Under the pieces are notes generated by a model. That model searched no databases and was not told where the DNA came from. It was given only the letters and a program-made list of their open reading frames with translations. A stretch of 35,801 bases of DNA. Source: a virus. This document shows positions 1-35,801 of this stretch, piece by piece. Both the position numbers and the translations under genes were made by a program. The stretch covers positions 1-35,801 of the IMG/VR virus record IMGVR_UViG_3300047178_000077; one strand, 5' to 3'. Every line of letters starts with the position of its first letter. Within the stretch, counting starts at the first letter, position 1.

Positions 1-1
1 T

Positions 2-283
2 CGCGGCTGGGAAACTATCACGCTGGATGCGGCCGTCACGCGCGGATTGCTGGACGAAGACGATCTCGCGGAGGTTGAAGGGCTGCTGGCTTTTTTTATG
101 TGCGCCTCGGCAATCCACCGGAAGGCCGAGATACAGTCAGTCTTGACGGGGCTGGGGGCTGTCTGGCGGACCCAAACTACATTATTGACTGTTACGGAGT
201 GGAAAGGTTCATTGCCGACATCGACCGAGACCGCGACTTCACCGATGCCCGCAACGGTGGCGGCATCGTCGGTGCCGTCCTAG
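2..283 (+). CDS. Tail assembly chaperone, short zero-frame product (5' partial)
   Basis: This is the unshifted reading of the same message. Frame 2 is open from the edge and ends at TGA/TAG-type termination at 283. The part before the slip (ending LAEVEGLLAFF) looks like real acidic helical protein. The 62 codons after the slip (MCASAIHRKAEIQ onward) are poor in acidic residues and rich in Ser/Thr/Ala, and look like non-coding read-through. A short product ending this far past the slip site is unusual, since many gpG-type proteins stop within a few codons. It should be the abundant form if frameshifting is a minority event. Confidence 0.55.
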   Translation, partial: RGWETITLDAAVTRGLLDEDDLAEVEGLLAFFMCASAIHRKAEIQSVLTGLGAVWRTQTTLLTVTEWKGSLPTSTETATSPMPATVAASSVPS

Positions 284-402
284 ACTACCTGATGCACGAG
301 GGATTTGCGGCGTTCTTTTCGTCGGTGGATATACGGTCGGCACACGAATGGCGGCAGCGCTTTGTCCTGCACGAGTTGCGCCGCCTGCGCCGGGTTGCTT
401 AA
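2..402 (+). CDS. Tail assembly chaperone, long -1 frameshift product (5' partial)
   Basis: The reading frame is open from the window edge in frame 2, reaches T TTT TTT at 91-97, and after a -1 slip continues in frame 1 to the TAA at 400-402, as join(2..97,97..402). The frame-1 part has normal protein composition (acidic and aromatic residues, for example YIIDCYGVERFIADIDRD) and lacks a good start of its own; the only nearby one is a GTG at 100 inside the signal. Position just before the tape measure gene is where lambda gpG/gpGT-type chaperones lie in tailed phages. The long product would recruit the tape measure protein during tail assembly. The N-terminus is outside the window. Alternative: an indel in the T7 run, with a single uninterrupted gene. 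Confidence 0.72.
91..130 (+). promoter_or_regulatory. Programmed -1 ribosomal frameshift signal
   Basis: Seven T residues at 91-97 are phased as T_TTT_TTT in the zero frame (GCT TTT TTT ATG). An inverted repeat CTCGGC (106-111) / GCCGAG (125-130) makes a 6-bp GC-rich stem with a 13-base loop, starting 8 bases after the heptamer. That spacing is typical for frameshift stimulators. A slip lets the ribosome enter frame 1, which stays open to 402. Confidence 0.72.
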
Positions 403-408
403 CCCACC

Positions 409-498
409 TAATTCAAGCCAAACGGCACACCGCCAAGCCGTTTTGGGGGTTGCCGGGCAGTAGGGTAGCGGCCAGCAGCTAAACGGCCTGTAGGCCAG
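409..498 (-). repeat. Dispersed hairpin repeat, copy C (inverted, diverged)
   Basis: This fills the gap between the chaperone and tape measure genes. Read on the minus strand it has the same order of blocks as the copies at 10182 and 17531: CAGGCCGTTTAG, then TGGCCGCTAC, a variable C-rich spacer, then the core AAAACGGCTTGGCGGTGT (427-444). The arms at 481-490 and near 433-444 can pair with one G-U. The copy is in the opposite orientation to local transcription. The tape measure Shine-Dalgarno (AGGGGA, about 497-502) lies at its edge. Confidence 0.65.
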
Positions 499-507
499 GG
501 GATTTGC

Positions 508-2517
508 GTGGCAGTATCCGTCCTTCAGATTGAGGTGCAAGACGAGGATTTCAAATCCTTTGTCAATCGCTTTGATGAATACAAAGCCTCGGTCGAAAAG
601 CTGCCGGCACAGTGGCAAGACGTTACTACGGCCTTGTCCGAGCACGGCACGCATCTGGACGCTATTGCGAACGCGCTGTCTGCTATCGAGCAGCACACGA
701 AGACGATGGCCGAGCACCAGCAGGGCTTCAGCCGCGCCACGGAGAGCAGCGGCCGCAGCATGTCCAGCTTGGCGCGTAGCACGGTGGACGTGGCCCGGCA
801 CATTAAGGAAGCGACGGAAAGCCTGCTGAAATGGGCGACCGTGACGGAGCTGGTCAGTGGTCTGCTAGGTGCTGGCGGGATATGGGGCATTGATCGTCTT
901 GCACAATCCGCTGGCAGCAAGCTACGCAGCGCGCAAGGCGTCGGGGTTACGACTGGCGAGGCCGACGCCATGCGGATCAATTATGGTCGGTATCTCGATA
1001 CCGACCATTTGTTGTCCAACATCGCGGACGCAAAGTCGGACTATAGTAAGCGCTGGATTTTCTCAGCACTTGGTATCGGTGAGGGTGAACTAAACAACGA
1101 AGACCCAGCAACCCTTGCCACGGATGTGATGTCGCGCGCGAAGCGCATGTATTTGAACAGTGACCGCTCACAGCAATTTGTCCAAGCGCACGGTTTGGAT
1201 CAACTATTCTCGCAAGAGGATTTGCGCCGTTTGGCTGCGGGTGACTTGAACCAAAGCCAACAAGACTACGAGCAGGATAAAGCGGCGCTGACGCTACCCC
1301 CGAAGGACGCCAAAGCCTGGCAAGACTTCGATGTGCAAATGGAGCGCGCCGGCGTGCGGATTGAGCGCACCTTCATCGAAGGCTTGATTCCACTTGAAGG
1401 GCCGCTGGCGCAGTTGTCCGTTGCTTTCACTAAGGCTGTCGAATCTCTGATGGCGAACCCGCATATAAAAGAATGGATTGGTGACCTTGCTACAGGCATC
1501 AAACATTTTGCGGACTACCTAAATGATCCCAACGGCTTTACTGCTGATCTAGGTCATTTCGAAGATGCCGTGGTAAAGCTGTGGCACATGCTCGAAAACG
1601 TAGTGACGTGGATCGAGGGTAAGTTCGGTCCGGTTAAGGTCGTCAACCAAACACCCGGCGAGGGGCCGGGCGACGATCCCAACACTGTTGTTAACGGCGA
1701 GAAACTTAGCTGGTATGCACAACACCCCGAGGTAGTGCCGCCAGCAGCGCAAAACGATCCTGCTGCTTGGTATGCGGCACATCCCGCTGCCGTGCCTGCT
1801 GGTCGGTCCGTGGACCAAGCGCCCTATGACGTGCCGGCCGCTACACCGAAGTGGTATCAAGAACGGTTCGAGATACCGCCTCCGACACCAGCGGACGACT
1901 ACCGGCGACTTGCGCGTGCGGCCGGCGTCAAGCTGACAGGTGTGGATGCGGAAGGCCGCAAAGTCACTGATCCGTTCTATAATGCCGCAACGGACCCCGA
2001 CAGGCGTGACGAGTTCTTTGCTCAGGAATACGGAGCAAATCTTCCGGCCGGCTTACTGGCCAACGTCTACAAACTGGAATCAGATCAAGGTCGCAACCCC
2101 TCTACGTCACCTGCTGGCGCCAAGGGCGACTTCCAGTTTACGGATGACACAGCCAAAGACTACCCTGGCGGGCAGTCGCTCGATCCGCAGGAGGGCGCGA
2201 CAGCGGCGGCGGACTACTTGCGGGATTTGATTAAACACTACCACGGCGACGTTACTGAAGCGCTGGCGGCCTACAACGACGGCCCCGGTAACATAGATGC
2301 GGACATCGCCGCGCATCATAAGGATTGGCGCAAGTTTCTGCCGGCCGAGACCAAGCATTATATCGACTATGCGCAGCGTGGCATTGGTGATTTTCGCCAA
2401 ACGTCCAGCGCAAAGTCTGCTGGGCAGGCCCCGGTCAAGGTGCAAGTGGACGTCAACAATCCAGCCGGTGCTCAAGTGGCTGTCTCCGGTAGCCAGCTTG
2501 TCGGCGTGCCACGGTGA
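508..2517 (+). CDS. Tape measure protein with C-terminal lytic transglycosylase domain
   Basis: This 669-aa protein starts at GTG 508 behind AGGGGA. The N-terminal third is polar and helix-rich, with a hydrophobic stretch at about residues 111-132 (TELVSGLLGAGGIWGIDRLA). The middle has a Pro-rich linker with repeated WYAxHPxxVP units (about 405-440). Residues about 505-625 form an SLT-type transglycosylase domain: the catalytic-type Glu lies in KLESDQG (about residue 525), followed by SPAGAKGDFQF, AAYNDGPG and LPAETKHYI. It would set tail length and cut peptidoglycan during DNA entry. It follows the frameshifted chaperone and precedes the baseplate genes, the standard order. At 669 residues it predicts a tail of roughly 100 nm. 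Confidence 0.85.
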   Translation: MAVSVLQIEVQDEDFKSFVNRFDEYKASVEKLPAQWQDVTTALSEHGTHLDAIANALSAIEQHTKTMAEHQQGFSRATESSGRSMSSLARSTVDVARHIKEATESLLKWATVTELVSGLLGAGGIWGIDRLAQSAGSKLRSAQGVGVTTGEADAMRINYGRYLDTDHLLSNIADAKSDYSKRWIFSALGIGEGELNNEDPATLATDVMSRAKRMYLNSDRSQQFVQAHGLDQLFSQEDLRRLAAGDLNQSQQDYEQDKAALTLPPKDAKAWQDFDVQMERAGVRIERTFIEGLIPLEGPLAQLSVAFTKAVESLMANPHIKEWIGDLATGIKHFADYLNDPNGFTADLGHFEDAVVKLWHMLENVVTWIEGKFGPVKVVNQTPGEGPGDDPNTVVNGEKLSWYAQHPEVVPPAAQNDPAAWYAAHPAAVPAGRSVDQAPYDVPAATPKWYQERFEIPPPTPADDYRRLARAAGVKLTGVDAEGRKVTDPFYNAATDPDRRDEFFAQEYGANLPAGLLANVYKLESDQGRNPSTSPAGAKGDFQFTDDTAKDYPGGQSLDPQEGATAAADYLRDLIKHYHGDVTEALAAYNDGPGNIDADIAAHHKDWRKFLPAETKHYIDYAQRGIGDFRQTSSAKSAGQAPVKVQVDVNNPAGAQVAVSGSQLVGVPR

Positions 2518-3290
2518 GTGATGTCCTCAACACCATTGGCCGGGTTATTTTCCGGCTTGGGTTCGAAATCTCGCCGATTGTTCTACAGGGCGGAATCGCG
2601 TCCAACATACCGGGTGGGATGCTCCCTATTGTGGCGATCACGGAGGCGGCTAACTTCGTAGCGACGCTGCTGAACGGCACGATCGACGTCAACTTAGACA
2701 ACTTCTTTGCGCACTTCCGGCCGCTACCTGGTAGCACACTGGTCGACAACACAATCGGCTCCTACCCGTTTGCGAACCAGGCGGTAGCAGCTAACGCGGT
2801 GATTACGCAGCCGTTGAAGTTATCCATGCAGATGATCTGCCCTGTGAGGCAGGCGGGTGGTTATACGGCCAAGCTGATAACTTTCATGGCACTGAAGCAG
2901 ATATTGGACAATCACATCAATCTCGGTGGTTTGTTCGTGGTTGCGACACCGGCCTACATCTACCAGAACTTGATTTTGCTTACGCTGACGGACACCAGCA
3001 ACGGCGAGTCCGCACAAGTGCAGAATACTTGGCAGTTTGACTTCATCAAACCGCTGGTGACGCAAGCGCAGGCCGCGCAGTCGCTCAATACCCTGATGTC
3101 CAAGCTCAATAACGGGCAACCCACGGCAGGCGCCACGTCTGGCCCGGATGCTGTTACAGGCACGCCCGTAGGTGGGTCGGCCGGCCAGGTGACGGGTGGG
3201 AGCAACCTTGCTGGCACAGCGGCTCCGGGCTACGTGGACGTAACAGCAGGCTACACACCCGGCACCGTGACGACAACCGATCTACCATGA
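2514..3290 (+). CDS. Dit-like baseplate/distal tail protein
   Basis: A 258-aa protein starting at GTG 2514 inside the tape measure stop (GTGA overlap). The pattern of an N-terminal strand-rich half, then a helix (AKLITFMALKQILDNH), then a strand preceding YQNLILLTLTD, then a strand rich in aromatic residues (QNTWQFDFIKPLV) resembles the Dit-like N-terminal domain of myophage baseplate proteins placed right after the tape measure gene. The last 60 residues are Gly/Thr/Pro-rich and probably flexible. The assignment rests on position and fold pattern, not on a diagnostic motif. Confidence 0.55.
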   Translation: MSDVLNTIGRVIFRLGFEISPIVLQGGIASNIPGGMLPIVAITEAANFVATLLNGTIDVNLDNFFAHFRPLPGSTLVDNTIGSYPFANQAVAANAVITQPLKLSMQMICPVRQAGGYTAKLITFMALKQILDNHINLGGLFVVATPAYIYQNLILLTLTDTSNGESAQVQNTWQFDFIKPLVTQAQAAQSLNTLMSKLNNGQPTAGATSGPDAVTGTPVGGSAGQVTGGSNLAGTAAPGYVDVTAGYTPGTVTTTDLP

Positions 3291-3577
3291 CAACCTACGT
3301 CAATTTCACACAACCGCCCGACGCTGCGTTTCAATTCACTGCAACGCTGGACGGCAACCCCTACACTGTGACAGTGACGTGGAACTTGTTTGGTCAACGC
3401 TACTATGTGAACATCTACTCAGCCGACGGTGTGTTGATTGTGTGTCTGCCCCGCATTGCGTCACCACCAATCTCCGGTGCGCTGTCTTCCGGCCGGGACA
3501 TATCACTGACAGCGGGTTACTTTACCTCGACAATGATCTGGCGGGACGAGTCACAGTGGTTTGAAATCAGCCCATGA
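3287..3577 (+). CDS. Baseplate plug protein, Pam3 gp18-like
   Basis: A 96-aa all-beta protein, overlapping its upstream neighbour by ATGA. It has the alternating strands of the cyanophage Pam3 plug family: a FTATLDGNPYTVTVTWN strand pair, the characteristic FGQRYYVNIYSADGVLI block (about residues 42-56), then a turn, GRDISL and a terminal beta strand. In this family the protein seals the central channel of simple contractile baseplates. Its place between the Dit-like protein and the hub fits that role. Confidence 0.7.
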   Translation: MTTYVNFTQPPDAAFQFTATLDGNPYTVTVTWNLFGQRYYVNIYSADGVLIVCLPRIASPPISGALSSGRDISLTAGYFTSTMIWRDESQWFEISP

Positions 3578-3786
3578 AAAAAGATTACGTCATTGAGCGT
3601 GTAGGTAAGGGCTTTACGAACGCCGTGTTTCTTGTGCTCGGTGCGGGGAATCCTTACTGGACTGCAAAGCTCAACGGCGTCACTTATTTCGAAACAGAGA
3701 GCGCAGCCTACCAGGCCGCACTCAAAGCCAACCTCGAATGCGGTTGGAAAATAACGTGCTTCTTTAGTGATTGGTCCGTGTCATAA
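3574..3786 (+). CDS. Small hypothetical protein in baseplate operon
   Basis: A 70-aa protein with an ATGA overlap to the plug gene, so it is probably translationally coupled. The sequence is aromatic- and beta-rich (VFLVLGAGNPYWTAKLNG, then YFETESAAYQAAL) with two Cys near the C-terminus. I do not recognise the family. The phased overlaps on both sides support it as a real gene. Confidence 0.6.
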   Translation: MKKDYVIERVGKGFTNAVFLVLGAGNPYWTAKLNGVTYFETESAAYQAALKANLECGWKITCFFSDWSVS

Positions 3787-4751
3787 GATACTATAAGTTC
3801 GTGATAACGGACCCAACGTCGAAGAAGACCGTGTCGCTATATGACAGCTATCCCAACGGCGTGAATGATCCGGGCGCGTTGAATGTTGAGTTTGACTTCA
3901 TGACCGCGCCCTACGCAGTGCCCACGGGCAATGCGTTTGCGCGCGTGTGGGGCATCTCCATCCAGGACATCGCGCAAGCGCGCAACCTGAACGGTAAGCT
4001 GGTCGCCATCTATGGCGGCATGCAAAAAGGGCTACCGCTGGCCAACCCAGCACAAGCAGGGCTTTTGATATCCGGACAAATCCTCCAGGCTTACGGGAAC
4101 TGGATTGGAACGGATATGACGTTGGATATGCAAGTTGTGGCTGCGGCATCGCCCGACGTCGGTGGTCCTACAACACCACCTCCACAGAATATCGTTATCA
4201 ACTGGAAAGCAGGCACACCGCTGGCGCAGGCTATTGCGACGGCGCTGACAACGGCGTTCCCAACCTACAAGCAAACAATCAACATCAGTAAGAATCTGGT
4301 GCTCGCCACGGACGAGAAGGGCTTCTACGGCAACCTGACGCAGTTTGCACAATACCTGAAGCAGATTAGTCAGGATGTAGTAGGCGGCACCTACCAAGGG
4401 GTCGACATTGTTGTCGGAGACAGTTCCTTCAATGTTTACGATGGGACTACGGTGACAACACCTAAGCAAATTCAATTTACCGACCTTATTGGCCAGCCCG
4501 TTGCGTTTGGTCCGCTGCAGATCAGCATGAACTGCGTCATGCGCGCTGACCTCTCCGTGGGCGACTACATCAAGATGCCTCCAGCGCTTGTTGAGACAAC
4601 ACAGAACTCGCTGTCGCAATACAAGCAGTCAAGCATTTACCAAGGGTCGTTCCAAATAGACACGCTGCGGCATGTCGGTAACTTTCGTCAGCCGTCCGGC
4701 ATGTCTTGGATTACAACGATCCAGGCGCACCAGGCGTCGGCCGGCACATGA
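3771..4751 (+). CDS. Baseplate hub protein (gp27/gpD-like)
   Basis: A 326-aa protein. The only usable start is TTG 3771, inside the previous gene; the next residues MVRVIRYYKFVITD are in frame. Features that fit a hub: an N-terminal beta domain with FDFMTAPYA and an oligonucleotide/oligosaccharide-fold-like stretch (LNGKLVAIYGGMQ), a central helical part (GNLTQFAQYLKQISQDVV, about residues 188-205) and a C-terminal beta domain in which VGDYIKMP is followed by a strand YQGSFQIDTLRHVGNFR, as seen in gpD-type hubs where the sheet rings the spike. It directly precedes the spike gene. Confidence 0.65.
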   Translation: MVRVIRYYKFVITDPTSKKTVSLYDSYPNGVNDPGALNVEFDFMTAPYAVPTGNAFARVWGISIQDIAQARNLNGKLVAIYGGMQKGLPLANPAQAGLLISGQILQAYGNWIGTDMTLDMQVVAAASPDVGGPTTPPPQNIVINWKAGTPLAQAIATALTTAFPTYKQTINISKNLVLATDEKGFYGNLTQFAQYLKQISQDVVGGTYQGVDIVVGDSSFNVYDGTTVTTPKQIQFTDLIGQPVAFGPLQISMNCVMRADLSVGDYIKMPPALVETTQNSLSQYKQSSIYQGSFQIDTLRHVGNFRQPSGMSWITTIQAHQASAGT

Positions 4752-5386
4752 GCAACAATGCGCTCAGAACACCGCTGGTCCAATCGCTGCACACCTTTGC
4801 CTTGCAGAAGGTGCAGGACCAGCTACAGCTCACCGGCAAAGCGTTACCTTGTCATGTGGTAGCCGTATCGGGCGGAATTGTAACTGTGGCATTTGACGTG
4901 GTCAGCGCTTACACGCTGTCCGAGGTGACGCTGCCAGTGGCGGGTTCCATCTATTTGCGCGAGCCTATCCAAGTCGGTGATTTAGGTGTGGTGTTCTCTG
5001 CCGACGTATCGCTAGGCGGCATCAACGGCCTCGGGACAGGCACTCCAACGCTGGCGCAGCGGGCCAATTTGTCTTCCCTAGTGTTCCAACCCGTAGCTAA
5101 TAAAGGCTGGGGTGGGCTGGTCGATAGCGGTAAGGTCCAGGTTCAAGGTCCGACGGGTGCAGTGATCCAAGATCTCGACGGCAACTGCGTTTTCATGTTG
5201 AGTTCGACAGGTATCACAATCACAATCGGCGGCGTAGTGGTGTGGGACATAACGCTGACTGAGAACAACATTACTGGTGCTACCTTGAATTCGAACTCAC
5301 CGATTATCTCGCAAGGCATCCCGCTGGCCACACACTTGCACGTTGACGCAGGTGGCACGGGTGACAGCGGACCGCCCATACCGTGA
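4748..5386 (+). CDS. Baseplate central spike (gp138/gpV-like)
   Basis: A 212-aa protein starting at ATG 4748 (MSNNALRTPLVQ), which overlaps the hub stop by ATGA; an upstream TTG at 4706 is also in frame but less likely. Residues about 35-115 form an OB-fold-like domain (CHVVAVSGGIVTVAFDVV; VGDLGVVFSADVSLGG) matching the phi92 gp138 N-terminal type. A beta-helical stem follows (IQDLDGNCVFMLSSTGITITIGG). The C-terminus has the HLHVDAGGTGDSGPPIP tip, in which an HxH pair would bind iron at the apex of the membrane-piercing needle. It should work with the hub and the wedge proteins next to it. Confidence 0.82.
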   Translation: MSNNALRTPLVQSLHTFALQKVQDQLQLTGKALPCHVVAVSGGIVTVAFDVVSAYTLSEVTLPVAGSIYLREPIQVGDLGVVFSADVSLGGINGLGTGTPTLAQRANLSSLVFQPVANKGWGGLVDSGKVQVQGPTGAVIQDLDGNCVFMLSSTGITITIGGVVVWDITLTENNITGATLNSNSPIISQGIPLATHLHVDAGGTGDSGPPIP

Positions 5387-5748
5387 GAACATGGGGTCGC
5401 GTCTACATTCCTAATCTGCCTATCGGTCCGCCTAACAATCCCGGGGTATGGACCGAAGTCACCACGGACGCTAACGGTTTCAACGACGATGTGTGGGTGA
5501 CGACGCTCATACAGACGCTGAAGCTAAACCTTGGCGAAAGTCCGTTCTACGCGAATTACGGCATACCAGCGCACCCGACCATTGTTAGCCAAGTGCTACC
5601 AGACTTCTACGTGGCGCAAGTGCAACAGCAGTTTTCGTCCTATTTTGCGTCGTTGCTGATCGCGCGGACAAGCGCTGACCCTCCGACGTATTCTGTCAGC
5701 ATCATCAAGCATAATGGTGTCAAATTGCTGCTACAGGTTCCAGTATGA
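5383..5748 (+). CDS. Baseplate wedge protein, gp25/gpW-like
   Basis: A 121-aa protein from GTG 5383 (GTGA overlap with the spike stop). It contains the diagnostic gp25 block at about residues 46-62: LKLNLGESPFYANYGIP, in which a helix is followed by GESPF and a conserved aromatic. In T4 gp25 joins sheath and baseplate wedge and acts in the switch that starts sheath contraction. The downstream ATGA junction to the gpJ-like gene mirrors the gp25-J pairing of many myophages. Confidence 0.82.
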   Translation: MRTWGRVYIPNLPIGPPNNPGVWTEVTTDANGFNDDVWVTTLIQTLKLNLGESPFYANYGIPAHPTIVSQVLPDFYVAQVQQQFSSYFASLLIARTSADPPTYSVSIIKHNGVKLLLQVPV

Positions 5749-7181
5749 GCGGCAGCACAAGCAGCTTGCCCACGGTGTTGACGACGGCCGGTTTGCAACC
5801 GCAGTCACCAGCCTCGCTGCTGGCACAGTTGATTGCCGCCGTGGTAGCGACCAATCCGGGCTACACGGCCAACCTGCCGGGGTCGCTGGTCGAGGACGTC
5901 TCCAGCACGGATGTCGCTGGCGTGGCGCTGTGTGATAGTGCGCGTGTGGAGCTAGTCAACTCTCTAACCCCCTACGGGGCCAACGCTTTCATTCTAACGC
6001 AGCTAGGAACCATGCTGGGCATCCCTCTTGGTCAGGGTGTTAACACAAGCGTCTATGTTGTATTCAGCAGTTCTTCAATTGGTTACGTGATCAACGCTGG
6101 CTTCTACGTTTCCGACGGCACATATCAGTACGTGACGCAAGATGCGGGGGTGATCGCTACTGGCGGTTCCAGTCAGCCAATTTACTGTATCGCGACGCAG
6201 GCCGGCACATGGTCGGTTGGTCCCGGCACAGTCAACGCGCTGGCCTCCTCAGTGCCAACAGGTATCACGCTGACCGTCACCAATCCCGAAGCAGGCGTGC
6301 CCAGCACAACTACTCAGACTGAGGGCGACTACAGGGCGCAGGTGATCCAGGGCTTGCAATGCACGGCGCAAGGTATGCCCGCATTCCTGCGTTCTCTGGT
6401 GGAGAATGTGCCAGGTGTGTCTGAGCGCTTGGTTAGCGTGCGGACGGTTAGCGGTGGTGAATACGAAGTCATTGTTGGGGGTGGCGACCCTTATCAGGTA
6501 GCGGGTGCAATCTACGAGGGGTTCTTCGACATCGCAACGCTGGTGGGCTCGACGATGTCGGTTTCCGGCATCACTAACGCGAACCCAGCCGTCGTGACCA
6601 CAGCGCTCAATCACGGCTTCGCAACTGGCCAAGCCATCAACATTGCCGGTGTGTTGGGGATGACTGCCGTCAATGGCGGCCCTTATACAATCACCGTGCT
6701 GACTCCAACTACGTTTAGTTTGAATGGAGTCAATAGTTCTGGTTACGGCGCTTACACAAGCGGCGGGGTAGTGACACCAAACCTCCGCAATCAAGTTGTT
6801 ACCGTGCAAGACTACCCCGACACGTATGCGATTCCGTTCGTGCAGCCGCCGCAGCAGCTTGTGACCATGACGGTGACGTGGAATACGGACTCAGTCAACG
6901 TCGTGTCCACTAGCGCAATCGCGGCCCTGGCCATACCTGCGATTGTTGCTTACGTGAATAACATTGTGGTCGGCCAGCCCATGAATATCTTTGTAATGAT
7001 ACAAGCGTTTCAAAACGCTGTGGTAAGCGTCCTGCCCGCCGCGCTTCTGACTCGTTTGACTTGGGCGGTTTCTCTGAACGGGGTTGCGGCCGCACCTTTG
7101 TCCGGCACAGGGTTGATTGCGGGTGACCCCGAAAGCTACTTCTACGCAGCGCCGTCCGGTATCAACGTGGTGCAAGGCTAA
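5745..7181 (+). CDS. Baseplate J-like wedge protein with inserted beta module
   Basis: A 478-aa protein. The N-terminus (LPGSLVEDVSSTDVAGVAL followed by ELVNSLTPYGANAFILTQLG) and the middle (TEGDYRAQVIQGLQCTAQGM then LVENVPGVSERLVSVR) are typical gpJ/gp6-type baseplate wedge sequence. The C-terminus (IAALAIPAIVAYVNNIVVGQPM) matches the usual gpJ end. An extra module at about residues 275-343 interrupts the core, containing TTALNHGFATGQAINIAGV and LTPTTFSLNGVNSSGYGAYT. This resembles the FCCH-type domain known from ubiquitin-activating E1 and common in phage proteins. It probably decorates the wedge. Start ATG 5745 overlaps gp25 by ATGA. Confidence 0.78.
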   Translation: MSGSTSSLPTVLTTAGLQPQSPASLLAQLIAAVVATNPGYTANLPGSLVEDVSSTDVAGVALCDSARVELVNSLTPYGANAFILTQLGTMLGIPLGQGVNTSVYVVFSSSSIGYVINAGFYVSDGTYQYVTQDAGVIATGGSSQPIYCIATQAGTWSVGPGTVNALASSVPTGITLTVTNPEAGVPSTTTQTEGDYRAQVIQGLQCTAQGMPAFLRSLVENVPGVSERLVSVRTVSGGEYEVIVGGGDPYQVAGAIYEGFFDIATLVGSTMSVSGITNANPAVVTTALNHGFATGQAINIAGVLGMTAVNGGPYTITVLTPTTFSLNGVNSSGYGAYTSGGVVTPNLRNQVVTVQDYPDTYAIPFVQPPQQLVTMTVTWNTDSVNVVSTSAIAALAIPAIVAYVNNIVVGQPMNIFVMIQAFQNAVVSVLPAALLTRLTWAVSLNGVAAAPLSGTGLIAGDPESYFYAAPSGINVVQG

Positions 7182-8566
7182 TGGTCGCATTCCCGCCAAC
7201 GGCGCCACAGTCACTACAGAATACCATTTCAAGTTACGTCTACCAAGAGTATTCAGATGACGATGACATACAGGCGTTTGCGGCGGCCTATAACGGCATG
7301 GTGCAAACTTATGTTGATTGGTTCAACACAATCAACCTGCCTGTCTACACCGGAGCACAGATCAGCGGCTCTTTACTGGATTGGATAGCAACCGGACTCT
7401 ACGGGCTACCCCGTCCAGTTATTCCGGGTAGTAGCGCTCCCGCGATTGGCCTGCTGGCTACCTACTTCCTAGCACAGCTCGAGCTTGCACAATACAAGAC
7501 GTTTCCCGCGCAAACCGTCTACCCTGTGAATGACGATATCTACAAGCGCGTATTGACTTGGCTGCTCTACAAGGGTGACGGGTTTCAATTCACAACACGC
7601 TGGCTCAAGCGACGAATAATGCGTTTTCTTGTTGGGGTGGACGGTGTTGGTTACGTCGGCGGCACGCATGCGCGCGGCGGGTTGATTTTGCCGGCAAACC
7701 TTGTGGATAATCGCGCAACACAAGGCACCTACGTCAACATGGCCGGCACGTTGGGGATCGCTCCAATCAATACGCCGCGCGTTGACTGGTCGCAAGGGTC
7801 CGGGCAGTTTCTTGACGAGGTCGCCAGCACGAACTACATTACGAACCCGATGGCCATCAACGCGGTCGTCGGCACGGGCGGCTCAGGTGCGGCACTTCCA
7901 ACAGATTGGTCCTGGCCGACTACACCACCGCTGACCTGGCAACTCATACAGTCCATCACAGTCAACGGCGTAGGTTACGTCGACATTCGGCTGTACGGCA
8001 CACCGACAGCAACGCAACTTGTTCTTCAAATGGAGAACTCACTGCTATCGGTGGCGGCCGGTGAGTCCGTGACGTTCAGTGTGTATGGGGCGCTGGTCGG
8101 TGGCACGCGCGCTAACGTGGTCGGTGTCTACCCAAACCTACGCTTCACGACGTTTTCTCCGCTGGGTCCGGATCTAAGTTTATTCCCAACACCAGCACGA
8201 CTGTCCGTGCAAGACATTGCACCAAACGTAGATTCCGGTTATGGCGGAATCTTGTTTTTGTTTGGGGATACCACAACAGCCGTCGACATCACAATGCGGA
8301 TTGGTGGTGCCCAGCTGGAAGCACAGAACGAAGCTACCTCACTAATTCTACCGCCTACTGGCACGACAGCGGTATCCAATCGCGCTGCGGATATCGTGTG
8401 CTATCCCACACAGATTGACAATACATACCCCGTAAGCGTGACGTTCTCTGGACGGCAAGCGAACATCGCTATCACGGGGTTCGCGTCAATCAAGCCTTTG
8501 TTTACAGCGGCCGTGGCGTCCGGCGTGCTGCCGTTGCCCCCGCAATTCACCTACGTCGTCTCATAG
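7181..8566 (+). CDS. gpI-like baseplate/tail protein with C-terminal carbohydrate-binding-like module
   Basis: A 461-aa protein, TAATG junction with gpJ. Residues 1-150 (a long helix region, YAAYNGMVQTYVDWF-like, and LLDWIATGLYGLPRP) are wedge-like and occupy the gpI position. The rest is beta-rich with a motif of the type TNYITNPMAINAVVGTG, then WSWP, and ends in IGGAQLEAQNEATSLILPP, then SNRAADIV. This GAQxE...PT...RAAD pattern is common in phage tail proteins with a concanavalin-like, sugar-binding module. The fusion of a wedge part and an adhesin-like part is inferred from sequence style. Confidence 0.6.
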   Translation: MVAFPPTAPQSLQNTISSYVYQEYSDDDDIQAFAAAYNGMVQTYVDWFNTINLPVYTGAQISGSLLDWIATGLYGLPRPVIPGSSAPAIGLLATYFLAQLELAQYKTFPAQTVYPVNDDIYKRVLTWLLYKGDGFQFTTRWLKRRIMRFLVGVDGVGYVGGTHARGGLILPANLVDNRATQGTYVNMAGTLGIAPINTPRVDWSQGSGQFLDEVASTNYITNPMAINAVVGTGGSGAALPTDWSWPTTPPLTWQLIQSITVNGVGYVDIRLYGTPTATQLVLQMENSLLSVAAGESVTFSVYGALVGGTRANVVGVYPNLRFTTFSPLGPDLSLFPTPARLSVQDIAPNVDSGYGGILFLFGDTTTAVDITMRIGGAQLEAQNEATSLILPPTGTTAVSNRAADIVCYPTQIDNTYPVSVTFSGRQANIAITGFASIKPLFTAAVASGVLPLPPQFTYVVS

Positions 8567-8578
8567 GAGTTCCGCAGC

Positions 8579-10177
8579 ATGAGCTTGCTGATCTTCAAAA
8601 ACCTCGCAGCGTCCACGCTGGCGGGCTCCATATCAAGCTCGACAACGTCACTAGCGCTGGCCAGTGGTGGGGGCGCGTTGTTCCCCAACCCCTCAACTGG
8701 TCAGTATTTCGTGGTCTGCTTGACTGACGCTGCTACGGGGTTGCTTCTCGAGATTGTGTGGGTGACGGCGGTGTCCGGCGACACCTTCACAATCGTCCGT
8801 GCGCAGGAGGGCACAACGGCGCTGACTTGGTCCGCTGGTGATAATGTCCAGCTGTTGTGGACGATGGGTCAAGCGGCCACAATGATTCAGCGCCAGCAAC
8901 TACAGATCCAGGCTGATAACTACGTGGTGGCTTCGGGCACGGCGAATACCATTGTTCTTACGCTGCCGATTGGGCCAGGTAGCTTGTCCGCTTTGACGGG
9001 TATGCCGATTCGTTTCCAAGCCATTGCAACGAATACAGGCGCGGTGACGCTAAACGTCAACGGGTTTGGTGCTGTAAACCTCAACACACCAGCGGCTTAT
9101 TCCCTGGTCGGCGGCCAGCTTCAAAGCGGCGGTGTCTACGAGGTTATCTACAACGGCTCCACATACCAGCTTCAAACGATTCCACCGATTGGCGGAATCT
9201 ATTTTGGAACAGATACCGGCTCAACCAACAATATCGTCGTAAACATTCCAACGATGAACTACTTGGCTATCGGACAGCCTTTCTTGGTTCGCATTGTTTC
9301 TACGAATACCGGCGCGACGACTATGAATTTGAATGGCACCACGCGCGTCGTCGCCAGGGGGGGAAACGCGCTTTACCCGAATACCCTCGTCGGTGGTTTG
9401 ATTTATGAGTTCGTCTTTGACGGCTCAAACATTCAGCTTCTCTCGCAAACCGCCCTGACACAGAGTGGCACCGGCGCTGGGATGTTGGCTAACCAGACGA
9501 TGATCGGGTGGAGTGGCTCCCAGCTTCTGGCGCAAGTTGATAGCACACCGCTAGGCGCGATCGCGTTCCAGTTCACGCACGGAATGGCGATCTACAACAT
9601 TCCCGGCAGTTTCTCGGTAACAGTTCCCGCAGGCGTATCGCAGTTCAAAGTTCGCTTGTTTGGTGGCGGTGGTGGTGGTGGTGCGTCTGGTTCGAGTGGT
9701 CCCGGCGGTGGTGGTGGTGGTGGGGGCTACGTCGAGGGCTGGGCCAGTGTAACCGCTGGCGCGACTTACTCTGGTGTCGTCGGGGGTGGGGGCTCCGGGG
9801 GGTCAGGGGGCGGTAACGGCGGTAACGGCGGGACCTCCGTGTTTGGTGCGTTCAGCGCCGGGCAAGGACTCGGCGGTCTCGGAAACGGCGCAGTCTTTAC
9901 GGCCAACGGCGGGTCCGCGTCGGGCGGTGTGCTGAACGTAGCGGGGCAGAACGGTGGCCTCATCTATCAGTTTTACGGGGGCTTCTGGAGTGGCGGCCCT
10001 GGTGGGCCGCCGGGCTTCGGGTTCCCCGGCGTCGTCGGAGCCGGAAACGTCGGCACGGCCGGCAACAATGGCGCGAACTATGGCTGTGGCGGCAACGGCG
10101 CGGGAACGAACGCAGGGTTTACAACCCCCTTCAGCGGCGGTAACGGCGCGGGCGGCTTGGTCATAATCGAGTGGTAA
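8579..10177 (+). CDS. Tail fibre protein with polyglycine-rich C-terminal domain
   Basis: A 532-aa protein with a good AGGAG Shine-Dalgarno (8565-8569). The N-terminal about 105 residues (GALFPNPSTGQYFVV, then VRAQEGTTALTWSAGD) are a baseplate-attachment domain of the tail-fibre type. Two similar beta units follow (VTLNVNGFGAVNLNTPAAYS...QSGGVYEVIYNGSTYQLQ and TMNLNGTTRVVARGGNALYP...GGLIYEFVFDGSNIQLL), a probable internal duplication. The C-terminus, residues about 340-532, is a Gly-rich domain built from FTVPAGVSQFKV-like strands and polyglycine loops, like the receptor-binding tips of other phage fibres. The Gly runs are encoded by GGT/GGC repeats. Confidence 0.82.
   Translation: MSLLIFKNLAASTLAGSISSSTTSLALASGGGALFPNPSTGQYFVVCLTDAATGLLLEIVWVTAVSGDTFTIVRAQEGTTALTWSAGDNVQLLWTMGQAATMIQRQQLQIQADNYVVASGTANTIVLTLPIGPGSLSALTGMPIRFQAIATNTGAVTLNVNGFGAVNLNTPAAYSLVGGQLQSGGVYEVIYNGSTYQLQTIPPIGGIYFGTDTGSTNNIVVNIPTMNYLAIGQPFLVRIVSTNTGATTMNLNGTTRVVARGGNALYPNTLVGGLIYEFVFDGSNIQLLSQTALTQSGTGAGMLANQTMIGWSGSQLLAQVDSTPLGAIAFQFTHGMAIYNIPGSFSVTVPAGVSQFKVRLFGGGGGGGASGSSGPGGGGGGGGYVEGWASVTAGATYSGVVGGGGSGGSGGGNGGNGGTSVFGAFSAGQGLGGLGNGAVFTANGGSASGGVLNVAGQNGGLIYQFYGGFWSGGPGGPPGFGFPGVVGAGNVGTAGNNGANYGCGGNGAGTNAGFTTPFSGGNGAGGLVIIEW
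9661..9795 (+). repeat. GGT/GGC microsatellite coding for polyglycine
   Basis: Simple trinucleotide repeats at about 9663-9683 and 9706-9728 encode runs of Gly in the fibre tip, and G-rich runs continue to about 9810. Such tracts are prone to gain or loss of whole codons, which would change loop length without a frameshift. Confidence 0.6.
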
Positions 10178-10181
10178 GCGC

Positions 10182-10275
10182 GCACCGCCAGGCCGGTTTA
10201 GCCACTGGCCGCTACTACATCCCCAGCTCCACCTCTAAAACGGCCTGGCGGTGCTTGAAAAGCCGTTTTTAGCTG
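10182..10275 (+). repeat. Dispersed hairpin repeat, copy A
   Basis: It sits in the 130-base gap between two fibre genes. Arms 10182-10200 and 10236-10254 can pair over 19 bp with one mismatch; 13 bp of this (GCACCGCCAGGCC / GGCCTGGCGGTGC) is perfect. A second, competing hairpin pairs AAAACGGC (10237-10244) with GCCGTTTT (10262-10269) and is followed by a further T. The first hairpin uses the same bases as the second, so only one can form at a time. Bases 10208-10275 are almost identical to 17553-17622. Confidence 0.8.
10237..10270 (+). terminator. Possible terminator-like hairpin inside repeat copy A
   Basis: AAAACGGC / GCCGTTTTT forms an 8-bp stem ending in a T run. A plus-strand transcript from the fibre operon would meet it before the next gene. 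It competes with the longer 10182-10254 stem, so read-through could depend on which fold forms first. The loop of 17 bases is long for a simple terminator. Confidence 0.4.
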
Positions 10276-10292
10276 GTGCGTGCTACTACCAC

Positions 10293-10300
10293 AGAGGAGG
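10293..10300 (+). promoter_or_regulatory. Strong Shine-Dalgarno AGAGGAGG
   Basis: AGAGGAGG lies 7 bases before ATG 10308 and fixes that start. It is among the strongest ribosome sites in the window; most neighbouring genes rely on stop-start overlaps instead. It suggests this gene starts translation independently after the repeat. Confidence 0.8.
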
Positions 10301-10307
10301 CTAAGCC

Positions 10308-10949
10308 ATGGCAACCGGAACCGCTGGCGCAAACGCGATTCTCACGTTTGTCGCCGGCAAAACGCTTTTCTTGTCGCTCCACACGGGCGCACCGGGCTTG
10401 ACCGGAAACAACGAGCTGACCTCCGGCACAGCCCCCGGTTACGCGCGCCAATCCGCCCCGATGGGGAACGTCGCGAACAGCATGTTCAACTCGACGGCAG
10501 ACATCGTGTTCACGTCGACGTCGGGTGGTGCGTGGCCGGCTGTGAACTACTGCGCGCTGTGGGACGCTGTGACCGCCGGCAACCTGTATTTCACGACAGG
10601 TCTCGACGCGCAGGTCACGGCAGTCGCGGTCGCCTCGGGCGGAACCGGATACGTGTCAGGGGACGTCGGAAGGACCGTGACAGTTTCTGGTGGGACGGTG
10701 CAGACCGGTTTCAGCGCGGCGCAGGTGACTATTTCTACGGTCTCTGGCGGTGCTGTGACCGGAGTCGCGTTGGCGAACAGCAATCAGTACGTGATCGGTG
10801 GTGTGCCATCTTCGCCCGCTGCTACGTCAGGCGGCGGGACGACGGGTAGCGGGCTGACCGTCACGATCACGTCGTCATTCGCGTGGACTCTGTCTGCTGC
10901 GTCGACGCTGACAGTGCCCAACGGATCACTCGTGTTCATACAGAACTAG
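10308..10949 (+). CDS. Phage tail fibre/structural protein with inserted beta module
   Basis: A 213-aa protein. Residues 1-95 have the pattern of small phage fibre/decoration proteins: FLSLHTGAPGLTG, then ELTSGTAPGYARQ, then INYCALWD-like strand (AVNYCALWDAVTAGNLYF). The terminal FAWTLSAASTLTVPNGSLVF is the usual end of that family. Between them (about residues 103-188) a Gly/Ser/Thr/Val-rich beta segment (ASGGTGYVSGDVGRTVTVSGG) is inserted, of a kind repeated in many tail fibres. The gene follows the hairpin repeat, which may separate its expression from the upstream fibre. Confidence 0.65.
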   Translation: MATGTAGANAILTFVAGKTLFLSLHTGAPGLTGNNELTSGTAPGYARQSAPMGNVANSMFNSTADIVFTSTSGGAWPAVNYCALWDAVTAGNLYFTTGLDAQVTAVAVASGGTGYVSGDVGRTVTVSGGTVQTGFSAAQVTISTVSGGAVTGVALANSNQYVIGGVPSSPAATSGGGTTGSGLTVTITSSFAWTLSAASTLTVPNGSLVFIQN

Positions 10950-10962
10950 CTAGTGTGACCTC

Positions 10963-11601
10963 GTGGCCAATCTAAGCATCGGCGCGGGGAATCCAGGCGC
11001 AGCGACTCCTGGAAGCAGCGGCGTTGGAGCGGGCGTTCTACAGAAGCTGCGTATAGGTGCTGGGAATCCAGGTGCAGCGACTCCTGGAAGCAGCGGCGTT
11101 GGAGCGGGCGTTCTACAGAAGCTGCGTATAGGTGCTGGGAATCCAGGCGCTGCGCTGCCTGGAAGCAGCGGCATCGGCGCAGCAGTCGGATTAAAGCTGC
11201 GTATAGGTGCTGGGAATCCAGGTGCTGCGCTGCCTGGAAGCAGCGGCGTTGGAGCGGGCGTTCTACAGAAGCTGCGTATAGGTGCTGGGAATCCAGGCGC
11301 TGCGCTGCCTGGAAGCAGCGGCATCGACGTCGGAATACTCATCAGCTATCTCACCGGCCTGCGCGTCGGTGCTGGCAACCCGGCATCTACAGCAATAGGT
11401 GCGCGTAGTCTCGGTGCGGGCGTCGTCACCACAACGCGCGTTGGTGCTTACGGAGTGTCCGCTACTACAGGCACGGCGATCACAGTGACCCCTGCTCTGA
11501 TCACACAGACGGGTATTACACAGATCGAGATCGCGCTGGGGTTGATACCCTACACACCTTATTCGAGTTTGTCCGCAATCGACTACGATTGGAGCGCTTA
11601 A
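10963..11601 (+). CDS. Fibre-like protein made of 25-residue tandem repeats
   Basis: A 212-aa protein from GTG 10963. It has five successive copies of a 25-residue unit of the form LRIGAGNPGAATPGSSGVGA plus a short variable end (GVLQK or similar), then a degenerate sixth (LRVGAGNPASTAIGARSLGA), then a beta-rich C-terminus (TTGTAITVTPALITQTGITQ). Each unit is Gly/Pro-rich without strict G-X-Y collagen periodicity. Location among fibre genes suggests a repetitive adhesin stalk or knob. Function is unknown; a strong ribosome site is not visible. Confidence 0.65.
   Translation: MANLSIGAGNPGAATPGSSGVGAGVLQKLRIGAGNPGAATPGSSGVGAGVLQKLRIGAGNPGAALPGSSGIGAAVGLKLRIGAGNPGAALPGSSGVGAGVLQKLRIGAGNPGAALPGSSGIDVGILISYLTGLRVGAGNPASTAIGARSLGAGVVTTTRVGAYGVSATTGTAITVTPALITQTGITQIEIALGLIPYTPYSSLSAIDYDWSA
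10972..11346 (+). repeat. Five 75-bp tandem repeats within the fibre-like gene
   Basis: Repeat boundaries at 10972, 11047, 11122, 11197 and 11272. Copies share long identical runs (for example GGTGCTGGGAATCCAGG), with a few phase-keeping substitutions. Each period is 25 codons, so copy-number change keeps the reading frame. Confidence 0.85.
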
Positions 11602-11603
11602 CC

Positions 11604-11927
11604 ATGAGCTACCCCAACCAACAGAACGCGGGATCAGGTGCTATACCCGTTGAGATTTCGCCTTATTCCTACACTCCGCAAGGCTACCAGCAGATTACGT
11701 CGCTGAGCGCTGCGACGTATTTGACGCCGCCCACGGGTGCGACAGTTGCTTTTATCAGCGTGGGCGGCGCTGGTGTGCGTTACCGAGACGACGGCACGGC
11801 ACCGACTGCAACCGTGGGTGTTCCTGTTGCGTCCGGCAGCCAGCTTCAATACTCAGGTCCGCTGAGTATTGTGCAGTTCATCCAACAGGCTGCAGGAGCA
11901 ATTTTGGATATCAGCTACTACTCGTAG
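11604..11927 (+). CDS. Small tail-associated beta protein (widespread phage hypothetical)
   Basis: A 107-aa protein. Start ATG 11604 has GGAG about 9 bases upstream; a longer frame from 11589 overlaps the preceding gene and is less likely. The sequence has the pattern LTPPTGATVAFISVGGAGVRYRDDGTAPTATVGVPV-type strands, which recurs in many siphophage and myophage tail regions as a small beta-sandwich (RDDGTAPT motif, residues about 50-57). Possibly a fibre or capsid decoration protein. Only the family resemblance is visible. Confidence 0.65.
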   Translation: MSYPNQQNAGSGAIPVEISPYSYTPQGYQQITSLSAATYLTPPTGATVAFISVGGAGVRYRDDGTAPTATVGVPVASGSQLQYSGPLSIVQFIQQAAGAILDISYYS

Positions 11928-12058
11928 CGACGCACAAGGCTTTGTTACGCACAAGGCCCTGTTATTAACGCACAATTTACGCTAGGGTGTGTGTTACGTG
12001 TGTTATGCTGGGAGCAACCAGCATAGGGGCCTCTTGTGATTTCGCCGGAGATGCAGCC
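11928..12058 (+). promoter_or_regulatory. Putative regulatory region upstream of the lysis block
   Basis: A 131-base non-coding gap. It has three direct repeats of ACGCACAA (11930-11937, 11947-11954, 11968-11975), the first two extended to ACGCACAAGGC, then GTGTTACGTGTGTTA and a perfect inverted repeat TATGCTGG-GAGCAA-CCAGCATA (12004-12025). It is more AT-rich than the surrounding genes. Direct repeats plus a palindrome suggest a promoter/operator for the lysis genes. I cannot assign clear -35 and -10 boxes. Confidence 0.45.
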
Positions 12059-12445
12059 GTGTTGGATAACTGCGCTATAATGGAAGATATTCCAGACGTG
12101 CCGGAGGAGGAGGATACAGGGCCAGCACTTCGACATCTTGTGACAAGAGCTGCACGCGCGCAACGCGTTTCCGATTTTGGGCGCATGGAACTGGAAGCGG
12201 GTCTTGTTGACATCTTTGAAAGCGAATCCATCGGGCAACTGCGGGCCGACCTCCGCTGGGTGCGTGAGGTGAGGGCCAAGAAAGCCAGCGATGAAGAAAA
12301 TCGCGCAAAGGATTGGCGGGGGCGCAAGCAAGCTATATGGGTAGCCGCTGCTGCTGGAATAACTAGCGCCGTGTTGACCATCATCATAACTAAAGCACAA
12401 TGGGTCTGGTCCGTGCTGACAGGTCACGGAGGGATCACGCCGTGA
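12059..12445 (+). CDS. Single-pass membrane protein in lysis cassette
   Basis: A 128-aa protein from GTG 12059, chosen because CGGAG (12046-12050) lies 8 bases upstream; alternative starts are ATG 12080 or ATG 12005. The N-terminus is acidic (DIPDVPEEED), the middle is charged and helical (about residues 40-85), and one hydrophobic segment lies at about residues 91-115 (IWVAAAAGITSAVLTIII). Placement just before the muramidase suggests a holin or antiholin role, but the C-terminal anchor is not diagnostic. It overlaps the next gene by 4 bases. Confidence 0.55.
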   Translation: MLDNCAIMEDIPDVPEEEDTGPALRHLVTRAARAQRVSDFGRMELEAGLVDIFESESIGQLRADLRWVREVRAKKASDEENRAKDWRGRKQAIWVAAAAGITSAVLTIIITKAQWVWSVLTGHGGITP

Positions 12446-12996
12446 CCTTGCAAGAAGCCGGTTTGATCGCGCATCTCAGGTGGCGCTTGATTCTGGTCTC
12501 GGCAGTAGTGGGAGCGCTCTGCTCCACGCTTCTGTTTGATTCAACGCGCACCCCGCCAGTCAAACTCATTGATATCCGCGACGCGGACGCAGTCACGTTT
12601 CGCGGTGGCCGCTTGGAAATCTATGTCAAGAAAGAACAGCACTACACTTGCGATCGCCGTGTTGACCAGGGATTGCGCCGGTATGAGGTTCGCAACGGCA
12701 AGCGTGAACTAATCATCGTTCCCCTACAGTCGCCACCTAAGGCGCTTGTTCCTCCCGGACTCGACCACTATATCAACTCGCTAGACATTCCGGAGAACAT
12801 TGGGATCGGGACATGGGGTTACGTGCTGCGCGCAACCTGGAGCTGTCCGCTTACGCCGTGGTTCTTGCAGCCCTCACCGATCGAGACCAAGGACGTGCCG
12901 GTTGTAATAGAAGACCCTAAGACCGTGTCGTCCGCGCGTGTCGTAGTGGAACCACCTGGCCCGCTGACGATAATTCCCGTTCCCGTGAGCAAGTAG
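12442..12996 (+). CDS. Signal-anchored protein of unknown function
   Basis: A 184-aa protein from GTG 12442 with GGAGGGA just upstream. A hydrophobic N-terminal segment (WRLILVSAVVGALCSTLLF, about residues 12-30) would anchor it in the inner membrane, with the Pro-rich rest in the periplasm. The soluble part has a few Cys (YTCDRRVDQG; TWSCPLTPWF) that could form a disulfide. No domain is recognised. It overlaps both neighbours by 1-4 bases, so it belongs to the lysis operon. Confidence 0.55.
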   Translation: MTLQEAGLIAHLRWRLILVSAVVGALCSTLLFDSTRTPPVKLIDIRDADAVTFRGGRLEIYVKKEQHYTCDRRVDQGLRRYEVRNGKRELIIVPLQSPPKALVPPGLDHYINSLDIPENIGIGTWGYVLRATWSCPLTPWFLQPSPIETKDVPVVIEDPKTVSSARVVVEPPGPLTIIPVPVSK

Positions 12997-13520
12997 TGTC
13001 TTCTGTATTCGACCAGTGTTTTGCGCTGACGGTCGGAGTAGAGGGTCCGTTTGACCGCAGTTCCGGCGACTCAGGTAACTGGACAGGTGGTGCTGTCGGT
13101 GTTGGTAAACTGGTGGGCACCAAGTTTGGGATTTCCGCTGCATCATACCCAATCCTCGACATTCAAAATCTAACGCTGACGGACGCACAAACAATTTACT
13201 TGCGGGACTTCTACAACCCGATTAGCGGGGATCAGCTCCACCCCATGCTCGCCGGTTTGCTGTTTGATGCCGCTGTAAATCATGGTCGCGGCTGGTCTAT
13301 TCCAGCGTTCCAGCGTGCCGTAGGTGTTGCGGATGACGGCGTTATTGGCCCTGAGACGCTTAGTGCGGCCAGCACCAACATTCCTACGCTACATGCGGAG
13401 TTTGCCCGGCTACGTGACGAACAATACCGCTCTGACAAGCAATGGCCCACGGACGGCAAGGGTTGGATACGTCGCTTGATGTATGTGGTGGCAGCAAGTT
13501 CTCAATTCGCGTCTAACTAG
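12996..13520 (+). CDS. Endolysin, GH108-type N-acetylmuramidase
   Basis: A 174-aa protein with the catalytic N-terminal block of GH108 muramidases (FALTVGVEGPFDRSSGDSGN, Glu at about residue 16) where an E-G-x-x-D pattern precedes a D-x-G turn and KFGIS. The C-terminal half (LFDAAVNHGRG then AVGVADDGVIGPETLSA) matches the small peptidoglycan-binding domain that usually follows it. Length is typical. It would cleave peptidoglycan for lysis. There is no signal peptide, so export would need a holin. Confidence 0.82.
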   Translation: MSSVFDQCFALTVGVEGPFDRSSGDSGNWTGGAVGVGKLVGTKFGISAASYPILDIQNLTLTDAQTIYLRDFYNPISGDQLHPMLAGLLFDAAVNHGRGWSIPAFQRAVGVADDGVIGPETLSAASTNIPTLHAEFARLRDEQYRSDKQWPTDGKGWIRRLMYVVAASSQFASN

Positions 13521-13529
13521 GAACACACT

Positions 13530-13958
13530 ATGCAGCACGTTGACCTGACGCCGCTTGTGACTGTCCTACAACCGCTCATGTATGCGGCGCTGACTGCGGC
13601 AGCAAGCACACTGGTCGCGTTCGCGTTCGCGCATTGGCCGGTCTTGCAAAAGTTCGTGGATCAAACAACCGTGGATCGCGCGCTCGGTCGCGCTGGCGGC
13701 ATCGCAAACTCAGCACTAGCCGGACGCATCACCAACCTCGGCTTCGTCACACATGACCAAGCGGTGGCCGAGGGTGCGCAGTATCTGATCTCCGCCGCGC
13801 CCGACGCATTGAAGCGACTCAACATCACACCGGATCACATCGACCGCATGGTCACTGGTGAACTCGGCACGCTGCTGGACAAGAGCACTCACGCGTTGCC
13901 AGCACCTGCACCACAGACAGCGCATACCACTACGGAGACCACAACTACAACACCATGA
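13530..13958 (+). CDS. Holin-like membrane protein
   Basis: A 142-aa protein with one transmembrane segment near the N-terminus (about residues 13-36: LQPLMYAALTAAASTLVAFA), then a helical soluble region and a Thr-rich C-terminal tail (TAHTTTETTTTTP). Length and layout resemble the LLH-type phage holins. It follows the muramidase with a 9-base gap and overlaps the tiny lipoprotein gene by ATGA. It could alternatively be an inner-membrane spanin subunit, since its partner-like lipoprotein comes next. Confidence 0.6.
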   Translation: MQHVDLTPLVTVLQPLMYAALTAAASTLVAFAFAHWPVLQKFVDQTTVDRALGRAGGIANSALAGRITNLGFVTHDQAVAEGAQYLISAAPDALKRLNITPDHIDRMVTGELGTLLDKSTHALPAPAPQTAHTTTETTTTTP

Positions 13959-14089
13959 TTCGCATCGCGCTGGTCGTGCTGCTGGCCGGAGTTGTAGCCG
14001 GTTGCGCATTTCTCCGGCGCGTTGATAAATACGTGCAGACCGTCGCCGCATCGGACATGCAGCAACCTCCCTACGGAGATCAAAAATGA
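13955..14089 (+). CDS. 44-aa lipoprotein, possible o-spanin
   Basis: This short gene (MIRIALVVLLAGVVAGC...) starts at ATG 13955 within the stop of the holin-like gene and ends at TGA 14087-14089, overlapping the next start. It has a lipobox VAGC with the lipid-modified Cys at residue 17, leaving a mature peptide of about 28 residues. The size and location after muramidase/holin genes are like outer-membrane spanin Rz1 proteins. Overlaps on both sides favour a real gene. Confidence 0.6.
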   Translation: MIRIALVVLLAGVVAGCAFLRRVDKYVQTVAASDMQQPPYGDQK

Positions 14090-14571
14090 ATCGTCGTAAC
14101 CTCCTGCGCACTACTTTCCTCGCACTTCCGATGCTGGCCGTGCTGTCCGCGTGTGGCACAACCACCGTTGCGCAAATCGCCGCGCAAATCACAGCGGACG
14201 TCGATCTGGTTGCGCAGTCGCTTGACGCCCAGCTCCCGGCACTGCAAGCCGCCCTTGGCGTGAACGCCGCCGCAGTCGGTGCCGTTGCAACGGAAGTGGA
14301 GCAGATCGTTGCTGCCGCAGCGGCGTTCGCGGTCGCCACCAGTCAGGCGACAGGCGCACCGATCGTGACGCAAATCGCTTCGGACTTCAGCGCGCTGGAA
14401 ACCGCCTTGGCAGGGTTCACGCTGCCGGCGACGTTGCAGAAGATCATCACTGCCGTCAGCGTGCTACTGCCGATTATTGAAGTCGGCGTCGGCCTGCTGG
14501 CCACCCCGTCCGCCGCAGCAAACACCATGACCGCTGCCCAAGCGCGTGCGGTTTTGCTGGCAGCGCGCTGA
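14086..14571 (+). CDS. Lipoprotein of unknown function
   Basis: A 161-aa protein with a positively charged N-terminus (MNRRNLLRTTF), a hydrophobic core and a lipobox ending LSAC (Cys 23). The mature part is almost entirely helical and Ala/Val/Leu/Gln-rich (VAQSLDAQLPALQAAL; then LQKIITAVSVLLPIIEVGVG), which looks like an amphipathic or weakly membrane-bound helix bundle. It overlaps both neighbours. It may be a cell-envelope or superinfection protein, or act in lysis. Similar genes are common in alphaproteobacterial prophages by my recollection, not by search. Confidence 0.55.
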   Translation: MNRRNLLRTTFLALPMLAVLSACGTTTVAQIAAQITADVDLVAQSLDAQLPALQAALGVNAAAVGAVATEVEQIVAAAAAFAVATSQATGAPIVTQIASDFSALETALAGFTLPATLQKIITAVSVLLPIIEVGVGLLATPSAAANTMTAAQARAVLLAAR

Positions 14572-15344
14572 TGCCGGACCATTCACAGTTTAAGCTAGGT
14601 CGGAAAGACAACCGGCCCGGCTTGCCCAAGTTGCCGTTGCTGTCCGAGGTGCTGCCGAACTTGCCCACACCAGCACAAGTCGGCGGCTACGGTGTGCGCG
14701 AGACCGGCTGGGGTATGCTGGGCAACGACACGTATGGTGACTGTTATCCAGCGTTCATGATGCACAGCATCACGGCCATGACGCGTTGGAGCCAGGCCGT
14801 ACCATACGTCGCCAATACGGTGCAGACTCTGTCACTGTATTCCGCGATTACGGGTTTCAACCCGAATGAGCCAACCACGGATCAGGGCACCGAGCCAGGT
14901 ATTGCGATCGACTACTGGTTGAATACCGGCGTCGATCTCGGCAACGGCACTCACAACAAGCTGGCTGGCGCTGCCGGCATCCGTGCCGGCGCGTGGGACG
15001 ATCTTGTCGACGCCCTGGCGTGGGCTGGTGACTGCGGTATCAGTTGGAGCTTGCCGGTCTCCTGCCAATCACAAGAGGTTTGGGACGTGGTGGCCGACGA
15101 TGGCGGTGTGTGGGGCGGCCACGAGACCAAGGGGCTATTCTACAATAACGACACCGGTCTGGTTCGTTTTGTCTCGTGGGGCAAGGAACTGCTGGCCACG
15201 AAAGCGTTCGTCGAAAAATACATGGTCGGTGGTGTTGTGCCGCTGAATCATGACGCAATTCGCGGTAACGGCCTCGATCCCATGTCGATCAACTGGACTC
15301 AGCTTGCGTCTGTCGGCCAAGCCTTGCGCGCTGCAATCGGGTAG
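14571..15344 (+). CDS. Papain-like cysteine-hydrolase-fold protein in lysis/accessory block
   Basis: A 257-aa protein with no signal peptide, TGATG junction to the lipoprotein. A Cys in GNDTYGDCYPAFMMHS (Cys 58), a His in GVWGGHETKG (His 184) and a following FVSWGKE (Ser 202-Gly 204) have the order and spacing of the papain-like triad region, where GGH and an N/xSWG turn flank the active site. The DQGTEPGIAIDYW segment (about 104-116) also fits a family of phage proteins of this type. It may cut a peptide or isopeptide bond in the cell wall or process a protein. Catalysis is not proven. Confidence 0.5.
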   Translation: MPDHSQFKLGRKDNRPGLPKLPLLSEVLPNLPTPAQVGGYGVRETGWGMLGNDTYGDCYPAFMMHSITAMTRWSQAVPYVANTVQTLSLYSAITGFNPNEPTTDQGTEPGIAIDYWLNTGVDLGNGTHNKLAGAAGIRAGAWDDLVDALAWAGDCGISWSLPVSCQSQEVWDVVADDGGVWGGHETKGLFYNNDTGLVRFVSWGKELLATKAFVEKYMVGGVVPLNHDAIRGNGLDPMSINWTQLASVGQALRAAIG

Positions 15345-15355
15345 GGAATAAACCA

Positions 15356-15532
15356 ATGAGCCCCATCAGTGTAATCATTTTGATTCTTGTGCTGCTGCTG
15401 ATATTCGGCGGCGCCGGAGTCGGGTGGGGTCAATGGGGTGGTCCAGGCTTCACGCACTACGGGCGGGGTGGTGTCGGTCTCGGCGCCGTCCTGCTTGTTT
15501 TTCTTCTGCTGTGGTTCTTTGGAGTGATCTGA
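15356..15532 (+). CDS. 58-aa DUF3309-like membrane peptide
   Basis: A short gene from ATG 15356 to TGA 15530-15532, overlapping the next start by ATGA. It is two hydrophobic segments around a Gly/Trp/Tyr-rich turn (GVGWGQWGGPGF, then a second run of L/V/F). This layout resembles the DUF3309 family, which is found mainly in Alphaproteobacteria. GGAATA about 7 bases upstream of the start is a modest ribosome site. Function unknown. Confidence 0.6.
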   Translation: MSPISVIILILVLLLIFGGAGVGWGQWGGPGFTHYGRGGVGLGAVLLVFLLLWFFGVI

Positions 15533-16827
15533 TGCTTCGCATCATTCTACTTGCTGGCGTAGCCCTTACACCGCTGCTGGCGCACGCCGCTGCGCCCGCA
15601 ACCATGATCACCTCCACGGTCGCGGTCACCAAGCCCGCCACCGCTGCTGTAGTCGTCCCTGCGGCCACGGCCGCCAGCAACGCCGCCGCCATCACCGCGC
15701 TCAAGACCGACATGGACGCGCAGTTCGCCGCCGTGCTGGCGGCCATCAAGGCGCTTCCGCAGTCTGCCGTTGTCACACCGCCGCCTGCTACCTGCCCGGC
15801 GACGCCGCTTGCGACCGTGACGGTTGGTCCCGGCCAGACATTCACCGAGATGGCGTCGGCGATCCCCTGCATGGCCAAGGGATTTACCATGACGGTGCTG
15901 GCCGGCACCGCCGACCTCGTGCCGTTCGATATTCCCGTCGGACTCGACGGCTGGACCATCCTCGGCCAAGCGGACGGCAAGGAGAGCATTGACGGGCAGG
16001 GCGGCATCGCCGCCGGACACCGGCTGGCGTGGGGCAAGGGTTGCATCCACGCCCAGTCGCCAGGCCACGTCTACGGCCTCGTGCTGAAAAACTGCGGCGG
16101 CCCGGCGAGCGGCGGCGGTGGTAGCGGCGAGGCCGGCGTCTACGCGGAGAACTTCGCCGCACCCGGCACGCTGGTGCTAGACCATCTGCTGATTGAGCAC
16201 AGCGACGACGGGGTGTTCTCGCCGCCCTACTCGCCGGCGGTGTTCGGCGGCCCCGGCCAGAACGTGACGTTGGACGTCGAATCCTGCGATTTCGTGAACA
16301 ACGGCCAGAGCCTCGATGGCCTGAGCCACGACATCTACGCCACCGGCGCCGCTTTGATCGTCAACAACTCCAATTTCTACGGCAACACGTACGGAAACCA
16401 GATCAAGACCCGGACCCTGACCACCACAGTGACAGGTGGCTACAATGCCAACAATGGCGGCGGTCGCTGGATCGACGCCGCGAACGGCGGCGTGGTGACA
16501 GTGACCGGAGGCGTCTACGATGTCACCGCATCCACGCCGGGTGAGAACGTCATCGGCTTTGGCGAGGAAGGCATCGTGCCCACAACCAACAGCATGGCGT
16601 GGTCAGGGGCGCACCTATACGTCGGGCGTTTCAACTCGTCGGTCATGGTCGCAGCGAACGAAAATGTCGCGTTCGATAGCACGAACACGCTGGCCTGGAC
16701 CGGCAACGGAGCCAGCATCGGCGTAAGCGGCGGCGGCACGATGACCGGGCTGGCGACCTCGCCGGCGGCCGGCGCGGTGTTCGTGAGCGATCCGGCGCCG
16801 CCGGGGCATATCTCGGGGAATCCGTGA
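15532..16827 (+). CDS. Secreted right-handed beta-helix protein, probable cargo gene
   Basis: A 431-aa protein. ATG 15532 overlaps the upstream stop and gives a signal peptide (LLAGVALTPLLAHAA); a longer frame from 15424 runs over the upstream gene and is unlikely. The mature part has repeating turns typical of pectate-lyase-like beta helices (VYGLVLKNCGG; LVLDHLLIEHSDDGVFSP; ALIVNNSNFYGNTYGNQIK), so it may bind or cut a polysaccharide. The region is more GC-rich than the phage average (72% and 77% in two spot 60-base rows at 15961 and 16081, against 57% in a row at 8941). It ends with the tail SDPAPPGHISGNP, also found on the next gene. Confidence 0.65.
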   Translation: MLRIILLAGVALTPLLAHAAAPATMITSTVAVTKPATAAVVVPAATAASNAAAITALKTDMDAQFAAVLAAIKALPQSAVVTPPPATCPATPLATVTVGPGQTFTEMASAIPCMAKGFTMTVLAGTADLVPFDIPVGLDGWTILGQADGKESIDGQGGIAAGHRLAWGKGCIHAQSPGHVYGLVLKNCGGPASGGGGSGEAGVYAENFAAPGTLVLDHLLIEHSDDGVFSPPYSPAVFGGPGQNVTLDVESCDFVNNGQSLDGLSHDIYATGAALIVNNSNFYGNTYGNQIKTRTLTTTVTGGYNANNGGGRWIDAANGGVVTVTGGVYDVTASTPGENVIGFGEEGIVPTTNSMAWSGAHLYVGRFNSSVMVAANENVAFDSTNTLAWTGNGASIGVSGGGTMTGLATSPAAGAVFVSDPAPPGHISGNP

Positions 16828-16829
16828 TG
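16785..16829 (+). repeat. 45-base direct repeat, copy 1 (end of beta-helix gene)
   Basis: It encodes the last residues SDPAPPGHISGNP of the beta-helix gene plus its stop and the ATG of the next gene. It matches 17114-17158 with a single G/A difference. The 329-base offset is not a multiple of three, but each copy is in frame within its own gene. Confidence 0.9.
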
Positions 16830-17156
16830 ATTGGCGGCGTTGTAATCTTCGTGTCTGTTCGCGGTGAACGAACTTGCCTCTGGTGCGCCGAGCGCTTGTA
16901 TGACGGTTTCGGAAACCGTGCTGGCATCGGAGACGAGTGCGGGGTCTATGTGGATTTAGACGGGGAAATCCCGTCTGTGGGCGACGATGTGTGGTGGCAG
17001 TGCGGAAAGGTTTACTGGACGCCGGAGGACGAGCGATTCCATGACCGGCCGCTGCGCAAAATCGGTTACTCTGGATCGAGTCAGGCTATGATGAACGGCA
17101 GCGCGGCGCTGGGGAGCGATCCGGCGCCGCCGGGGCATATCTCGGGGAATCCATGA
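16824..17156 (+). CDS. Hypothetical protein, WWQ...YWTP family
   Basis: A 110-aa protein from ATG 16824, overlapping the previous stop by ATGA. It has a possible metal-site pattern (CLWCAERL; a later DECG) and the WWQCGKVYWTPEDERFHDRP block (about residues 57-76) seen in many small phage proteins of unknown role. The last 13 residues (SDPAPPGHISGNP) are identical to those of the unrelated beta-helix protein upstream, so they probably come from the repeat rather than the original gene. It may be a moron. No function can be given. Confidence 0.5.
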   Translation: MMIGGVVIFVSVRGERTCLWCAERLYDGFGNRAGIGDECGVYVDLDGEIPSVGDDVWWQCGKVYWTPEDERFHDRPLRKIGYSGSSQAMMNGSAALGSDPAPPGHISGNP

Positions 17157-17158
17157 TG
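17114..17158 (+). repeat. 45-base direct repeat, copy 2 (end of the WWQ gene)
   Basis: Same sequence as 16785-16829 apart from one base (CCATGATG instead of CCGTGATG). The stop codon of the WWQ gene and the ATG of the following gene lie inside it. The two copies exactly bracket the WWQ gene, as expected if it was inserted or lost by recombination between them. Confidence 0.9.
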
Positions 17159-17482
17159 GCAACCGAAGTTCTGAGTTCTAAGCTCGTTCTTCGGCATTAC
17201 GGGCCGCTTCGTTCTCTGCATGAACACTGGTGCCCTGGATGCGAGAACACGCATCAAATCGCTGTCAAGCAGCCGTTCAAGAACGGAGCACAGTGGACGT
17301 TTGACGGCAATGCTCAGGCTCCGACATTCGCGCCGTCTGTGAATGTTGCCGCAAATTTTCCAAAGCTCCGGTGTCACTACTTTATTCGCGCTGGAAAGAT
17401 CGAGTTTTGCGGCGATTGCCATCACGATCTGCGCGGGAAAACGGTGGAGCTACCAGACATTCCGCCGGACTGGCTTGAATAG
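17153..17482 (+). CDS. DUF6527-like zinc-binding protein
   Basis: A 109-aa protein with the usual pattern of this phage family: WCPGCENTHQI (CxxC), a WTFDGNAQAPTFAPSVNV beta block, RCHYFIRAGKIEF, then CGDCHHDLRGKTVELPDIP. Four Cys (CxxC and CxxC) plus His could bind zinc. The start could be ATG 17153 or 17156. In many phages this gene sits near lysis or accessory genes; its role is unknown. It is the last plus-strand gene before the convergence point. Confidence 0.65.
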   Translation: MMATEVLSSKLVLRHYGPLRSLHEHWCPGCENTHQIAVKQPFKNGAQWTFDGNAQAPTFAPSVNVAANFPKLRCHYFIRAGKIEFCGDCHHDLRGKTVELPDIPPDWLE

Positions 17483-17530
17483 TCTTGCCAACCATAATCG
17501 TCGGCGGATTTTTTCGCGCTCCCACGGAGG

Positions 17531-17622
17531 CCGCCAGGCCAGTTTGGCCGCTGGCCGCTACTATACCCCCAGCTCCACCTCTAAAACGGCCTGGCGGTGC
17601 TTGAAAAGCCGTTTTTAGCTGC
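17531..17622 (+). repeat. Dispersed hairpin repeat, copy B, at the convergence of both operons
   Basis: Arms CCGCCAGGCC (17531-17540) and GGCCTGGCGG (17588-17597) can pair perfectly. The second, exclusive hairpin is AAAACGGC (17583-17590) with GCCGTTTT (17608-17615) and a trailing T. From 17553 it is nearly identical to copy A. It lies between the plus-strand gene ending at 17482 and the minus-strand gene ending at 17615, so it may end transcripts from both sides. It overlaps the MarR-like stop codon. Confidence 0.8.
17583..17616. terminator. Likely bidirectional terminator in repeat copy B
   Basis: AAAACGGC...GCCGTTTTT has a T run at the plus-strand end and an A run at the other, so it reads as a terminator on either strand. 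It sits exactly where the convergent operons meet. The 17-base loop and the competing longer stem are unusual. Confidence 0.5.
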
Positions 17623-17929
17623 CGGGTAACAGCCCCATGCCAGCGAGGTAGGCGAACCCGGCCGTGGTCAGCTCAACCAGCGTGCCGTGAGCGGACCCGT
17701 CAGAGGGGTGTCCCATGACGCGACGCAGCCAGCCGGTAGCAACCAGCTTGTCGACCGCCCGGCTGATCACGCTTGGGTTGATGTCCATCACAGCGGCTAG
17801 ATGGACGGGTGCTTGCGGCCCCTGCTCGGCGCAAGCAACCACGATGTAGAGCTGCCGCACGGTGAGTCGCGCGCTGGCGTTGTCGCCGTAGCGCACGACT
17901 CGGAGCAGCGTCTCAGCTAGGTCACTCAT
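17615..17929 (-). CDS. MarR-like winged-helix regulator
   Basis: A 104-aa protein with a helix-turn-helix of the MarR type: LTVRQLYIVVACAEQGPQAP, then HLAAVMDINPSVISRAVDKL (recognition helix, about residues 40-60), then LVATGWLRRV and a beta-wing region (HGTLVELTTAGFAYL). It is short and lacks the long dimer helices of full MarR proteins. It overlaps the 75-aa gene by 8 bases and is last in the minus operon. It could control late genes or its own operon. No ligand site can be seen. Confidence 0.7.
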   Translation of the reverse strand: MSDLAETLLRVVRYGDNASARLTVRQLYIVVACAEQGPQAPVHLAAVMDINPSVISRAVDKLVATGWLRRVMGHPSDGSAHGTLVELTTAGFAYLAGMGLLPGS

Positions 17930-18149
17930 TTAGTGATTTGTCCTCAAAAATCTGCTTGGACTGCTGGTATGCGACCAGCGCGATCAAGCGCCCGCGCCAC
18001 GTCTCACCGCGATGCAACCGGGCCTTGCTGCCCGTGCTAAACGCGGTCTTGTATTCTGTGTCCGCCGCTTGCACGGCGTCCAACTCCACGAGAATCTGCT
18101 CGAAACGGGTCAGGTTTTTCGAGAGGTCTAAGGCGTTCCGAAGAACCAT
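17922..18149 (-). CDS. 75-aa helical hypothetical protein
   Basis: ATG 18149 follows AGGAGACGGG with good spacing, so I choose it over a start 10 codons upstream (18179). The protein is helical (MVLRNALDLSKNLTRFEQIL) with a basic middle and no known motif. It overlaps the MarR-like gene. A promoter-like element lies just upstream, so this pair may be expressed separately from the long operon. Confidence 0.6.
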   Translation of the reverse strand: MVLRNALDLSKNLTRFEQILVELDAVQAADTEYKTAFSTGSKARLHRGETWRGRLIALVAYQQSKQIFEDKSLNE

Positions 18150-18194
18150 GTCCCGTCTCCTGCTGTCCGACCGGACCACCCGGCCACAACCCCA

Positions 18195-18223
18195 TATATA
18201 GGGGCCAGCTTGCGAAAGAGCAA
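18195..18223 (-). promoter_or_regulatory. Putative sigma70-like promoter for the 75-aa/MarR pair
   Basis: Read on the minus strand, TTGCTC (18223-18218), a 17-base spacer and TATATA (18200-18195) give a -35/-10 arrangement. The -35 box matches consensus at 3 of 6 positions, the -10 box at 4 of 6. It lies 46 bases before the ATG at 18149. A hairpin GCTTGC-GAAAGA-GCAAGC (18208-18225) overlaps the -35 box. Confidence 0.35.
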
Positions 18224-18225
18224 GC
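18208..18225. other. Hairpin between SNF2-like helicase and 75-aa gene
   Basis: A perfect 6-bp stem (GCTTGC/GCAAGC) with a 6-base loop in the short gap 18150-18233. It has no T run, so it is not a standard terminator. It could protect the 3' end of the helicase message or be an operator for the MarR-like protein. Confidence 0.4.
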
Positions 18226-18233
18226 CATAAAAT

Positions 18234-19790
18234 TCAAGCCCGCAAAGATTTCCAAGTGGCCTTCCCGTGGATCAAGGTGCGCAAGATGTCCTTGCCTTCT
18301 GATATGAAATCCAGGACACGCTTATCCACTGGCGACGACACTAGGTCATCCATAATCAGGACGCGCTGGCCCCGCTCACCCAGCGGCCGCGCCTCGGCTT
18401 GCTGGCGGACAATGGGACTGGTCGGGGATTCAAAAAACAGCAAGTAGTCGGCCCGGTTGAGGTCGATGGCTGTCCCACCCGTAGCGGTGTTGGCCACTAG
18501 CACTTGCGCGTTCCCGTCTACAAACGCACGCCTGGCAGCGCCCTTATCGCGCGCTTGACCATAAAGCCAGCTATGCTTGATTTTTAGCTCTGTCAGCAGT
18601 TTGCAGATCAACAGGCCGGTGTGCGTGTATTCGTGGAAAATCACAGTAGGCACGTCACCCAGCTCCATCAGTAGATCACGCAGCCAATCCAGCTTACTCG
18701 GATGCGGGAAATGCAACACATGCTCGCTTAGCTCGTCGTCCGTGTAAGGCAAATACCCGCTGCTGATCATGCGTAAGCGCGAGAATGTAGACCCGACTTC
18801 CACGGGGTCCAAGTCGTCGGGGCGTGTAATCACACCGCTGATCACGTCATTGTAGGCGTTCCTTTGCTCCGGTGACATGCGCAGTTCCACGCGATTGTCC
18901 AGCACGGATACTTGCGTCACTTCGGCCCGCGCGTAGGCCATCGATATGGATTCGATGCGCGTCTGAAGGATGGGTTTTAGTGACTCGTCGAACGCCAGGG
19001 ATTCTTTTGTCGGGCTAAACCAGTTCTTTACTTTCTTGCTGAAGGCCGTGCGGAAGAACTGCGGACTGGTGCCAAGGCAATCACCGTCGTCAATCAAGTA
19101 AGCCTGCGCCCATACGTCCAGCGGGAACCGGCCGAACGGTGTGCCGGTCAAACCAATGCGGAATGTGCATTTCCGCACCAGCTCAGCGGCCATTGCAAAC
19201 CAAAGCCCCTGTTCGTTCTTGCAGCGGTGGATTTCGTCAATGATGCAGAGCGACCAGCAGCCGGCCACCTGGCGTAGCTTAGCGCGATCCGGGTAAAGTT
19301 TAGGCTGACCTTTGCGCGACTTCTTTTTGATTGTAAACATGGCCTGTAGCACGGACCACGTCACAACAATTAAGTCTACGTTCTCGCTAATCGCTTGCTC
19401 GAGCTGCGCCAGGTTGCGCACGGCCCGGACGTTGAGTGCGCTGTGCTTACTAGCCTCGAACTCCCAAACGTCCAGCGCGACAGGTGCGTGCGCAATTACT
19501 AGCCCCGCGTCCGACCACAGACCCGCGTGTCGTAAGTGTGTCGCCCAATCCAGCGCCATTTTGGTTTTGCCGAGACGCGTGTCGTAGAATAACAGACAGC
19601 GCATCATGTGCAGCGCGAACGCTAACCCCTCGAGCTGGTGCTGGCGCAATGGCGTGCGCGTGTTTAGCTCAACACCAGTGTCTTGCGCAATATGACGACG
19701 CAGCGCGTGGTAATTCTCGCCTTTGAAGTCTGGCCGCTTAGTGGGAACGTAAGCCAGGTATCGCTGTATGGCCTCGGGGTCGATAGGCAT
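18234..19790 (-). CDS. SNF2-type DNA helicase/translocase 1
   Basis: A 518-aa superfamily 2 ATPase. The Walker A motif is FYDTRLGKTK (about residues 68-77). DEIH (in LCIIDEIHRCKN) is motif II, and LTGTPFGRFP is motif III. The C-terminal RecA domain has VLVANTATGGTAIDL (motif V) and QAEARPLGERGQ (a variant of the SNF2 motif VI). It would translocate on double-stranded DNA, perhaps removing proteins or remodelling forks. It starts one base after the DnaB-like stop with no clear ribosome site, suggesting coupling. A second, distinct SNF2-type gene lies upstream in the same operon. Confidence 0.82.
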   Translation of the reverse strand: MPIDPEAIQRYLAYVPTKRPDFKGENYHALRRHIAQDTGVELNTRTPLRQHQLEGLAFALHMMRCLLFYDTRLGKTKMALDWATHLRHAGLWSDAGLVIAHAPVALDVWEFEASKHSALNVRAVRNLAQLEQAISENVDLIVVTWSVLQAMFTIKKKSRKGQPKLYPDRAKLRQVAGCWSLCIIDEIHRCKNEQGLWFAMAAELVRKCTFRIGLTGTPFGRFPLDVWAQAYLIDDGDCLGTSPQFFRTAFSKKVKNWFSPTKESLAFDESLKPILQTRIESISMAYARAEVTQVSVLDNRVELRMSPEQRNAYNDVISGVITRPDDLDPVEVGSTFSRLRMISSGYLPYTDDELSEHVLHFPHPSKLDWLRDLLMELGDVPTVIFHEYTHTGLLICKLLTELKIKHSWLYGQARDKGAARRAFVDGNAQVLVANTATGGTAIDLNRADYLLFFESPTSPIVRQQAEARPLGERGQRVLIMDDLVSSPVDKRVLDFISEGKDILRTLIHGKATWKSLRA

Positions 19791-19791
19791 G

Positions 19792-21180
19792 TCATTTGGG
19801 TTCGCTTAGTTTCTTGACAGCGGCTTCGATGTGTCCGTCCATGCGGGTGCTGTCGATTGCGAACTGACCTGTCTCGTAGTTCTGTGAAATCATCACAGTA
19901 AATCCATCGCGCACGGAACGCGCCGCGTCCACGAACAGGCGCGCCAGACCCAGCTTCTTTTCGGCCTCTGTTTGGCTATAGGTCAGCACGGTGTCGGCTG
20001 TCATGATTTGTGAAAAGTCCTCGGCCACATGCGAGCGGTCAACCCGTAAGGCGGAGGACGCGCTGCGATTGCCCTGCGCTACAGTGACGAGAGCGTGGTT
20101 CCGACGTATGGCTTGGCCACGCAGTCCCACGGCCACTCGGCCAATGTCGATGCGGTAGTTGCTGCTGTCGACGGCCATCAAAGCTGGATAGTCAAGCAGA
20201 ACTACATCCGGCACGAACTTGTCCGTTCGCGCTAGAGAGTCCAAGTATGCGTCAAGTTGCGCGACAGTCAGGGAACCGCTAGGGAATTGCTTAATCAGCA
20301 GAGCACCACGCTGGCTAAGTGCCCGCACTTGCGGGGTAAGCCGGGCGCGTCCAATGTCCGTGATGGATTCCGTCATGCGTGGTTCCGACAACAGTAGCTT
20401 AGTGCCGTCGTGGCTGCTGTTGTCAAAGTTGATTGTTTGCACCAATTTGGATTCAGTTGCAGTCAGCGCAAATACGGATTGCACATAGCGCTGGGCAACC
20501 TGCTCCTCCGGCATTTCCAATGTAACGTGCAGAACGCGGTGGTTGTGCTGCATGGCTTGCTTGCCGGTTTCAATAAGGAACCAGCTTTTGCCGCGCTTAG
20601 CGGGTGCAATCATCATGTAGACAGCGCCGCGCGCCGGCACTACGCCAGCGTTGTCCAGCACGTCTACGCCGGACGGGAACCAATCTTCGTCCCGCTTGTC
20701 CATAAAGCGGAGCGACTGTTCCGGCTTGGCCAGCCAGGTGCCTGCTGTATTGTTCTGCTCCATTGCGCGATTGTAGAGCGCTTCGCGGGCTTTGCGCGTG
20801 TCGCCCCGCGACAACGCCTCCGAGGCCGCTACTAGCGCGACAGACATAGTGCGAAGTTCAATAAAGTGGTCAAGCTGGTCCAGCACGAAGCGGGGTTGGA
20901 TCTCAGCGGCCAGTTCCCGCATTTGGTCGAGGGTTTGACGCATTAGCTTACCCTCGTCGCCCCGCTGCAAACGCTCCTCGAGCAAGTCATACAAGTGTGT
21001 GTGGGGGGCGCTGCCGTAGCGCGTGATATGCTTGTAGGCCTCTTGTGCGATTTCCCGATAAATGCGTGTGCTAAACAACGCTGGGTCGAGACGTAACAGT
21101 AGAGCCGGCGCGCGCTGGTCATCCCAACCGATTAGGGTTAGGATGTTTTCTTCCAGTGATCCTTTCAGCTCTGGTATCAC
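19792..21180 (-). CDS. DnaB-like replicative helicase
   Basis: A 462-aa protein from GTG 21180 (GTGA overlap with queE). Residues 1-150 are helical, like the N-terminal domain of DnaB. A RecA-type core follows: Walker A APAKRGKSWF (about 192-201), HVTLEMPEEQVAQR (the E-M-x-x-E arginine/DnaB motif, near 220), Walker B VVLLDYPALM, and VTVAQGNRS. It would unwind the fork for the family A polymerase. No primase motif is visible in it or elsewhere in the window. Confidence 0.8.
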   Translation of the reverse strand: MIPELKGSLEENILTLIGWDDQRAPALLLRLDPALFSTRIYREIAQEAYKHITRYGSAPHTHLYDLLEERLQRGDEGKLMRQTLDQMRELAAEIQPRFVLDQLDHFIELRTMSVALVAASEALSRGDTRKAREALYNRAMEQNNTAGTWLAKPEQSLRFMDKRDEDWFPSGVDVLDNAGVVPARGAVYMMIAPAKRGKSWFLIETGKQAMQHNHRVLHVTLEMPEEQVAQRYVQSVFALTATESKLVQTINFDNSSHDGTKLLLSEPRMTESITDIGRARLTPQVRALSQRGALLIKQFPSGSLTVAQLDAYLDSLARTDKFVPDVVLLDYPALMAVDSSNYRIDIGRVAVGLRGQAIRRNHALVTVAQGNRSASSALRVDRSHVAEDFSQIMTADTVLTYSQTEAEKKLGLARLFVDAARSVRDGFTVMISQNYETGQFAIDSTRMDGHIEAAVKKLSEPK

Positions 21181-21860
21181 GGGAGGCCCGCAATCTTGTG
21201 CAGCTGAAGTGACAGCCTATAGCCGTGGACCATCGAACTTGTGACGGCGGCCTGCAAGTTAGCTGCGTTGGCTGTTGGGTCGTCCTCGTCGCAGGGCTGC
21301 ACGTAGATCACGGAGTATTTTCGCTCCGATCGAAATATACGCGCGGCCTGCCCAACAATTTGCGTTGATTTGTTGGGCAGGCCGTCGTCACCAAGTTCGC
21401 CAGCGCGAATGATGTATTTCCAAAATACTACGCGCTCCTCGATACGCGGATGCACAGCCGGGGTCTTTGGCGAGCACACAATCACAGGTGCTTTGTCGTA
21501 AGGAACGTCTTCCATACCCTCCGGCCAGACGGTGCCGGCGGTTTCGATTTGGAAGATGGCTTGCGTGTTTGCCATAAGCAACTCGGGCAGGGCTTGCAGC
21601 ATGGGCTCACCGCCCGTCAGCACCACGCGCTTCGCTTGACTGGCGCAGATGGTGGCGACAAGCTCTTGCAGGCTTAGAATGACTGTTGTATCGAAATTCG
21701 TATCGCAAAAGTAGCAACGCAGATTGCACTCAGCAAACCGCACGAACAGCGCCGGCCATCCGGCCCACGGCCCTTCTCCTTGTATGGTTTTGAATATGGA
21801 GTGTATCGCGTAGCCCTGCTCGAGCTTGCGCCGACCTACTATTAGGTTCTTGCCGTGCAT
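21177..21860 (-). CDS. queE: QueE, 7-carboxy-7-deazaguanine synthase
   Basis: A 227-aa radical SAM enzyme. CNLRCYFC (Cys 45, 49, 52) is the CxxxCxxC cluster motif; FKTIQGEGPWAGWPALFVRF at the N-terminus and LTGGEPMLQ (the GGE motif) are typical of QueE. It converts 6-carboxytetrahydropterin to 7-carboxy-7-deazaguanine in the queuosine/7-deazaguanine pathway. It follows queD directly, the next step of the pathway. A perfect AGGAGG ribosome site overlaps the queD stop. In phages such genes support DNA base modification or host tRNA modification. Confidence 0.9.
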   Translation of the reverse strand: MHGKNLIVGRRKLEQGYAIHSIFKTIQGEGPWAGWPALFVRFAECNLRCYFCDTNFDTTVILSLQELVATICASQAKRVVLTGGEPMLQALPELLMANTQAIFQIETAGTVWPEGMEDVPYDKAPVIVCSPKTPAVHPRIEERVVFWKYIIRAGELGDDGLPNKSTQIVGQAARIFRSERKYSVIYVQPCDEDDPTANAANLQAAVTSSMVHGYRLSLQLHKIAGLP

Positions 21861-21865
21861 GGTGT

Positions 21866-21871
21866 CCTCCT
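21866..21871 (-). promoter_or_regulatory. Shine-Dalgarno AGGAGG of queE
   Basis: AGGAGG on the minus strand, 5 bases before ATG 21860 and partly inside the queD stop region (TAGGAGG). It fixes the queE start. It is a full-strength site, unlike most junctions in this operon. Confidence 0.85.
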
Positions 21872-22334
21872 AGAACTTGGTTACGGTCGCGCTGCATTTG
21901 CGCGTTTCCTCCACGCGCACGGATTGCAACCCAGCACCCGTGCCGAGGAGCTGCTGCGGTCCGATGATATACATCAGGTGGTTCGCCATGTTTTCTGCCG
22001 TGGGATTGAACGGCACGCCGATCAAGGACTGTGTCAGCGGGTCCGTGGGATCACCGGGGTAGCCCTCGCGCAGCAGCAGGCTCATGCGTCCGTAGAGCGG
22101 ATCTTTCTCCCACAAGAGGAACTTGTGATCCCAGTTGTCCTCCAACCACATGCACAGCTTGCTTTTGATGATGCTGAAGTCAATTACGCGACCAATAGTG
22201 TCCAGGTCTCCCGCGATACTACCAAGCGTGAAAGTTACCCGGTAGTTGTGGCCATGCAGCCCCGCACAAGCGTTCTCATGCCCGTAAACCCGGTGGCCAC
22301 AAGAGATGTCGTGGTAGCGTTCGGCGGTGATCAT
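21870..22334 (-). CDS. queD: QueD, 6-carboxy-5,6,7,8-tetrahydropterin synthase
   Basis: A 154-aa protein of the pterin-synthase fold. Zinc ligands are His 14 (SCGHRVYGHE), His 27 and His 29 (GLHGHNYRV); the catalytic-type Cys 23 lies in NACAGLHG. DNWDHKFLL and PTAENMANHL are also conserved QueD blocks. It makes 6-carboxytetrahydropterin from dihydroneopterin triphosphate. It overlaps the methyltransferase by ATGA. GTP cyclohydrolase I (FolE) and QueC are not in the window, so the host or another phage region must supply them. Confidence 0.9.
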   Translation of the reverse strand: MITAERYHDISCGHRVYGHENACAGLHGHNYRVTFTLGSIAGDLDTIGRVIDFSIIKSKLCMWLEDNWDHKFLLWEKDPLYGRMSLLLREGYPGDPTDPLTQSLIGVPFNPTAENMANHLMYIIGPQQLLGTGAGLQSVRVEETRKCSATVTKF

Positions 22335-23272
22335 GTTGCGGTCCTCTTGAGCGTTGGCTTCGTGAGCTTCGGGGGCGCTTGCGTATCGAGGTCTAGTAGC
22401 GACCCGGCACTACCCGCCGTCACAGCACGGGCGAGAAACTTGCAAGCCTCGCGGTAGTAGGATTGCTTCAGTTCTGTGCCGATAAACCTACGCTTTTGTT
22501 GGACGCTGACGTAGCCCTCGGACCCTATACCCGCGAAGGGTGAGAGCACTGTATCCCCCCGCGTGGACCATAGGACCAATGCGCGCTCTATTAGGTCTAG
22601 TTGGAGCGGCGCGATGTGGCGTTCGTCTGACTCCTCGCGCGCCAACTCCCGGTTTAGCGTGTTGTACCAATCGATAGTGGTCCATACGGGGGACGCCCAC
22701 TCCTGCCATTGTGCCAAGGGGAAGCTCTCCGGCGTGTGTGTAACAGGCTTATCGTTTTCCCCTGGCACGCGGAACACCAATAGGTAGTCGGGGAACCCTT
22801 GCCGGCTTTTGATGCTATCCTTGCGAAGTTGCTTGTAGAGCAATCCGATGGATTTGTTGCGCTGCATCTCTGTGACCGGCGACTTCCAAAGCGTTACACG
22901 GGAATGCAGGGTATGCCCATGCGCTTCGTGCGCGCGGATCAGCATACCACTGAAATCCTTGATACCGATGCGACCGTCCCGCCACTTGACGTAAGGCAAG
23001 TCGGAGCAATGAACCGCGATCAAGCGGCCGGGGCGGAGCAACCGCGTGAGCTCAGCCACGAGATACCCATAATGATCGAAGAACTCGCTATCCGACGTGG
23101 CGTTGCCCATGTCTGCCATGCTGTCCGAATAGATGAACAGGTTAGCGAAGGGAGGGGAGTAGATCGAGAAGTCGACGCAACCGGCGGGTAGCTGGCGCAG
23201 CACTGACACGCAATCGCCCTGGTAGAGGGCGTAATCCTTAGTGAGTGATTGGTCCAAGCATTCTACAGCCAT
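22331..23272 (-). CDS. DNA N4/N6 methyltransferase (beta-class-like)
   Basis: A 313-aa enzyme. The catalytic motif IV is IYSPPFANL (SPPF, about residues 39-42). The AdoMet-binding motif I comes near the C-terminus: VLSPFAGIGSEGYVSVQQ, followed by FIGTELKQSYY. This order (motif IV before I) is the beta class. The target-recognition part is between them. It overlaps queD by 4 bases and the upstream SNF2-type gene by 10, so the three are made together. It could protect phage DNA from restriction. A restriction partner is not visible here. Confidence 0.82.
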   Translation of the reverse strand: MAVECLDQSLTKDYALYQGDCVSVLRQLPAGCVDFSIYSPPFANLFIYSDSMADMGNATSDSEFFDHYGYLVAELTRLLRPGRLIAVHCSDLPYVKWRDGRIGIKDFSGMLIRAHEAHGHTLHSRVTLWKSPVTEMQRNKSIGLLYKQLRKDSIKSRQGFPDYLLVFRVPGENDKPVTHTPESFPLAQWQEWASPVWTTIDWYNTLNRELAREESDERHIAPLQLDLIERALVLWSTRGDTVLSPFAGIGSEGYVSVQQKRRFIGTELKQSYYREACKFLARAVTAGSAGSLLDLDTQAPPKLTKPTLKRTAT

Positions 23273-24630
23273 GCCGGTAAGTCCCCTGCTTTCGTTGGTC
23301 TGTAAATTGTGCCTTGGTCAGCTATACGCATCGCCCGCTTGGTAGCGGCGCGCATCTCAAGTTTCATGCTGGCGTGCTTCTCCGACTTGTTACCGAGGAT
23401 CGCATCGATGTGCCGCTCGCCGTCCGCGAAGATCAGATGCACAACCACCGTGCGCGCCTGGCCAAACCGCCAAAAGCGCCGCACAGCTTGATACCATGTT
23501 TCATACGAGAACGAGCGCCCTACGAACACGGTGCGCGCGCAGTGCTGCCAGTTGAGACCAAAGCCTGATAGGCTGGGCTTGGTTATGATCCGCTTGTTAG
23601 CACCCGTGGAGAATGCCAGCAGTGACGCCTCCTTCTGTGCGGGGCTTTGGCTGCCCCGCAAGTCCAACGCACCGGGTAAGCGCCGGCATAACTCATCCGC
23701 CTCGTAATCTGTATCGCACCAGATAGCCCACGCCTCATCAGGTTCCGCCTGCACGATGGTTTGCACCAGATCGGCGCGTCCCGCCGCCGTGCTGCGCTTT
23801 ACGCCATGTAGATTGGTAGCGGAGACCACGCTGAAGAAACCACTCGCACCGGGCGCGGCGTCTACCACGTGGTTCACTATGTGCTCGCGGATATCCAACG
23901 CGGGCAATTCGTAGCGCGTGTCCGAGTAGTCCCCTAGGTCACTAGGCTTTTCCGCCATTACAGCCCATGACGCGACCCACTCCCAAAAGGGCTTGACGGC
24001 GTGTCCCTTGAGACGCCACTCTTTTGTATTCTCGCGGTCATTCATAAACCACCGCGCCAGCATCTCATCAGACCGTAGCAAGCCTAGGAACTCGGCGTGC
24101 ATCCCTAGCTCGGTGTGATCGTTGGGCGCGGGCGTGGCAGACGCGCATAGCCGGTAGGGGATATTCGCACCCATATCGACAAGGGCGCGCGCCGTAGCCC
24201 CCGCGTGGTTCTTGAGTATCGAGGACTCATCCAGGATCAGGCACCCGTAGGCGCGAAAGTCTAGGTGCTCTGCCATGTCATAGTTGCACACGTTGATGAA
24301 CGCGCCCGCGTCTACTTGCTTGCGTATGATGCGCGCAGCGTAACCGAACTTGCGCGCCTCCCCTACCATCTGCGCTGCGATGGCCAGAGGGGTTAGGATC
24401 AACGCGGGTTTACCCGTGGCGTGGATGCACTGCCGTGCGAACTCCAGTTCGCAGATCGACTTACCCAACCCGGTATCGAGGAACAGCGCGCACCTCCCGA
24501 CATGCAAGCAATACTCAACTGCCGCGCGTTGGAAATCGAACAAGGGTGCGTCTATGCGCAGCGGGTTGGTTATGCTCACTGGCGTGGCGCGGATGTGCTT
24601 GTTGGTGAGGAACTGCTCATAGGGGATCAA
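23263..24630 (-). CDS. SNF2-type DNA helicase 2 paired with methyltransferase
   Basis: A 455-aa superfamily 2 ATPase from TTG 24630; AGGAG lies 8 bases upstream and the preceding stop overlaps. Walker A is ALFLDTGLGKSI (about residues 48-59), motif II LILDESSILKN (DESS in place of DEAH), motif III CASATPAPNDHTE. The C-terminal domain has QSPAQKEASLLAF and GFGLNWQHC, then AVRRFWRFGQAR (motif VI). Phages often put such a helicase next to a DNA methyltransferase, as here (10-base overlap). The two SNF2 genes of this operon are not close copies. Confidence 0.82.
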   Translation of the reverse strand: MIPYEQFLTNKHIRATPVSITNPLRIDAPLFDFQRAAVEYCLHVGRCALFLDTGLGKSICELEFARQCIHATGKPALILTPLAIAAQMVGEARKFGYAARIIRKQVDAGAFINVCNYDMAEHLDFRAYGCLILDESSILKNHAGATARALVDMGANIPYRLCASATPAPNDHTELGMHAEFLGLLRSDEMLARWFMNDRENTKEWRLKGHAVKPFWEWVASWAVMAEKPSDLGDYSDTRYELPALDIREHIVNHVVDAAPGASGFFSVVSATNLHGVKRSTAAGRADLVQTIVQAEPDEAWAIWCDTDYEADELCRRLPGALDLRGSQSPAQKEASLLAFSTGANKRIITKPSLSGFGLNWQHCARTVFVGRSFSYETWYQAVRRFWRFGQARTVVVHLIFADGERHIDAILGNKSEKHASMKLEMRAATKRAMRIADQGTIYRPTKAGDLPAWL

Positions 24631-26435
24631 CGGGTGTTCTCCTGTATCAGTTCGATGGTGGTGCCCTCACTGGTCTTGTCCGCCAGCCACACCTCGTCGA
24701 AGCCACCGAAGGACAACGCGCGGTGGTCTAGCAACCATACGGCGCGCCCCGTCGCATCCGCCCGCCAGCGTAGGCATTCCAGTAGATCGTCTATCCCCTC
24801 CGGCGACAGCCAATTGGAAGGTTCGTCCCAAACCTCAAACCCGAATGTTATCCCGCACATACGCTGCACCATTGCCGCTATACCGAGTTGCACGGCCAGA
24901 CGAATACGCTGGCCCTCACCACCCGACCACACTTCCCACGGTGCGGATACGGTGGGTGACGTAACTTGCACCCGCACACCTGGCCGCATGGTGCCGGACT
25001 TGGTCTCAATCTCCGTGACGTAGCTGATGCGCCAGCCAGGCAGCCCAAGGGCCGAGGCTGCGTTCGCGGTCTCCAGCTCAAGCATGGATAGTGCTGACTT
25101 GATTTGAAACAACCGAACGCGTTTGAACCCTTCCTGCCAGTATTTCGTGCGGTCCAGCTCAACAGTTAAATCCGCTATCGCCAGGGCGGTTTGCTGTTGA
25201 GTCGCTGCTACACCCCGCCGCTGGTCGGCCAGCCGTGCCAGCGCCTCTGAAAACGGGTTTTTGACGGGGGTTAGCAGGCGGTCCAGCTCGGCCGTTAGCG
25301 TGTCCAGCGCGCGGGCTTGTAGATTGCGTGCCGTGGTGGCTTCCGTCAGTTCGTTGTCTACGGTGCGGAGCTTGATGATTTGCTCGTCCAGTTCCGTGCG
25401 CAGCCGCTCCCGCTTGGCCATGATGGTTTCGAACTGGTCGTGTAGCGCGTCCAGGTCCACGGACGCACCAGCAACGTCACGCTCAAGTGTGTGTATCTGA
25501 CTAGCGATAAAGTCCTCGCTCAATCCTTGCTTGCATGTAGGACAATCCTTGTGTGATCTGTAGAATGCAACCAGCGCGTTGTCGCGCTGTCGCGCATCAG
25601 TGATCCGCGTAATCTCAACGCGCTTGTCCGATAGCGCAGTATCAAGTCCGCGCATGGTGGCGTTTGTCGCGTCGATGTTGGGCAGCTTTGCACGCTGGCC
25701 CGCCAGGTGTGTGACGCGTTTGTCCAACACGTCAACAGCAGCTTCGAGTTTCTCGATCTGATTTGCTATGTTGGTCAGGTTCGCGTCGTTATCCGCGTTC
25801 CAGTTAGCTTCCTGCTGGCGCAACAAGTTCTCGTCCGGCAGACCACGCAAACGTCCCTCGTTGTAAGCGATTTCCTTGCGGTGTTCGATTAGCGCTTTTT
25901 CCATTGTCGCGACGCGCGTGCTGGCGCGCTTGGACAGGCGCATCCACAAACCGAGGTCCAGCACCTCGTCCAGCAAGTCGCCGCGCTGCGGAACCGTGAG
26001 GTCGAGGAATAGCGGCGCACCCTGACCAAACAACACAGAATGCAAGAATCGCTGTCTGGACAAGCCCAGCACGGTGTCCAACGCTGGCTGCGCTATGACA
26101 ACGCCATCCAGCACTAAGCGGTCTGGTGAACCCCAGCGTTCCACGCGATGTCGCGTATCACCGATCGTGAAGTCGTTAGCAACGTGTGCGCGCTTGACAC
26201 CCCATGAAGTGATCTCGGAGGCTTTGTTGCCCCGCACCGAAACCCCATACCAGCACCAGCACAACGCGTCCCACAGACTCGATTTACCGGCACCGTTAGC
26301 GCCTAGTCGCGGCTCCGGGCCGTTGTTACCCGTTAGAAAATAGAAGCCACCCTTATCGGGGAATTGAACGATAGTCTTGTCGCGAAAACACTTAAAGCCT
26401 TCGATCAGTAATTGATCCAACGTAATGCGTTGCAT
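24627..26435 (-). CDS. Rad50/SbcC-like recombination ATPase (T4 gp46-like)
   Basis: A 602-aa SMC-type ATPase. The N-terminal Walker A is GANGAGKSSL (about residues 45-54), followed by a Q-loop region. A long coiled coil at about residues 170-430 carries the zinc hook CPTCKQGL near residue 297. The C-terminal ABC signature is VWSGGEGQRIRLAVQ, with Walker B FEVWDEPSNWLSPEG. With the Mre11-like partner (TAATG junction) it would process DNA ends for recombination. It is short because the coiled coil is short. Confidence 0.88.
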   Translation of the reverse strand: MQRITLDQLLIEGFKCFRDKTIVQFPDKGGFYFLTGNNGPEPRLGANGAGKSSLWDALCWCWYGVSVRGNKASEITSWGVKRAHVANDFTIGDTRHRVERWGSPDRLVLDGVVIAQPALDTVLGLSRQRFLHSVLFGQGAPLFLDLTVPQRGDLLDEVLDLGLWMRLSKRASTRVATMEKALIEHRKEIAYNEGRLRGLPDENLLRQQEANWNADNDANLTNIANQIEKLEAAVDVLDKRVTHLAGQRAKLPNIDATNATMRGLDTALSDKRVEITRITDARQRDNALVAFYRSHKDCPTCKQGLSEDFIASQIHTLERDVAGASVDLDALHDQFETIMAKRERLRTELDEQIIKLRTVDNELTEATTARNLQARALDTLTAELDRLLTPVKNPFSEALARLADQRRGVAATQQQTALAIADLTVELDRTKYWQEGFKRVRLFQIKSALSMLELETANAASALGLPGWRISYVTEIETKSGTMRPGVRVQVTSPTVSAPWEVWSGGEGQRIRLAVQLGIAAMVQRMCGITFGFEVWDEPSNWLSPEGIDDLLECLRWRADATGRAVWLLDHRALSFGGFDEVWLADKTSEGTTIELIQENTR

Positions 26436-27424
26436 TAGCGGGACTCACGCAGTTCTTCGTCTAGCAATGATTGGCCGGTGATGCGCAAGTCCTCGCCGAT
26501 AGTTTCGGACGCAGCCCAGCGGGTCAACACACTGTAGGGGTCATCACCACCCGTGAACTCGGCAACGCTGCTGTCCGGTGTCAAAAGGTCTACTTCCACG
26601 GATACTACGGTCGCGCCGCGTTCCCGAACCCACGCAGCCAGCTTTTCTTGATCCAGCAACCATTGCTCTGCGCTGCCCGAAGTGGGTGTGCAGCGAATGC
26701 GCAACTGGTCGCCTGGCTTCACCGGCTGACGCTGCAATTCTGTCAGGGAACGCACGGTTAGGATTTGTTTACGCGGCGGGTCCAGAATAAACTCATCGTC
26801 GACGTTGTAGTTCTGGTCAAGTGTCAGAATACGACATTCGTAGTCATCACCAAACTTGATTGGATGTGGGGCACCAACATACGTCACACCGCGCACAGTT
26901 TGCGGTGTGTGGATATCACCAGAATAAACCCGCACACTAGCAGGGAACTCGGGCACCCCGCGATGGTCCGTCAGCGCGTGGTGCCCGACCTTGGCACCTG
27001 TCACTGTTTGGTGCATGAACACAACCCGCAAGTTATTCCAGTTTAGTTTGGACCACGCTAGGCCGGGTTCGTGTGTGTAGGGAAGAAACAGGATGTCCTC
27101 AATGTGACAGGGCTCAGTGTGGAAGCTGATTTTGGCCTCAAGAGCAGTTAGCATTTGCCAGAACGGGGGTCCGTTGAGCGGCATGTCATGGTTGCCCATA
27201 AGGATAGTCACCTGGCCGTTGTCATAGCATAGGTCTTCCAGCTTTGAGATAAGCCGGTTGACCAGTCTAGCCGAATGCTTGTCCTTGCGGTCAGTGATGT
27301 CTCCGAGAATGACGATGTGTTTGTGACCTGTTAGGTCGATGATTTCGTGCAATCGATCAAACACATCCCAACGGTATTCGTCAGCCGGGTTGTCCGTCAG
27401 GTGCCAATCCGCTGTCAAAATCAC
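26435..27424 (-). CDS. Mre11/SbcD-like nuclease (T4 gp47-like)
   Basis: I choose GTG 27424 (GGGAG 7 bases upstream, GTGA overlap with the upstream gene) giving 329 aa; a longer frame to 27475 would overlap the nuclease gene by 55 bases. Calcineurin-like phosphoesterase motifs are in order: LTADWHL (Asp 6, His 8), ILGDITD (Asp 42), MGNHDMP (Asn 78, His 79), VFMHQTV and YSGDIHTPQ. These bind the two-metal site. It forms a complex with the Rad50-like protein just downstream. Confidence 0.88.
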   Translation of the reverse strand: MILTADWHLTDNPADEYRWDVFDRLHEIIDLTGHKHIVILGDITDRKDKHSARLVNRLISKLEDLCYDNGQVTILMGNHDMPLNGPPFWQMLTALEAKISFHTEPCHIEDILFLPYTHEPGLAWSKLNWNNLRVVFMHQTVTGAKVGHHALTDHRGVPEFPASVRVYSGDIHTPQTVRGVTYVGAPHPIKFGDDYECRILTLDQNYNVDDEFILDPPRKQILTVRSLTELQRQPVKPGDQLRIRCTPTSGSAEQWLLDQEKLAAWVRERGATVVSVEVDLLTPDSSVAEFTGGDDPYSVLTRWAASETIGEDLRITGQSLLDEELRESR

Positions 27425-27984
27425 AACCGTGCTCCCACAAGCGTTAGCAGATCCTTGGCTCGGATATACATGCACAGCGCGTCCAGGCGCAGGACCAGCA
27501 CCGTGTCCCGATGCAGCTTGTGGTAGACTACCACCCCGGTCGGCTGGCGCGCGGACAGCACATGCACGCCGGCGCTCATTGGTAGAAACACCAGCGGCGA
27601 CGTCAGTTGATTTTGCTGCGCAATCACCATCGGGATCAAGCCGCTGTGTTTGGCCTCGCGCCCGGCCTTGTCGATCACCTTGGATAGGAATGATGTGCCG
27701 TTGCGGCGGTCAAGCAGGAACTGAAGGATTTGCAAATCCTTGTAGTGTTTGCACTCAACCATAAAACGCGATAAGAACTCAAACGCCAGCGGGTGTGCGG
27801 CCATAAGGTCGCCTGGTGTGGAGGTCTCCACGCCGTTTTTGACCGCCAGCGTGAAGCGTCCACCCGACAGGACGTTACGCGAGAATAAGTCGGCGCGCGC
27901 TCCCTCAGTCAGCCAAAGAGATAACTGCTGGCCGACCTTGCGTTCAAACGCAGCGCCCTTGTGTTGCCCCCCGCCCTTGCGCAT
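27421..27984 (-). CDS. PD-(D/E)XK nuclease, possible Holliday junction resolvase
   Basis: A 187-aa protein. GAAFERKVGQQL (Glu 14), then TPGDLMAAHP (Asp 59) and FMVECKHYKD (Glu 77, Lys 79) match the nuclease fold core E...D...ExK of archaeal Hjc and phage resolvase-like enzymes. Position between UvsX and Mre11/Rad50 genes suits branch resolution or end processing in recombination-dependent replication. It follows the exported protein with a 1-base gap. The weak ribosome site (AGAAG) suggests coupling. Confidence 0.65.
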   Translation of the reverse strand: MRKGGGQHKGAAFERKVGQQLSLWLTEGARADLFSRNVLSGGRFTLAVKNGVETSTPGDLMAAHPLAFEFLSRFMVECKHYKDLQILQFLLDRRNGTSFLSKVIDKAGREAKHSGLIPMVIAQQNQLTSPLVFLPMSAGVHVLSARQPTGVVVYHKLHRDTVLVLRLDALCMYIRAKDLLTLVGARL

Positions 27985-27985
27985 C

Positions 27986-28273
27986 TCACTTCTGCTTGCG
28001 CGTGTCGACGAATTGGCCTTGTTTGCCAGAGGCCAGCATGCAGGCGGTGCCGGAGGCCGGGTCCGTGTAAAGAACAGACCACGTTTTGCCGTCGGTTGCT
28101 TGCGTCATGTAGACTTGGACGCCATGTTTTCCGTTGCCCATCCACACTACGCTTTCGTGGTAGTCCGCATGTAGGCCGTCAAACATGGACTTAATGAAGG
28201 CACACATCTGCTGGGCGTGCGCTATGTGGGAACACAACACCAGACCGAGCACAAGTGAAGTCTTGGTCTTCAT
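27986..28273 (-). CDS. Small exported protein in the replication operon
   Basis: Start ATG 28273 with AGGTGA upstream (a GTG at 28282 is an alternative). Residues 1-22 (MKTKTSLVLGLVLCSHIAHA) are a signal peptide with an AHA cleavage site. The mature 70-75 residues have two Cys that could form a disulfide, and beta-rich stretches (GVQVYMTQATDGKTWSVLYT). It lies between UvsX and nuclease genes, where cytoplasmic proteins are expected. It may modify the cell envelope, for instance to block superinfection. No family is recognised. Confidence 0.55.
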   Translation of the reverse strand: MKTKTSLVLGLVLCSHIAHAQQMCAFIKSMFDGLHADYHESVVWMGNGKHGVQVYMTQATDGKTWSVLYTDPASGTACMLASGKQGQFVDTRKQK

Positions 28274-28278
28274 TGCTG

Positions 28279-29304
28279 TCACCTATACTTCTGAATGGTG
28301 GGAGCCAGGGCTTCCTCGATTGTTGCCCAATGCGTGATGCACGCTTCCCGCAGCAAGTCGCGGATAGCGTCAATCCGCCCGTAGTCACGCGCCTGGCGGG
28401 CCGCACTAAGAGTTGCACGTAGTTGTGAAATTGTGCTGTCCAGTAGCGACCCCCCGTTGTTCTTGTTTAGCCAGCCCAGCATAGTTTCCTCGTCGTCGAT
28501 GCCGTAGCTGAAGATGATGGTTAGCTCGCATTCACGGTGCGGAATACCAATCTTATTCTTCTTGGTTTTAGCCAAGACGTGTGTGCCGATTACACGCTCG
28601 ATGCCGGTCTTCTGTGTGCCCAGCACAGTCTTCTTAATTTTGCTGATTTCAGCCAGCCACAGCACTTGCGAGCAGTAGAACTGAAGCGCGCGTCCACCGC
28701 TGCGGCTGTGCTTTTCACCAAACACAACCCCGATCTTGTCGCGTATTTGCGAGATGATCATTAGTGTGCAGCGCTTGTCTTCGATCTTGCGCACAAGCAA
28801 GCGGAACATCTTGGATAGCTGCTTGGGTTTGCTTGCACCGTAGGTCTTTTCGTCAAAGTCCATATCAAGCTCAGCGGCGTCCGACAGCGCGTCCAGGCTG
28901 TCCAGCACATACAGGCACGGGGTTATTCCGTCGCGCTTGTCCAACCAAGCCTCAAGGTCGGTGTAGAACTGCTCCACCGTCTCCATCGGCTCCTCCGGAA
29001 TTTCCAGACCCGTCGGCCAACCGATTTGCGCTGCGTAGTTCTCATCAAACGCGGATTCTGCTTCTCGATACCGGATATTCTCCAGCGGCGCTTTGCGGGC
29101 AAAGTTCGCGCACGCCTCCACGGCCAGCAGCGTTTTGCCGCTGGATGAGTCACCAACCACGTTGACGATTCGCCCCTCACCCCAACCACCGCCCAGCACA
29201 AGGTCAAGCATTAAGCTCCCGCTTGTGTGATGGACTACACTGGATTCCGGCACTTGCGCTGCTAGTGGTGCTGGTGACTTGGTTGCTATGGTTGGCCGTT
29301 GCAT
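28279..29304 (-). CDS. UvsX/RecA-like recombinase
   Basis: A 341-aa protein if it starts at ATG 29304 (a longer frame to 29361 overlaps the upstream gene by 38 bases and is less likely). Walker A is GDSSSGKT (about residues 51-58), LYVLDSLDAL is the Walker B strand, and LMIISQIRDKIG is the RecA-type loop region. The length and acidic middle resemble T4 UvsX more than bacterial RecA. It would drive strand invasion with the ssDNA-binding protein made from the same operon. Confidence 0.82.
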   Translation of the reverse strand: MQRPTIATKSPAPLAAQVPESSVVHHTSGSLMLDLVLGGGWGEGRIVNVVGDSSSGKTLLAVEACANFARKAPLENIRYREAESAFDENYAAQIGWPTGLEIPEEPMETVEQFYTDLEAWLDKRDGITPCLYVLDSLDALSDAAELDMDFDEKTYGASKPKQLSKMFRLLVRKIEDKRCTLMIISQIRDKIGVVFGEKHSRSGGRALQFYCSQVLWLAEISKIKKTVLGTQKTGIERVIGTHVLAKTKKNKIGIPHRECELTIIFSYGIDDEETMLGWLNKNNGGSLLDSTISQLRATLSAARQARDYGRIDAIRDLLREACITHWATIEEALAPTIQKYR

Positions 29305-29323
29305 AGCTAGAACTTCTTCCCAG

Positions 29324-29701
29324 TTAGTTTTCAGTCTTTGGCGCAGACGCAATTCCAGCACGCGCCAGGGCCTCCGCAGGGCTTACGGGCACCACGGGTG
29401 CCGCCAGCGCTGCAAAATCGCCTGGCGGCGCTTGATTTTCCGTTTTTGGGGCGGGTGGTGGGTCGGCGGCAGCAAAGTTATAGGGCCCACCCCGGCACAG
29501 CACGGCCGCACGCTCGAGGCCCACCGCGATACTGCCACGGTGCGCCGCGTTGTCTTCGCGGATGCCTTGAATGAGAACCCATGACAACGAGCGTAGACAA
29601 TCACCAACTTCCTCGAGTGCCCGTAGCAAGCGCAAGCGCAACAGCTCGTCTGGGTGCAGCACGCTGGCGGGCGGTGCGCCTGGTCTGCTTTCATTGCTCA
29701 C
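29324..29701 (-). CDS. 125-aa hypothetical protein containing repeat copy D
   Basis: GTG 29701 overlaps the ssDNA-binding protein stop (GTGA). The N-terminal half is helical (LHPDELLRLRLLRALEEVGD); the second half is Ala/Pro-rich and low-complexity. The motif APKTEN occurs twice, once mid-chain and once at the very end. The C-terminal region is partly encoded by the hairpin repeat (29399-29447), so it may have been shaped by the DNA element. No function known. Confidence 0.5.
   Translation of the reverse strand: MSNESRPGAPPASVLHPDELLRLRLLRALEEVGDCLRSLSWVLIQGIREDNAAHRGSIAVGLERAAVLCRGGPYNFAAADPPPAPKTENQAPPGDFAALAAPVVPVSPAEALARAGIASAPKTEN
29399..29447 (+). repeat. Dispersed hairpin repeat, copy D (diverged, within coding sequence)
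   Basis: The core AAAATCGCCTGGCGGCGC (29414-29431) differs from copies A and B at 3 of 18 bases. The long stem is reduced to CCGCCAG (29401-29407) / CTGGCGG (29422-29428). The short stem still pairs: AAAATC (29414-29419) with GATTTT (29434-29439), because both arms changed together relative to AAAACGGC/GCCGTTTT. It lies in a minus-strand gene, with the core on the plus strand. Confidence 0.6.
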
Positions 29702-30714
29702 TTGTTGAGCCTCGCCCGTAGTGCAGCGGCCCGTTGCGCTGCGGCCGACAGCGTGGCTGGGGGTGTTGGTGCCTCAACAGGCGGTGTCGGTTCTATTGTC
29801 GTGGGACGCGTAAGCATCGGGCGCATGGTCTGTGGACGCTCATCGACTGGTGGCCGATCACTTGGACGTTCTTCGCGGATCATGCGCTCCGGTCGTGCGG
29901 CTGCTGGCCGTTCAGCGTTGGGATGATCGCGACCCCCGCCATAGTCGTGCTCACTGGCGGGCGGCGGCGTGTCGTCGCGCGGCGGGGTGCGGTCTGGGCG
30001 GCCACCGTCACGCGGTCGATCATTGTCACGCCCACCACGACCTTGCGATACAACACCTTGGAAGATCGCCTGCACTTCTTCGTTTGAGCGTTGGTTCAGC
30101 GTAGCCAGCACGGGGTTTTCTGATACGAAGTTCAGCGCGGACTCCGGCACGCGCGTTGGGCTGCGCGCCATTTGGAATCCGGTGTATTTCGTGGCCAGCC
30201 CTTCGCCGTCTTTGTCAAAGTAAATGTCGTAACCCTCGTCCGGGTGCTCGATCGTATAGGTGCGACCCGTCATACGATCCTTGCTGGCCTTGGTGATGTC
30301 CTTGTCCACGGTCCAGGGCATCGACCACAGAGTCGGTTCGTCGTCCTGCGCTTTGCGGTCCAGTATCCAAACCACCACGCGCTTGGTGATGCGCAGGTCA
30401 TTAGCGAGGCGATCATCGCCCGCGCGTTCGGCCTTGGCCCGCGCTTCACAGATGCAGCACGCGCCGCCGCCCATGCGGGTGTTGCACAACACCGACGCGC
30501 TGTCTGGGCCAATACCGAAGTGGACGAAAACGGTTTCGCCATAGTCTTCGCGTTCCCATTTGGCGTCCTGTGGCAAGATGCGAATTAGGTTTTCGCCTTT
30601 GCGCACCTTGTAAATCTTGTATTCCTCGCGGATAAAGCTGACAAGGTCGTTCGCCTGCTGCGTTTCCTTCTTGTCGATCACCGCTTGGTCGCGCGGCTTG
30701 AATGTAAAGGCCAT
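29698..30714 (-). CDS. Single-stranded DNA-binding protein, gp32-like
   Basis: A 338-aa protein. The core (FIREEYKIYKVRKGENLIRI, then CNTRMGGGACCICEA, about residues 76-90) has the Cys cluster of the gp32 zinc-containing OB fold; later blocks (WSMPWTVDKDITKASKDR and VSENPVLATLNQRSNEE) fit the same family. A long Pro/Arg/Asp-rich disordered C-terminal region follows (about 225-330). The very C-terminus is basic (RARLNK), not an acidic tip. It would coat ssDNA for UvsX and the polymerase. AGGAG lies 8 bases before the ATG. Confidence 0.8.
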   Translation of the reverse strand: MAFTFKPRDQAVIDKKETQQANDLVSFIREEYKIYKVRKGENLIRILPQDAKWEREDYGETVFVHFGIGPDSASVLCNTRMGGGACCICEARAKAERAGDDRLANDLRITKRVVVWILDRKAQDDEPTLWSMPWTVDKDITKASKDRMTGRTYTIEHPDEGYDIYFDKDGEGLATKYTGFQMARSPTRVPESALNFVSENPVLATLNQRSNEEVQAIFQGVVSQGRGGRDNDRPRDGGRPDRTPPRDDTPPPASEHDYGGGRDHPNAERPAAARPERMIREERPSDRPPVDERPQTMRPMLTRPTTIEPTPPVEAPTPPATLSAAAQRAAALRARLNK

Positions 30715-30854
30715 CAGTTGTTCTCCTGGTTATGCTGGTTGTAGTCCCGCTTGCTGCTGAAATACGCGTGCGTGACAAGTCGCGCCCCGACGTAGAGCGC
30801 GACCATTAGTAACGGTATTGAAAGAATAACTGCAATGAATTCTATTGTAGTCAC
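30714..30854 (-). CDS. 46-aa membrane peptide upstream of the ssDNA-binding protein
   Basis: GTG 30854 (overlapping the preceding stop) follows GGAGG with 6-base spacing. The peptide has one hydrophobic segment (IEFIAVILSIPLLMVALYVG) and a short polar C-terminus. It ends at 30714, the first base of the ssDNA-binding protein gene. Overlaps on both sides argue for a real gene, but it is too short to classify. Confidence 0.55.
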   Translation of the reverse strand: MTTIEFIAVILSIPLLMVALYVGARLVTHAYFSSKRDYNQHNQENN

Positions 30855-31312
30855 GACGACCTCCGTCGGTTGTGTCGCTCCTGGTTATACACAGCATCGC
30901 TAGTCAGAAAGCCCGCAATGGTCATTTCACCAATGGTTTTGATGGATGACTGTTTGGCCCGCAACCCGTTGACTAGCGCGGACCACTTGGCCAGTTCAAA
31001 GTCCGCTTCCGTGCGTAGCACCAGTGTTTCTTGGTACTCCGCGTCCAGCGGCGTTTCTTTGTCGATTTGCGCCTCGCTGCGGGTCTTACTTGCGCCTTTC
31101 CCATCAACGATTTGCTCTTTGCGCAGCGTGTCCGCGACTTGTGCCTCCACCAGCTTCAACTGATTCGCGATGGTGTCGCGCTTGTATGCGGCCTCGGCCA
31201 CACCGTCAGCGGCAGTTGCAATCAGTTCGCCAATGTCAATCAGCTCTTGGTCAAGCGATAGCTGGTCGATCAGCAGCCGCGCCCGCAAGCGCTCATACGT
31301 GCCGTCGATCAT
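30851..31312 (-). CDS. Hypothetical protein, possible recombination mediator
   Basis: A 153-aa mostly helical protein (QLSLDQELIDIGELI; LKLVEAQVADTLRKEQIV) with coiled-coil-like heptads and a basic C-terminus. It lies two genes upstream of the ssDNA-binding protein and before UvsX; in T4-like phages a mediator such as UvsY works with both. This is a positional hint only, as no motif is recognised. It overlaps both neighbours by ATGA/GTGA. Confidence 0.45.
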   Translation of the reverse strand: MIDGTYERLRARLLIDQLSLDQELIDIGELIATAADGVAEAAYKRDTIANQLKLVEAQVADTLRKEQIVDGKGASKTRSEAQIDKETPLDAEYQETLVLRTEADFELAKWSALVNGLRAKQSSIKTIGEMTIAGFLTSDAVYNQERHNRRRSS

Positions 31313-31587
31313 GAGATATACCCGTGCTCGGCCAGCGCTATTGCTTCACGCGCTTGCTTCCACAGAGCTGCGGTGTCGCTGGCGCCGTCCATATCCACCA
31401 CATGCTTCAAGGCGTGCAGCAAGGCCGGTGCAGCGGCGATGAGCTGCGCATTGGCTTCCATCTCGCGTTCAATTGAGCTGACGCTGTGGTGCCAGCATGA
31501 GCATATTTCGATGTAATCACTTTCGACGATGCGCTGGCTGTTTGAGTCCAGCGGGCCGACACGCCACGGTCCTGCCGAGTGTTTCAT
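31309..31587 (-). CDS. Small hypothetical protein, KHSAGPWRVG type
   Basis: A 92-aa protein from ATG 31587, two bases after the clamp loader stop; GGGGAG is upstream. MKHSAGPWRVGPLDSN at the start and EANAQLIAAAPALLHAL in the middle are the hallmarks of a very common small phage protein family of unknown role. There is one Cys pair (CSCWHH). It may bind metal or be a regulator. Confidence 0.65.
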   Translation of the reverse strand: MKHSAGPWRVGPLDSNSQRIVESDYIEICSCWHHSVSSIEREMEANAQLIAAAPALLHALKHVVDMDGASDTAALWKQAREAIALAEHGYIS

Positions 31588-31589
31588 GC

Positions 31590-32522
31590 TTAATCTCCCC
31601 ATACCATGCGGCCCACCGCCGCAAAGAAAGCTACCTTGCGATCATACGTCTCAGTCGGAAACGTCAGCGCATTGATCAACTGCCATACGCGCCTGGCCTT
31701 ATCACCGGACTCGCAACGCATCAGGGCGGCCAGCAGGTAACGCCCGGCACCCACGGATGCGTCCGCGAACGAGTCGTCCTCGATGCGCGCCAGTATTGGC
31801 CGCAACACCTCCCAGCCTTTGCCCTGTAGGAGTTGCTGACACACCTCGACCAGCGGTTCCTTGTCGTCCATGAGTGCGATGATACGCCGCATCTCGTCGC
31901 GGTTAGGTGCGTCATGGACAGCTTGCAGAATGGACAGCGCTTTACGTGGCTGGCCGGTAGCGGCCTGCACCACGGCCGAGGCCACGTCGAGGCTTACGGT
32001 CCAACCTTCAAGGTCGGCAATCATAGCCACGTATTCATCCAGCTCCCGGCCGGACAGCGGACGTAGGGCTACGTGATAGCAGCGCGTCACGATTGTCTCC
32101 GGGATTTTCTGTAGTTCCGTGGTGCAGAGTGCGAGGAACAAGTGTGCGGGTGGTTCCTCTAGTATTTTGAGAATTACTTGAAAACCCGATTTCGAAATCA
32201 TGTGACATTCATCAAGAATAAACATACGACGGCCAGCGCCGCTTAGGCTCATATGCTGGCCGGTTTCCACTAGCTCGCGCATGGCGTCGACGCCGCTATT
32301 GGATGCAGCGTCGATTTCCAAAACGTCGGCGTCCACTTCCGTCGCAACAATGCGCGCTATCGTGGTTTTGCCGATTCCGGACGGACCCGTGAACAGGTAG
32401 GCGTGCGGCAAGCTGGGCGAGGTCAGCGCACGCCGCAGCGCTTGGATGACGGTGTCGTGACCAACCACTTCATCAAAATTGGTTGGACGGTATTTGGTGA
32501 TTAGCGGCTGCTCAATAGTCAT
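31590..32522 (-). CDS. Clamp loader ATPase (DnaX/gp44-like)
   Basis: A 310-aa AAA+ protein. YRPTNFDEVVGH at the N-terminus, Walker A GPSGIGKTT (about 46-54), ATEVDADVLEIDAAS, Walker B FILDECHMIS (DECH 104-107), and IVTRCYHVAL (the SRC-like arginine finger region) fit the DnaX/RFC small-subunit type. It lacks the zinc module of DnaX. It would load the sliding clamp onto primed DNA. ATGA overlap with the polymerase stop. No second clamp-loader subunit is visible. Confidence 0.85.
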   Translation of the reverse strand: MTIEQPLITKYRPTNFDEVVGHDTVIQALRRALTSPSLPHAYLFTGPSGIGKTTIARIVATEVDADVLEIDAASNSGVDAMRELVETGQHMSLSGAGRRMFILDECHMISKSGFQVILKILEEPPAHLFLALCTTELQKIPETIVTRCYHVALRPLSGRELDEYVAMIADLEGWTVSLDVASAVVQAATGQPRKALSILQAVHDAPNRDEMRRIIALMDDKEPLVEVCQQLLQGKGWEVLRPILARIEDDSFADASVGAGRYLLAALMRCESGDKARRVWQLINALTFPTETYDRKVAFFAAVGRMVWGD

Positions 32523-35047
32523 CGCACGTAGTCCCCTTTGATCACAGCTACTTCCTCCACGTCATACCAGTTACTCCCGACACTTACTTCCACAGTGAGC
32601 GGGACGATTTGCCAGTGGTAGCGCACCCGCAGCATCACCTCCGCTATTGTTTTAATATACTGCTCGCACCGTTCGTCATCTGGTAGGAAGAAGGACAAGT
32701 CATCATGCACATTCATCCGGGGGTGCAAGTAGACGTCATCCTGCTCCCGCGCCATGCGTGCAAGGTCATTCATGGCCGGCAGCATGATTTCACCCTCAGA
32801 GCCCTGTATGGGACCGTTCAGTGGTTCGTTGCCGTAGAGGATGCCGTGGCGGACCATGCCGTTCAGTGTGCGGACGGACCCTGTTTCCCTGTATTCCTGG
32901 CGCTGCTGCTTGATCCACTTGCGCACGTCCGGGAACTCGGCCCACAGTTCTTCATGTAACTGCTGCACCAAGCGGAGCGGAATCTTAGTTCGTGTGGATA
33001 TGTTGGGGGCACCCGACCCGAAGAATGACGCAAACACGAAGTCTGTCTTGATAATAGTGCGCCCAGCTTTGCGGATTTCCTTCTCCGAAGCGTTGCTACG
33101 CAGCCCAGCAACTTCAATCAATCTGTAGTGATAGTCCGGGTCAATAGCCAGGCACTTGTCCAGCCAGACGTAGTGAATGTCTATGTTTTTCAGAAACGAC
33201 GCGCAAAATGCACGGTCGCGCGTGGCCATTGCAATGATGCGTGCCTGTAGCTGACCCTGATCAATAGCCACAAACACGCAACCGGGCGGTGCTTTTACTT
33301 GCTTGCGAAGCTGCTTCTGTTCAGCGTTGCGCTTAGGGTAGTTTTGGATATTGGGGTCAAACGCGGACAGCCGCAGCGTGTGCGTGTGCATCGATGTGTA
33401 GCCGGAGTGCAGCATTCCGTCTGTGTGCTTGGTAGTATCCAGAATCGGGCTGACGTAGGTAGAGACCATCTTGGAGGCTTCGCGGAAATCAATCACCGCC
33501 TGGCCGAACGGGTTACCTACTGCGTTTTCTAGCAGCGCGGCTTCGTCCGTCGCGAATTGTTTGCCGCCTTTAGTCTTAGGTAGAGATACGCGACCAAATT
33601 CCACAAGCGCTTCGCCAATATCCACCCCGGAGCTGATCTGAAACGGCCGTTGCTTTTGGCGTTCAAACTCCCGCACCTCATACAGCGTGGACGCATCCCG
33701 CGCAATGCGGATGCTTTTCTCATTCCAGTAATGCGCTTGCCTGTTGGCTTCGTTCAAGTCTACTGGAAGGCCAAGCAACTCCATGTCTGTAGTGGATTGG
33801 ATTGTATCCAGGAGCTTTTGGTATTGCTCCGGCTGCACGCGATCAATCAAACTGTGGTAGATACGTGCGGAGGCCCATGCGTCAATTCCGCAGTAGGGTA
33901 ACACGTCCGCCAGCGGGAATGACATGATTGCGCGTGCGTCAACGTGTGACAGCGCTTTGATGTTAGCACCAAGTTCAATGCGCGACACCTTTTCAAGCGA
34001 TCCCAAGCCTGAGCGTTGGTAGCGCACACGCGCCAGTGCCTCGCTATCGTGGAATGGGGCAAGCTGCTGCTTACAGCCGCGCTTGTGCTTCTGCCATAGA
34101 ATCCACTTGCGCTCAAAGTTCGCGTTGTGCGCTATCCATGGCCGGGTTGTGACCACGGCCTCCATAAAGTCAAAACCCCAATCGGTCGGCGCCGTGGGGT
34201 GATCCACCGAGAACGCCATCGTAGTTTGACCGTCGCTAAATGCGCTGATCAGAATGATGCTGTCTTCATACCACGGTTTGAGTCCGCTGATGCTGCTGTG
34301 GGTTTCGATGTCCCAGCCCAGCACACCGTCCATTTGGTCAACAATGGCCAGCGCTTCCTCGAGCGTGGTTGGTAGCAACACGTCGGACTGTTTGATTGTC
34401 TGCACAACAGGGGTTGGCCAGCGATCTATTTCCGCAAAGAACTTCTTGATATCCGCGCGTAGCAGGGGCTCCATCGGACCAGCGTCAAAGCTGCCGGCCA
34501 TGTTCGCTACATCATGGGGGTGGAATACGGAGTAGCCCCACACGGTCTTGCCGGCGATGGACAGCGGAAACCGAATGCCGCTCATGTCTTTGGATTGCGC
34601 AACACCAAAGTATTCGTCCAGCGGCACCGGGCCGAGCAGCAACACGGCTTTGATTGGTAGTCGCTCGATGTCCTCCGCTAGATACGTGCTGCACGCGTGC
34701 GTCTCACGCGCCCCGACGCTTGTGCCGATTGGATGGCACCGCACAGCGTTTTGCCAAGCAACGCGCTCCCGGTGCTGGCGCGGGATCAGCGACCATAGCT
34801 GATCTCTGTGTTCCTTGGTGAAAGGCGTGCCCGCTTGGTCGGCTGTGAGCAATGGGAACGATCCAACAATTAGGATGTCCGCGTTGGCCGGTCCTTGTAG
34901 CTGCATACGAGGCGAAGTGATGCGCGGCCAGCACTCGCGCAGCGGGCAGCCATCGCAACCTAACGTGTAGGTTTTGACTTTGCTGGCCTGTGGTTTGGGT
35001 GCTGGTTTGGTTTCTAGGGCTTTTTTGTCAATATCAAAGAAGCCCAT
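32519..35047 (-). CDS. Family A DNA polymerase fused to an N-terminal UDG-like domain
   Basis: An 842-aa protein. Residues 1-200 resemble Fe-S uracil-DNA glycosylases (families 4/5): Cys 31, 34, 104 and 119 match the four cluster Cys in spacing, with AVRCHPIG, HACSTYLAEDI and a FHPHDV motif. The usual catalytic GExPG is GSFPL here, so the Glu is lost. The 3'-5' exonuclease has GWDIETHS (Asp 246, Glu 248), AHNANFERKW and YCGIDAW. The polymerase has motif A VAIDQGQLQAR (Asp 596, Gln where Glu is usual), motif B IIKTDFVFASFFGSG and motif C MNVHDDL (His 781, Asp 782, Asp 783). It should be the replicative polymerase. Confidence 0.85.
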   Translation of the reverse strand: MGFFDIDKKALETKPAPKPQASKVKTYTLGCDGCPLRECWPRITSPRMQLQGPANADILIVGSFPLLTADQAGTPFTKEHRDQLWSLIPRQHRERVAWQNAVRCHPIGTSVGARETHACSTYLAEDIERLPIKAVLLLGPVPLDEYFGVAQSKDMSGIRFPLSIAGKTVWGYSVFHPHDVANMAGSFDAGPMEPLLRADIKKFFAEIDRWPTPVVQTIKQSDVLLPTTLEEALAIVDQMDGVLGWDIETHSSISGLKPWYEDSIILISAFSDGQTTMAFSVDHPTAPTDWGFDFMEAVVTTRPWIAHNANFERKWILWQKHKRGCKQQLAPFHDSEALARVRYQRSGLGSLEKVSRIELGANIKALSHVDARAIMSFPLADVLPYCGIDAWASARIYHSLIDRVQPEQYQKLLDTIQSTTDMELLGLPVDLNEANRQAHYWNEKSIRIARDASTLYEVREFERQKQRPFQISSGVDIGEALVEFGRVSLPKTKGGKQFATDEAALLENAVGNPFGQAVIDFREASKMVSTYVSPILDTTKHTDGMLHSGYTSMHTHTLRLSAFDPNIQNYPKRNAEQKQLRKQVKAPPGCVFVAIDQGQLQARIIAMATRDRAFCASFLKNIDIHYVWLDKCLAIDPDYHYRLIEVAGLRSNASEKEIRKAGRTIIKTDFVFASFFGSGAPNISTRTKIPLRLVQQLHEELWAEFPDVRKWIKQQRQEYRETGSVRTLNGMVRHGILYGNEPLNGPIQGSEGEIMLPAMNDLARMAREQDDVYLHPRMNVHDDLSFFLPDDERCEQYIKTIAEVMLRVRYHWQIVPLTVEVSVGSNWYDVEEVAVIKGDYVR

Positions 35048-35204
35048 TCGTTTTCTCCAGCAGCGCCTCTATGGTCGCGGCGGCGTCCGAGCACCACCAT
35101 GACCACGACCAGTCGTCGTGATTTTGTGCCAAGGTGCGCAGCTCCGCTGCTAGGCGGGGCGCGTAGGCTATACGGTCGACGCGGGCGGGTAGGGTCGGCC
35201 GCAT
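35034..35204 (-). CDS. Small hypothetical protein before the polymerase
   Basis: A 56-aa protein if it starts at ATG 35204; a longer frame to 35303 would run through the repeat copy E and looks like low-complexity sequence. It has WSWSWWCSD and overlaps the polymerase start by 14 bases. The ribosome site is weak (GGAA). No function known. Confidence 0.45.
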   Translation of the reverse strand: MRPTLPARVDRIAYAPRLAAELRTLAQNHDDWSWSWWCSDAAATIEALLEKTNGLL

Positions 35205-35228
35205 AACACCGCTAATTCCGGGGTTGTG

Positions 35229-35301
35229 GCACACCGCCAGGCCGTTTTGCGCGCTGGGTGGGGTTACCCTGCCGGCCGGGCGCTGCGGCCGCTGTAGCGG
35301 C
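35229..35301 (-). repeat. Dispersed hairpin repeat, copy E (diverged)
   Basis: The core AAAACGGCCTGGCGGTGT on the minus strand (35231-35248) is identical to copies A and B in 17 of 18 bases. The GC-rich flank has CCGCTAC and GCGGCCGC-like blocks resembling the TGGCCGCTAC block of the other copies. It lies between the clamp-like gene and the small gene before the polymerase, in the direction of transcription. Confidence 0.6.
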
Positions 35302-35303
35302 AC

Positions 35304-35801
35304 TTATCTGCGACCTGATATGATGTAGTCAAACAAACCTTTCAGGTCGCGCACCAGCACCAGCACATGACGCTCAAGGTGGTCCAGCACAATCTCGTCC
35401 GTGTGTGCCAGGGCGCGTGCCATTTTGATCGCGTCCACGGTGATAGTGAACGTGGCCGGCATGTCGCGCAACCCGTCGATCAGATAGTATTCGTCAGACG
35501 AGGTCACGCCGTCGGCAAAGGACAGACTAATTTGTCCGTTCTGCGCGGTCAACTGCACGAACAGGTTCTTCTTGGTCTCGGACAGCGTAGTCGCGCGTTT
35601 GATAAAGGCGGCGGCTCGTTCGCGCGGCAGCGGCACCCGCAAATCGGCTTGCGCGTAGCGTTGCAGAATTTCGCGGACATCGTGTTTAAGCGGCGGCACT
35701 TGCTTGATCACGCAGCGGGTGATCGCGTCCTCGTAGTAGACGGTCGTCGCGTCAAGTAGGAGCCGGCCTTCACCTGGCACCAGCAACGAGGCCAGCAGCC
35801 C
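35304..35801 (-). CDS. Probable sliding clamp (5' partial)
   Basis: The frame is open to the window edge, so the true start is outside. The visible 165 or so residues are alternating beta strands and short helices (LFVQLTAQNGQISLSFADG; TFTITVDAIKMARALAH; EIVLDHLERHVLVLVRDL) of the type found in bacterial beta clamps and phage gp45-like clamps. It directly precedes polymerase and clamp loader genes. No sharp motif proves the assignment. Confidence 0.5.
   Translation of the reverse strand, partial: GLLASLLVPGEGRLLLDATTVYYEDAITRCVIKQVPPLKHDVREILQRYAQADLRVPLPRERAAAFIKRATTLSETKKNLFVQLTAQNGQISLSFADGVTSSDEYYLIDGLRDMPATFTITVDAIKMARALAHTDEIVLDHLERHVLVLVRDLKGLFDYIISGRR

Follow-up and report, generated by a model that had tools for sequence, protein, structure and literature searches.

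What is the non-coding sequence of about 95 bases that recurs, nearly always between genes, in the genome of one phage, and what might it do at these sites? The window, which is the whole stretch of DNA analyzed here, is an IMG/VR virus record of 35,801 bases from an uncultured virus of bacteria. It carries tail and fibre-like genes on the plus strand and UvsX-like, SSB-like and DNA-polymerase-like genes on the minus strand. Other records continue the same phage, with overlaps that are 99.8-100% identical. On the left, G001 adds about 27 kb and G004 another 4 kb or so beyond it; on the right, G002 adds about 7 kb, which brings the phage sequence to about 75 kb in all. This sequence holds seven to eight copies of the repeat, spread across the tail and replication regions without clustering. 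Copies C, F, G and H were recovered by BLAST and profile searches of the phage contigs. To avoid circularity, every copy was scored with a profile built without that copy (leave-one-out), and D was placed in no model. The copies are as follows.

10182 to 10277, plus strand: copy A, 95% identical to B over 91 nt; leave-one-out E 7.5e-27, best stretch 10185-10284; tail-fibre-like gene (8579-10177) before it and the next plus-strand gene (10308-10949) after it.
17528 to 17624, plus strand: copy B; leave-one-out E 3.7e-28 (17529-17622); between convergent genes, 17153-17482 (plus) and a MarR-like gene, MarR by Pfam, 17615-17929 (minus).
400 to 498, minus strand (inverted): copy C; leave-one-out E 7e-13 (492-400); in a 105-nt gap between the plus-strand genes 100-402 and 508-2517.
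35204 to 35301, minus strand: copy E, weak; leave-one-out E 0.0011, 14.1 bits.
29404 to 29447, plus strand: D, partial and doubtful; leave-one-out E 0.00032, 16.0 bits.
4235 to 4335 of left1b (reverse of L117), outside the window: copy F; leave-one-out E 6.3e-22.
16837 to 16930 of left1b, outside the window: copy G; leave-one-out E 7.8e-05.
About 9202 to 9304 of L121, outside the window: copy H; leave-one-out E 2e-20.

The repeat family is real, and copies A, B and C are unquestionable. Copies F and H are certain and G is probable; E is weak, and D is both weak and doubtful. The preliminary description had counted five dispersed copies in the window. Three of these, A, B and C, hold firmly with leave-one-out E values of 7e-13 or better, whereas the significance of E is confined to its 3' half (35249-35204 in the leave-one-out profile) and D is in doubt. 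The homology of the inverted copy C to A and B spans 400-492. Across the eight leave-one-out runs, the best match outside the copies ranged from E 0.0032 (the run without G) to 0.05. Chance matches, which the preliminary description had proposed to control for by shuffling, did not reproduce the scores of C, G, D and E in any of 40 dinucleotide-shuffled versions of the phage searched at full sensitivity, a control that covered these four copies. The margin was small for E, where the best shuffled score was 12.3 bits against 14.1 observed; with the D model it was 9.6 bits against 16.0. The same control with default filters gave 0/100 versions reaching the observed value. Bacterial loci preselected for the exact 17-mer core of the element scored 14.4-20.8 bits among the 25 matches listed, so the score of copy E represents little more than that core. 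D lies antisense within an open ORF of 125 codons (29324-29701, minus strand), the GTG of which overlaps the stop codon of the SSB-like gene, and for this reason D may be coding sequence. We discarded a further candidate, 'copy I' (left1a 9642-9672), which falls within an ORF and gave E 0.009 with the full profile and 0.023-0.22 in the leave-one-out runs.

We analyzed the anatomy of the element in an alignment (A2) of seven copies (A, B, C, E, F, G and H), with D left out. Read from 5' to 3', a GC-rich arm that varies between copies leads into block 1 (TGGCCGCTAC); about 25 nt of C-rich spacer separate this block from the core AAAACGGCCTGGCGGTG, which is followed by either of two tails. The tail CTTGAAAAGCCGTTTTTAGCTG is present in copies A, B and H and, in a diverged form, in G; C and F carry the tail TGCCGTTTGGCTTGAATTAG, of which E has a diverged version. 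All seven aligned copies have the same loop, TGGCGGTG. Inverted-repeat ends occur in copy A and partly in B and F only, and conserved terminal inverted repeats were absent from C, E, G and H in this alignment. The cores and short hairpins located in the window are given below.

10237 to 10253, plus strand: core AAAACGGCCTGGCGGTG of copy A.
17583 to 17599, plus strand: core of copy B.
428 to 444, minus strand: core of copy C, with one mismatch.
35232 to 35248, minus strand: core of copy E, exact.
10237 to 10270, plus strand: short hairpin of copy A (AAAACGGC...GCCGTTTTT).
17583 to 17616, plus strand: short hairpin of copy B, identical to that of A.

The copies sit at the ends of genes. Five of them (A, B, C, F and G) either overlap a stop codon or lie no more than about 11 nt from one. 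Copy A starts 4-7 nt past the stop of the fibre-like gene and lies 30 nt ahead of the next gene, and copy F starts 1 nt past the stop of a small HTH gene, the product of which gave only transposase-HTH matches below the curated Pfam cut-offs. Copy G lies at the end of a capsid-like gene, with its leave-one-out boundary 11 nt in; the capsid-like label derives from a Pfam match (PF09950, E 1e-4) that is below the curated cut-off, plus gene order. Copies B and C reach into the stop codons of neighbouring genes with their 3' ends. Copy B separates two convergent genes, with the MarR-family gene ending at B and no downstream gene on its own strand, and copy E occupies the interval from the end of a minus-strand ORF (35304) to an ATG at 35204. 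For copy H, a search upstream identified no gene end. Copies A, B, E, F and G point the same way as their upstream gene, and C and D point the opposite way.

We looked for the element in other sequences. The preliminary description could name no known family for it, and this agrees with our searches, in which the whole window gave zero Rfam matches at the gathering score and copy A found no match in annotated phages. Copy B had no match among plasmids. In IMG/VR the matches were confined to contigs of this phage, besides two gapped viral pattern matches (L124 and L127) that scored 9.6 bits with E 0.2 and were judged to be chance. The GTDB genomes gave no match to the two-block pattern. The exact 17-mer occurred in at least 119 scattered stretches of these genomes, of which 80 loci were retrieved; the best profile match among the 17-mer loci listed was L214 at 20.8 bits, and the 25 matches listed take in the core with no more than a portion of the spacer. 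A host-derived repeat was rejected on these two grounds, the missing two-block match in GTDB and the restriction of the listed bacterial matches to the core with or without part of the spacer. Among the open-licence papers listed by literature searches, no report was recognised as describing the element. As far as searched, the element appears to be private to one phage.

Distant relatives of the phage allowed us to ask how individual copies arose. A scan with the protein encoded at 5745-7181 produced 80 loci; 78 belong to other phages, at 41-59% identity, and the element was absent from these 78 (best E 4.6 in 1.05 Mb). It was also absent from the 78 relatives' loci found with the capsid-like protein (best E 3.1), and thus from all 156 distant-relative loci searched. 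The junction that holds copy C in the window, a gap of 105 nt, was compared in 35 relatives; the two genes lie within -11 to +6 nt of each other in 33 of them, and the exceptions have gaps of 60 and 164 nt. Three loci with both genes were left out of this count, since the second protein's N-terminus did not lie close by. Clustering at 90% identity reduced the 35 relatives to 26 clusters, 24 of which are closed. With the junction closed in 33/35 relatives, copy C is a derived gain in this phage lineage, its exact edges being hidden by the distance of the relatives.

The gap behind the capsid-like gene, where copy G is located, measures 20 to 1020 nt in relatives (67/78 loci measured). Against mononucleotide shuffles, the next 80 nt behind this gene reach a folding z of -2 or lower in 31 of 75 relative loci (median -1.67), with the other 44 falling short, and our phage gives -2.7. 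The position of copy G is thus consistent with a site where many relatives carry a stem-loop. A search for dispersed families in the relatives' gaps gave one repeated pair each in 5 of 45 loci longer than 12 kb and no multi-copy family. Recombinase and polymerase scans for the neighbours of D and E returned this phage only, and for copy A no conserved neighbour was found through which relatives could be compared.

That the cassette duplicates and moves within the lineage follows from the gained copy C, the existence of two tail subfamilies and the changes of orientation. Its placement at gene ends and between convergent genes, combined with a palindrome bordered by an A-tract and a T-tract, suggests that a two-way terminator-like role is its most likely function. 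We tentatively favor, with less than even confidence, the proposal that the element is a phage-private, duplicating cassette of about 95 bp that is retained at gene ends, where it would mark the end of transcripts in both directions. We infer termination, a contribution of Rho and a route of spreading as follows. The palindrome AAAACGGC...GCCGTTTT, with the A-tract on one side and the T-tract on the other, would form a modest terminator hairpin in either direction, and the C-rich, G-poor stretch ahead of the palindrome may aid Rho loading in the sense direction. Copies would spread into gene junctions through duplication or ectopic recombination, and the spread copies would create new transcript boundaries.

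Five of the seven copies (A, B, C, F and H) keep the short A-tract/T-tract hairpin intact; G has part of it, and E has lost it. It folds at about -9 kcal/mol as the minimum free energy structure in A/B/H and C/F; the 8-bp stem alone has -7.5 kcal/mol, which is weak, and the T-tract forms part of the stem. Over the seven copies, 90.4% of the cells of the short stem AAAACGGC/GCCGTTTT pair, with one double change, and 158 of 500 column shuffles equaled this value because the columns hardly vary. The terminator suggested in the preliminary description is compatible with the stop-codon placement and with the short hairpin, but a consensus terminator scan of A-E (loops up to 8) flagged only C, and weakly, and terminator-like sites in positions 1-20000 were not enriched (17 observed, 19.5 in shuffles). 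The weak stem, the T-tract within it, the loss of the hairpin in E, the scan result and the shuffle-reachable pairing count against a terminator. The invariant loop TGGCGGTG, for which a plain terminator has no need, also counts against one, as does the inversion of C relative to its neighbours, so that the C-rich strand of C is not transcribed with them. The folding behind the capsid-like gene weighs on both sides, with the 31 relative loci at z -2 or lower in favor of a terminator and the 44 that fall short against it. Given the weak hairpin, the scan result and the conserved loop, selfish-repeat and binding-site readings have to be weighed.

The leading rival, which we nevertheless consider unlikely, is a selfish mini-element of the REP or MITE type that has no part in regulation and owes its spread to being copied, either by a transposase or through recombination at the ends of genes. 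The preliminary description had offered a small mobile element among its options, and copy C as a gained insertion in a normally closed junction fits it, as do the occurrence of both orientations, the two tail subfamilies, the variable 5' arms and the inverted-repeat ends of A and, partly, B and F. Such an element would be expected less readily from the few copies, the missing conserved terminal inverted repeats in C, E, G and H, the preference for stop codons over arbitrary intergenic sites, and an HTH protein before F with sub-threshold transposase matches only. A combination of both ideas, in which a selfish or semi-selfish non-coding element of one phage lineage copies itself into stop-codon junctions and thereby inserts two-way transcript boundaries, is in our estimation improbable. 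If true, this element would be the phage-genome counterpart of bacterial REPs, rewiring operons as it spreads.

We regard as somewhat more improbable the proposal that the repeat is bound, as DNA or RNA, by a phage protein such as the MarR-like protein by B or the HTH protein before F, and that it acts as a dispersed operator or a stoperator-like road block. Block 1 and the core are conserved as sequence and make an imperfect inverted repeat, the loop contains the invariant TGGCGGTG, and the genes that end at B and F encode a MarR-family protein, which is a possible lead, and an HTH protein, respectively. The HTH matches are below the Pfam cut-offs, however, the element is far longer than a usual operator, and recent duplication is another explanation for the conservation.

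The preliminary description had highlighted two mutually exclusive hairpins, from which an attenuator or riboswitch-like RNA might be proposed. Both hairpins can be drawn in A and B. The long stem, the 5' arm paired with the core, also occurs in B and F but is strong in A; there it has 18/19 pairs, and AAAACGGC is common to the long and short stems, so the core of A can pair either with the 5' arm or with the 3' GCCGTTTT. Folding-energy z values against dinucleotide shuffles were -3.6 for A, -1.4 for B, 0.1 for C, -1.6 for F, -1.6 for G, 0.3 for H and 0.0 for E, that is, clearly better than shuffles in copy A only. As a family trait, the pair of hairpins did not hold. The 5' arm is variable and the long stem is broken in several copies; over the seven copies 70.4% of its cells pair, with one double change, and 302 of 500 column shuffles do as well. 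The consensus fold favored a third pairing, block 1 with the core, with 11 pairs and no double changes, and copy B has no downstream gene on its strand to attenuate. Since the long stem fails against shuffles, covariation is minimal and only A folds clearly better, the family is held by sequence rather than by covarying structure, as judged from seven sequences only. We rejected the attenuator as a family trait, its pairing not being conserved by covariation in the seven copies, and consider this reading very unlikely. The repeated intergenic position and the 30 nt between A and the next gene might suggest a dispersed promoter, used by the RNA polymerase of the host or the phage; this was rejected as the least probable reading of all, since A-E contain no sigma-70-like site, B runs into a convergent gene with none downstream on its own strand, and C points away from the gene behind it.

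The element resembles several known systems in part. REP/BIME elements of bacteria (PMC2817692) are likewise extragenic, palindromic, found in both orientations and placed at gene ends, but they have more than 100 copies per bacterial genome against seven to eight in this phage. The present element also differs in having no matched transposase (one HTH protein checked) and in not being found in the bacterial genomes scanned, where the two-block search was empty and 17-mer core matches were listed. The stoperators of cluster A mycobacteriophages (PMC9283540) are similar as sites across a phage genome that possibly stop transcription; they are repressor-binding sites, whereas here the element has two blocks and about 95 bp. 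Bidirectional intrinsic terminators share the A-tract, GC stem and T-tract, a layout that would be usable in both directions, and the position at gene ends, but here the GC core has only 4 bp, the loop is long and conserved, the T-tract lies within the stem and there is a conserved upstream block.

In our best reading, the functionally nearest known kind may be the PeSL cassettes of T4, which are reportedly due to Arbiol et al. 2010 and Comeau et al. 2014. PeSLs are the promoter early stem-loops of T4-type phages (PMC4503421, PMC3950731). Both are repeated, intergenic, regulatory-looking stem-loop cassettes with several copies at gene boundaries, and the present element is, D excepted, likewise repeated at intergenic sites in one phage genome. 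In PeSLs a promoter is joined to the stem-loop, whereas A-E here contain no sigma-70-like site, and the sequences are seemingly unrelated with the tools used, the present element being known from one phage only. Phage genes are tightly packed, and the relatives keep the C junction closed, yet in one lineage it has been opened and now holds a copy of a regulatory-looking cassette. Should the cassette end transcripts, a small duplicating element would have rewired operons in nature. Such a case would be comparable to the PeSLs of T4-type phages, although it comes from a phage group unrelated to them and the cassette apparently lacks a promoter.

Some genes in the window contain internal repeats or share sequence at their ends. 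An open gene of unknown function carries a 75-bp unit in head-to-tail repeats (window 10963-11601), which is 80-83% identical in four staggered 150-nt matches. The ends of two adjacent genes (window 16772-16829 and 17101-17158) have 58 nt in common at 91%, and each copy terminates in DPAPPGHISGNP; this likeness is a local duplication. On L121, a contig of the same phage that carries copy H of the intergenic repeat, the hairpin CTTGCGGAAACGCAAG occurs twice, on either side of copy H (about 1396 and 1652 of the segment ‘left2’). Copy H is adjoined by leucine-rich-repeat-like genes (L120-L123; left2 1-1337) with many near-identical repeats (82-90%).

The radical-SAM, GTP cyclohydrolase I and QueC genes of the window and of locus L118 suggest a deazaguanine pathway, possibly with a role in DNA modification:
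Window 21177-21860, minus strand: radical-SAM gene (Pfam, below the cut-off), which we take to be QueE
L118 5198-5821: GTP cyclohydrolase I gene
L118 2781-3611: QueC gene
L118 5772-6842: candidate DpdA-like gene, without a Pfam match

A conserved, putative three-way-junction RNA of about 62 nt was present in 21 of the 156 loci of distant relatives, downstream of the capsid-like gene at a distance of 14 to about 875 nt:
L174 1183-1244: putative RNA
L168 4031-4092: putative RNA
L157 4034-4095: putative RNA
18 further relative loci: putative RNA

RNAalifold, run on 14 of the 21 sequences after seven near-identical or truncated rows were left out, gave a consensus of 17 pairs, two of them with changes on both sides (one such pair in 6 sequences). 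The eight loci searched against Rfam gave no match at the element and nothing was evident from a literature search; the putative RNA behind the capsid-like gene looks like an undescribed RNA family.
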